A program made the position numbers and the translations under genes. From positions 1 through 64,000 of the forward strand of contig JAEINY010000001.1 in NCBI GenBank assembly GCA_016342595.1: 64,000 nt of DNA. The letters run 5' to 3'. The notes below the pieces were generated by a model. The model saw only the letters and a list, made by a program, of their open reading frames with translations, had not been told where the DNA came from and ran no database searches. The stretch comes from Marinilabiliaceae bacterium. GTDB taxonomy: Bacteria; Bacteroidota; Bacteroidia; Bacteroidales; Marinilabiliaceae. Positions 1 through 64,000 of this stretch are shown here, one piece after another. Positions within the stretch are counted from its first letter, which is position 1. Every line of letters starts with the position of its first letter.

Positions 1-32
1 TTTAATTGATATTCTAACCTAAAATTTATGTT

Positions 33-1610
33 ATGAAGAAAGTTTTACTTCTTTGTTTATTGTCTTTGTTTTCTTTTGCGTTCCAGGGATATTCCCAAGG
101 CCTGGAAACGTTTGATAATTTTAGTGAAGGTACAAGTTATAAGACTGGATCGTTCACAGGGCAGGATGGGTCGACCTGGAACTATGTAGGTAGTCGTGGA
201 GATTTATCAATTGATGGGTCATCATTAACATTAGGTAAATCATCTACTGCAGCTGTGACCAGTGGGTCAATCACTGGTGGATGTTTGATTATTTCATTCG
301 ATTATCAGCAAGCATATGGAAGTAATGTTAATTTAGAGCTTCGTATTAATGGCTCTACGTTAGCCACTGTTACTACATCCGGAGAACAGGGAGTTAAAAA
401 GAATAGTGGCGAAATAGCTGTAAATGTTACCGGTGATTTTACGATTGGTTTTGCACAAGCTTCTGGAGGAAGACAGGTTATTATAGATAATATTTCATGG
501 ACTGGAAATGCAGGCAGTGGTGACCCAATAGTGGAGAAGCCTGTTTTATCCATAGAAGCTGGAATATATACGAGTGCTCAATCCGTAACCATTACTTCTG
601 CTACTGCTGATGCCGCCATTTATTATACAACAGATGGAACCATACCAACGGATGCTTCTACTTTATATGAGAATCCGGTTTCCATTAGTTCTACAACAAC
701 ATTAAAAGCGATTGCCTACAAAGCTGGAATGACAGAAAGTTCAGTCGCTTCTGCTACGTATTCTTTTCCTGTCGAAGTAGCTACCATTGCTGAGTTATGA
801 GGGGGATTAACGGATGGTACGGTTTATAAATTAACAGGTGAGGTGTTTTTAACATTTCAGCAAGCCGGTCGTAATCAAAAAGTCGTTCAGGATGCCACAG
901 GGGGTATTTTGATTGATGATGATGGTGCGAAGATCACAACTGTTTATGTTCTGAATGATGGAATTGCCGGATTGATTGGAGCCTTGAGTGAGTTCAGAGG
1001 ATTACTTCAGTTTATTCCAGCAATGGATCCAGGAGCAGCCACTTCTAATGGAAATGTGGTTTCAGCAACTGAGCTAACGATTTCTGATTTAATAGATAAC
1101 TGGAGCAGCTATGAGTCGAAACTGGTGAAGCTTTCCAATGTTAGTTTTGGTGCGAAAGCAGGTGATAAATTTGCCGATGGACAAAACTATACACTCACAG
1201 ATAAGGGCGCTAATGAAATTGTGTTGCGAACAAATTTTCAAGGAACAGATTTGGTAGATAACGTGATTCCTGCTTCAGCTACAGTTGTGGGTGTCGCTGC
1301 CATTTACGATGGTGCCCATCAGATTATACCAAGGGGATCGGCCGATATTTCGGTTGTTACAACGGCCGTGAGTGATATGGTAAAACAACAAATGGCCATT
1401 TCTCCAAACCCCTTCCAGAATACGATTAAAATCGCTTCAGAGAGCAATGTTGTTTCTGTTGCTTTTTACAACTCGGTAGGTCAATTGGTGAAAGAAGTGT
1501 ATAATGTCGATTCATCGATCCCAACGGGGGAATTGGCAAAGGGATTGTACATCATTCAGGTGACATTTGAAGATGGTTCTGTAAGCACTCAAAAAGTGAC
1601 GAAAAAATAA
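33..1610 (+). pseudogene. Secreted T9SS-sorted protein interrupted by one in-frame stop
   Basis: One reading frame of about 526 codons, cut only by TGA at 798-800; the same frame continues without a shift to 1610. The first part has a signal peptide (MKKVLLLCLLSLFSFAFQGYS) and, around codons 170-250, a chitobiase/beta-hexosaminidase C-terminal-like repeat (ITSATADAAIYYTTDGTIP). The second part reads as an OB-fold-like or lamin-tail-associated nucleic-acid/sugar-binding module and ends with a type A T9SS sorting domain (SPNPFQNTIKIAS... GLYIIQVTFEDGS...KVTKK). The residue at the stop sits in IAEL*GGLTDGTVYKLTGE, where Arg (CGA) would be one transition away. As written, the product would lose its secretion signal at the C terminus and not be anchored. 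No catalytic domain is recognised. The stop could be a true nonsense mutation, a sequencing error, or be read through. Confidence 0.8.
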
Positions 1611-1630
1611 TCTTAGTTAAATAATCTGTT

Positions 1631-1664
1631 AAACCTCCTGAATAACTCTTCGGGAGGTTTTTTT
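1631..1664 (+). terminator. Rho-independent terminator, probably bidirectional
   Basis: Twelve-pair stem (AAACCTCCTGAA with TTCGGGAGGTTT, one T-G pair), 6-nt loop, then a T run. It follows the T9SS-sorted gene by 20 bp and abuts the stop of the convergent ORF6N gene. Confidence 0.85.
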
Positions 1665-2208
1665 ATGCTTCATCGGATCGTTTGAAACCTACTTTGGGTC
1701 TTGGGGGATGGCCTTCCTGTTTTTGAATGAGGCAATCCAGATACGAGAAAATCTTCCTGATGCTTTTATCGTGATTGTTGAGGTGAAACTTCATGGTTTC
1801 CAATTCAGCCTTCAAATTCCTATCGGAAAGTGCCATTTGTCGCATTTTGGTGAACAGGCGCATGATCTGAATATTGACTTGAATGGCTTTGGGGCTTCTC
1901 AATACACTGGAGAGCATGGCTACCCCTTGTTCGGTAAAAACCATCGGGGCATATCTGGCACCACCCCAACTTGAGGTCACATATTGTGACCTCAAGTGGG
2001 CAAATTCATCATGGGTTAGCACGAACATGAAGTCTTCAGGGAAACGTTCCAGGTTACGTTTGACCTGTTGTTTCAGGACTTTTGTTTCAACCCCATACAG
2101 CTCTGCCAGATCGCGGTCCAGCATTACCTTTTGCTGACGGATCAAATGAATTTTCCGCAGGATTAATGCTTCCGGGATGGCAATGGTGTTGTTGTATGGA
2201 TCCGTCAT
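1663..2208 (-). CDS. ORF6N domain protein
   Basis: 181 aa. Residues 10-120 match the ORF6N (KilA-N related) family: ILRKIHLIRQQKVMLDRDLA, LYGVETKVLKQQVKRN, RFPEDFMFVLT, then VFTEQGVAMLSSVL. The tail (125-181) is helical and may be coiled coil, with a basic end. These proteins are found in phages and as stand-alone bacterial genes and are thought to bind DNA; the molecular role is unknown. The gene is monocistronic, convergent with the T9SS-sorted gene, and has no phage genes beside it. Function beyond the domain is not known. Confidence 0.85.
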   Translation of the reverse strand: MTDPYNNTIAIPEALILRKIHLIRQQKVMLDRDLAELYGVETKVLKQQVKRNLERFPEDFMFVLTHDEFAHLRSQYVTSSWGGARYAPMVFTEQGVAMLSSVLRSPKAIQVNIQIMRLFTKMRQMALSDRNLKAELETMKFHLNNHDKSIRKIFSYLDCLIQKQEGHPPRPKVGFKRSDEA

Positions 2209-2348
2209 GGCGTCAGGTTTTATACCTTAATGTAGGAAGAATTACCGGAGAATTCCAGTTAAAAGGAAATCTCAGTGTGCAACAAACCAGGAATGAAGCA
2301 TTGATTACCGTTTTTTTAATATCGCTGAAGTTGGTGTTCCTTAATTTT

Positions 2349-4325
2349 TTAGTCCTTTATCTTAAACTCAATGCGCCGGTTAATCTGGTGTGCTTTCTTA
2401 CGCTGTTGAGGTCGTAGTTTTTGGATGAATGCTTTGTTTAGTCTGTCATCTTTTTTAAGGAAGTCAAATTCTTTTGCCTGCAGACGATTTACTGTTACCG
2501 GCAGGGTGTCACCATAACCTTTAGCCGATAAGCGCTCGGTGGCGATACCTTTACTCAACAGGTAATCCATAACAGCTTGAGCCCGCTGTTGACTCAGTAC
2601 AATACTCTCGGTTTCGTCGCCTTCGCCGGAGGTGTGAGCACCCACTTCAATCACCACCGCCTGATTCATTTCCAGGATTTCGGCCAAGCGGTCCAACTCA
2701 CGTCGGGCATTGCTGTTGAGATCCGACTTATCTTCTTCAAAAAAGATATCTTTCAACACAATGGCATCTTCCATGGGGATCATTTCCATATTGAATTCAA
2801 AGATCCGATCATCATCCAGGTTCACAGTGGTCATCTTCTCTTTCTGATTGAAGTAACCTTTCGCCGCGATCATAAACACATAGTCGGTGTTTTTGATCAG
2901 TTTGGTGCCAAAGGATCCATCTTCGCTAATGCGCAATTTTAAGTTGGTGCCGTCGGTTCCAATCAAACGGAGGTAGGCATCTGTAATAGGGGTATTATCT
3001 TTTTGACTGCGCACTTCACCGCGCATTTCAAAATTTAGCATGGGCAATAGAAATGAATAGATGTTATCAACACCTTTTGAGCTTCCGCGTGAAGAGCTGA
3101 ATAATCCCTCTTCCTCCATTCCTTTATAAACAATACCAAAATCATCGGCTTCACTGTTGATAGGTCGTCCCAGATTGATGACCTGCCATTGGTCTTCGTC
3201 GTCTTTAATGGCTTTGTAAATATCTAAACCACCATAGCCGATGTGCGCATTGGAGGCGAAAAATAAAGTGCCATCCAGCCGTACATAGGGAAACATTTCA
3301 TCGCCTGGCGTATTGATGATTTCACCCATGTTAACAGGTTCGGCCCATCCGCCTTCGCCGCCTTTTTCTGCTTTCCACAGATCTTTCCCACCCACACCAC
3401 CGGGTTTGTCACTCACAAAATAAAGCGTGTTACCATCATTCGAAATGGCGGGATGTGCCACCAACAGGCTATCTCCACTTAGTTGAATCACTTCCGGTTC
3501 GCTCCATTTACCACCAGTGCGGGATATTTTCAGCATCTCGGCACCCAGCGGTTTCTCATTGTCGTATTTGCACCGGGTGAAGTACATGTCCTTGCCATCT
3601 GCCGACAGCGTGCCGGCCCCTTCATCAAATTCGGTATTGATGGGTTCACCCAAGGATTCAGCTTCTGTCCATTTACCTTTGGCATCGATGCGTGCCACAT
3701 ACAGGTTGCTGCCTCCCTGGCCGGTAATGCGACTCCGGCGGCGTGATTTTTTTTCGGTCCGCATGGAGGAGAAGTAAACCTGGTCATAATCATTACCTGC
3801 ATATCCCGGTGAATAATCACTGAAACGGGTATTACTTAAGCCTTTAATTTTTTGAACCTGGTAACGGGTCATATTAGTTTCATCCATGGCCAGTTTGCAG
3901 GAGGCGATCCCATTGCTGGCGCGGCGGTCAAATCCTTTTTTCTCCAGGTAACTCTCATAGCCTTCCAGTGCCTCTTCATATTTACCCGCAGCCAGATACA
4001 TATCTGCCATGTACAGTTCAGCAATCTGCTCTTCAAATTTATAACGGACGCTTTTAGAGTAATAAGATGCTGCCTTTCGGGGGATATTTATGGTGCGATA
4101 GCATTCACCCATGTAAAAGGAAAGTTCTCCTTTGGTGTACCGGTTCTTTTCGCGGGAATAGGCGCGTTTGTATTGTGAAGCGGCGCGTTTGTATTCGCCG
4201 ATTTCGTAGGCTTTGTTGGCATTGCTAACATTTTTGCCAAGAAAACAGCTATTGAGCACTGGTAATAACAGTGCAAGGGAAATGAAGACGGGTATGTAAC
4301 GTTTCGTATTTTTCAAAATGGGCAT
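2349..4325 (-). CDS. PorE-like lipoprotein: TPR, PD40 propeller, CRD and OmpA C-terminal domain
   Basis: 658 aa. Starts with a lipoprotein signal (LLLPVLNSC, lipobox Cys at about 27). Then TPR-like helices (35-150), a PD40/WD40-like beta-propeller (about 170-425; repeats such as DGTLFFASN, DGNTLYFVSDKPGG), a carboxypeptidase-regulatory-like fold (about 430-520), and an OmpA peptidoglycan-binding domain (525-658; IFFEEDKSDLN, RAQAVMDYLLSKGI, NRRIEFKI). This is the domain order of Porphyromonas gingivalis PorE, a T9SS-associated lipoprotein that links the machinery to peptidoglycan, but the family also contains paralogs of unknown role. Two other propeller proteins lie at 34-38 kb with different C termini. 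PorE itself is possible but not proven. Confidence 0.85.
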   Translation of the reverse strand: MPILKNTKRYIPVFISLALLLPVLNSCFLGKNVSNANKAYEIGEYKRAASQYKRAYSREKNRYTKGELSFYMGECYRTINIPRKAASYYSKSVRYKFEEQIAELYMADMYLAAGKYEEALEGYESYLEKKGFDRRASNGIASCKLAMDETNMTRYQVQKIKGLSNTRFSDYSPGYAGNDYDQVYFSSMRTEKKSRRRSRITGQGGSNLYVARIDAKGKWTEAESLGEPINTEFDEGAGTLSADGKDMYFTRCKYDNEKPLGAEMLKISRTGGKWSEPEVIQLSGDSLLVAHPAISNDGNTLYFVSDKPGGVGGKDLWKAEKGGEGGWAEPVNMGEIINTPGDEMFPYVRLDGTLFFASNAHIGYGGLDIYKAIKDDEDQWQVINLGRPINSEADDFGIVYKGMEEEGLFSSSRGSSKGVDNIYSFLLPMLNFEMRGEVRSQKDNTPITDAYLRLIGTDGTNLKLRISEDGSFGTKLIKNTDYVFMIAAKGYFNQKEKMTTVNLDDDRIFEFNMEMIPMEDAIVLKDIFFEEDKSDLNSNARRELDRLAEILEMNQAVVIEVGAHTSGEGDETESIVLSQQRAQAVMDYLLSKGIATERLSAKGYGDTLPVTVNRLQAKEFDFLKKDDRLNKAFIQKLRPQQRKKAHQINRRIEFKIKD

Positions 4326-4346
4326 CAGGCTCTGAGTTTAACGAAC

Positions 4347-4354
4347 CAAAAGTA
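4347..4354 (-). promoter_or_regulatory. Bacteroidota -7 element for the PorE-like gene
   Basis: The minus strand reads TACTTTTG, a match to TAnnTTTG, 21 bp upstream of the start codon. No clear TTG -33 element is seen at the usual distance. Confidence 0.45.
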
Positions 4355-4434
4355 AACAATAATCAGATGATTAAAAAAAACGAATTAATTGGATGATTAT
4401 TGCCTGGGGGAGGAAGTTAAGATCTATTGCAGGG

Positions 4435-4693
4435 CATTGAGCGTAAGTAACGCATCATCACGAAATGATTTCAGGGTATTAAGTGGTGCATTACGGGCAA
4501 CGAGGGCCTGTTTCGGTGCAAGGAGAGGGTATTTCGTAATAATGAGTTGATGTGTCACCGCATTGAGATGGTGTTTCGGTACATTGAAGGGGTGTTTCAA
4601 TGCATTGAGATAGTGTTTTGGTACATTGGGTGGATGTTTTCATGTTTTGAGATGGTGTTTTGGTACCATGGATAGATGTTTCAATGCATTGAG
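4435..4693. repeat. Degenerate 21-bp tandem array, 12 units plus a partial
   Basis: Units start at 4435, 4456, 4477, 4498, 4519, 4540, 4561, 4582, 4603, 4624, 4645, 4666 and 4687 without any change of phase. Typical unit start is CATTGAG and unit end is GTGTTTCGGTA or GTGTTTCAATG. From 4561 on, odd and even units alternate (ends GGTA versus AATG), which gives a 42-bp higher order. No long open frame follows it, so it is probably non-coding. It fills the gap between the PorE-like gene and pruA. Confidence 0.85.
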
Positions 4694-4733
4694 TTTATAT
4701 GGGGTGGTTTTTAGACCTTAAGGTCTTGGATAT

Positions 4734-4775
4734 TCATCCGATGACTAACACCAGACTTTGTTAATCATCGGATGA
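4734..4775. repeat. Palindrome of the TTCAnnGGGTGACTAA family
   Basis: Arms 4734-4749 (TCATCCGATGACTAAC) and 4760-4775 pair with one mismatch around a 10-nt loop. It lies just downstream of pruA. The outer TTCA and inner TGACTAA are shared with the palindromes at 46412, 55142, 57035, 62953 and 63028. Confidence 0.8.
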
Positions 4776-4802
4776 GAAAAAAGCCCCGCTAATGCGAGGC
4801 TT
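4776..4802 (-). terminator. Terminator of pruA
   Basis: On the minus strand, AAGCCTCGC - ATTA - GCGGGGCTT (one mismatch) followed by a T run. It starts a few bases after the pruA stop codon. Confidence 0.85.
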
Positions 4803-4808
4803 GATAAA

Positions 4809-6437
4809 TTATTCTGCTAAGAATGGATATTTGTAATCGTGAGCCGGTACAAAGGTCTCCTTGATGGTACGCGGGCTCACCCAACGCATCAGGTTAATGG
4901 CCGAACCGGCTTTATCATTAGTTCCCGATCCACGTGATCCGCCAAATGGTTGCTGTCCAACAACGGCACCTGTTGGTTTATCGTTGATGTAGAAGTTACC
5001 GGCAGTATCCACCAATCGTTTGGTCATTTTCTCAATGATGTAACGATCCTGGGCAAAAATGGCACCCGTTAAAGCATAGATGGATGTTTTATCCAGGATA
5101 TCCATGGTTTCATCCAGCTTGGTGTCTTCGTAGACAAAAATAGTTAGAACAGGACCAAACAACTCTTCTTCCATGGTTTGATACTTCGGATTAGTTGTTA
5201 GAATAATAGTCGGTTCCACAAAATAACCAACCGACTTGTCGTAGTTACCACCCATGATCACTTCCGCCTCGTTGCTGGCATTGGCATCATCAATGGCACC
5301 GGCTAATTTGTCGAAAGAAGCTTCGTCGATCACGGCATTTACGAAGTTAGAGAAGTCTTCCGGTGGGCCCATTTTCAGTTCTTTCAACTCAGCAGCCACA
5401 TGTTTGCGAATTTCTTCCCAGCGGCTGGCAGGTAGGTAGGCACGAGAGGCAGCAGAACATTTCTGACCCTGGTATTCGAAAGCACCACGCGTAATGGCTG
5501 TACCCACTGCCTTGGCATCACAGGATTTGTGCGCAATAATAAAATCTTTACCACCTGTCTCACCTACGATACGTGGATAAGTTTTGTATTTGTGGATATT
5601 CTCACCAATGGCTTTCCAGGTACCCTGGAACACACCTGTTGATCCGGTAAAGTGGAAACCGGCAAAATCAGGATGTTCAAAGACTACTTTTGCAGCTACA
5701 GGTCCGGATGCATAAACCAGGTTGATAACGCCGTCAGGCACACCAGCCTCCTGGAATAATTTCATCAGGAAGTAAGCTGAATAAACCGATGTTTTAGATG
5801 GTTTCCATACCGCTACGTTACCCATCATGGCAGGAGCCGTCTGTAAGTTACCGGCAATGGAAGTAAAGTTAAATGGTGTCAGAGCGAAGATGAATCCTTC
5901 CAATGGACGGTACTCCACACGATCCCAGATCCCGGGAGCAGACGCTGGTTGTCCGGCATAAATCTCAGTCATGTACTGTACGTTGAAACGGAAGAAATCC
6001 GCCAATTCACATGCTGCATCAATCTCGGCCTGGAAGGCATTTTTTGATTGACCTAACATGGTAGCCGCATTTAAGATCTGACGGTAAGGACCAGCTAACA
6101 GGTCAGCGGCCTTCAGAAAGATGGAGGCACGGTGCTCCCAGCTCAGTTCCGACCATTGCTTACGGGCTTTTAAAGCTGCGTCAATAGCCTTGTGTACATG
6201 TGTTTCATCACCTTGATGATAATACCCTAAGGTGTGATTAATTTCATGAGGGGGGTGAATCCGTTTTTTATTACCGGTTCTGATTTCTTCACCACCAATA
6301 ATCATTGGAATATCTATTTCCTGAGAACGGAAAGCTTCCAATTGCTTTTTCAGATCTGCTCTTTCAGCTGTTCCCGGAGCGTAACTTAAGATGGGCTCAT
6401 TCTTAGCCGGCGGCACATTAAAAATTCCTTTTGGCAT
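4809..6437 (-). CDS. pruA: L-glutamate gamma-semialdehyde (1-pyrroline-5-carboxylate) dehydrogenase
   Basis: 542 aa. Oxidises glutamate semialdehyde to glutamate with NAD+, the second step of proline breakdown, in the cytoplasm. Visible aldehyde dehydrogenase motifs: LTPFNFTSIAGN (186-197), FTGSTG (263-268), GETGGKD with the general-base Glu at about 293, and the nucleophile Cys327 in EYQGQKCSAASRAY. The C-terminal GQQPFGGSRGSGTNDK is typical of this enzyme. Length and sequence fit the long monofunctional group 1 type, not the PutA fusion. No proline dehydrogenase gene is adjacent. The gene ends in its own terminator, and about 290 bp separate it from the next gene upstream. Confidence 0.95.
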   Translation of the reverse strand: MPKGIFNVPPAKNEPILSYAPGTAERADLKKQLEAFRSQEIDIPMIIGGEEIRTGNKKRIHPPHEINHTLGYYHQGDETHVHKAIDAALKARKQWSELSWEHRASIFLKAADLLAGPYRQILNAATMLGQSKNAFQAEIDAACELADFFRFNVQYMTEIYAGQPASAPGIWDRVEYRPLEGFIFALTPFNFTSIAGNLQTAPAMMGNVAVWKPSKTSVYSAYFLMKLFQEAGVPDGVINLVYASGPVAAKVVFEHPDFAGFHFTGSTGVFQGTWKAIGENIHKYKTYPRIVGETGGKDFIIAHKSCDAKAVGTAITRGAFEYQGQKCSAASRAYLPASRWEEIRKHVAAELKELKMGPPEDFSNFVNAVIDEASFDKLAGAIDDANASNEAEVIMGGNYDKSVGYFVEPTIILTTNPKYQTMEEELFGPVLTIFVYEDTKLDETMDILDKTSIYALTGAIFAQDRYIIEKMTKRLVDTAGNFYINDKPTGAVVGQQPFGGSRGSGTNDKAGSAINLMRWVSPRTIKETFVPAHDYKYPFLAE

Positions 6438-6727
6438 AGTTTATCTGTTTTGTAAGGTTAATACTCAGTCAAGAAGAAATTATAATTGGAATGCGATTGT
6501 ATATTCCTATTTCAAATGACAACAAAACAAATCTATGATATTTCAAAAGGGATCGCTATGAAAAATGTCAGTGTTTTAAAGATTGTTGCTATGAAACGAA
6601 AACCATTATTCCTTGTCAAGTACGAGTATGATTCACTTCTGGCGGGTTTAATCAGATAAATGTAAAATCAAAAATAACAGATGAATTTTATCAGGTTATT
6701 GTGCTGTTATGCAATGGTGTTAAGTTG

Positions 6728-8101
6728 TTAATGTTTTCCCGGCGCACTATATTTCAACGAATTGGACATGTTCACGCCGATCAGCCGCTCGTAATTGTCA
6801 CTGATGGCTTTATAATAAACATATATGAGGTAATCATTTTCAGTTTGGCCAAAGTTGCCTTCAAAGCGCTCTACTTCCGCTTTGGTTTTGCCATTTTCCA
6901 GAAAATGGTATTGATAATTGTAAAAACCTTGTTTTAATAACAGGCTCAACTCATAGGCTTTGGATTCGTAATTGTAGTTCATTTTATTGCGCTTGTCCAA
7001 TTGCCAGTCTCTTAATCCACCGGTGACATAAATATCGCCATCAATAAAAGGTGCATCAACAGGAAGCGTGAAGTGTGCATACACATAATCGGCTTCGATG
7101 TGCGGATCCCGTTCCTCGCGCACATCAATCACATATTTGCCATTAAAGTCTTCGTGATAAAAATAGGGTTTGGAGCCTTGTGCTTTTTCAGCAAACAGGG
7201 TGAAGTGATAAAAGGGATCATGAAAACTTATTTTCTCTACATGCTCGGGTGCAAAGCGGGTACTGCGCAGATCGAGCCAGCGATATTCGTTGCCACCATC
7301 AAATAAATTTTCACGGCTATATTCATAGGCGAGCTCCTCATTGCGAATGAAAAGTGGCTTCAAATCATCAATCTGGTTGTCCCACCGCCCGTTTTGTTGA
7401 ACGATGACTTTGATGTCGTTGTGGGCATTGTCAATTCTAAAATTCGGGTGCAGAATGGTGAAGTTCACTTGTTGCATGGTCTGTCGCAGTGATGAACTGG
7501 CAGTATATTTGATGCGCGGGATAATGCTTACTTGAGATTCTGAGACCCGGAAAGGCCGAATCAGAACCGGATTATCTTCATCACCCAGTTCAAATACTTT
7601 AATAATATAATTACCCGATAGTTTGAGTTGTATTTCGTCATTGGGAAAATCCAGTGAGTAATGCACATAAGGCTGCAGGGTATTAAAGGAGTATTGATAA
7701 TCGACGATGGCATTGGGCATAAATCCCTCTACAAATTCCGTTTGCATCAAATCTGAAATTTCCCAGTTAGAGTTGCAATGGACAATAGAATATTGATAAT
7801 TTTTGGAGTCAAATGCAAAATCATCGAAACTTAGGGTGAGTTGTTCTGTGCCCCTGAGTTGAATAATGGGGTTGGATAGATCCCATCCTTTTTTATGCAA
7901 TTGAACAGTGTGAATATGACTGGCGTTACGGATCGGATTATTTGCCATGATACTTTGTCCGAAAAACCCCGGTAAAACCCATACGCACAGAGTTAATATT
8001 AGCGAATTATTTCTTTGATTCACTGAAACATTTCTATTAGTGAGCTGGTTCCAAAGCGTAATAAAATGTAAATAGCACATATTCACGGTTCTTTTGAGCA
8101 T
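6728..8101 (-). CDS. DUF5103 / type IX secretion system plug-like protein
   Basis: 457 aa. After a hydrophobic leader come two beta-rich domains: the N-terminal plug-like part (IQLRGTEQLTLSFDDFA, YQYSIVHCNSNWE, GNYIIKVFE) and a C-terminal early-set/CBM-like part (GDIYVTGGLRDWQ, YNYQYHFLENGKTK). In Flavobacterium the Plug protein of this family closes the T9SS translocon SprA. The given start at 8101 places the leader about 30 residues in; a GTG at 8023 would give a normal signal peptide (MNQRNNSLILTLCVWVLPGF), so the true start is uncertain. It is divergent from nqrA. Confidence 0.8.
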   Translation of the reverse strand: MLKRTVNMCYLHFITLWNQLTNRNVSVNQRNNSLILTLCVWVLPGFFGQSIMANNPIRNASHIHTVQLHKKGWDLSNPIIQLRGTEQLTLSFDDFAFDSKNYQYSIVHCNSNWEISDLMQTEFVEGFMPNAIVDYQYSFNTLQPYVHYSLDFPNDEIQLKLSGNYIIKVFELGDEDNPVLIRPFRVSESQVSIIPRIKYTASSSLRQTMQQVNFTILHPNFRIDNAHNDIKVIVQQNGRWDNQIDDLKPLFIRNEELAYEYSRENLFDGGNEYRWLDLRSTRFAPEHVEKISFHDPFYHFTLFAEKAQGSKPYFYHEDFNGKYVIDVREERDPHIEADYVYAHFTLPVDAPFIDGDIYVTGGLRDWQLDKRNKMNYNYESKAYELSLLLKQGFYNYQYHFLENGKTKAEVERFEGNFGQTENDYLIYVYYKAISDNYERLIGVNMSNSLKYSAPGKH

Positions 8102-8105
8102 CGAA

Positions 8106-8141
8106 TTTGGTATGGAAAAGTTATAATTTTATCTATTTTTG
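8106..8141 (+). promoter_or_regulatory. Promoter of the nqr operon
   Basis: TTTG at 8106-8109 and TATTTTTG at 8134-8141 (TAnnTTTG consensus), spacer 24 bp, slightly long. The -7 element ends 31 bp before the nqrA ATG. Confidence 0.6.
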
Positions 8142-8172
8142 CACGTAAATATAAAAAAACCGTTTTTCAAAC

Positions 8173-9519
8173 ATGTCAGAGGTAATAAAAATTAAAAGAG
8201 GTCTTGATATTCGGCTTGCAGGAAAAGCTGAAAGAGTATTCAGACAGGCCGCATTACCCGAACATTTTGCTATCAAGCCCGCCGATTTTCATGGTGTGGT
8301 ACCAAAAATGGTGGTAAAAGTAGGGGACAAGGTGAAAGCTGGTACGGTTTTATTTTATGACAAATATCGTCCTGAAGTAAAATTTGTGTCACCGGTGAGT
8401 GGTGAGTTGGTTGCGGTGAATCGTGGCGAACGTCGTCGCATTCTCGAGGTCGTAGTGAAGACTGATGGTCAGGAGGAAGCCGAGCAATTTGGTGCGGCTA
8501 AGCCAGCTGATCTCTCCAGAGAAGAAGTGATCGGGAAGTTGTTGGATGCCGGTGCCTGGCCATTTATTCGTCAGCGTCCGTATGATGTGATTGCCAATCC
8601 GAATGAAACGCCAAAAGCGGTGTTTGTTTCCGGATTTGATTCATCACCATTGGCGCCTGATTATGATTTTGTGCTCTCTGGGCAGGAGAAATATTTCCAG
8701 GTTGGTATTGATGCTTTGAAAAAGTTGTGTGAGAATGTCAATATTGGGATTAATCACGAAGCAGCGTCAAAAGTGTACAACAATACGAAAGGTGCTGTTT
8801 TACATAGCTTCCAGGGACCACACCCGGCAGGTAATGTGGGGGTGCAGATTCACCACACGATGCCAATTAACAAAGGTGAAACGGTTTGGGTAACTCAGCC
8901 ACAGGACGTAATTGCTATTGGTAAATTGTTTGAAGAGGGAGTGTATGATGCCAGCCGCATTGTTGTATTGGCCGGATCTGAAGTGCAGAAAGCAGGTTAT
9001 TTCCGTACGAAAGTAGGCGCTAACATCTCTTCATTGGTGAAAGGCAATGTGAAAGAAGGCAATTTACGCTATGTAAGTGGTAATGTACTGACTGGAACAG
9101 AGCTGGAAGATGATGGATATCTTGGGTTTTACCACTCACAAATAGCTGTGATCCCTGAAGGTGACTATTTCGAGTTCATGGGCTGGGCATTGCCAGGATT
9201 TGGTAAATACAGTGTTTCCCGATCATTTTTTAGCTGGATGTGCAGCAAAAAAGAGTATCGCCTGGATGCAAATATACATGGTGGCGAACGCGCATTTGTG
9301 GTATCGGGTCAGTATGAAAAAGTATTGCCGATGGATATCTTACCTGAATTTCTATTCAAATCTATTTTGGTAGAAGACATTGATAAGATGGAGCAACTGG
9401 GTATTTACGAACTGGCTGAAGAGGACGTTGCATTGTGTGAATTCGTTTGTACATCCAAGTTAAATCTGCAATCCATTCTTCGGACAGGAATCGATTTAAT
9501 GATAAAAGAGTTGAGCTAA
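8173..9519 (+). CDS. nqrA: Na+-translocating NADH:quinone reductase subunit A
   Basis: 448 aa, normal length. Peripheral cytoplasmic subunit of the six-subunit Na+-NQR, which oxidises NADH, reduces quinone and pumps Na+ out. Typical starts: IKIKRGLDIRLAGKAE and a barrel-sandwich (biotinyl-like) segment MVVKVGDKVKAGTVLFYDK; later HHTMPINKGETVWVTQPQDV and GWALPGFGKYSVSRSFFSW. First gene of nqrABCDEF, all on the same strand with short gaps (51, 13, 13, 18 and 22 bp). Confidence 0.97.
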   Translation: MSEVIKIKRGLDIRLAGKAERVFRQAALPEHFAIKPADFHGVVPKMVVKVGDKVKAGTVLFYDKYRPEVKFVSPVSGELVAVNRGERRRILEVVVKTDGQEEAEQFGAAKPADLSREEVIGKLLDAGAWPFIRQRPYDVIANPNETPKAVFVSGFDSSPLAPDYDFVLSGQEKYFQVGIDALKKLCENVNIGINHEAASKVYNNTKGAVLHSFQGPHPAGNVGVQIHHTMPINKGETVWVTQPQDVIAIGKLFEEGVYDASRIVVLAGSEVQKAGYFRTKVGANISSLVKGNVKEGNLRYVSGNVLTGTELEDDGYLGFYHSQIAVIPEGDYFEFMGWALPGFGKYSVSRSFFSWMCSKKEYRLDANIHGGERAFVVSGQYEKVLPMDILPEFLFKSILVEDIDKMEQLGIYELAEEDVALCEFVCTSKLNLQSILRTGIDLMIKELS

Positions 9520-9570
9520 TCTCTTGTCGATTAAATGAATTGAAATAATAAAATTTTAAACGATATAACA

Positions 9571-10815
9571 TTGAAAGCGTTAAGAAGATTACTCGATAAT
9601 ATCAAACCTCACGTTCAAAAGGGCGGGAAGTTTGAAAAATTTCACTCTACTTTTGATGCCTTTGAAACCTTATTGTTTGTGCCTGATGCGACAAACAAAA
9701 ACGGTGTGCATGTGAGAGATTCCATTGACATGAAACGTACAATGGCGGTGGTGGTGATGGCATTAGTACCGGCCTTTTTATTTGGTATTTGGAATACCGG
9801 TTATTTTCACTTCCAATCCATTGGACAGGAAGTTGGATTTTGGGCTGAGTTCCTGCACGGGGCATTGCAAGTATTACCCATTGTGATTGTTTCATATGTA
9901 GTTGGATTAGGAGTTGAATTTGCCTTTGCTCAAATGCGAGGACACGAGGTGAATGAAGGTTTCCTGGTTTCAGGGATGTTAATTCCGTTGATTGTACCGG
10001 TGGATACACCTTTGTGGATGGTTGCTGTAGCCACAATTTTTGCAGTGATTATTGGTAAAGAAGTATTTGGTGGAACAGGTATGAATATCTGGAACCCGGC
10101 TTTGATTGCCCGTGCCTTCTTATTCTTTGCCTATCCTTCAAAAATGTCTGGTAACCTGGTTTGGGTATCCGGACTAAGCAAAGGAGAAGGTGTTGTGGAT
10201 GGTTTCTCCGGAGCAACTGCATTGGGAGATGTGGCATCTACTTTGCCGATAACGAAAGGTATTGCAGAAGCACAAAAGATAGGTGATGTAGCTTTAGCCT
10301 CAGATTTACAGGGAAAACTGGATTCTATTTTAGGAAATGTACCGGATTTATGGAATTCCTTTTTAGGTTTTATACCTGGTTCTATTGGTGAAACATCTAC
10401 GCTGGCTATTCTGATTGGTGCTGCGATATTGATTTATACAGGTATCGCGAACTGGAAAATTATGTTATCAGTATTTGCCGGTGGTTATGTGATGGCCTTA
10501 GGGTTTAATGCAATTGGTGCTAATGAGTTGATGAATTTACCGGCGCTTCATCATTTGTGTTTAGGTGGTTTTGCCTTTGGAGCTGTATTTATGGCTACTG
10601 ATCCGGTTTCCGCTTCCAGAACAGAAAGAGGTAAATTGATATATGGCTTCTTAATTGGAGTGTTTGCTATTTTAATACGTGTATTTAATCCCGCCTTTCC
10701 GGAAGGGATGATGTTGGCTATTCTGTTGATGAATACCTTTGCACCATTGATCGACCATTTTGTGGTTCAGGGAAATATTAACCGTCGCTTGAAAAGAGCT
10801 AAAGTAAACGCCTAA
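9571..10815 (+). CDS. nqrB: Na+-NQR subunit B
   Basis: 414 aa membrane subunit. Begins with TTG (9571); homologs begin MKALR..LD, which matches this frame, and no ATG is near. About ten transmembrane segments are visible. The flavinylation motif SGATAL has the acceptor Thr at 216, where ApbE attaches FMN through phosphate. NqrB forms much of the Na+ path and the riboflavin/FMN site. The ApbE that could do the modification is encoded at 20938-21930. Confidence 0.97.
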   Translation: MKALRRLLDNIKPHVQKGGKFEKFHSTFDAFETLLFVPDATNKNGVHVRDSIDMKRTMAVVVMALVPAFLFGIWNTGYFHFQSIGQEVGFWAEFLHGALQVLPIVIVSYVVGLGVEFAFAQMRGHEVNEGFLVSGMLIPLIVPVDTPLWMVAVATIFAVIIGKEVFGGTGMNIWNPALIARAFLFFAYPSKMSGNLVWVSGLSKGEGVVDGFSGATALGDVASTLPITKGIAEAQKIGDVALASDLQGKLDSILGNVPDLWNSFLGFIPGSIGETSTLAILIGAAILIYTGIANWKIMLSVFAGGYVMALGFNAIGANELMNLPALHHLCLGGFAFGAVFMATDPVSASRTERGKLIYGFLIGVFAILIRVFNPAFPEGMMLAILLMNTFAPLIDHFVVQGNINRRLKRAKVNA

Positions 10816-10828
10816 AAGAATTAGAAAA

Positions 10829-11524
10829 ATGGATAGACAAGGAAATACATATACATTTTTATATGCTTCCGTTATGGTGATTGTGGTGGCGGCGCTGTTG
10901 GCGTTTGTGTCCGAATCATTGAAGGAGAGACAAAATAAAAATGTGGAAGTCGCTAAGAAAATCGACATATTAAAGTCGGTTAATATTGAAAGTACGGCTA
11001 AGGACGCAGAAGCTAAATATGAAAAGTATATTGGCAAGAATGCTTACATCCTCAATAATAATGGTGAAAAGCAAGCCGGAGAAGCCTTTGATGTCGATTT
11101 AGCGAAAGAGATCAAAAAAGACGATGCCGAGCGTGCTTTCCCGCTTTACGAATGTAAAATGGATGACGGGTCTGTGAAGTATGTGATTCCCGTTCGCGGT
11201 AAGGGTTTGTGGGGTCCTATTTGGGGCTATATTTCACTGAATGATGACAAGAACACGGTGTTTGGTGCAACGTTTGGTCACAAAGGAGAAACACCTGGTT
11301 TAGGTGCTGAAATTGATAAAGTATTTTTTCAAAAACCTTTTTCAGGCAAAAAAATCTTTGATGCCTCTTCAAAATTTGTGTCCGTTGATGTAGTTAAGGT
11401 AGGACAGTCAGCCGGTAACGTGCATGCTGTAGATGGTATCTCAGGTGGTACCATTACCAGTAAGGGTGTGAGTGAAATGCTTAAGGACTGCTTGAGTGGA
11501 TATGAGAAATTTTTAAAGAACTAA
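10829..11524 (+). CDS. nqrC: Na+-NQR subunit C
   Basis: 231 aa. One N-terminal transmembrane helix (about 8-28) and a periplasmic FMN-binding domain. The flavinylation motif is DGISGGTITSKGV with acceptor Thr at 208. GETPGLGAEI is also typical of FMN-binding domains of the NqrC/RnfG family. FMN is added outside the membrane by ApbE. Confidence 0.96.
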   Translation: MDRQGNTYTFLYASVMVIVVAALLAFVSESLKERQNKNVEVAKKIDILKSVNIESTAKDAEAKYEKYIGKNAYILNNNGEKQAGEAFDVDLAKEIKKDDAERAFPLYECKMDDGSVKYVIPVRGKGLWGPIWGYISLNDDKNTVFGATFGHKGETPGLGAEIDKVFFQKPFSGKKIFDASSKFVSVDVVKVGQSAGNVHAVDGISGGTITSKGVSEMLKDCLSGYEKFLKN

Positions 11525-11537
11525 AATAGTTGCGACA

Positions 11538-12197
11538 ATGAGTAGTGAAAAAGAACCTTTGTTCTCAGCCAAAAATATGAAGCTGATTACTACCCCACTG
11601 GGCACACAAAATCCAATTACCATTCAGGTATTGGGTATTTGTTCAGCCCTGGCGGTAACAGCTAAACTGGAACCGGCCATCGTATTGTCCATTTCAGTGA
11701 TTTTCGTAACGGTTTTTGCCAATTTGATCATCTCGCTTCTGCGTAATACTATTCCTTCGCGAATTCGTATTATCGTGCAGTTAGTCGTTGTGGCCGCCTT
11801 GGTAATTATTGTGGATCAGGTGTTGAAAGCCTTTGCCTACGAAGTAAGTAAGCAGCTTTCTGTATTCGTTGGATTGATCATCACCAACTGTATCATCATG
11901 GGGCGTCTGGAAGCTTTTGCTTTGGGTAACAAACCATGGCCTTCAGTATTAGATGGTGTTGGTAACGGTGCCGGTTATGGATTAATTCTGGTAATTGTGG
12001 CCTTCTTCCGTGAGTTGTTAGGTGCCGGTACATTGACTTTGCCTGCACTGGGAACCATTCAGATTATCCCGCAAATCTTTTATGATTGGGGATATGCGAA
12101 TAATGGTTTGATGATTTTACCACCTATGGCCTTGATTGTGGTAGGTATTATCATCTGGGTACAGCGTTCACGTAATAAAGACCTGATTGAGTCGTAA
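11538..12197 (+). CDS. nqrD: Na+-NQR subunit D
   Basis: 219 aa, six predicted membrane helices, NqrD/RnfE family. Seen: GICSALAVTAKLEPAIVLS, FVGLIITNCIIMGRLEAFA and GNGAGYGLILVIVAFFRELLG. The Cys in the ITNCIIMGR half-helix matches the ligand for the intramembrane Fe-S centre shared with NqrE. Confidence 0.96.
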   Translation: MSSEKEPLFSAKNMKLITTPLGTQNPITIQVLGICSALAVTAKLEPAIVLSISVIFVTVFANLIISLLRNTIPSRIRIIVQLVVVAALVIIVDQVLKAFAYEVSKQLSVFVGLIITNCIIMGRLEAFALGNKPWPSVLDGVGNGAGYGLILVIVAFFRELLGAGTLTLPALGTIQIIPQIFYDWGYANNGLMILPPMALIVVGIIIWVQRSRNKDLIES

Positions 12198-12215
12198 TCG
12201 TTAAAAAAGAGAAAA

Positions 12216-12830
12216 ATGGAATTATTTAATATATTCGTTAAATCCATCTTTATCGACAACATGGTTTTCGCTTACTTCCTGGGGATGTGTTCCTACCTGG
12301 CGGTATCGAAAACGGTGAAGACCTCCTTTGGATTGGGAATTGCTGTCGTATTTGTACTGGGAATAACTGTTCCGGTTGACTTCTTGCTGAATAAGTATGT
12401 GTTGAGTGACGGATCATTGGCTTGGTTAGGTGAAAATTTTGCCAGCGTTGATTTGAGTTTTCTAAGCTTTATCATGTTTATTGCAGTGATTGCTTCCATG
12501 GTACAGTTAGTCGAAATGGTGGTGGAGAAGTTTGCGCCAACGTTATATTCTCAATTAGGTATTTTCTTGCCTTTGATTGCGGTAAATTGTGCCATCTTAG
12601 GAGGATCGTTATTTATGCAGGAAAGAGGTTATGAAACCCTGGCTGAAGCAACCGTATTTGGATTGGGATCAGGAATTGGTTGGTTATTGGCCATTGTGGG
12701 TATTGCCGCCATACGTGAGAAAATCAAATACTCAAATGTGCCAGCTCCCTTACGTGGTTTAGGTATTACCTTTATCGTAACCGGATTAATGGCGATTGCT
12801 TTCATGAGCTTTATGGGAATCCAATTGTAA
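12216..12830 (+). CDS. nqrE: Na+-NQR subunit E
   Basis: 204 aa, six helices, inverted-topology partner of NqrD (NqrE/RnfA family). Seen: [37 protein letters not shown] and [21 protein letters not shown]. The paired Cys residues at the pseudo-twofold axis with NqrD are present (GMCSY, VNCAI). Confidence 0.96.
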
Positions 12831-12852
12831 GCACTAAAAAATTGATGGAGAA

Positions 12853-14112
12853 ATGATATTATTAGCAAGTCAGAGTACAATAATACTTATCAGTGTTGTG
12901 GTGTTCCTGTTGGTCGTCCTAACACTGGTTTCTATATTGCTCTATGCCAAGAAAAAGTTAATGCCTTCGGGAGAGGTAACGATTGATATTAACAAAGGAG
13001 ATAAAAAACTGGTTGTGGAACCAGGACAAACGCTTCTATCGGCATTGGGGAGTAATAAAATCTTCTTGCCTTCAGCCTGTGGTGGAGGTGGTACATGTGC
13101 TATGTGTCGCTGTCAGGTAGACAGTGGTGCCGGTTCTATTTTACCAACTGAGACCGGTTATTTTACCCGTAAAGAGCAAGCCAATAACTGGCGTTTAGCT
13201 TGTCAGGTGAAGGTAAAAGAAGATATGACCATGTCCATTCCGCAAGAGGTGATGGGTATTAAGAAGTGGGAATGTGAAGTGGTGTCTAACGATGGTCAGG
13301 CTACCTTTATTAAAGAATTTGTGGTGAAGTTGCCTGAGGGCGAAATTTTAGACTTTAAATCAGGTGGTTATATCCAGATTGATGTACCTAAGATTGATGT
13401 GGATTTCAAGGATATGATCATTGAGGATGAGTACCGTGGTGAGTGGGAGAAATTTGGTATGTTCGATCTTCAGATGAAGAATCCGGAGCCCACCTATCGC
13501 GCCTACTCCATGGCCAACCACCCTGCGGAAGGTAATATTGTGATGTTGAACATCCGTATTGCAACACCTCCGTTTGATAGAGTAGCTGGTGGCTTCATGA
13601 AAGTAAATCCGGGTATCTGTTCATCATTTATCTTCTCGCGTAAGCCAGGTGATAAAGTGACTGTTTCAGGTCCTTACGGAGAATTCTTTATTAAAGAAAC
13701 AGAGCGTGAGATGATGTTTATTGGTGGTGGTGCCGGTATGGCACCAATGCGTTCACACATCTTCCACCTGTTCCATACTTTGAAAACTGGTCGTAAGGCT
13801 ACTTTCTGGTATGGTGCACGCTCTAAGAAAGAGATTTTCTACGAAGATCACTTCCGTGCCATCGAGAAAGAGTTCCCGAACTTCAAGTTCACCATCGCCT
13901 TGTCTGAGCCGCTACCAGAAGATAACTGGGAAGGTTCAAAAGGCTTTATTCACCAGGTGATTCACGATGAATACCTGAATAAGCATGAAGAGCCGGAAGA
14001 TATCGAATATTACTTATGTGGACCTCCAATGATGAATGATGCAGTCACAAAAATGCTGTATGATTTGGGAGTGCCAGATGAAATGGTAGACTTCGATGAT
14101 TTCGGATCATAG
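12853..14112 (+). CDS. nqrF: Na+-NQR subunit F, NADH dehydrogenase
   Basis: 419 aa. Entry point of electrons from NADH. An N-terminal helix (about 8-31), then a 2Fe-2S ferredoxin domain with Cys at 76, 82, 85 and 117, then ferredoxin-NADP reductase-like FAD (RAYSMANHP) and NADH (FIGGGAGMAPMRSH, YLCGPPMMNDAV) domains. Ends with the usual FDDFGS. Last gene of the operon, followed by a strong terminator. Confidence 0.97.
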   Translation: MILLASQSTIILISVVVFLLVVLTLVSILLYAKKKLMPSGEVTIDINKGDKKLVVEPGQTLLSALGSNKIFLPSACGGGGTCAMCRCQVDSGAGSILPTETGYFTRKEQANNWRLACQVKVKEDMTMSIPQEVMGIKKWECEVVSNDGQATFIKEFVVKLPEGEILDFKSGGYIQIDVPKIDVDFKDMIIEDEYRGEWEKFGMFDLQMKNPEPTYRAYSMANHPAEGNIVMLNIRIATPPFDRVAGGFMKVNPGICSSFIFSRKPGDKVTVSGPYGEFFIKETEREMMFIGGGAGMAPMRSHIFHLFHTLKTGRKATFWYGARSKKEIFYEDHFRAIEKEFPNFKFTIALSEPLPEDNWEGSKGFIHQVIHDEYLNKHEEPEDIEYYLCGPPMMNDAVTKMLYDLGVPDEMVDFDDFGS

Positions 14113-14120
14113 ATATTTTA

Positions 14121-14147
14121 AAAGCCCCTGCGAAGGGGCTTTTTTTA
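14121..14147 (+). terminator. Terminator of the nqr operon
   Basis: AAAGCCCC - TGCGAA - GGGGCTTT with a T run, 9 bp after the nqrF stop. Confidence 0.92.
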
Positions 14148-14190
14148 TATTTTTTTACTTTATTTGAGCCTTCTTTAAAAATAGATTATC

Positions 14191-17100
14191 ATGGCTCAAC
14201 AATTCGGCAAGACCTGGTGGGGTGAACATTTTCTAAATGCACTAACTCAGATTGATTTTTCCAATAGATTACCTCGGGGAAGAAGTTATGCCCGCAATGG
14301 TTATGTGGCTGAAATAAAAACAGCAGGCAATAGTATTAATGCAAAAGTAAAAGGAAGTCGCCGCACACCGTACAAGGTTGAAATTATTGTGCCATTGTTT
14401 ACCGATTCGCAACGGAAACTGTTAATGCAAGCCATCAGCAATGATCCATTAGTGCTTTCTCTTCTGCTTAATCGTGAATTACCCGATGAACTTAATACAA
14501 TAGCCCAAAAACATAAAATAGCTGTTTTTCCTAAAAAATGGTCTGATTTTAGGATGAGTTGTTCTTGTCCCGATTGGGCAGTACCGTGTAAACACCTGGC
14601 TTCTGTAATTTATATGCTTTCGGCAGAGATTGATCGTAATCCGTTTTTAATTTTTCAATTACATGGTCTGGATATTCTAAAAGAGCTGGCGAAAGGGGGA
14701 ATGACCGTTGAGAAAGAATTGAATATCCCACGGTTTGATCAACTCTTTATCGACAATCCGGTTGAACCTGTTGGTGAGAATAGTCAGAGCGGGGAGCATT
14801 TTGACCTTTCAAGGGTAACACCTCAAATGGATAATCTGTTATCTCTTCTCGACTCAAAGGTGGTTTTTTATGAAAAGGCATTTGTTCCGGTTTTGCGAAA
14901 AAACTATCGAAATGTTATTCGTCATTCGAAAATACTGCTGAATCAGGATGTGGTGGAATTTGAACCAAAAATGTTTGAGCGGATTGATAAGGTGGAGATG
15001 TTCGTGCATAATGATACTTTTTTTCACAAGGTTATGTTTCATTCAGATAAGGGAGCACTAACATTTGAAGCATCAGACGATGGTTTTGATTCACTCATTA
15101 ACTATTTGGCACGACTGCCTAAAAAATTTGAACATCGACTTTCTAAAGGGTTAAAAACGCTTTATAAAGCATATCATTTTAGTTTAAAATTGGCCGAATG
15201 CGGTGCTTTTATTCCGCAGTTGCTGGAGTTGAAGAAAAATATGATTGTTATTCGGTGGATTCCAGCTGTTATAAACGAGGATGTGAATCAGTTGCTTATT
15301 GTGCTTCAGCAAAGTATTCCACATGATTTGATACAAGTGAGAATCAATGCAACGAGTCAAAAGTATTTATCGCCTCGCGAACAGATCATTGCACTAGTGT
15401 CTCTGTTTTTAACACATTATATGAAAGCAGTTGGATCTGCACCATTTAAATTAACTCAGAATACGGAAGCGAAAATTGAACAGCTATTCTTCAGAAATTA
15501 CTTTCAGGCGTTTACGAAGCTTAGTGAAAATCAAATACCGGAAGCAATTCATCAGTATCTTCAGCGATTTTTATTGGGTGAAAAATTGTATGTGCCGCTG
15601 ATAAAAATAGAAGATAAGGGCTATGATAACACTTTTGACCTTCAGTTGTGGGTTGAAAACCGGAAAGATTCGCTACAGGAACCTTTAGTGCTTAAAAATT
15701 TTATCGAAGATCAGGCATATAATGAATCCAAAGCTTCGGTATTCCAATCATTGGCCAGTTTAGCGCGCGATTTTACGGCTATAAAGCCACTGATATCCTC
15801 TTCAGGTACCGAACAGCTTTTGTTTGATTCGGATAGTTTTGCTGAGGTCTTGTTAATCATATTGCCTTTGGTTAAACTCTTGGGTATACGTGTGTTATTG
15901 CCCAATTCATTAAAAAGCCTGGCGCGGCCTAAACCATCGTTGAAATTGGAGAGTAAGGAATCTGATACCACCGGAAAAAGTTATTTGAATCTGGATGAAA
16001 TGCTTCAGTTTGAATGGCAGATTGCCATTGGGGATAAAACGATACCTGTTCACGAATTTAGGGAGCTGGTAAAGAACATGTCTGGAGTTGTGAATATTAA
16101 AGGGGAATATGTGTTGATTGATCAGAAAGAGATACAGACACTCCTTAATAATCTTGATGAAGAAAAGAATCTTTCACGGGTTGAGCTTCTTCAGTCTGCG
16201 CTATCGGAAGAATATCAGGAGGCAAAAATTTCTCTCTCCGCTGCTGCCCGTAAGGTTGTCAATGAATTATTGCAGGGTGACCCAAGAGCTATTCCTCAGA
16301 ACTTAAATGCCACATTACGGCCTTATCAGGAGCGGGGGTATCAATGGTTGTATAACAATAGTAAAGTTGGTTTTGGGAGTATCATAGCGGATGATATGGG
16401 ACTTGGAAAAACATTGCAAGTCATTAGCTTATTGCTGCAATTTAAGCATGAAGGCCGTTTGGATAAGAAAAAGGCACTCATTGTTGTTCCTACAACGCTG
16501 ATCACCAACTGGCAGAAAGAGATAGAGCGATTTGCTCCGGAGTTAGTTCCCCACATTTATCATGGCGCCAAACGTGAATTTAAAACCATGGAATGCGATT
16601 TGATAATTACTTCCTATGGCATGTTGCGTAGCGATGCATCAAAATTTCAAAAGGTTAAATGGGAGGTTTTGGCCATTGATGAAGCTCAAAATATTAAAAA
16701 CCCGGGAACAGAACAGACTAAGGTTGTAAAGAAATTAAAAGCTGATGTGAAAATCGCCATTAGTGGCACACCTGTTGAAAACAGGCTTAGTGAATACTGG
16801 AGTCTGTTTGATTTTGTGAATAAAGGATATCTTGGATCGGCTAAATATTTTAAGAAAGTTTTTGCTTCTCCTATTGAAAATGATAACAATGAACAGCAAC
16901 TTGGGAGGTTTAAAAAAATTACAGATCCTTTTATTCTTCGACGGTTAAAAACCGATAAATCAATCATCTCGGATTTACCCGAAAAAATTGAACACGACTG
17001 TTTTGTTCAGCTTACCAAGGAGCAAACAGCACTGTATCAAAATGTGGTTAACGCCATGATGGAAACGCTCAATGCCACCGAAGAAAATTCAATAGAGCGG

Positions 17101-17712
17101 AAAGGATTAGTGCTAAAATTGATGACTGCCTTAAAGCAAATATGTAATCATCCGTCTCAATTTCTGAAAAAAGAAGATTATCAGGTGGATTTGTCGGGGA
17201 AAACTGAAATGTTGTTGGAGCTGCTGCGATCGATTTATGAAAATGATGAAAAAGTATTGATTTTCACTCAATACAAAGAGATGGGGCATATCCTCGCACA
17301 CATACTGGAGGATGTTTTTGATACTAAGCCGCTGTTTTTACATGGTGGTGTTTCACGCCATAAAAGAGATGAAATGGTGGAAGGATTTCAGAATAAAAAA
17401 CATTTTAAAATATTCATCCTATCCATAAAAGCGGGTGGTACCGGACTAAATTTAACAGCTGCGAATCATGTGATTCATTACGATCTTTGGTGGAATCCGG
17501 CTGTGGAAGCCCAGGCAACAGACAGAGCCTTTCGCATTGGACAGCAGAAAAATGTAATGGTGCATCGTTTAATTTCCCAGGGAACGTTTGAAGAAAAAAT
17601 TAATCAAATGTTACTGGGTAAAAAGCAATTGGCCGAACTAACTGTGTCAGCTGGTGAGAAATGGATTGGCGATCTGTCTAATAACGAACTTCAGGAGTTG
17701 GTTAAATTGTAA
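14191..17712 (+). CDS. SWIM zinc-finger SNF2-family helicase/ATPase
   Basis: 1173 aa. N-terminal SWIM zinc finger with Cys124, Cys126, Cys133 and His135 (CSCPDWAVPCKH). Residues of about 200-700 form the poorly conserved middle of bacterial HepA/RapA-like SNF2 proteins. The ATPase starts near 705: NLNATLRPYQERGYQWL, Walker A DDMGLGKT (about 733-740), DEAQ box (about 829-832), SGTPVENRLSEYWSLFDF, and C-terminal helicase motifs GGTGLNLTAANHVIHYD and QATDRAFRIGQ (1108-1118). It should move along double-stranded DNA or remodel protein-DNA complexes; target unknown. It is followed 94 bp later by an ERCC4-type nuclease gene and then by a broken copy of itself. Lower GC than the nqr genes by eye. 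Confidence 0.92.
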   Translation: MAQQFGKTWWGEHFLNALTQIDFSNRLPRGRSYARNGYVAEIKTAGNSINAKVKGSRRTPYKVEIIVPLFTDSQRKLLMQAISNDPLVLSLLLNRELPDELNTIAQKHKIAVFPKKWSDFRMSCSCPDWAVPCKHLASVIYMLSAEIDRNPFLIFQLHGLDILKELAKGGMTVEKELNIPRFDQLFIDNPVEPVGENSQSGEHFDLSRVTPQMDNLLSLLDSKVVFYEKAFVPVLRKNYRNVIRHSKILLNQDVVEFEPKMFERIDKVEMFVHNDTFFHKVMFHSDKGALTFEASDDGFDSLINYLARLPKKFEHRLSKGLKTLYKAYHFSLKLAECGAFIPQLLELKKNMIVIRWIPAVINEDVNQLLIVLQQSIPHDLIQVRINATSQKYLSPREQIIALVSLFLTHYMKAVGSAPFKLTQNTEAKIEQLFFRNYFQAFTKLSENQIPEAIHQYLQRFLLGEKLYVPLIKIEDKGYDNTFDLQLWVENRKDSLQEPLVLKNFIEDQAYNESKASVFQSLASLARDFTAIKPLISSSGTEQLLFDSDSFAEVLLIILPLVKLLGIRVLLPNSLKSLARPKPSLKLESKESDTTGKSYLNLDEMLQFEWQIAIGDKTIPVHEFRELVKNMSGVVNIKGEYVLIDQKEIQTLLNNLDEEKNLSRVELLQSALSEEYQEAKISLSAAARKVVNELLQGDPRAIPQNLNATLRPYQERGYQWLYNNSKVGFGSIIADDMGLGKTLQVISLLLQFKHEGRLDKKKALIVVPTTLITNWQKEIERFAPELVPHIYHGAKREFKTMECDLIITSYGMLRSDASKFQKVKWEVLAIDEAQNIKNPGTEQTKVVKKLKADVKIAISGTPVENRLSEYWSLFDFVNKGYLGSAKYFKKVFASPIENDNNEQQLGRFKKITDPFILRRLKTDKSIISDLPEKIEHDCFVQLTKEQTALYQNVVNAMMETLNATEENSIERKGLVLKLMTALKQICNHPSQFLKKEDYQVDLSGKTEMLLELLRSIYENDEKVLIFTQYKEMGHILAHILEDVFDTKPLFLHGGVSRHKRDEMVEGFQNKKHFKIFILSIKAGGTGLNLTAANHVIHYDLWWNPAVEAQATDRAFRIGQQKNVMVHRLISQGTFEEKINQMLLGKKQLAELTVSAGEKWIGDLSNNELQELVKL

Positions 17713-17806
17713 ACACAAATATTTCACATCAAATGCTTAAAGAACACTTTGTAGATCACTCATGTTGCCTTTTGGGTGGAACACTTTATTTCAGTATCTT
17801 ATTTTA

Positions 17807-18445
17807 ATGAATGAGAATAAAATAGTAACTATTATTGCCGATCACCGCGAACGGAGCTCTGGTATTCCGCAAGGTTTAGTCGAAAGTGGTGTATTTACTG
17901 AAGTAAAGACATTGATAAGCGGTGATTACCTGATTAATAATCTAATTATTGTGGAACGAAAGACGAAGGATGATTTTTCATTGTCATTGATTCAACAGCG
18001 TTTATTTAAACAATGTGCCAATATGATGAAGACTATTTACCGTCCACTGTTTATAATTGAAGGTAACCCGTATAAAACAATTCATGATGTGAATCGGGAT
18101 TCAATTAAAGGTGCTCTTTTATCCATTGCTGTAACCTGGAACATTCCTGTTGTCTATTCCTCTGGCTCGTCAGATACCGTTAACTTACTTATTCAAATAG
18201 CTGTCCACGATTTACGATCAAAGGTTAACTACATACGCCCCGGGTACAAACCAAAGACTTTCGTTAAACAGAATCTCTACTTTCTACAAGGTATTCCTTC
18301 AGTTGGGCCGCAATTAGCACATAAACTTCTTCACTCTTTCGGTTCCGTTCACCGCGTGCTTTCAGCCACGTCCGATGAATTACAAAACATTTCTGGTGTA
18401 GGAAAAGCACGGGCATTGAAGATCAGGGCATTTCTTTCAGGTTAG
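17807..18445 (+). CDS. XPF/ERCC4-type nuclease with helix-hairpin-helix tail
   Basis: 212 aa from the ATG at 17807, chosen because the family starts just before the first strand (IVTIIADHRERSSGIPQ); an in-frame ATG at 17762 adds 15 unlike residues. The catalytic signature GD-Xn-ERK-X3-D is intact: GD at 39-40, ERK at 50-52, Asp56. Two helix-hairpin-helix units close the protein (LQGIPSVGPQLAHKLL, ISGVGKARALKIR). It resembles the nuclease half of archaeal Hef/XPF, which cuts branched DNA; the helicase half is absent but a SNF2 enzyme is encoded next door. Such stand-alone genes are uncommon in bacteria. Role in repair, recombination or defence is inference. Confidence 0.88.
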   Translation: MNENKIVTIIADHRERSSGIPQGLVESGVFTEVKTLISGDYLINNLIIVERKTKDDFSLSLIQQRLFKQCANMMKTIYRPLFIIEGNPYKTIHDVNRDSIKGALLSIAVTWNIPVVYSSGSSDTVNLLIQIAVHDLRSKVNYIRPGYKPKTFVKQNLYFLQGIPSVGPQLAHKLLHSFGSVHRVLSATSDELQNISGVGKARALKIRAFLSG

Positions 18446-18574
18446 CAGCTTAATATTGAGTAGGAAATTCAGAGATGTCTGGCCATAATATCAAGAGAAT
18501 GTTGTTAAAAGGTAATTTGTGGGTATGAAACTCAGATTTTTATTGTCTTTGAGCTTTGCAAAATATGTAATATT

Positions 18575-19052
18575 ATGGCTCACCATTTCAGTAGAAGCTG
18601 GTGGGGTGAACAATTTTTGAACGCATTAACAGAGATTGATTTTTCCAATAGATTTCCTCGGGGAAGATGTTACACACGCAATGGTTATGTGGCTGAAATA
18701 AACACTGCAGACAATAGTATCAAAGCAAAAGTATAAGGAAGTGGCCGCACTCCGTACAAGGTCAAATATTATTGTGCCCTTGTTTACCAATTCTGAACGA
18801 AACCAGTTAATGCACGTCATCAGCAATGATCCATTAGTGCTGTCCCTTCTAATAAATCGTGAATTACCTGATGATGGCCGAATGGTGTGTTTTTATTCAG
18901 CAGTTGCTGGAGTTGAAGAAAAATATGATTGTTATATGGTGGATTCCAGCTGTTATAAACGAGGATGTGAATCAGTTATTTTTATGAATCACGTTCAGTC
19001 GTATAATGAATTCAATGCTTCGGTATCTCAATCACTGGCTGGTTTGATCTTA
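18575..19052 (+). pseudogene. Degenerate partial copy of the SNF2/SWIM helicase gene
   Basis: Begins ATG GCT CAC CAT TTC, parallel to the helicase start, and follows it closely for about 100 codons, but has TAA at 18734-18736 (Lys in the intact gene) and a frameshift near 18765. It then jumps: 18896-18978 matches about 15209-15297 of the intact gene, and 18998-19050 matches about 15711-15762. So two large internal deletions removed the SWIM finger and most of the middle, and the ATPase is missing. The ERCC4 nuclease gene lies between the intact and the broken copy, which points to an old duplication of the helicase gene followed by decay. Confidence 0.9.
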
Positions 19053-19155
19053 AATTAAGTCAGATGCTGATAAATATCACCTGAAACATTGATAAGAAGC
19101 ATTTATTTTGCATTTCTTTTTTGAATGGCATCAAGCATTAAACAATTATAGTAAC

Positions 19156-20850
19156 ATGGAATTACAATCGACCAAGGTGTATAAAAGTGATTTGGAGATA
19201 GCGCAAGGGGCTAAAATGCAACACATATCAAAAATTGCGGCTAAGCTAAATATTGCCGTTGATGATTTGGAGATGTATGGTAAATTTAAGGCCAAGCTTC
19301 CGTTGAACTTGATTGATGAAGAAAAAGTAGCTCAAAACAATCTCATATTGGTAACAGCACTAACGCCAACTCCTGCCGGTGAAGGTAAAACAACGGTATC
19401 GATTGGCTTAAGCGAAGGTTTAAATCTTCTTGGTAAGAAAGCTACAGTGGTTTTGCGTGAGCCATCCCTTGGGCCTGTTTTTGGCATAAAAGGTGGCGCT
19501 GCCGGAGGGGGCTATGCGCAGGTTGTGCCTATGGAGGATATTAATTTGCATTTTACAGGAGACTTCTCTGCCGTTGAGAAAGCAAATAACCTTTTGGCTG
19601 CCTTAATTGACAATAATATTCAAAGTAAAACACGTAGTTTAAATATCGACCCAAGAACTGTTGTTTGGAAGCGGGTGATCGATACGAATGATCGGGCTTT
19701 GCGTGACATTGTTATTGGCTTGGGTGGAACAGGAAATAGTATTCCACGTCAGGATGGTTTTAATATTACCGCAGCTTCGGAAATTATGGCCATCTTATGT
19801 ATGGCTAAAGGGTTGGAAGATTTAAAAGATAAATTAGGAAAAATATTTGTTGGGTTTACATTCGACAAAAAACCAATATATGCACGAGATATTAAAGCTC
19901 AAGGAGCAATGGCTTTATTATTGAAAGATGCTGTTAAACCCAATTTAGTGCAGACATTAGAGGGGAATCCAGCCATTATTCATGGCGGACCATTTGCCAA
20001 TATAGCACAGGGAACAAATACCATTTTAGCCACAAAGATGGGCTTGTCCTTATCAGATTATGTGGTGACAGAGGCTGGTTTTGGTGCAGATCTGGGTGCG
20101 GAGAAGTTTTTAAATATCAAATCGGTTGTAGGTGGATTAAAGCCTAAAGCAATGGTGATTGTGGCAACAATACGTGCGTTGCGTCATCATGGTGGAGCCA
20201 GCAAAGAGGAATACAACACACCAAATAAGCAGCGAGTGGATATTGGTTTTGCCAATTTGGCTAAGCATATTGAAAATGGCAAAAAGTTTGGTTTAAATCC
20301 AGTCATAGCCATTAATAATTTCATTTCGGATAGCGAAGCGGAAATAACATTGGTTAAAACCAGATGTGCTGAAATGGGCGTCGAGGCTGTTTTATGCCAA
20401 TCATGGGAGTTTGGTGGAGAAGGTTCTGTAGACCTGGCAAGAGCCGTTGTTCATTCAATAGAGAATGGGAATAATAATTTCACTCCACTATACGACCATA
20501 AAGCACCGGTTAAAACTAAAATTGAAACGATAGCCCGCGAAATATATGGCGCAGATGGAGTCGATTTCTCCAAACAAGCCTTAGCCGATATCAAAAAAAT
20601 TGAGTCTTTAGGTTTGCATGAATTGCCGGTTTGTATGGCCAAAACTCAGAAGTCATTCTCAGATAACGAAAAGTTGGTTGGAAGACCAACCGGTTTTACA
20701 GTAACGGTTCGCGAATTTGAAATAGCAGCGGGTGCTGGTTTTATCATTCCGATTTTGGGTAAGATGATGCGAATGCCTGGCTTGCCTGCTGTACCTGCTT
20801 CTGAAGGAATGGACATTGACAGTGATGGTGTTATTTCTGGTTTGTCATAA
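19156..20850 (+). CDS. fhs: Formate-tetrahydrofolate ligase
   Basis: 564 aa from the ATG at 19156 (MELQSTKVYKSDLEIAQGAK, the usual start region; an in-frame TTG upstream at 19108 is less likely). Joins formate to tetrahydrofolate using ATP to give 10-formyl-THF for one-carbon metabolism. ATP loop TPTPAGEGKTT; further family motifs LREPSLGPVFGIKGGAAGGG, NLHFTGDFSAVEKANNLLAA, TEAGFGADLGAEKF, and the C-terminal GAGFIIPILGKMMRMPGLP. Length is normal. Followed by apbE after 87 bp. Confidence 0.97.
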   Translation: MELQSTKVYKSDLEIAQGAKMQHISKIAAKLNIAVDDLEMYGKFKAKLPLNLIDEEKVAQNNLILVTALTPTPAGEGKTTVSIGLSEGLNLLGKKATVVLREPSLGPVFGIKGGAAGGGYAQVVPMEDINLHFTGDFSAVEKANNLLAALIDNNIQSKTRSLNIDPRTVVWKRVIDTNDRALRDIVIGLGGTGNSIPRQDGFNITAASEIMAILCMAKGLEDLKDKLGKIFVGFTFDKKPIYARDIKAQGAMALLLKDAVKPNLVQTLEGNPAIIHGGPFANIAQGTNTILATKMGLSLSDYVVTEAGFGADLGAEKFLNIKSVVGGLKPKAMVIVATIRALRHHGGASKEEYNTPNKQRVDIGFANLAKHIENGKKFGLNPVIAINNFISDSEAEITLVKTRCAEMGVEAVLCQSWEFGGEGSVDLARAVVHSIENGNNNFTPLYDHKAPVKTKIETIAREIYGADGVDFSKQALADIKKIESLGLHELPVCMAKTQKSFSDNEKLVGRPTGFTVTVREFEIAAGAGFIIPILGKMMRMPGLPAVPASEGMDIDSDGVISGLS

Positions 20851-20862
20851 AAAAAGAAGAAA

Positions 20863-20902
20863 TGATATTTGAAGATAAATACTTATCGAGGCTCAAATAT
20901 CA
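20863..20902. other. Short inverted repeat between fhs and apbE
   Basis: TGATATTTGA (20863-20872) and TCAAATATCA (20893-20902), 20-nt loop. No T run follows, so it is not a clear terminator. It could trim or protect the fhs message. Confidence 0.4.
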
Positions 20903-20937
20903 CTTGTTATGAATTTCGACATTAAACTATCTCAACC

Positions 20938-21930
20938 ATGAAAAATATATTACTAATTCTGATACTTTCCCTTTTGGTAAGTTGTCAGCCGTCTAAACGT
21001 GAATTTATTCGTAACGAAGGTTTTATTTTCGGAACCACTTATCACCTCATATATGATCATTCAGAGGATTTGCACGAGGATATTAAAATTAAATTTAATG
21101 AGTTTGATCTGTCCTTGTCCACCTACAACAAGCAATCAATCATCAGCAAAGTAAACAGAAATGAACCGGTAGAGGTGGATCATTTTTTTAAAACGGTTTT
21201 TCAAAAGGCTGCTGAAGTGACTCAGGCCACAGAAGGGGCATTTGATATGACCATTGGGCCACTGGCCAATGCCTGGGGATTTGGGTTTTCCAATAAGGAT
21301 AGCATTACTTCTGAATTGGTGGACAGCTTACTGATCAACATGGGTATGGATAAATTAAAGCTGGAAGGAAATCGTGTAGTTAAAACGAATCCGGATATTG
21401 TTTTGAATGTGAATGCCCTTGCAAAAGGCTATGGCGTGGACGTTATTGCCCGCTTATTGGAGCAACATGGCATCACCAACTACATGGTTGAGATAGGGGG
21501 TGAATTACGCGTAAAAGGGTATAATCAGAAACATTCACACTGGCGGGTTGGTATTGACAAGCCGGTGGATGATCCTGAAGTGATGAGTCGTGATTTACAG
21601 GAAGTCATTTCCATTACCAATACAGCTCTGGCGACCTCCGGGAATTATCGCAATTTTTATTTTAAGGAGGGTAAAAAATATGCCCATACCATTAGTCCAT
21701 ATACCGGTTATCCGGTTCAACATCAATTATTGTCGGCTTCCGTCATTGCCCCTGATTGTATGACTGCCGATGCCTATGCCACAGCATTTATGGTTTTAGG
21801 ATTGGAAAAGAGTCTTGAAATTATGAAGCAACATCCTGAATTGGAAGCCTATTTTATCAGCAGTGATGAGCAGGAAACCTATCGAATTACCATGACTGAT
21901 AATTTTCATAAATTCATTGATGAAAAATGA
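20938..21930 (+). CDS. apbE: FAD:protein FMN transferase, lipoprotein
   Basis: 330 aa. Lipoprotein signal with lipobox LLVSC (Cys16). ApbE splits FAD and attaches FMN to Thr of target proteins outside the membrane, here presumably NqrB Thr216 and NqrC Thr208. Family motifs: EGAFDMTIGPLANAWGFG, LNVNALAKGYGVDVIARLL, MVEIGGELRVKG, HTISPYTGYP, and the Mg/FAD-binding PDCMTADAYATAFM. The nqr operon lies 7 kb upstream on the same strand; two small genes convergent with apbE probably also serve NQR assembly. Confidence 0.95.
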   Translation: MKNILLILILSLLVSCQPSKREFIRNEGFIFGTTYHLIYDHSEDLHEDIKIKFNEFDLSLSTYNKQSIISKVNRNEPVEVDHFFKTVFQKAAEVTQATEGAFDMTIGPLANAWGFGFSNKDSITSELVDSLLINMGMDKLKLEGNRVVKTNPDIVLNVNALAKGYGVDVIARLLEQHGITNYMVEIGGELRVKGYNQKHSHWRVGIDKPVDDPEVMSRDLQEVISITNTALATSGNYRNFYFKEGKKYAHTISPYTGYPVQHQLLSASVIAPDCMTADAYATAFMVLGLEKSLEIMKQHPELEAYFISSDEQETYRITMTDNFHKFIDEK

Positions 21931-21987
21931 ACCATTAGTGCCCGGGGCGATCGCATTTGCAAAGAGACAGGCCGTACAAAAAAAAGT

Positions 21988-22058
21988 AACCACAGATTAC
22001 GCAGATTTTCACAAATTTCACGTTTTCCGTCGGAAAACAATCTGTGAAATCCGTGGTT
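21988..22058. repeat. Nested inverted repeat of the AACCACAGATT type
   Basis: Outer arms 21988-22007 (AACCACAGATTACGCAGATT) and 22039-22058 pair at 17 of 20 positions; an inner 7-bp hairpin GTTTTCC-gtc-GGAAAAC sits at 22022-22038. Similar AACCACnGATTnnnCAGATT sequences occur in many unrelated bacterial genomes as dispersed intergenic repeats. It lies between convergent apbE and the NqrM-like gene. Confidence 0.7.
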
Positions 22059-22187
22059 AAAATTAAGATAACATATCCGAAGTTCAAATTAACGGTATGG
22101 AATGCAGGCTGTGTTAAAAACAAAACGCGTTTTAAATGTGATTGCCTTGCATTAGTGCCCTCTTTCCTAGTATTTCTATAATACTAT

Positions 22188-22352
22188 TTAACCACAACGT
22201 TCAGCAGTGCAATCACACTCACCTTCTTTGTTAGCATTGCTGCAAGATGAAATTGTTGGTGTCCGGTTAAAAAATAACCGGATGCCAATACCTGCAAATG
22301 CCAATGACAGCATGACCACCGCTATGACTAAAACCGTTAAAATATTTTCCAT
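22188..22352 (-). CDS. NqrM-like small membrane protein
   Basis: 54 aa: one membrane helix (about 5-28, LTVLVIAVVMLSLAFAGIGI), then a Cys-rich tail with Cys37, Cys46, Cys48 and Cys53 (CSNANKEGECDCTAERC). This layout matches NqrM, which in Vibrio is needed to insert the Fe centre between NqrD and NqrE; the four Cys and the CDC motif fit, though the tail is short. It is encoded convergent to apbE and downstream of another small membrane-protein gene. Overall similarity is low because the protein is small, so the assignment rests on topology, Cys pattern and place. Confidence 0.65.
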   Translation of the reverse strand: MENILTVLVIAVVMLSLAFAGIGIRLFFNRTPTISSCSNANKEGECDCTAERCG

Positions 22353-22474
22353 AACACGATTATATCTATCAAACAGAGATAAAGATTACAAGGTCTCTAA
22401 TTAATAAACGTGTCAAGTGTAGAATTGTTTGTTGGCAATAAATAGAATTAAATCTAGGTCAGTGTATTGTTTGC

Positions 22475-22516
22475 CTTCTCACTTCTGCTTTCTCACTTCT
22501 GCCTTTTAACTTCTGC
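22475..22516. repeat. Three 14-bp tandem units
   Basis: CTTCTCACTTCTGC (22475), TTTCTCACTTCTGC (22489), CTTTTAACTTCTGC (22503). The period is twice 7, like other arrays in this window. It lies 15 bp downstream of the 80-residue minus-strand gene. Confidence 0.75.
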
Positions 22517-22531
22517 CTGATACCTATTGAA

Positions 22532-22774
22532 CTAACAACTGGTTGTTGTACTCTCGTAGTCATCACCCAAATCCAGATGCGGGACGCGAATGACTCTTTT
22601 TCGTTCCATTTTATCTTGCGTGGTGGCACAATAGATTCCTTTTTTAGCCAATGCTTTATTCCCACCGACATGCGAATTGGGGAATTTGCCGTTCTTCTGA
22701 AGTAGTATCTTAATGGAAAATAGCGCGAAAATAGCGGCCATCAAGACGATTGTTATTAAGAGTATCTGCCACAT
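22532..22774 (-). CDS. Small single-pass membrane protein, Bacteroidota-type, unknown function
   Basis: 80 aa. One N-terminal helix (about 3-25), a conserved-looking segment NGKFPNSHVGGNKALAKKGI followed by YCATTQDKMERKR, and a polar tail ending in Cys. I recall similar short proteins in Bacteroidota near NQR or respiratory genes but no defined role. It probably forms a transcription unit with the NqrM-like gene 179 bp downstream. Cys at about 48 and 80. Confidence 0.75.
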   Translation of the reverse strand: MWQILLITIVLMAAIFALFSIKILLQKNGKFPNSHVGGNKALAKKGIYCATTQDKMERKRVIRVPHLDLGDDYESTTTSC

Positions 22775-22880
22775 TGTTTTTCCCTTTAATGAGATGCAAA
22801 AATATGAAAAAAATCAATGTAGAAAACAAAGCTGTCTATTCATGTGTTTGACTTGTGCCCTAAATGATGATACAATCTCT

Positions 22881-22888
22881 TACCTTTG
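22881..22888 (+). promoter_or_regulatory. -7 element for the E1 gene
   Basis: TACCTTTG matches TAnnTTTG; a TTG at 22853-22855 lies 25 bp upstream, longer than usual. Start codon is 45 bp downstream. Confidence 0.5.
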
Positions 22889-22933
22889 TGTCATAGATAA
22901 ACCAAACAGTAAACAACTAGAAAATCTATTTAT

Positions 22934-25357
22934 ATGCCCGTTAAAGGAGATGAACTCAGTTTTTCTGACTTTAAAAATGAAGTTTTAAAAGATTATCGAA
23001 TTGCTCAGGTGAGCCGTAATATGAGTCTTCTGGCACGTAAAGAAGTGTTGGGAGGTAAAGCCAAGTTTGGTATCTTTGGCGATGGTAAAGAGATACCCCA
23101 AATAGCCCTGGCCAAGCAATTTAAAGAAGGAGATTGGCGATCGGGTTATTATCGCGATCAAACGTTTATGCTGGCTGCAGAGATGATCACGGTCAAGCAG
23201 TTTTTTGCCCAGCTTTACGGGGAGACACGAACCGAATTGAATCCGGATAACGGGGGTCGTTCATTCAATAATCATTTCGGAACACGATTAATTGATGAAG
23301 CCGGTAACTGGAAACAGTTATCAGCCATGAAATGTACTTCTTCTGACATTTCACCAACAGCTGGACAGATGCCTCGTTTAGTAGGTCTGGCCATGGCTTC
23401 AAAGTTGTATCGTAATAATCCTGAACTGAAACAATACGATCAGTTTAGTAATAATGGAAATGAAGTGGCTTTCGGTACCATAGGAGATGCCAGTACATCC
23501 GAAGGTCATTTTTTCGAAACGCTTAATGCTGCTTCTGTGCTGCAGATTCCAATGGCAGTTTCCGTGTGGGATGATGGATACGGAATCTCGGTGCCCAAAA
23601 AATTTCAAACGACCAAAGAAAGCATCAGTAAGGCCTTGAAAGGATTTGAGAAAAGTGGTAGAGATACCACCGGAATGCTGATATATAATGCCAAAGGTTG
23701 GGATTATGCCGGTCTGTGTCAGATGTATGAGAAAGGAATTGCTCAATGCAGGAAACATCATGTGCCGGTTCTGTTTCATGTGGAAGAGTTAACGCAGCCG
23801 GTAGGTCATTCCACCAGTGGTTCGCATGAACGTTACAAGTCATCCGAACGACTGGAGTGGGAGAAAGAATACGACGGTATTGCTCAGATGCGTAAATGGT
23901 TAGTCGAGAGTAATCTGGTATCCGCTGATAAGTTGGATCAGATTGATGAGGAATCAGCGATAGAAGTACGTGCTGCTCAGAAAGCCGCTTATCAGGAATT
24001 CATGGATATTTTTAAACAGGAGCGGCAAGAGTTGTTGGCCATCATCACTAGCAAAACTTGTGTTTGCAAAGAGATTAAGCAGCATAAAATTGATGAGGTT
24101 GTTAAGGAGTTGCAATCGACTTTGTCCTTGAACCGGAAAGAGATACTGAGTGCAGCCCGAAAGTTATTGCGGCATTACTGTTCTGCCTGTGAGAAACCCG
24201 GAAGCATTAAAGATGCTTTGAAGCAATGGGTTAAGAAGTATTTCGAAGAAGGTTGGGAAAATTACAGTTCCAATTTATACAGTGAGTCTGCTCAATCAGC
24301 CAGAAATGTAACACCGGTCTATCCTGAATTTGCGGAGGATGCACCATCAGTGCCAGGCCGCGAAATATTACACGATAATTTTGATTACATCTTCAGTCAC
24401 AATCCATTGGTGGTTACTTTTGGAGAAGATACCGGACAATTAGGTGGTGTGAATCAAACCATGGAAGGGATGCAGGAGAAGTATGGGGAGTGGCGTGTGC
24501 GTGATACGGGCATCCGCGAAACCACTATTTTGGGAAAAGGTATTGGTATGGCATTGCGCGGTTTACGTCCCATTGCCGAAATTCAATATTTTGATTACCT
24601 GCTGTATGCCTTGCAAACCATGAGTGATGATCTGGCTACTACGCGTTACCGGACGAAGAACGGTCAAAAAGCACCATTGATTGTGCGCACACGTGGACAC
24701 CGACTGGAAGGTATCTGGCATTCAGGATCTCCTCTGAGTATGGTCATTAATTCCATCCGGGGCGTATACGTGTGTGTACCACGCGACATGACCCGTGCGG
24801 CCGGATTTTACAATACTTTATTGGAAGGCGATGATCCGGCTTTGGTCATTGAACCTTTGAACGGGTATCGTTTGCGTGAAAAACAACCGTCAAATATTGG
24901 TGAATATCGACTGCCGCTGGGTGTGCCTGAAATAATTACTGAAGGTGACGACGTAACATTGGTGACTTATGGCTCTTGTGTACGCATTGCTCAGGATGCC
25001 GTGAATCAATTGAAGGGAATTGGTGTTTCAGTTGAATTGATTGATGTGCAAACTTTATTACCGTTCGATGTGAATGGTGTCATCCTGGAATCAGTGAAGA
25101 AAACCAGTCGTGTTGTCTTTTTTGATGAAGATGTGCCGGGTGGAGCAACTGCATATATGATGCAGAAAGTAGTTGAAGAACAGAAAGGTTTTTATCATTT
25201 GGATGCTGCACCACGTACCGTTACTGCTAAAGATCACCGACCTGCCTATGGTACAGATGGTGATTATTTCAGTAATCCCAATGCTGAGGATGTATATGAG
25301 ACCATTTATGCTATTATGGCGGAATTTGATCCCAAACGATTTCCATCGATTTATTAA
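22934..25357 (+). CDS. 2-oxoacid dehydrogenase E1 component, fused alpha-beta
   Basis: 807 aa. N-terminal alpha part (about 15-380) with thiamine-diphosphate site GDASTSEGHFFETLNAAS...WDDGYGISVP; then a linker; C-terminal beta part from about 480 (VTFGEDTGQLGGVNQTMEGM, IAEIQYFDYLLYA, RTRGHRLEGIWHSG, then transketolase C-terminal domain VTLVTYGSCVRIAQDAV and VPGGATAYMMQ). E1 decarboxylates a 2-oxoacid and hands the acyl group to the lipoyl E2. The most likely substrates are branched-chain 2-oxoacids (Bacteroidota fused E1), but pyruvate cannot be excluded. E2 and E3 genes are not nearby. The first thiamine motif has GDA and DD where GDG and NN are more common. Confidence 0.88.
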   Translation: MPVKGDELSFSDFKNEVLKDYRIAQVSRNMSLLARKEVLGGKAKFGIFGDGKEIPQIALAKQFKEGDWRSGYYRDQTFMLAAEMITVKQFFAQLYGETRTELNPDNGGRSFNNHFGTRLIDEAGNWKQLSAMKCTSSDISPTAGQMPRLVGLAMASKLYRNNPELKQYDQFSNNGNEVAFGTIGDASTSEGHFFETLNAASVLQIPMAVSVWDDGYGISVPKKFQTTKESISKALKGFEKSGRDTTGMLIYNAKGWDYAGLCQMYEKGIAQCRKHHVPVLFHVEELTQPVGHSTSGSHERYKSSERLEWEKEYDGIAQMRKWLVESNLVSADKLDQIDEESAIEVRAAQKAAYQEFMDIFKQERQELLAIITSKTCVCKEIKQHKIDEVVKELQSTLSLNRKEILSAARKLLRHYCSACEKPGSIKDALKQWVKKYFEEGWENYSSNLYSESAQSARNVTPVYPEFAEDAPSVPGREILHDNFDYIFSHNPLVVTFGEDTGQLGGVNQTMEGMQEKYGEWRVRDTGIRETTILGKGIGMALRGLRPIAEIQYFDYLLYALQTMSDDLATTRYRTKNGQKAPLIVRTRGHRLEGIWHSGSPLSMVINSIRGVYVCVPRDMTRAAGFYNTLLEGDDPALVIEPLNGYRLREKQPSNIGEYRLPLGVPEIITEGDDVTLVTYGSCVRIAQDAVNQLKGIGVSVELIDVQTLLPFDVNGVILESVKKTSRVVFFDEDVPGGATAYMMQKVVEEQKGFYHLDAAPRTVTAKDHRPAYGTDGDYFSNPNAEDVYETIYAIMAEFDPKRFPSIY

Positions 25358-25397
25358 GGATGTGGATACTACTAAAGAATACCAATTGCAGAATAAG

Positions 25398-25426
25398 AGG
25401 AGCTCGGGTTGTAGCTCCTTTTTTTT
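25398..25426 (+). terminator. Terminator of the E1 gene
   Basis: AGGAGCT - 8 nt - AGCTCCT and a T run, 40 bp after the stop. Confidence 0.9.
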
Positions 25427-25564
25427 GTGAGTATAAATCAACAGAAAGAAGACCTTATTAATACATCATCTTGAAGCTTACTAGTGGTGTAAATCGTATT
25501 TTATAGTATTTATCAATTCTTTAATGAAATCCTCCATAGTGCAATCTGCCAATCAAGGTGCTAA

Positions 25565-25750
25565 CCGCCTAATTGCAATAGCGTTAAGAACGATGAAATG
25601 GAGGCGATTAGAAAGAAAATCTGTTTGAGTGTAGCGAGTTATTTTCTTTCCGCCGTAATGTAATCGTTTAGCGTATATTGCAATTGAGCGGCGGCCTTTT
25701 TGGTTTACTTTTTTTGGCTGAAGAAAAAAAGTAATCCCGGTTCACCGGGA
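25565..25750 (+). ncRNA. Candidate structured RNA or palindromic repeat element, three hairpins
   Basis: Hairpin 1: arms 25565-25620 and 25641-25694, about 55 nt each, pair over most of their length (CCGCC..AATTGCAATA with TATTGCAATTGAGCGGCGG; GAAAGAAAAT with ATTTTCTTTC), loop about 20 nt. Hairpin 2: TTACTTTTTTT (25705-25715) with AAAAAAAGTAA (25724-25734), perfect. Hairpin 3: TCCCGG-ttca-CCGGGA (25735-25750). I believe similar CGGCGGCCTTTTTGG sequences recur in Bacteroidota genomes but cannot test it. Whether it is transcribed, and on which strand, is unknown. Confidence 0.5.
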
Positions 25751-25884
25751 GAGCACTTATATGAAAAGAGTTGATTAAGTGTTGTAGAAGTTCAAATTGT
25801 GAAAAAGAACATGTGAAAATAAATACTATAATTTACTGTCTGTAGCACTAGTATCTGTGCCTGATCCATAGCCTGTGAAGTCAT

Positions 25885-25944
25885 TGGATCGTTCGATCGG
25901 ACTCAGCGGACCGTCCGATCGAAGCGGATGGATCGAACGTTCCA
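25885..25944. repeat. GGATCG-rich repeats able to form competing hairpins
   Basis: TTCGATCGGAC (25892-25902) pairs perfectly with GTCCGATCGAA (25913-25923). The overlapping left arm TGGATCGTTCGATC (25885-25898) can instead pair with 25931-25944 with one mismatch. Composition differs from the AT-rich surroundings. Confidence 0.6.
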
Positions 25945-26066
25945 GTGTTATGTCATGGTAAGGTATCACACCTTGGTGTTTCGGGTATATTTAATAGAAG
26001 CAGATAAAGGGAACATACCCATGTGTCTTAATTATCTTCTGATTCTCTCTGTTTTATACCGTTTAC

Positions 26067-26103
26067 CAATCAAAACGAGCGATAAAAGATCGCTCTTTGA
26101 TTG
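26067..26103. other. Hairpin with 15 paired bases
   Basis: CAATCAAA-ac-GAGCGAT, 5-nt loop, ATCGCTC-TTTGATTG. It lies downstream of the antiporter gene on the minus strand. No T run long enough for a standard terminator. Confidence 0.6.
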
Positions 26104-26116
26104 TGTATCGGCATTT

Positions 26117-26166
26117 ACCAATTGTATAACAAAATGCTTTATCAATCATTTTGTTATACAATTGGT
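26117..26166 (-). terminator. Perfect 20-bp palindrome at the 3' end of the antiporter gene
   Basis: Arms 26117-26136 (ACCAATTGTATAACAAAATG) and 26147-26166 pair without mismatch, 10-nt loop. It begins one base after the nhaC-like stop codon, so a role in ending or protecting that transcript is likely, but there is no clear T run, and it could instead be a recombination or repeat site. Confidence 0.5.
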
Positions 26167-26167
26167 A

Positions 26168-28096
26168 TTATACCTTGATGCGTTTACCCATTATTCGAAT
26201 AAGGGCATATAATGCACCTATAGCTAGAAGGTAGGAGAGCCAAATGGGCCATCCCAAAGCGGTGGGTATGGTGCCCATCACTAACCCAACACCACCTACC
26301 AGCAATGCATACGGAAGCTGTGTGCGCACGTGATTGATGTGATTGCAGGAACAGGATAATGAACTGAGTATTGTCGTATCCGAAATGGGGGAGCAGTGAT
26401 CGCCCAGAACAGAGCCGGCCAAAACCGTGGATACAACATTATAGAAAACCGGCATAATCATGGCTTGATCCCATCCCCATTCCAACCCAATTTTCCAGGT
26501 GGCTGGCAAGATGAGCGGATAGATGATCGCCATCGTGCCCCAGCTTGACCCCGTGCTAAAGGCAATGAATGCGGAGAATACAAAAGTAATGGCAGGTATA
26601 AAGGCCGGATGGATGGCAATGGATTTCAGACTGTTCGTAATGAATTCGGCAGTGTGCAGATGTTCGGTTAGCAGGGCAATAGACCAGGCTAATGACAAAA
26701 TGAGAATCGCATGTAACATGGTTTTAAAACCATTGACTAAGCCATCAATACTTTCCTTTAATGTCAGTATCTTTTGAATAATGGTCAGGAAAAGGGCCAT
26801 CATCACACCAGCCAATGACGACCATATGAGAGCTTTGAAGGTATCTGCTTGTCCGATAATGTGTGATAACTTGTTGGTAAAGGGCAGAGCTGAATTATCC
26901 CACACGGCCTGGTCCCATCCTGTATAGGCTAAACCTGCAATGGTGCCAAATACAACAACTAATACAGGGATGAGTGCATTAAACCATTTGGCCGGTATGG
27001 CATCTGATACTTCCAGTTCTTTCATGATTTGTGGCGTTCGCCTTGTTGGGGAATCTGATGGTTGGTCAGTCGCCTGGCTGGCTTTCTTTTCGAATGCGAG
27101 CATGGGCCCAAAATCCCGTTTTTGCCAAATTAGGAAGAAGACAAAAAACAAGGTTAATAGTGGATAAAACGAGTAACGCAGGGACTGAAGAAAGACAGAA
27201 TACGCCGATGCCTCAAGCCCTATTTGCTCAACGCCTTCTTGTATGTAGCTGAGTTCGGCACCTATCCAGGTGGTGATAAAAGCCACTGCTGCAATGGGAG
27301 CCGAGGTGGAATCCACCAGGTAAGCCAGTTTTTCTCTCGATATTTTAAGTTTGTCGGTCACAGGACGCATGGTATTACCCACCACCAGTGTATTGGCATA
27401 ATCATCAAAGAAAATGAGCAAGCCCATCAGAAAGGTAATCATCTGACCAGAACGACGGCTATGTGCATATCGGGACAGTATGCTGACAATGCCCTTCATG
27501 CCCCCGTTCATGGAGATGAGGGTAACCATTCCGCCGATAAGCATGCAAAAAATGATGATAGAGAGGTGATCTGTGGTTAATAATGCCTGTAGCAGATAAG
27601 TGTCCACGACTGCAAATAAACCTTTAAAAAATGCCATGAAAAAGTTAAAACCGGCATATTTAAAGATGACAGTGGTTCCAAACAGAAGCCCCGCAAACAA
27701 GGAAGAGAATACTTCTTTGGTCAGCAAAGCCATTAATATGGCTATTAAAGGGGGTAGGATGGATAACCATAAAGGCATCGGATCAACAGTAATGCTTTTT
27801 GATTTGGAACCTGCAATGAGATGTAAATCTGATTTGGTGGTGAAGGTGTAGTTGAAATAGAGACCCTTTGAATCTTTACTTAATTTTACATGCACACCAT
27901 TTATTAGAACTTTAGGAGAAGTTAAGGCCGATGATTCTTGAATATTAACACGGATAGTTGCTTCTACATTTTTCATGACAACAGGAGGAAGTCCAAAATT
28001 TGTTGTTTGGGATCTGGCATGTTGAGAGTGGGTAAATAGGAAAAGAAGGAGGAGTAAACACCAAAATGGAACAGATCGATGAACTGTAAATGTCAT
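26168..28096 (-). CDS. Na+/H+ antiporter NhaC family protein with N-terminal extracytoplasmic domain
   Basis: 642 aa. A signal-like helix (about 8-29), a beta-rich domain of about 80 residues (VVMKNVEATIRVNIQESSAL), then the membrane part from about 108 with 11 or more helices. Family-typical stretches: GGMVTLISMNGGMKGIVSIL, FDDYANTLVVGNTMRPVTDK, STSAPIAAVAFITTWIG, STGSSWGTMAIIYPL, LAGSVLGDHCSPISDTTILSS. It should exchange Na+ for H+ across the inner membrane. The periplasmic N-terminal domain is an addition to plain NhaC (YuiF/arginine-like members vary). A gene for Na+ extrusion fits with Nqr in the same window. Monocistronic. Confidence 0.9.
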   Translation of the reverse strand: MTFTVHRSVPFWCLLLLLFLFTHSQHARSQTTNFGLPPVVMKNVEATIRVNIQESSALTSPKVLINGVHVKLSKDSKGLYFNYTFTTKSDLHLIAGSKSKSITVDPMPLWLSILPPLIAILMALLTKEVFSSLFAGLLFGTTVIFKYAGFNFFMAFFKGLFAVVDTYLLQALLTTDHLSIIIFCMLIGGMVTLISMNGGMKGIVSILSRYAHSRRSGQMITFLMGLLIFFDDYANTLVVGNTMRPVTDKLKISREKLAYLVDSTSAPIAAVAFITTWIGAELSYIQEGVEQIGLEASAYSVFLQSLRYSFYPLLTLFFVFFLIWQKRDFGPMLAFEKKASQATDQPSDSPTRRTPQIMKELEVSDAIPAKWFNALIPVLVVVFGTIAGLAYTGWDQAVWDNSALPFTNKLSHIIGQADTFKALIWSSLAGVMMALFLTIIQKILTLKESIDGLVNGFKTMLHAILILSLAWSIALLTEHLHTAEFITNSLKSIAIHPAFIPAITFVFSAFIAFSTGSSWGTMAIIYPLILPATWKIGLEWGWDQAMIMPVFYNVVSTVLAGSVLGDHCSPISDTTILSSLSCSCNHINHVRTQLPYALLVGGVGLVMGTIPTALGWPIWLSYLLAIGALYALIRIMGKRIKV

Positions 28097-28350
28097 ATTT
28101 TGCAGGTTTTTATTAATGCTTGATAAAGATGATAATAATCAGTTAAATCTATTTCAAGAGTGAAAAGAAATAATTAAAAAATTACCTTGTTTTTTTATAG
28201 TTTCTATTGTCAGATAAGTAAATATGTGGTAATTTAATGATTGAAACGGGGAATGACAGTCTGTGAAATGATGAATTGATTTGTTAAATAAGTTGAATCG
28301 TTTCGGAATTTTCATTGAAATGATTATTTTGAGGCAAGAACCATTAGCCA

Positions 28351-28944
28351 ATGAAAAGTTTAGATTTTAACATATTTGAAACCCATCAACCCAAATTGCA
28401 GCCGGCAAAAGGTCGTATTCTCATTGCTGAGCCCTTTTTGCAAGGTCCCTATTTTAGTCGTTCCATTGTTCTTATAACTGAATTTAGTAAAGAAGGCGCT
28501 GTTGGTTTTGTGTTGAATAAATCCTCTGATCTGTATCCCGATGAGGTCATTGAGGATCTTTTTAATTTTAAAGGTCAACTCCATATTGGAGGGCCTGTCT
28601 CATCCAATACACTTCATTTCCTGCACACCCTGGGTGAGCAAGTTGAAGGATCAGTTAAAATTACCGAAACATTATATTGGGGCGGTGATTTTGAGCAAAT
28701 CAAAGAATTAATTAACTCGGGTAAAGCCGATTACACGCAGGTGAAGTTTTTTGCCGGTTATTCAGGGTGGTCACCCGGCCAGTTAGAAGATGAAATCACT
28801 GAAAATTCATGGATCGTATCGACCCTGGATGATAAAACCATTATGGCTGCTGACCTGGATGATATCTGGAAAGTATCCATGGAAGGATTAGGCGAAGTTT
28901 TTAAAGTGTGGACGAACTTCCCACAGAATCCTACATTTAATTAG
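28351..28944 (+). CDS. YqgE/AlgH family protein
   Basis: 197 aa. Family signatures GRILIAEPFLQGPYFSRSIV, GAVGFVLNKSS, IGGPVSSNTLHFLH, KFFAGYSGWSPGQLEDEI. Cytoplasmic protein conserved in bacteria and named after AlgH, but its molecular function is unsettled. Here it stands alone, divergent from the antiporter gene. Confidence 0.93.
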   Translation: MKSLDFNIFETHQPKLQPAKGRILIAEPFLQGPYFSRSIVLITEFSKEGAVGFVLNKSSDLYPDEVIEDLFNFKGQLHIGGPVSSNTLHFLHTLGEQVEGSVKITETLYWGGDFEQIKELINSGKADYTQVKFFAGYSGWSPGQLEDEITENSWIVSTLDDKTIMAADLDDIWKVSMEGLGEVFKVWTNFPQNPTFN

Positions 28945-29063
28945 TGTTAAGTCAAGAGTGAAAAGGTAAAAGTAAAAAGGGTTAACAAATTGATTATCTA
29001 ATATTGTTTAGCGAACGCTCTACTAGGTACTGTGAATTTTTTAATCTTAAAGTTAGCGAAGTA

Positions 29064-29933
29064 TTAAACCAGCTCTTCAGCAGATCTGATCAGATTGTTT
29101 AATAAGCGGGAAATCTCCTTTACCAGGCGACAGTAATAGCGTTTGTCCTCAAAACCTACAATCCATTGTATGCCTTGGATGGCATTGGTCAGAAACAGTT
29201 CATCCGCTTCAAATAGCTCTTTCCTGGTGGCCCCTGGTACTTCTTCCAACTGATAACCATTTGTTCTCAATAGGCGGAGTATTTGTTTGCGCATAACGCC
29301 TTCCACACATCCGGATGCACGTAATGGTGTAAATACTTTATCATCTTTAATCCAAAATAGATTCGAGGACAAACCTTCGATAATGTACCCTTTGTCGTTA
29401 CAGATCAGGATGTCTTGCCAATTGTGAGCTTGTTTCTCTAATCCTGCCAACACAAATAATAAGGCGTTGGCCGACTTGAAGGCATTGAGTGAACTGCTTG
29501 ATTTGCCCTCGTTGATGAACAAACCGGTTAATAATCCTTTTGTGTTGAGTTTGTATCCTTGGGTAGTAAGTGGTGAAGCTTCAATGAGAAATTCCGCTTT
29601 GTTAGAGGCTGGGGTATATAATCCACCATCTGACCGATAAACTGAAAGTCGAATGCGGCAATCCCCATAAATACGATTCCTGGAGATGAGTTGAGCCATC
29701 ATCTCCTCTAATTTTTCGCGGGTGGGCAAGGAGTTGATCTGCATTTTCAACAAAGTCATCCCCCTTAATAAACGTCGGTAATGATCTTCAAAAAATTGGG
29801 GAATGAGTTGGATGCAGCGTATGGTTTCAAAAAGGGCATCGCCATAACGGAAAGCCCTGTTTTGAGCTGTGAAAATGGGTGTGTCTGCAGCAAGCATTTT
29901 ACCGTTTATACAAACGTATCCAATGTTTTCCAT
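29064..29933 (-). CDS. Class IV aminotransferase (4-amino-4-deoxychorismate lyase or branched-chain type)
   Basis: 289 aa PLP enzyme. The Lys that binds PLP is in NAFKSANALLFVLA; other marks are YGDALFETIRC near the N terminus, CNDKGYIIEGLSSNLFWI, and the cofactor phosphate region SGCVEGVMRKQIL. The ALFE start and the lone enzyme in a non-BCAA operon favour PabC-like (folate) activity, but IlvE or D-amino-acid aminotransferase cannot be excluded. Its start codon overlaps the gmhB-like stop by one base (TAATG), so the two are translationally coupled. Last gene of the minus-strand operon starting at 32845. Confidence 0.85.
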   Translation of the reverse strand: MENIGYVCINGKMLAADTPIFTAQNRAFRYGDALFETIRCIQLIPQFFEDHYRRLLRGMTLLKMQINSLPTREKLEEMMAQLISRNRIYGDCRIRLSVYRSDGGLYTPASNKAEFLIEASPLTTQGYKLNTKGLLTGLFINEGKSSSSLNAFKSANALLFVLAGLEKQAHNWQDILICNDKGYIIEGLSSNLFWIKDDKVFTPLRASGCVEGVMRKQILRLLRTNGYQLEEVPGATRKELFEADELFLTNAIQGIQWIVGFEDKRYYCRLVKEISRLLNNLIRSAEELV

Positions 29934-30430
29934 TACCTATTCTCTAAAATGGATGTACAGGCCGGTAATATGGAAGCATTGGCGTCGATTTTAAAGCAGG
30001 CTTTTAACCCGGCCGCCTCACCTGCTTCAATATCACGAACTGAATCACCAATTAAAAACGATTGATTGGCATCAATTTGGTGTTCCCGGATGGCACGGAA
30101 TATCATACCGGGTTTGGGTTTGCGACAGTCGCATTCGCTCACGCTATTGTGATGCGGGCAGTAATAGATGGCCGTAATGGGGATACCCTGTTGTGCCATC
30201 TGATCAATAAAATAATCATGTACCTTTTTAACATCCTCCTTCGTGTACTGACCTTTGGCCACGCCTCCTTGATTGGTCACAATAATCAATTTGTAGCCGG
30301 CCTCATGTAACATCTGAAATCCTTCTACAATGTGTTTGTTAATTTTGAAGTCTTCCACTCGATACACATAATAGTGTCCTTCATCATTGTTAATCACACC
30401 ATCGCGGTCGATAAATACAGCTTTATGCAT
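29933..30430 (-). CDS. gmhB: HAD phosphatase, D-glycero-D-manno-heptose-1,7-bisphosphate 7-phosphatase-like
   Basis: 165 aa. HAD motif I with Asp8 and Asp10 (FIDRDGVINN), Thr in VTNQGG, Lys in RKPKPGM, and motif IV GDSVRDIEAG. The zinc loop of GmhB is present: Cys91, His93, Cys100 and Cys102 (CPHHNSVSECDC). GmhB removes the 7-phosphate in heptose synthesis for LPS; some relatives act on histidinol phosphate. No other heptose genes are near, so the substrate is inferred from the zinc loop and length. Confidence 0.82.
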   Translation of the reverse strand: MHKAVFIDRDGVINNDEGHYYVYRVEDFKINKHIVEGFQMLHEAGYKLIIVTNQGGVAKGQYTKEDVKKVHDYFIDQMAQQGIPITAIYYCPHHNSVSECDCRKPKPGMIFRAIREHQIDANQSFLIGDSVRDIEAGEAAGLKACFKIDANASILPACTSILENR

Positions 30431-30439
30431 GTTAAAGAA

Positions 30440-31051
30440 TTAGAAAAATAAAAGTAACTCACTGAAGAAATGTCTGATCAATGAGGGATTGAATAATAGC
30501 GGGAAGATAAAACCATAGACAGCTCCCCAGAAATGGGCATCATGTCCGATATTATCTTGATTTCTGTTGGACATGACACGCGAATAAATGAGGTATCCAA
30601 CGCCTAGAATAATGCCCGGAATGGGTATGAAATACAAATAGATAGTGCCGTAAGGATTATATAATATACTGGCAAATACTACCGCTGATACAGCACCGGA
30701 TGCACCAATGGCATTGTAATTATAGTTATCTTTTTCTTTTGCAAATGAATAGAGGCTTGAAACGACCAGCGCGGAGAAGAAAAATACGATAAACATCAAA
30801 TTACTATTGCCAGGCAAGGTTCTGTTGAAATAATGAATAACCGCATCGCCAAATGACCAGAGCACAAACATGTTTATTAGCAAGTGGCTCCATCCACCAT
30901 GAAAAAAGCCGTGACTGATGATCCGAATATACTCTTTGCGGTGTTTAATTTGCCAGGCGTTAAATTGATATCGATAGACCAATTCCGGTTGGCTGAAACC
31001 AGCAATGCTGATGAGCGAAATAGCAATAATAATTACGATTGAAATATTCAT
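30440..31051 (-). CDS. Rhomboid-family intramembrane serine protease
   Basis: 203 aa, about six membrane helices. Catalytic pair: Ser118 in GASGAVSAV and His173 in AHFWGAVYGF; the oxyanion-side HGFFHGGWSHLLINM is also present. It cleaves membrane proteins inside or near the bilayer; the substrate is unknown. Stop and start positions leave only 1 bp to holA upstream and 9 bp to gmhB downstream, so it is within the operon. Confidence 0.92.
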   Translation of the reverse strand: MNISIVIIIAISLISIAGFSQPELVYRYQFNAWQIKHRKEYIRIISHGFFHGGWSHLLINMFVLWSFGDAVIHYFNRTLPGNSNLMFIVFFFSALVVSSLYSFAKEKDNYNYNAIGASGAVSAVVFASILYNPYGTIYLYFIPIPGIILGVGYLIYSRVMSNRNQDNIGHDAHFWGAVYGFIFPLLFNPSLIRHFFSELLLFF

Positions 31052-31052
31052 T

Positions 31053-32054
31053 TTAATGCATGATTTTAAATATCAACTCTTTTAATAGCTCTCCACTATC
31101 AGTAGTGGGGCTGTCAAATCCTTTGGATTTCATATCGTAGGTACGCAACAAATCAATGACCTCAATAACCTTTCGGGCAGGGTAATAACGGGCACCGGTT
31201 ACATAATCAGAAACAAAAAACGGATTAATTTTTAGTGCGGTAGCTACTGCCATTTTTGATTTATCCGGCAGGTAATAATAAGCCAATAATTTTTGGAAAT
31301 AGCCGAATAAAGTCGAAATGGTCACCTGTATAGGATGATCTTTGGGATTCTTTCCAAAGGCCAGAATGATTTTGTTGGCTTTGGATATGTCTTTGCTTAA
31401 AACAGCCTTTTGCAGTTCAAAATTGTTATAATCTTTACTAATGCCGATGTTTTGCTCAATGTGAGCGGCTGTGATTTGTTTGACGCCTTCGCCTAATGCA
31501 ATTTCTAATTTATCAATCTCATGGGTGATCTTGGATAAATCACTACCCAAAAATTCCGACAACAGGGCAGAGGCCTTGGGATCAATAGAAAATCCTTTAG
31601 ACTTTAAAAAAGAACTAATCCAGGTGGGGATTTGATTGTCGTACAGCTTCTTTGACTCGAACAAAATACCCGCTTTGTCAATGGATTTGTAAAGTTTCTT
31701 CCGTTTATCCAGTGTCTTGTATTTGTAATTCACCACCAGGATAGTCGAGGTAAGCGGATTATCCGCATAGTGTGTCAACATTTCAATATCCTTGATGTTT
31801 TGGGCTTCTTTCACAATGATTACCTGGTGTTGCGACATCATAGGGTAACGACGGGCAGCATGAATCACTGCAGTAGCATCAACATCTTTTCCGTAGAGAG
31901 TAGTTTGATTAAACCCTTTCTCCTCTTCAGAAAGCACATTTTTAGAGATGAAATGCGTGATCTCATCTATGAAATAGGGTTCATCGCCCATCAAAAAGTA
32001 GATGGGGTGATATTGACCCGATTTTAATTCCTTTAGTATTTGTTCAAAAGTCAT
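31053..32054 (-). CDS. holA: DNA polymerase III subunit delta
   Basis: 333 aa, normal size. Clamp-loader subunit that opens the beta clamp. Recognised by MTFEQILKELKSGQYHPIYFLMGDEPYFIDEI at the start (shown in parts: QYHPIYFLMGDEPYFID), VIIVKEAQNI, and the C-terminal domain LLAYYYLPDKSKMAVAT and FFVSDYVTGARYY. Second gene of the operon, 14 bp after amn. Confidence 0.9.
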   Translation of the reverse strand: MTFEQILKELKSGQYHPIYFLMGDEPYFIDEITHFISKNVLSEEEKGFNQTTLYGKDVDATAVIHAARRYPMMSQHQVIIVKEAQNIKDIEMLTHYADNPLTSTILVVNYKYKTLDKRKKLYKSIDKAGILFESKKLYDNQIPTWISSFLKSKGFSIDPKASALLSEFLGSDLSKITHEIDKLEIALGEGVKQITAAHIEQNIGISKDYNNFELQKAVLSKDISKANKIILAFGKNPKDHPIQVTISTLFGYFQKLLAYYYLPDKSKMAVATALKINPFFVSDYVTGARYYPARKVIEVIDLLRTYDMKSKGFDSPTTDSGELLKELIFKIMH

Positions 32055-32068
32055 GTCAATTGACTGGC

Positions 32069-32845
32069 TTAATTATCGAATCGCAGATGTTTCACTGATT
32101 TCTTATTGTGAATAATCACCATTAGGGCATCAATACCAATTCTCAAATGTCGTTCCACATATGATTGGGTCACTTTTTCATCGGAGGCAGCTGTTTTGAT
32201 ACCGGTAGAGATCATGGGTTGATCAGAAACTAACAGTAAAGCGCCAGTGGGTATTCCATTGGCAAACCCAACGGTGAAGATGGTAGCGGTTTCCATATCA
32301 ATGGCCATGGCGCGCGTTTTCTCCAGGTATTTTTTGAAACGTTCGTCATACTCCCAAACGCGTTTATTGGTGGTGAATACTGTACCGGTCCAATAGTCTT
32401 CGCCAGCATCACGAATGGAGGAGGAAACTGCCCGTTGCAAGCTAAATGCAGGTAATGCCGGTACTTCAGGTGGTAAATAATCATCGGAAGTACCATCGCT
32501 ACGAATAGCAGCTATAGGTAATACTAAGTCACCCAGGTTATTTTTCTTTTTTAATCCACCACACTTGCCGAGGAATAGCACCGCTTGGGGTTCGATGGCA
32601 CTCAATAAATCCATCATCGTAGCGGCATTGGGGCTACCCATTCCAAAGTTGATAATGGTAATGCCATTGGCACTGCAATTGGGCATGTTACCATGTTGGC
32701 CGATGATAGGAGCATCAAACCATTCGGAAAAGAGTTCTACGTAATGGTTGAAGTTAGTGAGCAGGATGTAAGGCGTGAAATCTTCAAGTTTGCGTCCGGT
32801 ATACCGAGGTAACCAGTTATCAACAATTTCTTTTTTTGTTTTCAT
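32069..32845 (-). CDS. amn: AMP nucleosidase
   Basis: 258 aa from ATG at 32845 (a TTG two codons earlier, at 32851, is possible). Splits AMP to adenine and ribose 5-phosphate. PNP/nucleosidase-fold motifs: INFGMGSPNAATMMDLLSAI, VLFLGKCGGLKKKNNLGDLV, and AIDMETATIFTVGF with the substrate-binding Met-Glu. Length matches the short form without the N-terminal regulatory domain of E. coli Amn. First gene of a five-gene operon (amn, holA, rhomboid, gmhB, class IV aminotransferase). Confidence 0.9.
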   Translation of the reverse strand: MKTKKEIVDNWLPRYTGRKLEDFTPYILLTNFNHYVELFSEWFDAPIIGQHGNMPNCSANGITIINFGMGSPNAATMMDLLSAIEPQAVLFLGKCGGLKKKNNLGDLVLPIAAIRSDGTSDDYLPPEVPALPAFSLQRAVSSSIRDAGEDYWTGTVFTTNKRVWEYDERFKKYLEKTRAMAIDMETATIFTVGFANGIPTGALLLVSDQPMISTGIKTAASDEKVTQSYVERHLRIGIDALMVIIHNKKSVKHLRFDN

Positions 32846-33006
32846 AGGCAAACGATTTTTTTTTGCGGTTAGTGATGGTGAAATCCCTGTGATGACCGTT
32901 GTCTGTGCTTGGTTAAAAGAGCAGTCGTTGGGATTGGAATAATTGCGCTAAGGTAACTTTTTCTCTTGATTTTGGTTTACTTTGCAAAAAAATAAAAACC
33001 ACTTTG

Positions 33007-33468
33007 ATGAAATCCCTTAATTTACCTCCTGTTCAGTTTCGAATCCGCCAGCAAGGTGATAAAAAGCAGGTGTTTGATGTGGTGCGAAAAAAGTTTGTGG
33101 CGCTCACCCCTGAAGAGTGGGTACGTCAGCATTTCATTCATTTTTTAATGAATCAGAAGCAATATCCTGCCGGGTTGGTGGCTGTGGAAATGCCGGTAGC
33201 CGTAAATGGATTGAAGCAAAGGGCTGATGTAGTAGTGTATAACCGAAAAGGGAGACCAGTGGTGGTAGTTGAATGCAAAGCCCCGTCAGTGTCGGTTTCG
33301 AAGGCTGTATTTGATCAGGCAGCCCGTTATAATATGCAACTTCAGGTAGATTACCTGATTGTGACCAATGGTTTACAGCATTGTTGTGCCCATTTGAATG
33401 GCACCGGTAATGATTATCAAATGATGGCTGATTTTCCTGATTTTGATCAAATCAATACAACGAAATAA
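33007..33468 (+). CDS. Type I restriction HsdR N-terminal-like nuclease-fold protein
   Basis: 153 aa from ATG at 33007 (the codon before, TTG, is also open). HSDR_N_2 type domain: the PD-(D/E)xK core is intact with Asp74 (QRADVVVY), Glu89 and Lys91 (VVVVECKAP). The rest of HsdR (helicase) is absent, and no hsdM or hsdS is near, so it is not a restriction system by itself. Common in Bacteroidota as a stand-alone gene of unknown function. Divergent from amn. Confidence 0.88.
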   Translation: MKSLNLPPVQFRIRQQGDKKQVFDVVRKKFVALTPEEWVRQHFIHFLMNQKQYPAGLVAVEMPVAVNGLKQRADVVVYNRKGRPVVVVECKAPSVSVSKAVFDQAARYNMQLQVDYLIVTNGLQHCCAHLNGTGNDYQMMADFPDFDQINTTK

Positions 33469-33474
33469 ACATCT

Positions 33475-33999
33475 TTATCGAAGGCGCTGATAAAAGTGTT
33501 CATCCACAAATCCGTCTTTGGTTTTTCGCCATGATTTTTTGACTCCACTTAATGAAAAACCGGCTTTCTCAAACAATTTAAGACTCGCTGTATTGCTGGC
33601 AGATATATTCGCATACACCTGATGCATGCCTAACGTCTGGAAACAGTAATCAACGAACATATTTATCGCTTCCAATGCAAAGCCATGCTGGCGATAGCCT
33701 TTGTGGATGACAATGCCAATACCACCTCTTAAATGGAAAGGATCGAAATCAAACAGGTCGATTAAACCAACGGGAATAGTGGTCGCATTATCTTTTTCCA
33801 GTTCGATGATGAGTCGGAGTTGTTTGGTCTGAAAAATATCCAGTTGTGATTGTTCAATGTACTTCTTCAGTTGATACCTGGAAAAAGGGGTGAGCGTATT
33901 GCTCACCTCCCATAATTTCATATCGTTTTCCCAACTGTATAAAGTGTCAATATCTTCAGGCTCCAGAGCCCGTAGAATCACTTCTTCACGTTGCGTCAT
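33475..33999 (-). CDS. GNAT-family N-acetyltransferase, SpeG/RimJ-like
   Basis: 174 aa. Starts VILRALEPEDIDTLYSWEND; acetyl-CoA-binding part GGIGIVIHKGYRQHGFALEAI; then ANISASNTASLKLFEKAGF. Similar to diamine acetyltransferases (SpeG) and ribosomal-protein acetyltransferases, substrate undetermined. Only 6 bp after the stop of the propeller protein gene upstream, so co-transcribed with it. Confidence 0.88.
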   Translation of the reverse strand: MTQREEVILRALEPEDIDTLYSWENDMKLWEVSNTLTPFSRYQLKKYIEQSQLDIFQTKQLRLIIELEKDNATTIPVGLIDLFDFDPFHLRGGIGIVIHKGYRQHGFALEAINMFVDYCFQTLGMHQVYANISASNTASLKLFEKAGFSLSGVKKSWRKTKDGFVDEHFYQRLR

Positions 34000-34005
34000 G
34001 CAGTA

Positions 34006-35958
34006 TTATTTCTTTTCTTCTTCAGATACTAAATCCCTGTATTGTTTGATGTCCCGGATGAATGAATCTTGCCACAAGCCGGTGTTCAATACTTTGTCTT
34101 TCCCTTTGATGGATGCTTTAAACCCTTTGAACGTACCATAGGAGTAACGGTAGAAACCATCTCTGCATTTATAAACGGTGATAGCATCTTGCTCCAGATC
34201 TTTAAAGACACTGTAGGATTTAACTGGCTTTTTCAAGGCTAGTATTTGCACGGTATAGAATGGGATACCATCGGATACATCCAATGTTTGACCTTTAGTA
34301 GCTGTGGATTGATCGGCTAACTGCGTGCCATCTTCAGTTGTTTTTTCAGGAACAGCAAGTGCAATGAGTGTGACATCATCCAGTTTATTCGTATCATTTC
34401 GTTTTTTGTAAGCCATTTCACCAGTGACCATCACTTCAGCCTGTGCCTCTTCAAAACCTTCGCCGGCATAACGAATTTTATATTGGCCTTCCGCTTCCAG
34501 AATCAACACATACTTTCCCGTTCCGGGATGTGGACGGTAAACACCTGCTGCTGAATTATCATCTGCTTTGGTGACATGAACGCGTACATTTTCAATGGGG
34601 GCATCATCCGTGCTGTTGACAGTTCCTTTGAAAACTGCCAAACGATTGATTTCAGGCTCTTCGTATTCAATCAGGTAAATATCTGAGCCACCCATGTTGT
34701 CTTCATATTTAGAGGACGCGTAATAGGCTAGGTTTTGGGTAGTGGTTGGTACAAAGAAGAAATCATCATCCGGTGTGTTAATGGGGTATCCCATATTTTG
34801 AGGGACACTCCAGGTACTATCGGCCAGGGAATGACTGTAAAAAATATCGTATTGCCCCATGCTGTTATGTCCTTCCGAACTGAAGTATAAGGTTCGTCCA
34901 TCGGGGTGAATGATGGGTGTTTCTTCATCGTATTGGGTATTAATATCAGAGCCTAGGTTTTGTGGTTTTCCCCATTCTCCATTAGGCAATAATCGACTAC
35001 GATAAATGTCTAAGCCACCAAAACCGCCCGGACGATCACTGGTAAAATAAAGAACTGATTTGTCCGGAGAAACAGATGCATGTGTTTCGGCAAATTTGGT
35101 ATTGATCGGATTGGGGAGCTTGACCGGCTCTGCCCAGGTTGAGCCATCGTAAAGTGAAACATAAATATTTGGACCGTCAATATCATTTCGATAGATATAA
35201 AGTTCCTGCCCATCCGCAGAAAGACATACACCTGCCTCATGGCCAGGCTTACGGAACAATTCTTTGAGTGATTTTGATTTTGTCCAATCTTTGTTTTTAA
35301 TGCTGGAACTATAAATGCGTTCAGCATATTGTCCATCCGGCATTTTTTCACTGTAGCTGGAGGAACGACGCGAAGTGTAGAGTAAAAGTGTTTCGTCTGC
35401 TGAAATTAATGGACTGTGATCATCATATTTTGTATTGATGTTTTCACCCAGATTATGCACCTTTAAAACGACAGGTGAATTCATTAATTCAATGGCATTC
35501 TCACATATTTCTATCTCACGGCGTGTTTCCAGAATGAGATCTTCATCTTCCGGCGGTAATTGTTCGATTAAACGCTCGTAAATTGGAATAGCTTGCTTGG
35601 GTTGAAGCATCAATTGGTGCGATTTACCAATTGATAACTGAATGTCTACGCCAAAATTAGTTATGTGTTCTTCTTCGGCGAGCAGGCCATAAGCTTTCTC
35701 AAAGTATACAATGGCCGTATCCGGGCCGTTGGATGTATTAAGGTAACAGTGTCCCAGGTTGTATAAAACATCTACATCTTCAGGATCTGTTTTTAACATG
35801 TGCTTAAAAAGGTCAATGGCTTCGTCATAGGCCTTATCTTCAGCCAGTCCTACCGCTTGGCTAAACTCACGGTTCATTTGCCGGTCGCTGGATTGCGACG
35901 CGATAAATTGCAATGGTAATAGTGCTACAAAAAGGACCAGCGTGCTTTTTCGTATCAT
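34006..35958 (-). CDS. TPR-PD40 propeller protein with SPOR-like C-terminal domain
   Basis: 650 aa, signal peptide without lipobox (MIRKSTLVLFVALLPLQFIA). TPR-like helices (about 25-140; DPEDVDVLYNLGHCYLN), PD40 propeller (about 180-440; DKSVLYFTSDRPGGFGG, DGRTLYFSSEGHNSMG), a carboxypeptidase-regulatory-like fold (450-520), and a tail with a SPOR-like pattern (about 570-635; FYTVQILALKKPVKSYSVF). SPOR binds peptidoglycan, so the layout is that of PorE with OmpA replaced by SPOR. Role in T9SS or the envelope is inference. Followed directly by the GNAT gene. Confidence 0.8.
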   Translation of the reverse strand: MIRKSTLVLFVALLPLQFIASQSSDRQMNREFSQAVGLAEDKAYDEAIDLFKHMLKTDPEDVDVLYNLGHCYLNTSNGPDTAIVYFEKAYGLLAEEEHITNFGVDIQLSIGKSHQLMLQPKQAIPIYERLIEQLPPEDEDLILETRREIEICENAIELMNSPVVLKVHNLGENINTKYDDHSPLISADETLLLYTSRRSSSYSEKMPDGQYAERIYSSSIKNKDWTKSKSLKELFRKPGHEAGVCLSADGQELYIYRNDIDGPNIYVSLYDGSTWAEPVKLPNPINTKFAETHASVSPDKSVLYFTSDRPGGFGGLDIYRSRLLPNGEWGKPQNLGSDINTQYDEETPIIHPDGRTLYFSSEGHNSMGQYDIFYSHSLADSTWSVPQNMGYPINTPDDDFFFVPTTTQNLAYYASSKYEDNMGGSDIYLIEYEEPEINRLAVFKGTVNSTDDAPIENVRVHVTKADDNSAAGVYRPHPGTGKYVLILEAEGQYKIRYAGEGFEEAQAEVMVTGEMAYKKRNDTNKLDDVTLIALAVPEKTTEDGTQLADQSTATKGQTLDVSDGIPFYTVQILALKKPVKSYSVFKDLEQDAITVYKCRDGFYRYSYGTFKGFKASIKGKDKVLNTGLWQDSFIRDIKQYRDLVSEEEKK

Positions 35959-36086
35959 GCCGAGTATGATTATGTTTGGTGTTAATATTCAACAAAAATG
36001 CAAAATAGCTAAAAAAAGTTCAACTGTTTTACTTTGTGTCTGCTTATTTGATTAATTAATGCTTTTCTTCAGTTAAATCCGACCGA

Positions 36087-37694
36087 TTACTCTTGTGGAA
36101 TAATCAGCGGGTCTAAATAGATGGCACTCCCCTTTGTGGGGTAATCGGTTCTTGAAGGTACTTCAAAAGTTTGTGTAATGGTTTGATGTCCATCGGTAGT
36201 GATGGTCATCTTATAATCATTTCCCGTAGGCAATATCAAAATGTATTTTCCATTATCGGGATGCGGTTTGTAAATACCGATGGTTTCACCAGATTCTTTC
36301 TTCTCTACTTTTATTTGTGAATGGATAGAAGGATGACCATCTTCCATAAAGATAAAGCCGGCTACCACAGCCATTGACCGGTGGTCTGTTTCCGGGAATT
36401 CAATCACATAAATATCTGACCGGCCAAATCCGCCGGGGCGTTCAGAGGCGAAATAAACCCGTTGACCATCAGAAGTCGGAATGTAGAAAATATCATCAGC
36501 CGGCGTATTTATTGGGTAACCAATGTTTTGGGGTTTACTCCATTGGTTGTCCTCTGCCATAACAGATTTGAAAATATCATAGCCCCCCATTGAAGAGTGA
36601 GCGGTTGATGCAAAGTAAAGGGTGCGTCCGTCAGGGTGTAAAAACGGACTTTCCTCCTCTTCAGGTGTGTTGATGGTGGGTCCCAGATTCATTACTTTTC
36701 CCCAGGTACCATCCGGCAGCCGGCTGACACGATAGAGGTCACTACGGCCAAATCCACCAGGTCGATCACTGGAGAAATAGAGTGTCTGACCATTGTCGGC
36801 TAAAGAGCCATGTGTTTCATTGTAAGTAGAGGAAATGGGGCGTGGTAATTTTTGGGGTTCCGACCAGCCATTGTCGGTATAGTTGGCAATAAAGAGGTTG
36901 CCGCAAATACCATTATTCCGGTAAATGATCAGCGTTTGACCATCGGCGCTGATACTGCTGGTGGCATCATTGCCATCTGTATTGATGCCCGCGCCTATGT
37001 TGAGGGCTGGCAGCCACTTGCCTTCGCGCCAAATACTTTGGTGAATGTCCTCGTAAAATAAACCATCCGGGGTTGTGTAACTGCCCGTGCCTTGCCGGTT
37101 GGACGTAAATACCAACAGTGATTCATCGGCTGAAAGTATCGGACTGTGCTCATCAAACTCACTGTTAACAGCCTGCCCTAAATTGTTAATGCGAAACTGA
37201 ACAGGGGTGGCTTTCAGTTTAATGGCATTCTGACTGTAGCTTATTTCATGGTTAATTTTTTTCAGGATCTCTTTTTGTTTGGCTGATATTTTATCTTTTA
37301 GCTCCAGTAAAATTTCTAAAGCATCATCGAATCGATGGTTTAGATGATAGGCCTGGGCTAAATAGAATCGAGCCTCGATAGCATAGTCATTTCGCCGGTC
37401 GGTTAAAAGGTAAGCTTCTGATGCAGAGTTTAGAAATGGAATGGCATCATCGGCTTTGTAATCCATGTTTAAATAGCAAATGCCCTGTTGGAGCTGTAAA
37501 TAGGGATTATTGGGATATTTAATCAGCAAATTGGAAATTTCATTGGATGCTTCACGGTAGCTTTCTTGATTAACATATTCAATAATGTTGAGAAGTTCTT
37601 TCTTTTTCGGTTTCTTTTGCGCCGAAGAGGGGTGTACTGTCATTATGAACAGTGCTAAAAGTACAATTGCTACTTTCATTTTTATAAGGGCCAA
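36087..37694 (-). CDS. TPR-PD40 propeller protein without a cell-wall domain
   Basis: 535 aa. Signal peptide (VALLALFIMTVHPSSAQ region; start at Met6, position 37679, would also work). TPR-like helices (30-150) then PD40 propeller (about 190-450; GQTLYFSSDRPGGFGRSDLY, DGRTLYFASTAHSSMGG, SERPGGFGRSDIY) and a CRD-like end. It stops where the other two paralogs carry OmpA or SPOR. The propeller is closely alike to the one at 34006-35958, so a tandem duplication is likely; 128 bp separate the two genes. Confidence 0.8.
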   Translation of the reverse strand: MALIKMKVAIVLLALFIMTVHPSSAQKKPKKKELLNIIEYVNQESYREASNEISNLLIKYPNNPYLQLQQGICYLNMDYKADDAIPFLNSASEAYLLTDRRNDYAIEARFYLAQAYHLNHRFDDALEILLELKDKISAKQKEILKKINHEISYSQNAIKLKATPVQFRINNLGQAVNSEFDEHSPILSADESLLVFTSNRQGTGSYTTPDGLFYEDIHQSIWREGKWLPALNIGAGINTDGNDATSSISADGQTLIIYRNNGICGNLFIANYTDNGWSEPQKLPRPISSTYNETHGSLADNGQTLYFSSDRPGGFGRSDLYRVSRLPDGTWGKVMNLGPTINTPEEEESPFLHPDGRTLYFASTAHSSMGGYDIFKSVMAEDNQWSKPQNIGYPINTPADDIFYIPTSDGQRVYFASERPGGFGRSDIYVIEFPETDHRSMAVVAGFIFMEDGHPSIHSQIKVEKKESGETIGIYKPHPDNGKYILILPTGNDYKMTITTDGHQTITQTFEVPSRTDYPTKGSAIYLDPLIIPQE

Positions 37695-37808
37695 ATTAGT
37701 TGGTTGATGTTAGTTTATAAGTCAATTAACCGCAACAATTTACTAAAAATATTCTGGTCGGTAAATGAAAAGTGAGATTATTGTGCAATTAGACAGATGT
37801 GATATGGC

Positions 37809-39026
37809 CTAAAAGGTGAATATTTGCCCCTTACCCGCTGAATGCTGACTGCTTAAAATGAACGAATGATCAGGAGAAAGGAAGCTAAATGAGGCCTTGA
37901 GATTCATACGCTCAATGATTTTGATCATTTGCATGATCTGTACGTGAGCGATATCAAAGATGATCATTCCTTTATTCAAATCCAGTGTGCTATAACCTGA
38001 TTCCAAATCTTCCGGATGAATGTATTGAAAATTATTGGCTTTCGGATAGTGTTTTCGAATAAGGCCTTCAGTGATTTGTTGAGATGGGCTGCAGAAAAAT
38101 ATAGTATGGTATGTGACAGACTTTTTTTGTTGAATGTGATTTTTTATCTTTCGCAGAGGAAGGGTTATGATCGATAGACTTGCTGCCATCATAATGCCTG
38201 CCTTAACCATGAAGGCTGCAATTAGTGAGTACTTTTTACGGAAGTGAAGGTGGTAAAAAATCCACATCGAATAATAAAAATGGTAGACCAGTTTTGAATT
38301 CAATGGGGTGCTCTCACCTTTAAAATGAATGATCGGAAGATTGCCCAGGTAATAATTGTGATCGGCTTGTTGTTGGAGGCGGTACGAAAAATCCACGTCC
38401 TCGCCGTACATAAAAAAAGATTCATCTAACGCATGTGTTTGTTGCAATTGTTGCTTCCTAAAAGCCATGAATGCACCGGGTAAAATATCGGGTTGTTGTA
38501 ATTTATTTTCATTTAAATGGCCTTGATAATATTGGGCGAATCGGGGTGACCTGGGAAATAGTGTTGTCAATCCGGTCAATTTATAAAGGGAAGTTCGGGG
38601 TGTTGGTAAGCCACGTTTTGATTCACGTAGATATTTTCCCGATCCATCAATCATTTTTACACCTACTGCACCAGCTTGAGGATACTCTTGATAAAATTGG
38701 ATAATTTTTTCAAGTGTATCTTCACCAATAATGGTGTCCGGATTAAGGAGCAAAATTATTTTTCCACTGGCTTGATGGATGGCCTGATTATTTGCAGCTG
38801 AAAAACCAAGGTTCACGGTGTTGGCGATCAGGGTTACTTCCGGAAATTTTTCACGTACCATCTCAACAGTGCCATCGCTGGAGGCATTGTCTACTATAAA
38901 GATTTCATTAGAAAGGCCTGGAACTGATTTCCTGACTGCAAATAAGCAAAGATTTAAAAATGCCCGAGCATTGTAACTGACAATTATAATTGAGATATCT
39001 TTTTGGGTATGCCCTAATCGATCCAT
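37809..39026 (-). CDS. Family 2 glycosyltransferase, WbbL-like, with C-terminal extra domain
   Basis: 405 aa. GT2 fold residues 10-240: ISIIIVSYNARAFLNLCL, VDNASSDGTVEMV, NLGFSAANNQAI, LLLNPDTI (the DxD equivalent), and MYGEDVDFSYRLQQ. A hydrophobic stretch near 260-275 may hold it to the membrane. The last 120 residues (from about 285; TIFFCSPSQQITEGLIRKHY) are not recognised. It probably builds a surface polysaccharide using a nucleotide sugar; the sugar is unknown. Reads toward the propeller genes, and 54 nt after its start is a repeat-free gap. Confidence 0.85.
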   Translation of the reverse strand: MDRLGHTQKDISIIIVSYNARAFLNLCLFAVRKSVPGLSNEIFIVDNASSDGTVEMVREKFPEVTLIANTVNLGFSAANNQAIHQASGKIILLLNPDTIIGEDTLEKIIQFYQEYPQAGAVGVKMIDGSGKYLRESKRGLPTPRTSLYKLTGLTTLFPRSPRFAQYYQGHLNENKLQQPDILPGAFMAFRKQQLQQTHALDESFFMYGEDVDFSYRLQQQADHNYYLGNLPIIHFKGESTPLNSKLVYHFYYSMWIFYHLHFRKKYSLIAAFMVKAGIMMAASLSIITLPLRKIKNHIQQKKSVTYHTIFFCSPSQQITEGLIRKHYPKANNFQYIHPEDLESGYSTLDLNKGMIIFDIAHVQIMQMIKIIERMNLKASFSFLSPDHSFILSSQHSAGKGQIFTF

Positions 39027-39095
39027 TTTTATTCACCTTCTATCATTTCCTGGAAATCAAACGACCTTCTCGCTGAATTATTGTTAATGGAAAAA

Positions 39096-39530
39096 TCAAT
39101 CCTTACAAAACAAGTATTTCATGAAACCGCAAAAAGTGCGACGTTCCGCTTTTTCGTAGCGGGCTGCATAGGCGGACTTCTCTTTTCCCGAAGCTTCCGT
39201 GTTGATCATTTGCCAAATTTCACCCCAACCGATAAGGCCACCGATATTGCGGTCATCAATAAAAAGGTCGGCATTTACCTTCCGGCTGATGGAATCATCA
39301 AATACTTCTTCGGGAAAACTTTTGTTGATGGCATAAAATTCCAAACCATTCTTTCGACAATACTCTACAGCTTCTTCCAGTTCTTTGCCACATCGGAAGG
39401 TCCACATGATAAGTAAATGACCCTTTTTCTGAAGGGCTTTCAGTGTCTCAAAGGCAAATAATTTTTCCTTCCCGATGGCCGGATAACGATGTTCAACAAT
39501 GGTACCGTCAAAATCTACTGCAATAACCAT
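39096..39530 (-). CDS. HAD-superfamily hydrolase, BT0820-like
   Basis: 144 aa. Motif I MVIAVDFDGTIVEH with Asp6 and Asp8, motif II LIMWTFRCG, and DLFIDDRNIGG as the Mg-binding acid pair. Small stand-alone HAD phosphatases of this kind are common in Bacteroidota; substrate unknown. Two bases separate it from the membrane-protein gene upstream, and it runs in the recR transcript. Confidence 0.85.
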   Translation of the reverse strand: MVIAVDFDGTIVEHRYPAIGKEKLFAFETLKALQKKGHLLIMWTFRCGKELEEAVEYCRKNGLEFYAINKSFPEEVFDDSISRKVNADLFIDDRNIGGLIGWGEIWQMINTEASGKEKSAYAARYEKAERRTFCGFMKYLFCKD

Positions 39531-39532
39531 AT

Positions 39533-40006
39533 TTAAGATTGTTGTGAGGGTTTGGTAACATCAGACGGATCGATCTCCAGATCATTTAGGACCGTATTTT
39601 TTCGGGGAAAGCTAAGGAGCAGAGCCAGGTATAGAATTCCAAAAATAGACAGGTAATTCAACTGCGCTGTGGTGATGTAAGCCAGAAGACTTAATAAAGA
39701 TAATCCCTCCAGGGTGATGATTTTTATGAAAAAAGCAGTGCGGTACTGCAGCAGCTTTTGAGCAGCTTCCAGGTCTTTGTCGATGTGTTTGACCTTGCGG
39801 GAATGAAACAGATAACTGGCCGGGATACCCACTAGAGCAAGAATCAAAAGGAGCGACCGAAGGTTACTTTCATAGCTCATGCTAACATCATAGGCTTTGC
39901 CATGCAGGGATACATAGAAAAAGGCAATGGCCCCAAAAATTAATAATACCACCGCAATGGTGAAAAATAAAAATTTGATCTGTCGAAATATATGATGTGG
40001 TTTCAT
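39533..40006 (-). CDS. Small integral membrane protein, unknown function
   Basis: 157 aa with four hydrophobic segments (about 13-34, 48-64, 90-108, 112-130) and charged loops (FHSRKVKHIDKDLEAA). No family recognised. It lies between recR (5 bp away) and the HAD gene (2 bp), all likely in one transcript from the promoter at 40655. Confidence 0.7.
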   Translation of the reverse strand: MKPHHIFRQIKFLFFTIAVVLLIFGAIAFFYVSLHGKAYDVSMSYESNLRSLLLILALVGIPASYLFHSRKVKHIDKDLEAAQKLLQYRTAFFIKIITLEGLSLLSLLAYITTAQLNYLSIFGILYLALLLSFPRKNTVLNDLEIDPSDVTKPSQQS

Positions 40007-40011
40007 AATTA

Positions 40012-40632
40012 TTACAAGGTGTTTTCAAAAGGTAAACGGTTGACCAGAGATCGCCCCAGGGTAACTTCGTCGGTGTATTCCAATTCATCGCCCACCGAAA
40101 CACCCCGTGCAATGGTGGTCATATGAACAGCATGTTTGGATAACTTTTTATACAGATAGAAATTGGTCGTATCTCCTTCCATGGTGGTGCTTAAGGCAAA
40201 TATTAATTCCGATACGTCCCCGGCTTTTACTTTTTCCTCCAATGGGCCAATGGTCAAATCATCCGGACCAATGCCATCCATTGGCGAAATAACACCGCCT
40301 AACACATGGTAAATGCCTCCAAATTGTTGGGTGTTCTCAATGGCCATCACATCCCGTATGTTTTCCACCACACAGATTAAGGAGTGGTCACGGTTTGTAT
40401 CGGCACAAATATTACACACATCACTATCCGAAATGTTGTGACAGCTGGTGCAATATTTTATTTCGTCACGCATCAATCGCAAGGTATCCGAAAAACGAAA
40501 AACCATTTCCTTGTCCTGCTTTAATAAATACAGTACTAAGCGTAAGGCCGTTTTTTTTCCAATACCCGGAAGTTTAGAAAACTCATTGACGGCACTTTCC
40601 AGCAAGCGTGAAGGAAAAGTTGATGGGGTCAT
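40012..40632 (-). CDS. recR: Recombination mediator protein RecR
   Basis: 206 aa starting at ATG 40632, chosen because it gives the standard start ([20 protein letters not shown]); a longer in-frame start at 40728 would run through the GTGCATA repeat and the promoter. Hh[13 protein letters not shown], zinc finger CTSCHN...CNIC, and Toprim domain [16 protein letters not shown]. With RecO and RecF it loads RecA at gaps. Confidence 0.96.
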
Positions 40633-40654
40633 ACGTGATTTTTTTATTTGTCCC

Positions 40655-40682
40655 CAAAGGTAATAATTTATCCCGTAACCAA
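40655..40682 (-). promoter_or_regulatory. Promoter of recR
   Basis: On the minus strand TTG (40682-40680), 17-bp spacer, TACCTTTG (40662-40655). Start codon 22 bp downstream. This supports the shorter recR. Confidence 0.7.
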
Positions 40683-40694
40683 TTTTGATTATGA

Positions 40695-40736
40695 GTGCAT
40701 AGTGCATAGTGCATGGTGCATAGTGCATGGTGCAAA
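40695..40736. repeat. Six 7-bp tandem units GTGCATA/GTGCATG
   Basis: Units at 40695, 40702, 40709, 40716, 40723 and 40730, with A or G at position 7 and a last unit GTGCAAA. It is just upstream of the recR promoter. Confidence 0.85.
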
Positions 40737-40780
40737 ATGAGCAATTTGCTCATGAATGAATAGAATTACAAATTATCTTT

Positions 40781-40955
40781 CTTCAGACTACGAACATCGG
40801 ACTTTGCACGCCGTGCTTCGGACACCAAACTTGAAACATAAAACTTGCGTCTTGAAACTTAAAACTTGCGACTTGAATCTTGGAACTTAAAACCTGAAAC
40901 CTGAAATACCAGACAATGGACTACGAGCTATGATCTTCTGCCACCTGACTTAACA
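40781..40955. repeat. Degenerate heptamer array, about 25 units, consensus CTTGAAA
   Basis: The sequence splits into 7-bp units without slip from 40781 (CTTCAGA) to 40955 (CTTAACA). Most units begin CTT or CNN and end A: CTTGAAA, CTTAAAA, CTTGCGA, CCTGAAA, CTTGGAA. The array fills most of the gap between recR and the symporter gene. Confidence 0.8.
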
Positions 40956-40995
40956 GTCCATAGCCTTTTTTACGTTAAGCTTTCACCTTTTCCAT

Positions 40996-41003
40996 TATCT
41001 TTG
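40996..41003 (+). promoter_or_regulatory. -7 element for the symporter gene
   Basis: TATCTTTG fits TAnnTTTG, 20 bp upstream of the ATG. No clear TTG at -33. Confidence 0.5.
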
Positions 41004-41023
41004 AATCACTAAAGTTTTTTCAT

Positions 41024-42481
41024 ATGAGTCCTGCATTTATAGCTACCATTATTATTGTCTATTTTTCGGTATTAATTCTGATCTCCTGGATTACCGGTCG
41101 CAAAGCAGATAATGATGCCTTCTTCAGAGGCAGTAAAAAATCACCCTGGTACATTGTGTCCATTGGTATGATTGGTGCCTCCCTCTCTGGTGTCACTTTC
41201 ATTTCTGTTCCCGGATGGGTGGGAAGTACAAGTATGACGTATATGCAAATGGTATTGGGTTATTTTTTAGGCTATCTGGTAATTGCCCATATCTTATTAC
41301 CGCTTTATTACCGACTCAATCTCACATCTATTTATAGCTACCTGGAGGAGCGGTTTGGCTTTTGGTCCTATAAATCCGGGGCTGTCTTGTTTTTGCTGTC
41401 ACGAACAGTAGGGGCTGCTGCCCGTTTATACATTATGGCCAGCGTACTTCAGGTGGCCTTATTTGATGCCTTGAATGTGCCTTTCGAAGCCACCGTTTTA
41501 GTGACGATCGTGTTGATATGGCTGTATACTTTCAGAGGAGGGATTAAAACCATCATCTGGACCGATACCCTTCAAACACTTTTCATGCTCACCAGTGTAG
41601 GCATTACCATTGTGGTGATCAGCCAGGCCATGGATCTTTCGTTTTCAGGAGTCGTCAATACAATTAGCGAAAGTCAGTTTTCACAGATTTTTGAGTTTGA
41701 TGATTGGTCTTCCAAACAACATTTTGTGAAGCAATTTCTATCCGGTGCCTTTATAACCATCGTCATGACAGGCCTGGATCAGGATATGATGCAAAAGAAT
41801 TTATCCTGTAAGAATTTAAAAGAGGCCCAGAAAAATATGCACTGGTATGGTTTAGCCTTTATTCCGGTGAATTTATTGTTTTTAGGATTGGGAGCACTTT
41901 TATATATGTATGCCGCTAAACAAGGCATCGCCATTCCTGAAAAAGCAGATGACCTCTTTACGGTAATTGCCATGAAAGGGCATTTGCCACAGATTGTAGG
42001 CGTCTTTTTTATTTTGGGATTAGTGGCAGCTGCGTATTCCAGTGCCGATTCTGCCTTGACGTCACTCACCACCTCTTTTTCAATTGATATTTTAGGGGTT
42101 TCACATCAGTCATCATCCCGTGCCAAACGAACACGTATGGCTGTACATGTGGGATTTAGTCTTTTACTGGCCTTGGTTGTATTGCTGTTTAATGTATTTA
42201 ACCAGGGGAGCATTGTCAGCACCATTTTTAATTTGGCCGGATATACATACGGTCCGCTTTTAGGATTATATGCGTTTGGTTTGTTTACAAAGTGGAAAGT
42301 GAATGATGTTTGGGTGCCGGTTGTAGCCTTTTTAGCACCTGTTATTACAGGAATCATCGATTATAATGCGGTTCATATTTTTGGCGCATCCTTAGGTTTT
42401 GAGAAGTTGATATTAAATGGCGCAATTTCCTTTTTAGGATTGTTTATACTTTCTGTTTCAATGTTCAGAAAAGCAAAGTGA
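41024..42481 (+). CDS. Sodium:solute symporter (SSS family)
   Basis: 485 aa, about 13 membrane helices. Family marks: SISMIGASLSGVTFISVPGW region (here VSIGMIGASLSGVTFISVP), YRLNLTSIYSYLEERFG, FRGGIKTIIWTDTLQTLFML, TGLDQDMMQKNLSCKN, and AAAYSSADSALTSLTTSFSID near the Na+ site. It takes up a solute with Na+; the solute (sugar, organic acid, amino acid) cannot be told from sequence. The last codons overlap the first, weak unit of the 21-bp array that follows. Confidence 0.9.
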   Translation: MSPAFIATIIIVYFSVLILISWITGRKADNDAFFRGSKKSPWYIVSIGMIGASLSGVTFISVPGWVGSTSMTYMQMVLGYFLGYLVIAHILLPLYYRLNLTSIYSYLEERFGFWSYKSGAVLFLLSRTVGAAARLYIMASVLQVALFDALNVPFEATVLVTIVLIWLYTFRGGIKTIIWTDTLQTLFMLTSVGITIVVISQAMDLSFSGVVNTISESQFSQIFEFDDWSSKQHFVKQFLSGAFITIVMTGLDQDMMQKNLSCKNLKEAQKNMHWYGLAFIPVNLLFLGLGALLYMYAAKQGIAIPEKADDLFTVIAMKGHLPQIVGVFFILGLVAAAYSSADSALTSLTTSFSIDILGVSHQSSSRAKRTRMAVHVGFSLLLALVVLLFNVFNQGSIVSTIFNLAGYTYGPLLGLYAFGLFTKWKVNDVWVPVVAFLAPVITGIIDYNAVHIFGASLGFEKLILNGAISFLGLFILSVSMFRKAK

Positions 42482-42702
42482 AGGAACCGGTCAGTCAGCT
42501 CAATTTGTTCAAATGTCACTGGAAGGAACAGAAAAGTCACGCGAAGGAGCGCACGAGTCAATTAAAAAAATGGACAAGTCACCGGGAGGAATGCACAAGT
42601 CATCGAAAAGAATTGAAGAGTCACCCGAAAGAATGCACCAGTCATGTGAAGGAATGCACAAGTCATTAAAAATAATCCACCAGTCACCCGAAGGGATGGG
42701 GG
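42472..42702. repeat. Second 21-bp tandem array, about 11 units
   Basis: Units start at 42472 (weak, inside the symporter's last codons), 42493, 42514, 42535, 42556, 42577, 42598, 42619, 42640, 42661 and 42682. Most begin AGTCA; frequent inside are CCGAAAGA and ATGCAC. Two open frames of 63 and 67 codons cross it because 21 is a multiple of 3, giving Ser-His-x-Lys-Glu-Cys-Thr or Ser-x-Glu-Gly-Met-His-Lys repeats; without a clear ribosome site this is probably not a gene. Confidence 0.85.
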
Positions 42703-42942
42703 AGGCATTGCCATGAAAGGATGGATCGTTTAAAGAATACTCCAGTCCTCTGAAAAAGAAAAATGATCACTGATAAATTGGATCCTTAGACGCTTAGGGA
42801 ATAACTTTTACCAACATGTTGTTCAAATTCAAAGTAACATCCCACTTGTGGCTTCAATTAATAATTAAACATTAATAATTGATTTAGTATCCTATCAATA
42901 ATAATTCGTGTTTTTCTTGGCAAAATATTATTCTCTTGCTGT

Positions 42943-42991
42943 TTAGAAACTTGATACTTTTGACTTGGCTCTTGATACTTGCTTGTTAAAA
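42943..42991. repeat. Heptamer array, seven units of CTTGATA type
   Basis: TTAGAAA, CTTGATA, CTTTTGA, CTTGGCT, CTTGATA, CTTGCTT, GTTAAAA, in exact 7-bp steps. The consensus is close to that at 40781-40955. It lies in the 650-bp gap between the symporter and purM. Confidence 0.7.
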
Positions 42992-43060
42992 ATTCTTTTC
43001 TGGCTCGTCCAGGTTGGGTACTGGAAAAGGACATCTATTTTTCAGTGAATGAACACTTCC

Positions 43061-43092
43061 TTTGATGATGCCAAAAGATTGTGTTATTTTTG
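43061..43092 (+). promoter_or_regulatory. Promoter of purM
   Basis: TTTG (43061-43064), 20-bp spacer, TATTTTTG (43085-43092). Start codon 37 bp downstream. Confidence 0.75.
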
Positions 43093-43129
43093 CATCCCGA
43101 AAGTGGTAGAAACCTGAAAATTATTATTT

Positions 43130-44311
43130 GTGAGTTCAGATTCGAGATACAACCTACGTGGCGTTTCTGCATCGAAAGAAGATGTACACAACGCTATCAA
43201 AAACATTGATAAAGGAGTTTTTCCAAAGGCTTTTTGTAAAATTGTTCCCGATATTTTGGGCGGTGATCCGGAGTATTGCAACATCATGCATGCCGATGGA
43301 GCCGGTACCAAATCGTCATTGGCTTATCTGTATTGGAAAGAGACCGGTGATATTTCGGTGTGGAAAGGCATAGCTCAAGATGCTATTATCATGAATGTGG
43401 ATGACCTGTTGTGTGTGGGAGCGACTGAGAATATTTTGGTTTCATCCACCATCGGACGTAACAAGAATTTGGTGCCCGGCGAAGTGATTGCTGCCATTAT
43501 CAGTGGTACCGATGAGTTGCTGGCCGAATTGCGGGAGATGGGTATTAGTATTTTTCCGACGGGTGGTGAAACAGCCGATGTGGGTGATTTGGTGAAAACC
43601 ATCATTGTAGATAGTACCGTGACCTGTCGCATGAAACGCAGTGAAGTGATCTCTAATGATAATATTCGTCCGGGCGATGTGATTGTGGGATTGTCTTCAT
43701 CCGGACAAGCCACCTACGAAAAAGAGTACAATGGTGGCATGGGAAGTAATGGATTAACATCTGCCCGCCACGATGTGTTCCACAAATATCTGGCTGAAAA
43801 ATACCCGGAGAGTTTCGACGGACAAGTGCCGGAAGATCTGGTTTATTCAGGCAACTACAAATTGACCGATGCAGTGGAAGGATCACCTTTGGATGCCGGT
43901 AAATTAGTTTTGTCACCAACGCGTACTTATGCACCCGTTGTGAAAAAGATCTTAGACGAAATGCGGGCTGATATTCACGGAATGGTGCATTGCTCAGGGG
44001 GTGCCCAAACCAAGGTGATGCATTTTGTAGACAATGTGCACGTGATCAAAGATAACTTGTTTGAAGTGCCGCCGTTGTTTAAAACCATTCACCAAGAGTC
44101 GGGTACCGACTGGAAAGAAATGTATAAGGTGTTCAATATGGGCCACCGTTACGAAGTATATTTGAGTTCCGAAAAAGCAGAACGCATCATCGAGATCTCA
44201 AAATCATTTAATATCGATGCCAAAATAGTTGGTCGCGTGGAAGCCCCGGTGACTATCGGGGAAGGTACAAAACTGACCATCAAGAGTGAGTTTGGCACGT
44301 TTGAGTATTAA
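43130..44311 (+). CDS. purM: Phosphoribosylformylglycinamidine cyclo-ligase (AIR synthetase)
   Basis: 393 aa, GTG start at 43130. Closes the imidazole ring of purine precursor FGAM with ATP, fifth step of purine synthesis. Marks: MHADGAGTKSSLAYLYW (ATP/Mg site), IAQDAIIMNVDDLLCVGA, FPTGGETADVGDLV, GDVIVGLSSSGQATYEKEY. The long form (about 390 aa) is typical of Bacteroidota. First of a conserved set with prfA and pyrF. Confidence 0.94.
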   Translation: MSSDSRYNLRGVSASKEDVHNAIKNIDKGVFPKAFCKIVPDILGGDPEYCNIMHADGAGTKSSLAYLYWKETGDISVWKGIAQDAIIMNVDDLLCVGATENILVSSTIGRNKNLVPGEVIAAIISGTDELLAELREMGISIFPTGGETADVGDLVKTIIVDSTVTCRMKRSEVISNDNIRPGDVIVGLSSSGQATYEKEYNGGMGSNGLTSARHDVFHKYLAEKYPESFDGQVPEDLVYSGNYKLTDAVEGSPLDAGKLVLSPTRTYAPVVKKILDEMRADIHGMVHCSGGAQTKVMHFVDNVHVIKDNLFEVPPLFKTIHQESGTDWKEMYKVFNMGHRYEVYLSSEKAERIIEISKSFNIDAKIVGRVEAPVTIGEGTKLTIKSEFGTFEY

Positions 44312-44361
44312 TAAGACTATTATTTAGTTAGTATCTAACGGTCTATTATCTGTATAATCAT

Positions 44362-45450
44362 ATGTCACAGGAAAACTCATTGCTTGAAAAACTCGAAGGT
44401 ATTCGCCTTCGTTTTGAGGAGGTGTCGGAGCAAATCACAAATCCGGAAGTGATTACCGATACTAAAAAGTACATCAAGCTCAATAAAGAATATAAAGAGT
44501 TGGAGCGCGTGGTAGAAGCACGTTTGCGTTTCAAAAACACCTTGGATAACATTACTTCGGCCAAGCAGATTCTCAAAGAAGAGAGCGATCCTGAAATGAA
44601 GGAGATGGCCAAAGAGGAGCTGGATGAGCTGGAAGGGCAATTGCCGGAGCTGGAAGAAGAAATAAAATTATTATTGATTCCGGCCGATCCGCAGGATACA
44701 AAAAATGCAGTGGTGGAAATTCGTGCCGGAGCTGGTGGGGACGAGGCCAGTATTTTTGCGGGTGATTTATTTCGTTTGTATACAAAATTCGCCGAGTCCA
44801 AAGGATGGAAAGTGGAAGTGACCAATTCCAATGAAGGAACTTCCGGAGGATTCAAAGAAGTGGTGATGAACATCACCGGTAATCGGGTGTATGGCGTGAT
44901 GAAATACGAATCGGGAGTGCACCGCGTACAACGTGTGCCGCAAACCGAAACGCAAGGCCGGGTACATACATCAGCTGCTACTGTGGCTGTGTTGCCCGAG
45001 GCTGAGGAGTTCGATATTGACTTGCGTACAGAAGATATTCGTAAGGATACCTATTGTTCGTCTGGTCCGGGTGGACAGAGTGTGAATACGACCTATTCAG
45101 CGATTCGTTTAACACACATTCCATCGGGTATTGTCGTGACGTGTCAGGATCAGAAATCTCAGTTGAAAAACCTGGATAAAGCAATGGTTGAGTTGCGTAC
45201 CCGTTTGTATAACTTGGAGTATCAGAAATATCTGGATGAAATTTCGTCAAAGCGTAAAACCATGGTATCATCAGGTGATCGTTCGGCGAAGATCCGTACC
45301 TACAACTATCCTCAGGGTCGTGTGACTGATCACCGCATTAATTTTACCTTGTATAATTTGCCAGCTGTATTAGATGGCGATATTCAGGCCATCATTGATA
45401 AATTGGTGATTGAGGAGAATGCCGAGCGTTTGAAAGCAAGTGATTTGTAA
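44362..45450 (+). CDS. prfA: Peptide chain release factor 1
   Basis: 362 aa. Reads UAA and UAG and releases the finished peptide. The GGQ motif is in [18 protein letters not shown]; the region [20 protein letters not shown] and the C-terminal [20 protein letters not shown] are typical. Coiled-coil N-terminal domain. 50 bp after purM. Confidence 0.97.
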
Positions 45451-45510
45451 ATGCTCAATGGACCTGTGGCTCTGAAAAGAGCAGAATAAAATAAATCATC
45501 AACCAGCTAG

Positions 45511-45559
45511 CTAACAGCTAACAGCTAACAGCTAACAGCTAACAGCTAGCAGCTAACAA
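45511..45559. repeat. Seven 7-bp tandem units CTAACAG
   Basis: Units at 45511, 45518, 45525, 45532, 45539 (all CTAACAG), 45546 (CTAGCAG) and 45553 (CTAACAA). It ends 7 bp before the pyrF start codon, so it makes up most of the leader of pyrF between prfA and pyrF. Confidence 0.9.
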
Positions 45560-45566
45560 CTAAGAT

Positions 45567-46394
45567 ATGACATCGCAGCAACTGTTTGAAAATATTCAAA
45601 AGAAAAAGAGTTTTTTGTGTGTCGGTTTGGATACGGACATCAATAAAATTCCGCGTTACCTGTTGGATACTACCGATCCTATTTTTGCCTTTAATAAGCA
45701 AATCATTGATGCTACGCATGATGTGACGGTGGCATATAAACCCAACCTGGCGTTTTATGAAAGCCTGGGCGTGAATGGCTGGAACTCATTGGAGAAAACA
45801 GTAAACTACTTGAAGTACAACTATCCTGATATTTTCATTATTGCCGATGCCAAGCGTGGCGATATTGGGAATACATCGGCTATGTATGCCAAGGCCTTTT
45901 TTGATCACATGGAATTTGATTCGGTGACAGTAGCGCCTTATATGGGTGAAGATTCTGTGAAACCATTCCTGACTTATGTGGATAAATGGGTTATTTTATT
46001 GGCGTTGACATCTAATAAAGGAGCGGCCGATTTTCAGTACATGAATGAGAATGATGAGCGTTTGTTTGAACGTGTGATCAAAAAAAGTGCGGAGTGGGGA
46101 ACGGAAGAGAATTTGATGTATGTGGTAGGGGCTACCAAGGCTGAAATGTTGGCTGATATCCGTAAAATTATTCCAAATCACTTTTTATTAGTACCAGGTG
46201 TGGGTGCTCAGGGTGGTAGTCTGGAAGAAGTATCTAAAAATGGTATGAATGATAAATGCGGTTTGTTGGTGAATTCCAGTCGTGGTATTATTTATGCCGG
46301 TGATGGTGAGGATTTTGCTGATAAAGCGCGCGAAGCAGCCATTGAGGTGCAAAAACAAATGGAAGAGCAATTAAAAGTTAAAGGATTGATCTAG
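45567..46394 (+). CDS. pyrF: Orotidine 5'-phosphate decarboxylase
   Basis: 275 aa, long group of the family. Makes UMP by decarboxylating OMP. Marks: [14 protein letters not shown] at the start, [12 protein letters not shown], and the catalytic Asp-Ala-Lys-Arg-Gly-Asp of [14 protein letters not shown]; phosphate loop near [13 protein letters not shown]. The ribosome-binding region is made of CTAACAG repeats, so repeat number could affect translation. Confidence 0.96.
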
Positions 46395-46411
46395 GATCAA
46401 CCATCTATACT

Positions 46412-46452
46412 TCAGCGGGTGAATAACCACAATTTTGCTATTCACCCGCTGA
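46412..46452. repeat. Palindrome of the TTCAnnGGGTGACTAA family
   Basis: Arms 46412-46425 (TCAGCGGGTGAATA) and 46439-46452 are perfectly complementary; loop 13 nt. A lone half, TAGTCATCCGATGAATA, follows at 46479-46495. It lies after pyrF. Confidence 0.85.
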
Positions 46453-46501
46453 TTAAATTGACTAATCGAGATAGTAATAGTCATCCGATGAATAAATGAT
46501 T

Positions 46502-46528
46502 AAGGCCGGCATCACTGTCGGTCTTTTT
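46502..46528 (+). terminator. Terminator of the purM-prfA-pyrF unit
   Basis: AAGGCCG, loop, CGGTCTT with a T run (46523-46530). Confidence 0.75.
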
Positions 46529-46580
46529 TTGTGCTTGTCAAATAAATGCAGTAAATTATCTAAGGTCTAAAAATGCTAAT

Positions 46581-47852
46581 ATGACTGAAGATTTACTGCA
46601 CTATTTGTGGCAAAATAAATTGTATCGTCCGGGTCAATTCTATACCCAGGATCAGGATGTCCTGGAGATTATTCATCCGGGAACCATCAATACTGATGCA
46701 GGTCCCGATTTTTTCAATGCCAAGATAAAAATTGGAGATACGCTCTGGGCAGGTAATGTGGAACTGCATTTGCGGGAGGATGATTGGTTTCATCACAAAC
46801 ACCATTTGGATTCGGCCTATGATAATGTAATTCTTCACGTGGTGGATAAACCTACCGGCGAGACGGTGACATCCGCCGGTCGTAAAGTGCCTGTGTGGCG
46901 CCTCCAGTATGCCGACCAGCTTTTTACCCGGTATCAGTCTCTCTATTTTAATGATCAGTGGGTCGCTTGCCAGGATGAGGTGACTCAGATTGATGAATTT
47001 GCCATTGACCGTTGGCTCGATCGCTTACTTATTGAGAAACTGGAGGCGAAAAGTCGTCAAATAGAAAACTGGTTGTTAATGTCGGGGAATGATTGGGATC
47101 AGGTCTTTTTCATTATGTTGGCCCGTAGTTTTGGCTTTGGTGTGAATGGTCAACCTTTTGAAATGCTGGCCCGGCAAACACCCCTTAAAATATTATTGAA
47201 GCACAGTGATCATTTGTTCCAGTTGGAAGCTCTGTTGTTGGGTCAAAGTGGTTTTTTGTCAAGTTTTAAACATACCGACGAATACACTGCAAAGTTGTTG
47301 AAGGAATATTGGTTTTTGGCGCATAAGTATAAATTATCGCCCATTGAAAATCATTTGTGGAAGTTTTTACGATTAAGACCGTCCAATTTTCCCACCATTC
47401 GCCTGGTGCAGATGGCAGCGCTCATTCATCAATCACGTGGTTTATTTGATCGACTTCATGCAAATCTGGAACTTAATAAAATGTCAGCCTTATTGGAGGT
47501 GGCTCCCTCCGATTATTGGAGCCGTCACTACCGACCGGGTTGTTCGAGCAAAGCAAATAAAATAAAAAAGCTAGGAAAATACTCTCGTCAACTCATCATT
47601 TCCAATACCATTATACCTTATTTATTTGTATTTTATACTAAGCGAAATGATGAAAAGGGTAAAGAGCAAGTGTTGGATATGTTGTATGATTTACAACCTG
47701 AAAAAAATAAAATTACTGAAAATTGGCGTAAAATTGGTCTTAATGTAGATAATGAAGCCAGGGCTCAGTCATTGATTTTTCTTAAATATAACTATTGTAA
47801 TCATAAAAAGTGCTTAAATTGCCACATCGGACATAAAGTACTTAGCAGATAG
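46581..47852 (+). CDS. DUF2851 family protein
   Basis: 423 aa. Matches the Bacteroidota family DUF2851: LYRPGQFYTQDQDVLEIIHPG, NTDAGPDFFNAKIKIGDTLWAGNVELHL, HHLDSAYDNVILHVV, and CNHKKCLNCHIG near the end. The C-terminal Cys cluster (CNHKKCLNCHIG) could bind a metal. No function is established. Its stop overlaps the start of the K+ channel gene (TAGTG), so they are translated together. Confidence 0.9.
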   Translation: MTEDLLHYLWQNKLYRPGQFYTQDQDVLEIIHPGTINTDAGPDFFNAKIKIGDTLWAGNVELHLREDDWFHHKHHLDSAYDNVILHVVDKPTGETVTSAGRKVPVWRLQYADQLFTRYQSLYFNDQWVACQDEVTQIDEFAIDRWLDRLLIEKLEAKSRQIENWLLMSGNDWDQVFFIMLARSFGFGVNGQPFEMLARQTPLKILLKHSDHLFQLEALLLGQSGFLSSFKHTDEYTAKLLKEYWFLAHKYKLSPIENHLWKFLRLRPSNFPTIRLVQMAALIHQSRGLFDRLHANLELNKMSALLEVAPSDYWSRHYRPGCSSKANKIKKLGKYSRQLIISNTIIPYLFVFYTKRNDEKGKEQVLDMLYDLQPEKNKITENWRKIGLNVDNEARAQSLIFLKYNYCNHKKCLNCHIGHKVLSR

Positions 47853-48913
47853 TGAAAAATCAATCTTTATACCATGAAACAATACGGGCACTTGTTGTCG
47901 CGGTAGGGCTTCTTTTCTTAACCATTACCATTGGTTCAACTGGTTTTATGGTGTTTGAAGATTACCGGCTCCTTGATGCTGTTTACATGACGGTTATTAC
48001 CATGGCGACAGTTGGTTTTAGTGAAGTGGTGCCTTTATCTGATGTTGGTAAGCTTTTTACCATTTTTCTTATTATTTTTAGCTTAGGAATTTTCGGTTAT
48101 GTTATTACTCAGGTGACTCGGATTGTTTTCGAGGGGGTGTTGCATCAATCGTATAAAGAGTATCAGGTGAGAAAGAAAATCGTAAAACTTGAGGATCATG
48201 TGATTGTTTGTGGCTATGGACGAAATGGCTATCAGGCTTGTGTAGAGCTGGCGGAGCATGGAGAGAAATTCGTTATTGTTGAAAAGCGGGATAATGTGGT
48301 AGCACGTATCCTGGAAGAGCCTGTGTTGCTATATGTGCAAGGCGATGCCAGTTCTGAGGAGGTGTTGGAAGTAGCGCAAATCAGAAAAGCTAGAGCATTG
48401 ATTACAGCTTTGCCAAACGATGCGGATAATATGTATGTAGTATTAACGGCGCGCGAAATGAATCCAACCATTAAAATAATCAGCCGGGCCAGTGATTTTC
48501 GGTCTGATTCTAAATTGCGTCGTGCAGGTGCCACTAATGTAATTATGCCCGATCGTATTGGAGGTCAGCGTATGGCTAAATTGGTGACACAGCCTGATGT
48601 GGTTGAGTTTGTAGAGTATATTTTATTACAACGTTCACGTGATGTGCAATTGTTGGAGGTGAGCTGTTCAAATTTGGCCGTATGTAACTATAAGAAAACC
48701 ATTCGGGAATTAAAACTTCGGGAAAAATCAGGAGCTAATCTTGTTGGAATTAAAACTGCTGAAGGGGCTTATATTTTTAATCCCTCTCCGGATATTGAGA
48801 TTACTCCTGCCGATAAACTATTTGTGTTGGGAACGCCAGGTCAAATAGCAAAGTTTCAGCAATTACTATATGCTCCCGAAGAGTCCGTCGGAAATGAAAA
48901 TAGAGTGAGGTAG
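47852..48913 (+). CDS. Potassium channel with TrkA-N (RCK) regulatory domain
   Basis: 353 aa, GTG start overlapping the previous stop by one base. Two membrane helices (about 11-33 and 66-89) with a pore segment MATVGFSEVVPLSD; the selectivity filter is T53-V-G-F-S57 instead of TVGYG. Then an NAD-binding RCK domain (HVIVCGYGRNGYQACVELAE at about 116-135) and a TrkA-C domain near the C terminus (PADKLFVLGTPGQIAKFQQL). Four subunits should form the pore. Confidence 0.9.
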   Translation: MKNQSLYHETIRALVVAVGLLFLTITIGSTGFMVFEDYRLLDAVYMTVITMATVGFSEVVPLSDVGKLFTIFLIIFSLGIFGYVITQVTRIVFEGVLHQSYKEYQVRKKIVKLEDHVIVCGYGRNGYQACVELAEHGEKFVIVEKRDNVVARILEEPVLLYVQGDASSEEVLEVAQIRKARALITALPNDADNMYVVLTAREMNPTIKIISRASDFRSDSKLRRAGATNVIMPDRIGGQRMAKLVTQPDVVEFVEYILLQRSRDVQLLEVSCSNLAVCNYKKTIRELKLREKSGANLVGIKTAEGAYIFNPSPDIEITPADKLFVLGTPGQIAKFQQLLYAPEESVGNENRVR

Positions 48914-48974
48914 AATTTTGGTTCGCTTTTTGTATTACATGTTTTTGCTTTTTATTAACCCAAATTATATAATT

Positions 48975-49565
48975 ATGAACGCAAGAAAATTAGTTGGTAT
49001 AAGTGTATTGCTGTTAGTAGCTCTTGTTGGTTTAGATAGTTGTAAATCGAAAGAAAAAACAGTTAGCAACAAAAACGAAGTTGGTAAAATTTTAGAATCC
49101 CTTCCTTGTGAAGATGCCGGTCGTTCGGATAAAAAATTCTTCCGTTCCAGTGCCATGGCTACTTCATCTGACTTAAGCCTTGCTAAGGAAAAGGCTTTGT
49201 TGAATGCAAAGCAAAGAATTGTTACTCTGATCAACTCAAACACAAAAACAGTGACCGACCGTTATGTGAATGAGCGTGAATTTGGTGATGCATCCGAGTT
49301 TGAAGCGAAATTTGAAAACTTAACACGTGAAGTGGCTGATGAAACCATTTCAAATTTAGTGGTTACCTGTGAAAAAGCCAGCGTTTTGGATAATGGTAAA
49401 TATCGTGGTTTCGTCGCTGTAGAGGTAAGCAAGGAGGACATTATGAATGGAATTAATAACCGTTTATCCAATGATGCTAAATTGCAAGTGGATTACGACA
49501 AGAAGAAATTTGAGGATATCTTCAATCAGGAAATGGAGAAGATGGCGGAAGAACGAGGGAACTAA
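48975..49565 (+). CDS. LPP20-like lipoprotein
   Basis: 196 aa from ATG 48975, which gives a clean lipoprotein signal (LLLVALVGLDSC). The body shows the LPP20-type pattern: FFRSSAMATSSDLSLAKEKALLNAK, later GFVAVEVSKEDI. Such lipoproteins are of unknown role in the envelope. 61 bp after the channel gene; it may be in the same unit. Confidence 0.75.
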   Translation: MNARKLVGISVLLLVALVGLDSCKSKEKTVSNKNEVGKILESLPCEDAGRSDKKFFRSSAMATSSDLSLAKEKALLNAKQRIVTLINSNTKTVTDRYVNEREFGDASEFEAKFENLTREVADETISNLVVTCEKASVLDNGKYRGFVAVEVSKEDIMNGINNRLSNDAKLQVDYDKKKFEDIFNQEMEKMAEERGN

Positions 49566-49582
49566 AAATTCCTGATCTTGTG

Positions 49583-49612
49583 TTGTTTTCAATATATAAT
49601 TGATTAACTTTG
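49583..49612 (+). promoter_or_regulatory. Promoter of rpsO
   Basis: TTG (49583-49585), 19-bp spacer, TAACTTTG (49605-49612). Start codon 29 bp downstream. Textbook Bacteroidota spacing. Confidence 0.8.
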
Positions 49613-49641
49613 CGCCGCAAAATACATTTAATTATACCGTT

Positions 49642-49911
49642 ATGTACTTAACACAAGAAAAAAAGCAAGAAATCTTCGAGAAGTACGGAAAGTCGAATAC
49701 TGATACTGGTTCTCCAGAAAGCCAGATTGCATTATTTACCCACCGTATCTCGCATTTGACTGAACATTTGAAGTCAAATCGTAAAGATTATAGCACAGAG
49801 CATGCTTTGGTAAAAATGGTAGGTAAACGTCGTAGTTTACTCGATTATTTAAAGAAAAACGAGATCGAAAGATATCGTAAGATTATTGTTGAATTGGGTA
49901 TCCGTAAGTAA
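49642..49911 (+). CDS. rpsO: 30S ribosomal protein S15
   Basis: 89 aa from ATG 49642 (MYLTQEKKQEIFEKYGKSNT), the standard length; a longer in-frame start at 49600 overlaps the promoter and is not used. S15 binds 16S rRNA in the platform: GSPESQIALFTHRISHLTEHL, VGKRRSLLDYLKKN. Followed by a strong terminator and pnp, a common order (rpsO-pnp). Confidence 0.97.
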   Translation: MYLTQEKKQEIFEKYGKSNTDTGSPESQIALFTHRISHLTEHLKSNRKDYSTEHALVKMVGKRRSLLDYLKKNEIERYRKIIVELGIRK

Positions 49912-49931
49912 GCAATAATCCAAAAGTACAG

Positions 49932-49968
49932 AAAGGCAATTCTCAGTAGAGAATTGCCTTTTTTTATA
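49932..49968 (+). terminator. Terminator of rpsO
   Basis: Stem AAAGGCAATTCTC / GAGAATTGCCTTT, 4-nt loop AGTA, T run. 20 bp after the stop. Confidence 0.93.
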
Positions 49969-50013
49969 TAAAAAAAGGAAAATTATTAGTTGCAGAAACT
50001 AAAAAAAAACTGA

Positions 50014-50048
50014 TTTGTCATTTTATCTGAGGATATTGCATATCTTTG
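50014..50048 (+). promoter_or_regulatory. Promoter of pnp
   Basis: TTTG (50014-50017), 23-bp spacer, TATCTTTG (50041-50048). Start codon 29 bp downstream. Confidence 0.65.
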
Positions 50049-50077
50049 GATGTTATATAAGTTATAAGAAAATTGTC

Positions 50078-52228
50078 ATGATTAAACCATTTGAGAAGAT
50101 TATAGATTTAGGTGATGGCAGATCCATTACCATAGAAACGGGTAAATTGGCAAAACAGGCCGACGGTTCTGTGGTAGTAAAGATGGGAGGGACCTATCTT
50201 TTAGCCGCTGTAGTATCTGCCAAAGATGCCAAACCCGATGTTGATTTCATGCCGTTGTCAGTTGATTACAAAGAGAAGTTTGCTTCTGTTGGTCGTTTCC
50301 CTGGTGGGTTTCAAAAGCGTGAGGCGCGTCCTTCTGATTATGAAATATTGGTTTGCCGTTTGGTAGACCGTGCGTTGCGTCCTCTATTCCCAGAGGATTA
50401 CCACGCTGATACTTTTGTTAATATAAGCCTGATCTCTGCGGATAAAGAAATTTTACCTGATGCATTGGCTGGTTTAGCTGCTTCTGCCGCTTTAGTATTA
50501 TCAGATATTCCTTTTAATGGTCCTATTTCTGAAGTACGTGTTGCACGTATTGATGGTAAGTTGATTGTAAACCCAACAGCATCTCAATTAGAGACAGCTG
50601 ATATGGATATCATTGTTGCCGCTACCCTTGAGAACATCATGATGGTAGAAGGTGAAATGGAAGAGGTATCCGAAGCTGAATTGCTGGAAGCCATGAAAGT
50701 GGCTCACGACGCTATTAAAGTACAGTGTCAGGCCCAAATCGAAATGATGGAAGCCCTAGGTAAAACTGTGAAGCGTGAATACTGTCACGAAGAAAACGAT
50801 GATGAGTTACGTGAGCATGTTATGAAAGCTACCTATGATAAAGTTTATAAAGTAGCAGCTTCTGCCAATCCAAATAAACATGAACGTATTGATGGGTTCG
50901 AAGCAGTTCGTACCGAGTACATCCAGGAAAACTATCCACAAGATGTTGAGGAGCCTGCTACCATTCCATTGACCTTGATTAAAAAATATTATCACGATGT
51001 AGAGAAAGAAGCTGTACGCCGTGTGGTATTGGATGAAGCGGTTCGTTTAGATGGTCGTAAGACTGACGAGATTCGTCCGATCTGGAGTGAAGTAGATTAC
51101 TTGCCGGGACCTCATGGTTCAGCTGTATTTACACGTGGCGAAACACAATCGCTAACGACTGTTACCTTAGGTACCAAAATGGACGAGAAGATTGTGGATG
51201 ATGTGATGCGTAAAGGTTACGATCGTTTCCTATTGCATTACAACTTCCCACCATTCTCTACCGGTGATGCCAGAATGTCTCGTGGCGTTGGCCGTCGTGA
51301 AATCGGGCATGGTAACCTGGCACTTCGCGCTTTAAAAGGTATGATGCCAAAGGAATTTCCATATGTAGTGCGTATTGTTTCTGATATATTAGAGTCCAAT
51401 GGTTCGTCTTCAATGGCGACTGTATGTGCTGGAACATTAGCGCTGATGGATGCTGGTGTGCCTCTTAAGAAACCAGTTTCTGGTATTGCTATGGGACTGA
51501 TTACAGATGAAAAATCTGATAAATTTGCTGTATTGTCTGATATCTTGGGTGATGAAGATCACTTGGGTGATATGGATTTTAAAGTGACGGGTACTGAGGA
51601 TGGTATTACAGCTGTTCAAATGGATATCAAAGTTGACGGATTATCCTACGAAGTATTGGATAAAGCGTTAAATCAGGCACGTGAAGGTCGTTTGCATATT
51701 CTTGGTAAAATTATAGAGACCATGCCTGCGCCACGTGAAGATTACAAACCACATGCTCCACGTATTGTATCTATCAAGATACCTAAGGACATGATTGGTG
51801 CGGTAATCGGACCTGGTGGAAAGATTATCCAGGAAATTCAAGCCACTACAGGTGCTATCATTGTGATTGAGGAAGAAGGTAACTTTGGTAAAGTTGATAT
51901 CTCAGCTGATAACAAAGAAGCCATTGATAACGCGTTGGCCCGTGTTAATGCTATTACTGCTGTTCCTGAAGTAGGTACTGTGTATACTGGTAAAGTGAAA
52001 TCAATTGTGCCATTTGGTGCATTTGTTGAAATTTTACCTGGTAAAGATGGTTTATTACACATTTCAGAGATCGAATGGAAGCGTCTTGAAAAAGTTGAAG
52101 ATGCTTTGAAAGAAGGTCAGGAAGTGGAAGTGAAGTTGATTGAAGTTGATCAGCGTTCCGGTAAATTGAAGTTGTCGCGCAAGGTGTTGTTGCCAAGACC
52201 TGAGCGTAAGCCAAAAACACAAGAATAA
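50078..52228 (+). CDS. pnp: Polyribonucleotide nucleotidyltransferase
   Basis: 716 aa from ATG 50078, which gives the normal start [20 protein letters not shown]. Degrades RNA 3' to 5' with phosphate. Two RNase PH domains ([60 protein letters not shown]), then KH ([17 protein letters not shown], about 572-588) and S1 ([20 protein letters not shown], about 628-700). Confidence 0.97.
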
Positions 52229-52251
52229 TATGTGTTAAATATATTCTGATG

Positions 52252-52284
52252 AAAAGGCCTTCGGTGACGAAGGCCTTTTTTGTA
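52252..52284 (+). terminator. Terminator of pnp
   Basis: Stem AAAAGGCCTTCG / CGAAGGCCTTTT, loop GTGA, T run. Confidence 0.93.
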
Positions 52285-52364
52285 GCCTGCATAAACTTTA
52301 TTACATTTCAATCATTATAAATAAGGTTGTGAATATGTTCTAATCCCTTAACAGTTGTAGATTA

Positions 52365-52844
52365 ATGGAAGCAAAAGAGGTCATTCAAATATTAAATGCT
52401 AAATTAGAGCAGGTTCCTAAAGCTGAGGTAAGGTCAATGGGGCTGGAAGTACTACCACGCTTGATTGATGTATTGCATCATCAAAAAGAAACTTGTCCCG
52501 ATTGTAGAATGTTACACGATGAAGGGGGCAGCCATATTGAAGATATCACAACTCTTTTTGGTCCGGATTTATCGGTGCAGAAGAAGTTTGAAAATTGGGT
52601 GAGTAAGACTCAATCTCATTTGAAGCATCAGCATGGGATGGTAGCCAAAGGCCGTACAGCTGCTGCCTATATATTTACCGGGATTGGTGTTGGCGTTGTA
52701 ATTGGGGCTTTAGTTATGTATTTGATGGAGAATGAGAATATTCTGGGAGGTGCCATCTTGGGGTGGGTTTGTGGAATGTTGATAGGATGGAGTATAGGTA
52801 AAATTAAAGAGAACAAGCTTCAGAAGAAGCATCATTTATATTAA
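52365..52844 (+). CDS. Membrane protein with Cys pair, unknown function
   Basis: 159 aa. An N-terminal helical, soluble part (1-100) with a CxxC (ETCPDCRML), then two membrane helices (about 101-120 and 127-146) rich in Gly, and a basic tail (KENKLQKKHHLY). No family recognised. It stands alone after the pnp terminator. Confidence 0.7.
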   Translation: MEAKEVIQILNAKLEQVPKAEVRSMGLEVLPRLIDVLHHQKETCPDCRMLHDEGGSHIEDITTLFGPDLSVQKKFENWVSKTQSHLKHQHGMVAKGRTAAAYIFTGIGVGVVIGALVMYLMENENILGGAILGWVCGMLIGWSIGKIKENKLQKKHHLY

Positions 52845-52911
52845 AACGATCTAAGTAGTATGTGAAGATAATCCATTCTTATCGTGTTTTTATAATGATA
52901 ATGAACGCTAA

Positions 52912-53163
52912 GCATTTGTTGAAGAGATTGCTAAAAGTGGACGGGACTATGAAAAAACGATTGATACTGATTATTTGCTAAGTATCCAATCGGGTTATTT
53001 TCAGTTTTTTAAAGAGTATCCGGAGTTGTATGTTTTATTGTTAGATGTAGATGACATGGATTATGTGAATGACGAAAAGGTGTACAATAAGCTCGTTGAT
53101 TTGATTTGTCACGATTACCCGAAAGGTATTTCATGTATCAACCTCAAGTCATTGTTAGAGTGA
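52912..53163 (+). pseudogene. C-terminal remnant of a deoxynucleoside kinase
   Basis: From 52912 the frame reads FVEEIAKSGRDYEKTIDTDY, LLSIQSGYFQFFKEYPELYV, LLLDVDDMDYVNDE, which resembles the C-terminal 80 or so residues of the deoxyadenosine/deoxyguanosine kinase family (GRDYE...YL..I...Y..F, then LDVDDMDYV). The frame has TAA at 52909-52911, no suitable start, and no P-loop upstream, so the N-terminal two thirds are missing. A start at TTG 52975 would give only 62 residues. I judge it a decayed fragment. Confidence 0.55.
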
Positions 53164-53303
53164 GAAAGGTGGTCTATTGTTTAAAAATTCAATAAGATTG
53201 TCTATATTTAAATAGCCTCTGGTATTTTCCTTTTTAAAATATCCGAGAATATCTATATTTGCAATAAATAGCGGTGCTGTATTTTATTTTTTAAAAACAT
53301 TAT

Positions 53304-53311
53304 TAAATTTG
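53304..53311 (+). promoter_or_regulatory. -7 element for the TPR lipoprotein gene
   Basis: TAAATTTG fits TAnnTTTG, 50 bp upstream of the ATG. No clear -33 TTG at standard distance. Confidence 0.45.
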
Positions 53312-53361
53312 TAGGGAACAACTGTGAATTTAGTTCAAAAACAAATAATTGGGTAAACATT

Positions 53362-55086
53362 ATGAAAAAAACAAGAATCAACCTCTTTGCATCCTTGGCC
53401 CTTGCTGTTGTTATGGCGAGTTGTGCTGGGTTGGATAAGATGAAACAAAAAGCCGAGGCTGTTAAGTATACAGTTAATCCTGAAGTACTTGAAGCTCATG
53501 CCGGCAAAGTTGATGTTGAAGTAAAAGTTCAGATTCCTGAGAAATTCTTCGACAAAAAAGTTGTGTTGGAAGCTACTCCTGTATTAGTGTATGAAGGAGG
53601 CGAGACTGCTTTCCCATCTTATCGTTTACAAGGCGAAGATGTTGAAGGTAATGATAAAGCGATTTCGTATTTGAACGGTGGTTCATTCACTTACAATGGT
53701 TCTGTACCTTACAATGCCAACATGAAAGTGTCTGATTTAGTAGTTCGCATTAAAGCTACCAAAGGTGAAAACACTGCTGATTTCGATCCTCAAAAAATCG
53801 CTGACGGTGTGGTTTCAACTTCTGCTTTAGTAAAAGACGAAGGTGCATTGGCGGCTATTGGAGATGATAGCTTCCAGAGAATTATTCCGGAAGAAAAAAT
53901 GGCTGACATCTTTTTCTTGATTCAGCAGGCTAACATCCGTGGTACTGAGTTAAGAAAAGAAGAGATCGCTATATTGAAAGATTTCATCAAAGACGCTCAG
54001 GCTGCTGAAAACAGAGAATTCAAAGGTGTTGATATTTCTGCTTATGCATCACCTGACGGACCAACTGACTTGAATACCAGACTGGCTTCTAAACGTGAAG
54101 AGGTAGCTAAGAAGTATTTATCTCGCGAATTGAAAAAAGCAAAAGTAGAAGGTGCTAAAGAAGAGGCTTTCTTCAACTTGAAGAATACTCCTGAAGATTG
54201 GGAAGGTTTCAAAGCGTTGATGGAAAAATCTAACATTCAGGATAAGGAATTGATTCTACGCGTTCTTTCTATGTACAGCGATCCTGAAGTACGTGAGCGT
54301 GAGATCAAGAATATGTCAGAAACTTTCGAAGTAATCGCTGATGATATTCTTCCTAAGCTGCGTCGTTCTAAAATGACTGTTAACGTAGATGTAATTGGTA
54401 AAACAGATGAGCAGATTTCTGATCTTGCTAAAAACAATCCTACTGAGTTGAATATTGAAGAGTTGCTTTATGCTGCTACTTTGGTTGAAAATGTTGACGA
54501 ACAATTAGCTATTTATAAAGCTGCTGCTGCTAAATATCCTAAATGTTGGAGAGCTCAGAACAACATTGGTGTTGCTAGCTACCAAAAAGGTGACTTAGCG
54601 GCTGCTAAAACTGCTTTTGAAAAAGCTAACTCTGTAAAAGGTGGTGTTGCTGAAGTTCAAAATAACTTAGGTGTTATTGCTCTTCGTGAAGGTGACTTGG
54701 CGAAAGCTGAAGAGTTCTTCGGAGCTGCTGCTGGTGCAGGTGCTGAGTTGGACAACAACTTAGGTATAGTTGCTATTCACAAAGGTGATTATGATGCTGC
54801 TGTGCGTTACTTTGGTAACAGTACTGCTTGTAATGCTGGTCTAGCTAAAATATTAGCAGGTAAATATGACGCTGCATTGTCTACTTTGAATGCTAACACT
54901 TTGGAAAATGGTTTCAAATATTACCTGAAAGCTATTGTTGGTGCCAGAACTGGTGAAAACGACTTGTTGTTCGACAACTTGCGTAAAGCCACTGAGTTGG
55001 ATGCTAAATACAAAGCTTACGCAGTAAAAGATTTGGAATTCGGTAAATTCTTCGAAGATGCTACTTTCAAATCAATCGTTCAGTAA
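53362..55086 (+). CDS. TPR-containing lipoprotein with OmpA-like middle segment
   Basis: 574 aa. Lipoprotein signal with lipobox VVMASC (Cys21). N-terminal beta-rich domain (about 35-140), a middle region that looks OmpA-like (VDISAYASPDGPTDLNTRLASKREE, about 225-250), and C-terminal TPRs (about 385-550; NIGVASYQKGDLAAAKTAFE, NNLGVIALREGDLAKAEEFF). Proteins of this build are common and abundant in Bacteroidales envelopes; function is not established. Its Lys- and Ala-rich, regular codon use suggests high expression. Own promoter and terminator. Confidence 0.75.
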   Translation: MKKTRINLFASLALAVVMASCAGLDKMKQKAEAVKYTVNPEVLEAHAGKVDVEVKVQIPEKFFDKKVVLEATPVLVYEGGETAFPSYRLQGEDVEGNDKAISYLNGGSFTYNGSVPYNANMKVSDLVVRIKATKGENTADFDPQKIADGVVSTSALVKDEGALAAIGDDSFQRIIPEEKMADIFFLIQQANIRGTELRKEEIAILKDFIKDAQAAENREFKGVDISAYASPDGPTDLNTRLASKREEVAKKYLSRELKKAKVEGAKEEAFFNLKNTPEDWEGFKALMEKSNIQDKELILRVLSMYSDPEVREREIKNMSETFEVIADDILPKLRRSKMTVNVDVIGKTDEQISDLAKNNPTELNIEELLYAATLVENVDEQLAIYKAAAAKYPKCWRAQNNIGVASYQKGDLAAAKTAFEKANSVKGGVAEVQNNLGVIALREGDLAKAEEFFGAAAGAGAELDNNLGIVAIHKGDYDAAVRYFGNSTACNAGLAKILAGKYDAALSTLNANTLENGFKYYLKAIVGARTGENDLLFDNLRKATELDAKYKAYAVKDLEFGKFFEDATFKSIVQ

Positions 55087-55110
55087 TTATTACACATACT
55101 GATATACAAG

Positions 55111-55140
55111 AAAGGGTGATCATTTGATCACCCTTTTTTT
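55111..55140 (+). terminator. Terminator of the TPR lipoprotein gene
   Basis: AAAGGGTGATC - ATTT - GATCACCCTTT, then a T run; 24 bp after the stop. Confidence 0.92.
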
Positions 55141-55141
55141 G

Positions 55142-55193
55142 TTTATTCACGGGATGACTAGCAAAAAGTAGTGTTAGTCATCCCGTGAATAAA
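55142..55193. repeat. Palindrome of the TTCAnnGGGTGACTAA family
   Basis: Arms 55142-55160 (TTTATTCACGGGATGACTA) and 55175-55193, perfect over 19 bp, loop 14 nt. It ends one base before the stop codon of the minus-strand methyltransferase gene and directly follows the terminator above. Confidence 0.88.
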
Positions 55194-55194
55194 G

Positions 55195-55725
55195 TTATTG
55201 TGATAGCTTCCTGAATAACTCCCACAATACAATACCTGCAGTCACTGATACATTAAACGAGTGTTTTGTTCCAAATTGGGGTATTTCAATGCACACATCA
55301 CTCATGTTGATAACTTCTTGCTGAACACCTTTTACTTCATTTCCCAAAATGATAGCATATTTTTTTTCTTTTGAAGGCTCAAAATTCAGTAGGGAAGTGC
55401 TATTTTCCACTTGTTCAATACTACAAATCGTATAGTCTTGTTGTTTGAGTTGAGTAACGGCATCTTCAGTCTTCTCAAAATATTCCCACTCCACTGTCTC
55501 TTCCGCACCCAGTGCTGTTTTTCGTATTTCATTGTGAGGAGGCGTTGCCGTGATGCCACAAAGAATAATTTTTTCCACCAATAAGGCATCGGAAGTACGG
55601 AAGACTGATCCTACATTATTCAGGCTTCTTACATTATCTAAAATAACGGTTAGCGGAGTTTTATCCGTTGTTTTAAACTCATCCACCGTTAAACGGTTTA
55701 ATTCTTTATTCTTTAGTTTTCTCAT
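55195..55725 (-). CDS. TrmH/SpoU family RNA 2'-O-methyltransferase
   Basis: 176 aa from ATG 55725 (MRKLKNKELNRLTVDEFK); a longer frame to 55821 is unlikely because a promoter-like TATTTTTG lies at 55751-55744, within it. Knotted SPOUT fold: motif 1 DNVRSLNNVGSVFRTSDA, motif 2 IILGNEVKGV, motif 3 HSFNVSVTAGIVLWELF. It methylates a ribose in tRNA or rRNA using SAM; the exact site is not known. Confidence 0.9.
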   Translation of the reverse strand: MRKLKNKELNRLTVDEFKTTDKTPLTVILDNVRSLNNVGSVFRTSDALLVEKIILCGITATPPHNEIRKTALGAEETVEWEYFEKTEDAVTQLKQQDYTICSIEQVENSTSLLNFEPSKEKKYAIILGNEVKGVQQEVINMSDVCIEIPQFGTKHSFNVSVTAGIVLWELFRKLSQ

Positions 55726-55743
55726 TCTTCCCGATTTTGACAA

Positions 55744-55751
55744 CAAAAATA
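55744..55751 (-). promoter_or_regulatory. -7 element for the methyltransferase gene
   Basis: The minus strand reads TATTTTTG 18 bp upstream of the chosen start. No clear TTG at -33. Confidence 0.5.
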
Positions 55752-55832
55752 GCACTATTCCTGTTTTTAAATATAATTGTTGAAAGAAGCATGCATAATT
55801 CAGCATAAATGCAATAAACAAAATCCCTTAAT

Positions 55833-57023
55833 ATGAATATTCACGAATACCAAGGAAAAGAAATCTTAAAATCATTTGGTGTCTCCATACAAGAAGGCAT
55901 CATTGCCGATACCCCCGAAAAGGCTGTTGAGGCAGCCAAACAATTACAAGCAGAAACCGGTACCGGATGGTGGGTTATTAAAGCGCAGATTCATGCTGGA
56001 GGCCGTGGTAAAGGAGGCGGTGTAAAACTCGCAAAATCATTGGTGGAAGTAAAAGAACGAGCCAGTGATATTCTGGGGATGACGCTGGTCACCCATCAAA
56101 CAGGACCTGAAGGTAAAGTGGTACATAAGGTACTCATTGCACAGGATGTCTATTATCCCGGCGAAACTGAGACGGAAGAATATTACATGAGTGTATTGTT
56201 GAACCGTCAAACAGGACGTAACATCATCATGTATTCGCCTGAAGGAGGAATGGATATTGAAGAAGTTGCTGAAAGAACACCGGAACTGATTTATAAGGAA
56301 GAGGTAGAGCCGGGAATCGGTCTGCAACCCTTTCAGGCGCGTAAAATTGCTTTTAATTTAGGATTGTCAGGCAAGGCCTTCAAGGAGATGGTTAAGTTCG
56401 TGAATGCACTTTATAAAGCGTATTTAGGAACGGATGCTTCTATGTTTGAAATCAATCCGGTATTAAAAACTTCTGATCATCTTATTTTAGCTGTGGATGC
56501 CAAAGTAAACCTGGATGATAATGCCTTGTTCAGGCATCCCGATTATGAAGCGATGCGTGATTTGAATGAAGAAGATTCAGCTGAGACTGAAGCAGCAAAG
56601 AGTAACCTGAATTTTGTGAAGTTAGATGGTAATGTGGGTTGTATGGTGAATGGGGCCGGATTAGCCATGGCAACAATGGATATTATTAAGTTATCGGGTG
56701 GTGAACCAGCCAACTTTTTAGATGTAGGTGGGGGTGCCAATGCCACAACGGTTGAAGCAGGGCTTAAAATTATCTTGAATGATCAAAATGTAAAGGCCAT
56801 CCTGATCAATATATTTGGGGGGATCGTGCGATGCGATCGCGTAGCTCAAGGTGTGGTGGAAGCTTACAATAAGATTGGTGAGATTTCTGTGCCAATTATT
56901 GTCCGACTTCAAGGTACCAATGCCGAAGGGGGAAAGAAAATTATTGATGAGTCGGGACTGAAAGTGTATTCAGCCATTACGCTTAAAGAAGCTTCTGAAT
57001 TGGTTCAGAAATTGGTGGGGTAG
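55833..57023 (+). CDS. sucC: Succinyl-CoA ligase (ADP-forming) subunit beta
   Basis: 396 aa. Couples succinyl-CoA to ADP or GDP phosphorylation in the TCA cycle. ATP-grasp part (MNIHEYQGKEILKSFGV; AQIHAGGRGKGGGVKLAKS; EINPVL), then the CoA-ligase domain with LDVGGGANATTVEAGLKIIL and NIFGGIVRCDRVAQGV. sucD is not adjacent, so the alpha subunit must be elsewhere. The partner stem-loop at 57035 follows directly. Confidence 0.93.
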   Translation: MNIHEYQGKEILKSFGVSIQEGIIADTPEKAVEAAKQLQAETGTGWWVIKAQIHAGGRGKGGGVKLAKSLVEVKERASDILGMTLVTHQTGPEGKVVHKVLIAQDVYYPGETETEEYYMSVLLNRQTGRNIIMYSPEGGMDIEEVAERTPELIYKEEVEPGIGLQPFQARKIAFNLGLSGKAFKEMVKFVNALYKAYLGTDASMFEINPVLKTSDHLILAVDAKVNLDDNALFRHPDYEAMRDLNEEDSAETEAAKSNLNFVKLDGNVGCMVNGAGLAMATMDIIKLSGGEPANFLDVGGGANATTVEAGLKIILNDQNVKAILINIFGGIVRCDRVAQGVVEAYNKIGEISVPIIVRLQGTNAEGGKKIIDESGLKVYSAITLKEASELVQKLVG

Positions 57024-57034
57024 TTTAAGAAAAG

Positions 57035-57082
57035 TATTCAGGGGGTGACTAAAGAATTACGTTCTTAGTCACCCCCTGAATA
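57035..57082. repeat. Palindrome of the TTCAnnGGGTGACTAA family, between convergent genes
   Basis: Arms 57035-57052 (TATTCAGGGGGTGACTAA) and 57065-57082 are perfect over 18 bp, loop 12 nt. It fills the space between the sucC stop (57023) and the arcA stop (57093), so may end both transcripts. Confidence 0.9.
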
Positions 57083-57092
57083 GTTATAATTA

Positions 57093-58355
57093 TTACCATT
57101 TAACCGGTTTGCGACGCACTGGCATCGTCATGCATCGGGCACCACCGCCCCCACGGGATAATTCTGATCCACCAATGGTCACCACATATTTTTCGTAGTC
57201 TTTCAGATTAATTTTGCCGGAAATCACATCATTGGCCCGGATAATCTCAAAACCATTTTTATTCATTTCCTCCATGGTATGCACATTACGGGCATAACCT
57301 AATACTTTACCTGGTCCCATGGCGAAAAAGTTAGCACCACTGTGCCATTGTTCGCGCTCTTGTACCCAAATATCTTTGGATCCACCGCAATAAATTGGTT
57401 TCAGATCCATGCCTAATTCTTTTAGGCACGCAACCAGGTTATCTTTTTTCTCAATGGAAGCCACTTCGCCATTATCAACAGTGATAAGAATCGTGCTGTA
57501 TTTGCTCGATTTCATAATCAGCGGTTCGTACACCATACACGCATTTTTATCCAGGAAGGTAAACACCATGTCCAGGTGGATAAAGGATTCAGGCGTATGG
57601 GGTAATTGCTGAACCACCACATACTGACGCTCTTTTTTGTGCTTCAACTGATTCACAATAAAATCAATTCCCTGCGTAGTTGTCCGGGCACTGCTTCCGA
57701 TTACCGTAACATCATTACGGGCAATCAAAACATCTCCACCTTCAATGGTTGTTTCTGTACCGACGTTGTAAAAATTCAACGGATTAACAGTGGTTGTTTT
57801 GAAATGCTGTGAGTGATTGAAAATAGCTTCCATCACGATGGCTTCACGCTCTCTGATGCGATTGGCCATTTTAGAGATTAATACTTTATCACCCATTGTC
57901 ACACTGGCGTCACGGGTGAAAAAGAAATTATGCAAAGGACGCAAGGAGTATCGATCATCGGCCAGGAAGGTGGTCAATGAATCTTTTTTCAAGACTACGC
58001 CCTCAATCAACTGACGTGCTAACTCTAGCGATGATAAATCTAAAAGATCTTCTTTAATGTTCAATACTTGCTCAAAAGCACAGATCTTTTCAATAAGGCT
58101 AAGCCTGATTTTTGGATGCTCCAATATCTCCGCCAGCAAGTTTTTAATCTGGTAGGTTTGGGTTACCCGGCTTAAAACGCCTTCCAGCTGTTGATATTCT
58201 TCAACAGCTACCGAGAGGTTTAGGATATCGCTGTAAAGCGCGCGCTCGGCATTGGAGGGAGTCATGTTCTCCACCTCTTTACCCGGCGTATGTAAAATAA
58301 CGCCTTCTAAATCTCCAATCTCTGAAAAAACGCCTGTTTCAATCGTTTTGATCAT
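57093..58355 (-). CDS. arcA: Arginine deiminase
   Basis: 420 aa. Hydrolyses arginine to citrulline and ammonia. Motifs: FFTRDASVTMGD, TTIEGGDVLIARND, HLDMVFTFLD with the catalytic His/Asp, and the nucleophile Cys408 in RGGGGARCMTMPVRR. Length is normal. No arcB or arcC neighbours, so the rest of the ADI pathway is elsewhere or absent. Confidence 0.92.
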   Translation of the reverse strand: MIKTIETGVFSEIGDLEGVILHTPGKEVENMTPSNAERALYSDILNLSVAVEEYQQLEGVLSRVTQTYQIKNLLAEILEHPKIRLSLIEKICAFEQVLNIKEDLLDLSSLELARQLIEGVVLKKDSLTTFLADDRYSLRPLHNFFFTRDASVTMGDKVLISKMANRIREREAIVMEAIFNHSQHFKTTTVNPLNFYNVGTETTIEGGDVLIARNDVTVIGSSARTTTQGIDFIVNQLKHKKERQYVVVQQLPHTPESFIHLDMVFTFLDKNACMVYEPLIMKSSKYSTILITVDNGEVASIEKKDNLVACLKELGMDLKPIYCGGSKDIWVQEREQWHSGANFFAMGPGKVLGYARNVHTMEEMNKNGFEIIRANDVISGKINLKDYEKYVVTIGGSELSRGGGGARCMTMPVRRKPVKW

Positions 58356-58471
58356 TGTTGAATAGGTTTATTTTTAGGTATGTGTTCTTCTTCTGGCCGC
58401 GAATTTAATAAGCCTATTGATCTAAAAAAATGATCCTTCTTCTTTATTTGATCGAAACGGGGGGTAATTCA

Positions 58472-59695
58472 TTATTTTGAAGGCGAAAAGCTAAAGGCCA
58501 TCGGTGGTTGAAGCGGTATTTTATTTTTTATCTTTTCCAGGCTCCATTCTTCCATCAGAGCCAGTTGATAGGTTTTAGCCCGCTCGCCATCATTTATCAT
58601 CACTGCTGCTTTTAATTTGTCATCTTTAAAATAAAATATACGTTGCACATCGCCTGCTTCTTCATTAATAATTTCCATTTCATCAGGTATCACTGACTCA
58701 TAAGCTGCTGAAAACAGAAACAGGTTGAAAACTTCGGTTTTAAGACGGAAAGGAGGCGCCTCGAATTTCATGTAATAATTATTGACATTTTGAGCGACAA
58801 TTTTTCCTTGATATTCGGCTGCGTGCCAAAGACCTGAGATATAACCACCGGGGTGTTGCGATACATCCCCTGCAGCATAAATATGAGGATGCGATGTTTG
58901 AAGCCATTTATTAACAACAATACCGCGATCCGTTTCGAGTCCGGCTTCAGTGGCCAATGTTATATTCGGAATGGCACCCGCGCAAGCTACTAAGGCATCA
59001 AATACGTAGGATTGTCCTTTTATGACTACCTCATACCGGCCTTTCTGATTTTTATGCACCGACGATATGTTAATACCTCCAATAAATTCCACCTCTTTTT
59101 TCTTCATTTCCGTTTTTAAGATATCCGTAATGGAGGCCGGGAAAAGTTTCTGCATGGGATGAGGGAGGCGATTTACAATCACTACTTTTTTCCCTTTGCG
59201 AACAAGCTGATCAGCTGTTTCAATGCCCTCCACGCCGGCACCGATGATGAGGAAGGCGTGCGCTTCTTTGGAGGTGGCAATCAACTTTTCAACATCAATG
59301 GCATTTTGAACTTTGTGGTATTCATTTAAAGTGAGTCCTGATATTTGTGGGATAACAGAAGTTGCGCCGGTAGCTATGAGCAGCCGGCCAAAGGTGAACT
59401 GATGTTTGCCTTTGGTGGATATCGTTTTATCATCGGGATTTAGATTCACGACCCAATCCAGTAATAAATCCACATTGTTTTGGGCATACCATTTTTCATC
59501 AGCCAATCGAAACTCTTCTTTATCGAAGCCACGAATAATGTGTTTGTTAATTTTAGTACGCTTGTAAGGCAGCCGATCTTCACCCGAAACCAGTAAGATG
59601 CGCGTGTCTTTATCAAACTCTCTGAATGTTTTGATGGCACTATAAGCAGTGATGCTGCCACCAATGATTATGAATGGATAATGTGATTCAACCAT
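58472..59695 (-). CDS. FAD-dependent pyridine-nucleotide oxidoreductase
   Basis: 407 aa. FAD-binding start PFIIIGGSITAYSAIKTFRE (GGS at the dinucleotide loop where GxGxxG is usual), NAD-binding domain FLIIGAGVEGIETADQLV (about 147-164), and the second FAD motif HPHIYAAGDVSQHPGG. Resembles rubredoxin/ferredoxin reductases and the N-terminal part of nitrite reductase NirB. The electron acceptor is unknown. Divergent from the DUF2490-like gene. Confidence 0.85.
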   Translation of the reverse strand: MVESHYPFIIIGGSITAYSAIKTFREFDKDTRILLVSGEDRLPYKRTKINKHIIRGFDKEEFRLADEKWYAQNNVDLLLDWVVNLNPDDKTISTKGKHQFTFGRLLIATGATSVIPQISGLTLNEYHKVQNAIDVEKLIATSKEAHAFLIIGAGVEGIETADQLVRKGKKVVIVNRLPHPMQKLFPASITDILKTEMKKKEVEFIGGINISSVHKNQKGRYEVVIKGQSYVFDALVACAGAIPNITLATEAGLETDRGIVVNKWLQTSHPHIYAAGDVSQHPGGYISGLWHAAEYQGKIVAQNVNNYYMKFEAPPFRLKTEVFNLFLFSAAYESVIPDEMEIINEEAGDVQRIFYFKDDKLKAAVMINDGERAKTYQLALMEEWSLEKIKNKIPLQPPMAFSFSPSK

Positions 59696-59785
59696 AGCTC
59701 TGAATTTTCCTTTTTCTAGAATCTGTGCGGTTTTCGTATATTCGCTTTTTCTTTATAACAATTTAAAGTTCGTTGGGTTGACGGT

Positions 59786-60490
59786 ATGAGAAGGTACTTG
59801 CTTTTTTTATTTCTATGTTGTGTGGGATTTCCTGTTATCCTACATTCGCAAAATGCTGAAATACGGGTTTTGTATAAAGAATCAATCCGATTTAATGAGT
59901 TTTACAAATTAGGCCTTGATGCCGGGCCATATATTGGTTTTGGCAGTAACGACTGGATGCGCTACGGTATCAGAGGGAGCCTGGAACGTAAATTATCCGA
60001 CCGTTGTGCCGTTGATTTAGGATTTATGTATAACCATGTGGATATGGATGAATCCGTACGTCATGAATACCGGCCCCATCAATCATTGCATGTGCGCCTT
60101 TCTTTATTGCAGGCTATGGTCATCAAACAGCGCCTTCGTTTGGAAGAGCGCTTATTTAAAGTGAAAGGTGATTCTGAAACGGATTTCTCAACACGTTTAA
60201 GATATCGGGTTAGCGCTCGAAGTGGTTTTAATGGGAAACCAGTTCAGCCTAAGGCAATGTATTATGCCCTTTCTGCCGAATGGAATATGAATGTGATAAA
60301 GAAATCGGAGACGGATGCCCGCATTGAACGTGGCCGATACGGGGTTGGATTGGGCTATCAATTTAATACGCGTTGGGAGACTAACCTGAATTGGTTTTAT
60401 CAAGCGGTTTATAAGACGGAAGTGAAATCACGTACATCATTGAATATTTTTGAATTTTCCTTACGTCACACATTATGGAATAAATCCTAA
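59786..60490 (+). CDS. Outer-membrane beta-barrel protein, DUF2490-like
   Basis: 234 aa, signal peptide (about 1-22, ends near ILHSQ). Alternating strands typical of a small barrel: DWMRYGIRGSLERKLSDRCAVDLGF, SETDFSTRLRYRVSARSGF, GVGLGYQFNTRWETNLNWFYQ. It fits DUF2490-type proteins; function unknown. The octaheme cytochrome gene begins 78 bp later, so the two may be one transcription unit. Confidence 0.7.
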   Translation: MRRYLLFLFLCCVGFPVILHSQNAEIRVLYKESIRFNEFYKLGLDAGPYIGFGSNDWMRYGIRGSLERKLSDRCAVDLGFMYNHVDMDESVRHEYRPHQSLHVRLSLLQAMVIKQRLRLEERLFKVKGDSETDFSTRLRYRVSARSGFNGKPVQPKAMYYALSAEWNMNVIKKSETDARIERGRYGVGLGYQFNTRWETNLNWFYQAVYKTEVKSRTSLNIFEFSLRHTLWNKS

Positions 60491-60568
60491 ATTGCTGCGT
60501 TAGAGATTTAGAAAAGAAATTGGGTAGTCCGTCATCCGGAAAAATATAATATCAAATACATCATCAGA

Positions 60569-62926
60569 ATGAAAAGAAAAGGAATTGTGCTCGTTGTCAT
60601 ATTAGCTGCTGTGGCAGGCATTATATGGGTGGCCTTACCCTTGTTTACAGGGGGTAATCAAACCGCGGAAAGTGAAGCGGATTATTATGGATCGGTAGGC
60701 TGTAAGCAGTGTCACGAACGCTTTTATGAACTGTGGGGTGATTCACATCATGGCCTGGCCATGCAGAATATGACGCCGGAGTTTGTTAAGAACACAGTGT
60801 TGGCACAATGCCCTGAAATTGCTGTGGATAGTTCGCTTTTTCATGTGGAGATTCAGCAGGATAGTTTGGTGTTTATTGAGCTTGGTCCGGAAGGAAAGAA
60901 AGAATATACCGCTACTATCGCATTGGGGGGTAAAAATGTGTATTACTTCTTAACACCCTTTGAAAAAGGGCGCTTGCAAGTGTTACCACTGGCTTATGAT
61001 CTCAATAAAAAAGAATGGTATAACAATCCCCAAAGTGCCATGCGCCATTTCACCGAAGGCAGTGATGATGAAGCCCTGCCCTGGAAACACATTGGATTTA
61101 CCTATAATACATCCTGCTACAGTTGTCACGTCAGTCAGTTGGAGAATAATTTTAATTTGGCTTCTAATTCTTATCAATCCAGCTGGAAAGAGAATGGAAT
61201 TAATTGTGAAACCTGCCATGGCCCCAGTGCCGAGCACGTGCGGGTGTGCATGGAAGCCGGTGAAGGCAATGTACCGGAAGATTTGAAACTGATTGTCACC
61301 AGCACCTTTACCCATGAGCAGCAAAATGATGCCTGTGCGCCTTGTCATGCTAAGATGAGTCCGATTACTTCTTCGTTTCCTCCGGGTGAGCGCTTCTTTG
61401 ATCATTATAATTTAACGACCCTTGAAAGCCGCGACTTCTATCCTGATGGACGCGACCTGGGTGAAAATTATACACATACCACCTGGATGATGAGTGGATG
61501 TACCCAGTCGGGGCAGTTGGATTGTGTGCATTGTCACACGTCCAGCGGGCGTTACCGGTTTAAGAATGAAAATTTCAATGATGCTTGTGCGTCTTGTCAC
61601 AGTGATATTGCCACGAATGTGGAGGCCCATGCACATCACCCTGTTGACTCGGAAGGGGCCAGGTGTATCTCGTGTCACATGCCAATGACCGAATTTGCGC
61701 GGATGCATCGCAGCGATCATTCCATGCGTCCACCGGCTCCCTTGGCCACCAAAGAGTTTGGTTCGCCTAATTCCTGTAATATTTGTCACACTGATAAAAC
61801 GCCTGACTGGGCCAATCAACACCTGGTGAAATGGAATAAAACAAAACATCAGGATGAATTATTAATACGTGGGCGATTGATGCGCCAGGCCCGTGATAAT
61901 AATTGGAAGAACCTGGAGCAGATGTTAGCGTTTGTGGATGAGGGGAAATTTGATGAGGTATTCACCAATTCGATGATCCGCTTGTTGCAGAATTGTGAGA
62001 ATACGAAAAAATGGCCTACCGTCTACCGTGCCTTGAAGCATGATTCGCCATTGGTGCGTGCCTCGGCAGCGGTATCGTTCTCTTACCAGCAATTGCCAGG
62101 TATGGTGGATAGTTTATTGCCGCTCACCAGTGATGATTACCGGTTGGTACGCGTCTTAACAGCTGAGGCTTTATCGACTTTGCCCGATGAATTACTGGAG
62201 GGTAAACGTACGCCGTCCTATACCAAAGCATTGAATGAATACATTACGTCTCGTACATCACGTCCGGATGACTGGGCAGCCCATGCCGCTTTGGGGAATT
62301 ATTATTTCAACCGGAATGATTTCGACAAGGCGCTCACTCATTTTGACAATAGCTCTAAAATTTATCCTGAAAATATTGGGGCTTTTGTGAATAGTGGTTT
62401 GATTCATTCCATGACCGGCCAGCCAGAGAAAGCGGAGCAGCAATTCAAAAAAGCCATTAAAGTTGATCCGGAGAATGAAGCGACTAATCTCAATTATGCC
62501 TTGTTATTGGGCGAAATGGGTAAAATGGATGAAGCCGAGAAGATGTATCGAAAAGTATTGGCCATTAATGAAGAATCGGCTGTGGCGGCGTTTAACCTGA
62601 GTGTGTTGGTGGCACCGAAAAATCCCAAAGAATCATTGGGGTTTGCTCAGACAGCCTGGGAATTACAAAATGATAATCCCAAATATGGATATACCTACGG
62701 TTACTATCTGTTTGCACAAGGTCAGAAGCAACAAGCCTTAAGAACATTGGAAAGCGTTTTGAAATTGCATCCTGATTATGTAGACACGTATTTCTTGTTA
62801 GCGGATCTTTATACCAAAAACGGCCAAGCTGACAAAGCCAAAGCGGTGCTGGGCAAAGGGGTGGCTAATGCCAATTTGCAGCAGCAAGTAAGGGTGCAGA
62901 TGCAGCAGTTATTAAGTCAGAAGTAA
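60569..62926 (+). CDS. Octaheme c-type cytochrome with HEAT-like and TPR domains
   Basis: 785 aa. An N-terminal helix (about 5-27) anchors it; the rest should be periplasmic. Eight CxxCH heme sites: CKQCH (45-49), CYSCH, CETCH, CAPCH, CVHCH, CASCH, CISCH, CNICH. After about residue 440 the heme part ends and helical repeats follow; from about 560 these are clear TPRs (AAHAALGNYYFNRNDFDKALTH, EKAEQQFKKAIKVDPENEATN). The cytochrome c554/multiheme family donates or accepts electrons; in Bacteroidota it lies near respiratory genes. Substrate unknown; no NrfA-type CxxCK seen. Confidence 0.9.
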   Translation: MKRKGIVLVVILAAVAGIIWVALPLFTGGNQTAESEADYYGSVGCKQCHERFYELWGDSHHGLAMQNMTPEFVKNTVLAQCPEIAVDSSLFHVEIQQDSLVFIELGPEGKKEYTATIALGGKNVYYFLTPFEKGRLQVLPLAYDLNKKEWYNNPQSAMRHFTEGSDDEALPWKHIGFTYNTSCYSCHVSQLENNFNLASNSYQSSWKENGINCETCHGPSAEHVRVCMEAGEGNVPEDLKLIVTSTFTHEQQNDACAPCHAKMSPITSSFPPGERFFDHYNLTTLESRDFYPDGRDLGENYTHTTWMMSGCTQSGQLDCVHCHTSSGRYRFKNENFNDACASCHSDIATNVEAHAHHPVDSEGARCISCHMPMTEFARMHRSDHSMRPPAPLATKEFGSPNSCNICHTDKTPDWANQHLVKWNKTKHQDELLIRGRLMRQARDNNWKNLEQMLAFVDEGKFDEVFTNSMIRLLQNCENTKKWPTVYRALKHDSPLVRASAAVSFSYQQLPGMVDSLLPLTSDDYRLVRVLTAEALSTLPDELLEGKRTPSYTKALNEYITSRTSRPDDWAAHAALGNYYFNRNDFDKALTHFDNSSKIYPENIGAFVNSGLIHSMTGQPEKAEQQFKKAIKVDPENEATNLNYALLLGEMGKMDEAEKMYRKVLAINEESAVAAFNLSVLVAPKNPKESLGFAQTAWELQNDNPKYGYTYGYYLFAQGQKQQALRTLESVLKLHPDYVDTYFLLADLYTKNGQADKAKAVLGKGVANANLQQQVRVQMQQLLSQK

Positions 62927-62952
62927 GAGATATCCCCAGGCTTCAGCCTCTT

Positions 62953-62998
62953 ATTCAGTGGGTGACTCAGACAATCATTACTTAGTCACCCGCTGAAT
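62953..62998. repeat. Palindrome of the TTCAnnGGGTGACTAA family
   Basis: Arms 62953-62970 (ATTCAGTGGGTGACTCAG) and 62981-62998 pair at 16 of 18 positions with one of the two remaining being a G-T pair. First of three elements after the cytochrome gene. Confidence 0.8.
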
Positions 62999-63000
62999 AC

Positions 63001-63016
63001 TGAACGGGTGACTCAG
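63001..63016. repeat. Solitary half-element of the same family
   Basis: TGAACGGGTGACTCAG, without a facing arm within the usual distance. It lies between two full palindromes. Confidence 0.55.
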
Positions 63017-63027
63017 ATAATATTTTT

Positions 63028-63072
63028 ATTGAAGGGGTGACTAAACAGTAATGTTTTAGTCACCCCTTCAAT
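63028..63072. repeat. Palindrome of the TTCAnnGGGTGACTAA family
   Basis: Arms 63028-63045 (ATTGAAGGGGTGACTAAA) and 63055-63072, perfect over 18 bp, loop 9 nt. It lies between the convergent cytochrome and minus-strand hypothetical genes. Confidence 0.88.
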
Positions 63073-63119
63073 ATTAAGGTCAGATATCCACAGGCTTCCT
63101 CCTGGGGAATAAACGCGCA

Positions 63120-63839
63120 TTAATTCGAACCAACAGTTTCTTTTTCCCGAAGCCGGTTACGGACCCTTCGGTTATTCTCATCAATAATTACAGCCACCAC
63201 TTCCGCACAGGCTTTATAAGTAGCTGGCTGAGCCAAAGCCATGGCATTGAGATAGACTACCAGGCCATCATTAATCTGTTTGCACAATAGTTTATTCAGG
63301 CTGGTAGCCGATGCCAGTTTTTTATTCTCCAGCTTTTGATCCACGGCCTGCAAATAGGCTGTCTCAAAATCTTTTTGGTCATTTTGCAACACCGTGATTA
63401 ATTCCTCCAGGCCGGGTAAGTTTTGAATGGCCGTTGCAATAGCTATCTTCTTGAAATCTTCGAGCAAAGCATTGATGTTGGCACTTTCATCCGCGTAGGA
63501 GAGACCCGCGGTATCAATTCCATAATTATCCAAAACATCCATCACCGTTAAAGCATCTTTTTTAATGCTTTCCAGCGGCCAATGGGTTTTGGCCTGTACT
63601 TCGTAATAAATGACTCTTAACGAAGCATCCCTTTTTTCATCTTTGGGGGCCAATGTCGATCCTGTAGAGTTTTCATTAAGGGCTTGCTTCATCATTTCAT
63701 TATTGCCATGCAGGGCTGCAATTTGGGTGGTCATGTAAGGATCTGTGGTGAAATCGCGTTGCGAGAGATCGGCATAAATCCGGGTGGCTACCGTATTAAT
63801 TTCGGCATTCCTTGTGCGTTGTACAATTTTAGGGATCAT
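63120..63839 (-). CDS. Conserved hypothetical protein, DUF6261-like
   Basis: 239 aa, all-alpha by eye, no signal peptide or membrane helix. Features: AALHGNNEMMKQALNE, DEKRDASLRVIYYEVQAKTH, QNDQKDFETAYLQAVDQK, and a basic tail NNRRVRNRLREKE. I recall this build from a Bacteroidota-only family, probably DUF6261, but it is a weak recognition. Function unknown. Confidence 0.6.
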   Translation of the reverse strand: MIPKIVQRTRNAEINTVATRIYADLSQRDFTTDPYMTTQIAALHGNNEMMKQALNENSTGSTLAPKDEKRDASLRVIYYEVQAKTHWPLESIKKDALTVMDVLDNYGIDTAGLSYADESANINALLEDFKKIAIATAIQNLPGLEELITVLQNDQKDFETAYLQAVDQKLENKKLASATSLNKLLCKQINDGLVVYLNAMALAQPATYKACAEVVAVIIDENNRRVRNRLREKETVGSN

Positions 63840-64000
63840 AGGTGTTTTTTTTTACTGGTTAATTACACTAGTCAAGTTAAAAAGATCTTGCGTAACATTC
63901 AAGTTGTTTTTTCTTTGGAGTTTAATTTTTGAGCATCTTTTTATTTGAAAACGCCATTTTGCGCTTAAACCAAGGGACAATGTCATTGCCTCATTTTTTT

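Follow-up and report, generated by a model that had tools for sequence, protein, structure and literature searches.

The locus considered here raises the question of whether a SWIM-SNF2 gene and an XPF-type nuclease gene that lie side by side in a Marinilabiliaceae bacterium form one system. The window is a stretch of 64,000 nucleotides (contig JAEINY010000001.1, positions 1 to 64,000). A preliminary description had proposed a linked helicase-nuclease module followed by a decayed second copy of the helicase gene. Our analysis recovered both genes and the decayed copy at the positions it had given. The relevant features are:

12853-14112: nqrF-like gene (Pfam Fer2 and NAD_binding_1)
14113-20937, no strand assigned: stretch between the nqrF-like gene and apbE, holding SNF2, ERCC4, the remnant and fhs
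14191-17712, plus strand: predicted SWIM-SNF2 translocase, 1173 aa (Pfam and profile matches)
17807-18445, plus strand: stand-alone ERCC4-(HhH)2 nuclease, 212 aa, short-XPF layout (Pfam, 2BGW profile, model)
18575-18874, plus strand: remnant piece 1 (helicase aa 1-99), 85% DNA identity, in-frame stop, frameshift
18875-18977, plus strand: remnant piece 2 (helicase aa 334-368), 94% DNA identity over 103 bases
18995-19045, plus strand: remnant piece 3 (helicase aa 507-524), 82% DNA identity over 51 bases
19156-20850: fhs, formate-tetrahydrofolate ligase (Pfam FTHFS)
20938-21930: apbE (Pfam ApbE)

The two genes and the helicase remnant

The first gene encodes a SWIM-associated SWI2/SNF2 ATPase, with a CxCxnCxH finger recognised by eye at residues 124-135 and an SNF2 motor at 702-1173; PMC5512222 names such ATPases as a group. 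DUF3670 (541-670), SNF2-rel_dom (712-989) and Helicase_C (1004-1117) exceeded their Pfam cut-offs, and the SWIM finger (residues 123-143) scored just below its own (17.9 versus 19.6 bits), with the ligands C124, C126, C133 and H135 all found by eye. The best solved match of the motor is SsoRad54 (1Z63; 445 bits, runner-up 244). Unlike SsoRad54, which matches the motor alone, the window protein joins a SWIM finger to the motor through a long middle region. The best NCBIfam model, the SCO1167/SCO6262 helicase (NF058637), gave 643 bits over residues 512-1173 against a curated cut-off of 1200, and the N-terminal half of the protein lies outside the match.

The second gene has a longest reading frame of 17762-18445, the only ERCC4 match found in the source genome, and alignment with relatives makes the ATG at 17807 the likelier start. 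Its product has an ERCC4 nuclease fold (Pfam ERCC4, 86 bits; cut-off 24) followed by HhH domains and no helicase, which is the short-XPF layout according to Pfam, the 2BGW profile and the fold search. The GDXnERKX3D motif is intact (GDYL...ERKTKDD), as the preliminary description had noted, and D40, E50, R51, K52 and D56 are invariant among 29 chosen sequences. The profile match to Aeropyrum pernix XPF (2BGW) reached 152 bits across the whole length; the AlphaFold model (pLDDT 92) has 2BGW as its top Foldseek match (E 3e-17), and the nuclease domain of 1J24 fits it with an rmsd of 1.7. Like the archaeal short XPF (2BGW/2BHN), the protein is a stand-alone ERCC4 plus (HhH)2 chain of ~210 residues with the same catalytic motif. 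Unlike it, the protein is bacterial, is ~30% identical and ends directly after (HhH)2. The score against the archaeal Xpf 3'-flap endonuclease model (NF040956) was 98.3 bits, below the curated cut-off of 300. A crude pattern for the C-terminal PCNA-interaction motif of crenarchaeal short XPF, Q-x-x-[ILMV]-x-x-[FYW]2, had no match in the last 40 residues, and none in the archaeal rows of the alignment.

With Hef, XPF and FANCM the window nuclease shares its nuclease and HhH parts, and among NCBIfam models it scores best on the one for the Hef C-terminal part (190 bits versus a cut-off of 610). Unlike these proteins, its chain of 212-227 aa carries no helicase, including the N-terminal SF2 helicase that defines Hef, and the neighbouring motor is of the SNF2/Rad54 type. 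The separation of helicase and nuclease had been presented as a contrast with Hef and XPF. However, PMC6320978 describes crenarchaeal XPF as a stand-alone nuclease without a helicase. Archaeal short XPF normally lacks a helicase, and the contrast was misplaced, the motor next door being SsoRad54-like and not the Hef/XPF helicase.

The remnant derives from the 5' half of the helicase gene, a match well beyond chance (E = 8e-98, 2e-42 and 7e-10 for the three pieces), and nothing of the 3' half was found in it. In piece 1, identity is 85% across 300 bases from the ATG and 83% across 339 bases when the similar leader of about 38 bases is included. The copy is disrupted by an in-frame TAA and by a frameshift, and it has lost sequence in two internal deletions. 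Piece 1 is 85% identical to the neighbouring SNF2 gene versus 65-68% to three related SNF2 genes, which indicates a local duplication that later decayed. The duplication, of the whole helicase gene or of the 5' part alone, probably placed the extra copy downstream after the split from the sampled relatives. The reading frame at 18741-19058 was rejected as a gene, being part of the remnant.

A variable site between nqrF and apbE

The start of apbE lies at most 1.5 kb past nqrF in 16 of 29 relatives' loci. Because the two genes are adjacent there and split here, the site is a variable spot. No clean empty site could be defined, as the nqrF-apbE spacing varies (locus L248 has a different 8 kb there) and fhs is located elsewhere in all 17 relatives' fhs loci examined. 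The SNF2 and ERCC4 genes are on the same strand with a gap of 94 bases, and the TAnnTTTG box, the Bacteroidetes -7 motif, is absent from 17641-17830; the two genes may therefore be co-transcribed. In composition, compared for signs of foreign origin, the two genes have GC contents (38.6% and 39.0%) that are low beside the 39.7-43.9% of nine neighbours, yet they stay within the range of the window, ranking 4 and 6 among 41 ORFs. Their codon scores are the lowest of 11 genes, measured against a reference built from the other nine. The ten flanking proteins belong to housekeeping Pfam families only (Na+-NQR subunits, FTHFS, ApbE, dehydrogenase E1, T9SS plug protein), with no transposase or integrase family among them. 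Of the rearrangement and mobility suggested earlier, the former is borne out by the decayed duplicate and the insertion between nqrF and apbE, and the latter finds no mobile-element sign in the ten flanking proteins.

Linkage in relatives and competing explanations

The preliminary description had specified beforehand that the pairing would be chance if the two genes were not neighbours in other genomes, and in the other sampled genomes they are not adjacent. With the source genome included, the N-terminal part of SWIM-SNF2 occurs in 29 of 295 Bacteroidales genomes. Among the 294 others, 18 carry ERCC4, 28 carry SWIM-SNF2 and one carries both, versus 1.7 expected. An ERCC4 ORF was found at none of the 28 other SWIM-SNF2 loci, a comparison that took ORFs of at least 80 aa, so that a decayed ERCC4 could escape, in which one flank runs out within ~0.8 kb of the gene at six loci (L037, L166, L170 and, on the 3' side where ERCC4 sits in the window, L040, L046, L167), and which covers relatives outside the source genus, leaving aside six SNF2-positive genomes with fragments or partial matches (G058, G461, G588, G658, G663, G686). 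The two genes were not seen together in any of six genomes that carry both: they are clearly apart in four (G015, G031, G559, G719) and on different contigs in two (G027, G736), where contig ends make the result less firm. The cultured relative Plebeiobacterium marinum is among the carriers of both genes and has them apart. SWIM-SNF2 was also present in 2 of 20 genomes reached as ERCC4 carriers, about the base rate of the order, although one of the twenty (G737) resembles a genome of the order sample (G557). Sampled relatives thus carry the two genes apart, and there is probably no joint system.

Neither gene has a constant genomic partner among the loci compared (32 for ERCC4, 29 for SNF2). 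Of 29 SWIM-SNF2 loci, 3 have a RecQ/UvrD-like fusion beside or near the gene (confirmed with Pfam in two cases), and a RecQ-like gene and RecD2 occur at one locus each; loci with RecQ/RecD helicases are too few among the 29 to decide whether these are true partners.

Very probably, therefore, the locus holds two independent accessory DNA-maintenance genes, adjacent by chance at the variable nqrF-apbE spot. By analogy with known families, the first would encode a double-strand-DNA translocase of the SWI2/SNF2 class, similar to SsoRad54 and with a SWIM zinc finger fused to its N terminus, and the second a stand-alone XPF-type nuclease, most likely a homodimer. Its (HhH)2 domains would dimerise and hold a branched substrate by its duplex arms; the GD/ERK/D centre would nick beside the single/double-strand junction of a 3' flap, splayed arm or fork; such nicking may aid repair or fork restart.

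It is improbable that the genes are instead a lineage-specific pair, a co-transcribed translocase and nuclease that would act together, as a Hef split over two genes, in remodelling and cutting branched DNA. Their shared direction and short gap would fit such a pair, as would the intact catalytic cores of both proteins and the presence of both genes in 3 of 36 other family genomes, a weak excess in a test picked post hoc (P 0.024 to 0.073, depending on how decayed or divergent copies are counted). However, the adjacency is unseen in every other sampled genome, order-wide co-occurrence shows no excess, and the motor is of the SsoRad54 type, not a Hef/FANCM helicase. We rejected functional pairing on linkage and order-wide co-occurrence, and the weak family excess remains. 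Similarly doubtful is an insertion of the nuclease gene between tandem SNF2 copies, within a moving segment that would have carried fhs along. ERCC4 does sit between the intact SNF2 gene and the remnant, the stretch does split nqrF from apbE, and ERCC4 has differing neighbours at most of 32 loci; yet no neighbour accompanies either gene past a few related loci, and both the flanking families and the GC ranks speak against it. An anti-phage or anti-plasmid module is the least likely reading. SNF2 motors are found in Zorya, DISARM and Dpd systems, the SNF2 protein matches the PADLOC models ZorD and DpdE strongly, and both genes are patchy and at times decayed. However, these matches are confined to the C-terminal motor (best 610-1154), the ERCC4 protein had no PADLOC match at 0.01, and no Zorya ZorD, Dpd or DISARM partner genes were detected by PADLOC (E 1e-5) among the ten flanking proteins (6731-25354); the housekeeping flanks and the lack of conserved partners also argue against defence.

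Stand-alone XPF-type nucleases in Bacteroidota

The nuclease type is indeed uncommon, as had been supposed: ERCC4 exceeded the cut-off in 3 of 395 genomes of the phylum and 19 of 295 Bacteroidales genomes, the source genome included in both. The catalytic motif is kept in 43 of 44 bacterial ERCC4 ORFs longer than 190 aa in our collection, in which three contigs were entered twice. According to a review, bacteria lack direct orthologs of XPF proteins, and no title on bacterial XPF appeared among the matches listed in open-licence full-text literature.

The result removes a false lead, that of a bacterial helicase-nuclease module, and the patchy stand-alone XPF lineage in Bacteroidota is its modestly interesting part. 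The chances are about even that Bacteroidota have their own stand-alone XPF lineage, apart from the archaeal one, that resolves branched DNA without PCNA or a partner helicase. If so, XPF-type activity would exist in a domain of life reported to lack XPF orthologs. The bacterial short-XPF genes qualify that claim, and, scattered as they are, they may offer a simple system for XPF nuclease action without PCNA or a helicase.

The helicase, the nuclease and the remnant

The SNF2 helicase, the ERCC4 nuclease and the broken helicase copy claimed in the preliminary description were all found in the window, which is contig 36 of a 6.76-Mb assembly made up of 461 contigs (98.99% completeness, 6.04% contamination):

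12853-14112, nqrF-like gene
14191-17712, + strand, SWIM-SNF2 helicase gene (1173 aa)
17807-18445, + strand, ERCC4 nuclease gene
18575-19045, decayed helicase-gene copy (remnant)
19156-20850, fhs (formate-tetrahydrofolate ligase)
20938-21930, apbE

All four SWIM ligands are recognisable by eye in the helicase (Pfam SWIM 17.9 bits, cut-off 19.6), which also contains DUF3670 and a complete SNF2 motor. PMC5512222 refers to SWIM-associated SNF2 ATPases (SsoRad54). The ERCC4 protein combines a nuclease domain and HhH with the GD/ERK/D motif, and of the solved structures the XPF of A. pernix gives it the best profile match, which spans the whole length (152 bits); an extract of PMC4471258 gives archaeal Xpf the name 3'-flap endonuclease. 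The AlphaFold model (pLDDT 92, pTM 0.64) has the same best structural match, with a high full-chain rmsd (6.5–13.8), probably due to different placement of the two domains, and close single domains (1J24, 1.7; 1X2I, 0.9). In a 58-sequence tree, whose midpoint root serves display and does not reveal the direction of transfer, the bacterial sequences, including one long-branched Rhodocyclaceae row, form one group apart from the archaeal ones (support 97/91, printed starred and open). Within it the window nuclease pairs with that of locus L052 (54% identity; support 96/72, not starred). By pattern, the motif is present in 43 of 44 bacterial ERCC4 ORFs >190 aa (exception L086) and in 7/14 archaeal ones. 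Judged from sequence, the nuclease is a new bacterial representative of a known family.

The remnant comprises three collinear helicase-gene pieces (aa 1-99, 334-368 and 507-524), which carry a frameshift, deletions and an in-frame stop codon. Over piece 1, identity reaches 85% with the neighbouring helicase gene, versus 65–68% with the counterparts in the sampled genomes G031, G027 and G559, which are 70–71% identical to the intact gene over this stretch. The duplication is therefore local, and it postdates the divergence from these relatives. The 45 substitutions in piece 1 are spread 12/5/28 over codon positions 1/2/3, the pattern that continued selection on one or both copies would produce. 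Piece 2 is closer than piece 1 (6/103 vs 45/300 sites differ; Fisher P = 0.016), which may reflect later gene conversion.

Several members of the family Marinilabiliaceae have decayed ERCC4 genes (G025, three stops; G026, pieces with stops; G027, broken), and SWIM-SNF2 fragments occur in G029 and G461 (with stops), G058, G658 and G663 (contig edge). The G027 ERCC4 pieces lie at two places ~3 kb apart on contig C27 (L038, 116-3489), with a third, possibly part of one of these two, at the edge of C6 (L039, 216085-216372); this pattern suggests duplication followed by decay for the nuclease gene too.

Linkage of the two genes in other genomes

If helicase and nuclease formed a module, as proposed, they might recur as neighbours; in the other sampled genomes with both (G015, G027, G031, G559, G719, G736) they were not found together. 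They share a contig in G031, 3.3 Mb apart, and lie on separate contigs in G015, G027, G559 and G736. The separation is less firm in G027 and G736, because the G027 ERCC4 pieces and SNF2 gene are close to contig ends and the G736 ERCC4 contig is only 5.3 kb. About 10 kb on each side of ERCC4 is without SWIM-SNF2 in G015 (L036), G559 (L191) and G719 (L053), with none ≤10 kb from ERCC4 in G719.

We clustered ORFs of at least 80 aa from 87 ERCC4 and 29 SNF2 loci (window in both; some ERCC4 contigs entered twice). No SNF2 locus except the window's has an ERCC4 ORF, and SNF2-cluster ORFs occur at four further ERCC4 loci. At L052, source of the closest relative of the window nuclease, the ORF is a different, 994-aa helicase ~6.5 kb away; this locus begins at a contig edge, beyond which any upstream gene would lie, but the N-terminal part of SWIM-SNF2 finds no match in its genome (G718). 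At L068 and L070 the ERCC4 region lies inside a fused, Hef-like protein (772 or 797 aa), and at L089 a 498-aa helicase-like ORF overlaps the ERCC4 ORF, resembling a split Hef, the Hef label at all three following from layout. Hef is described in a portion of PMC7776575 as specific to euryarchaeal species. L068 and L070, both from Nitrososphaerales, do not agree with this description if the fused proteins they encode are Hef.

Among the 32 Bacteroidota-type ERCC4 loci listed, recurring neighbours are confined to a few related loci (maximum 5), and the family most commonly shared over whole Bacteroidota ERCC4 loci, of response-regulator type, occurs at 7 without fixed position. One of the few shared neighbours is a HAD-like ORF adjoining ERCC4 in G027 (L039) and Marinilabiliaceae N1Y90 (L057). 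Helicase genes lie beside or near SWIM-SNF2 at 5/29 loci: a 1.6-kaa RecQ/UvrD-like fusion (L043, L046, L170), or a RecQ-like and a RecD2 gene (one each, at L044 and L034). Loci L095-L111 (e.g. L098 and L104, match near 10001-10357), which come from Acidobacteriota plus a small number of other groups, place a short ERCC4-like stretch within a recurrent cluster with RecD2-like, primase/helicase-like and recombinase-like NTPase ORFs (labelled by eye), which looks like the replication module of a mobile element.

Co-occurrence was assessed in one set of 295 Bacteroidales genomes, with PF02732 (ERCC4) and the N-terminal 680 residues of SWIM-SNF2 as queries. ERCC4 occurs in 19 and the SWIM-SNF2 N-part, fragments included, in 29; minus the window genome the counts are 18/294 and 28/294, with both in one (G559) vs 1.7 expected. 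In a phylum-wide sample, ERCC4 exceeded the cut-off in 3/395 genomes, the window's among them. SWIM-SNF2 is present in 2/20 genomes collected as ERCC4 carriers via the related-locus search (G719, G736), two of the 20 being outside Bacteroidota and one seemingly a repeat of G557. Sixty relatives yielded ERCC4 matches exceeding bare HhH in G002, G015, G025, G026, G027, G031 and G049, long SWIM-SNF2 matches in G012 (split), G015, G027, G028, G031, G043 and G048 (one stop), and a divergent long one in G033. Within the family, 3/36 genomes (G015, G027, G031) have both vs 1.0 expected (P = 0.045; 0.024 leaving out G033, 0.073 counting the G029 fragment), in a post hoc test picked once the data were seen; of all the results, this alone tilts towards a link.

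The interval between nqrF and apbE

Four features separate nqrF from apbE in the window: the SNF2 and ERCC4 genes, the remnant and fhs. Pfam confirmed the gene families at the locus. Among the 29 best-matching nqrF loci of relatives, apbE starts <1.5 kb past nqrF in 16; the interval is only ~0.8 kb in G019 (L250) and holds a different 8 kb in G011 (L248). None of 17 fhs loci in relatives has nqrF, apbE, SNF2 or ERCC4 within 1.5 kb of fhs. The ten flanking proteins include no transposase or integrase by Pfam and give no PADLOC match. In relatives the interval (window 14113-20937) is a variable spot for gene insertion, and the window arrangement looks like insertions accumulated there. The SNF2 gene, the ERCC4 gene and the remnant are most likely a chance neighbourhood of real genes and a real remnant.
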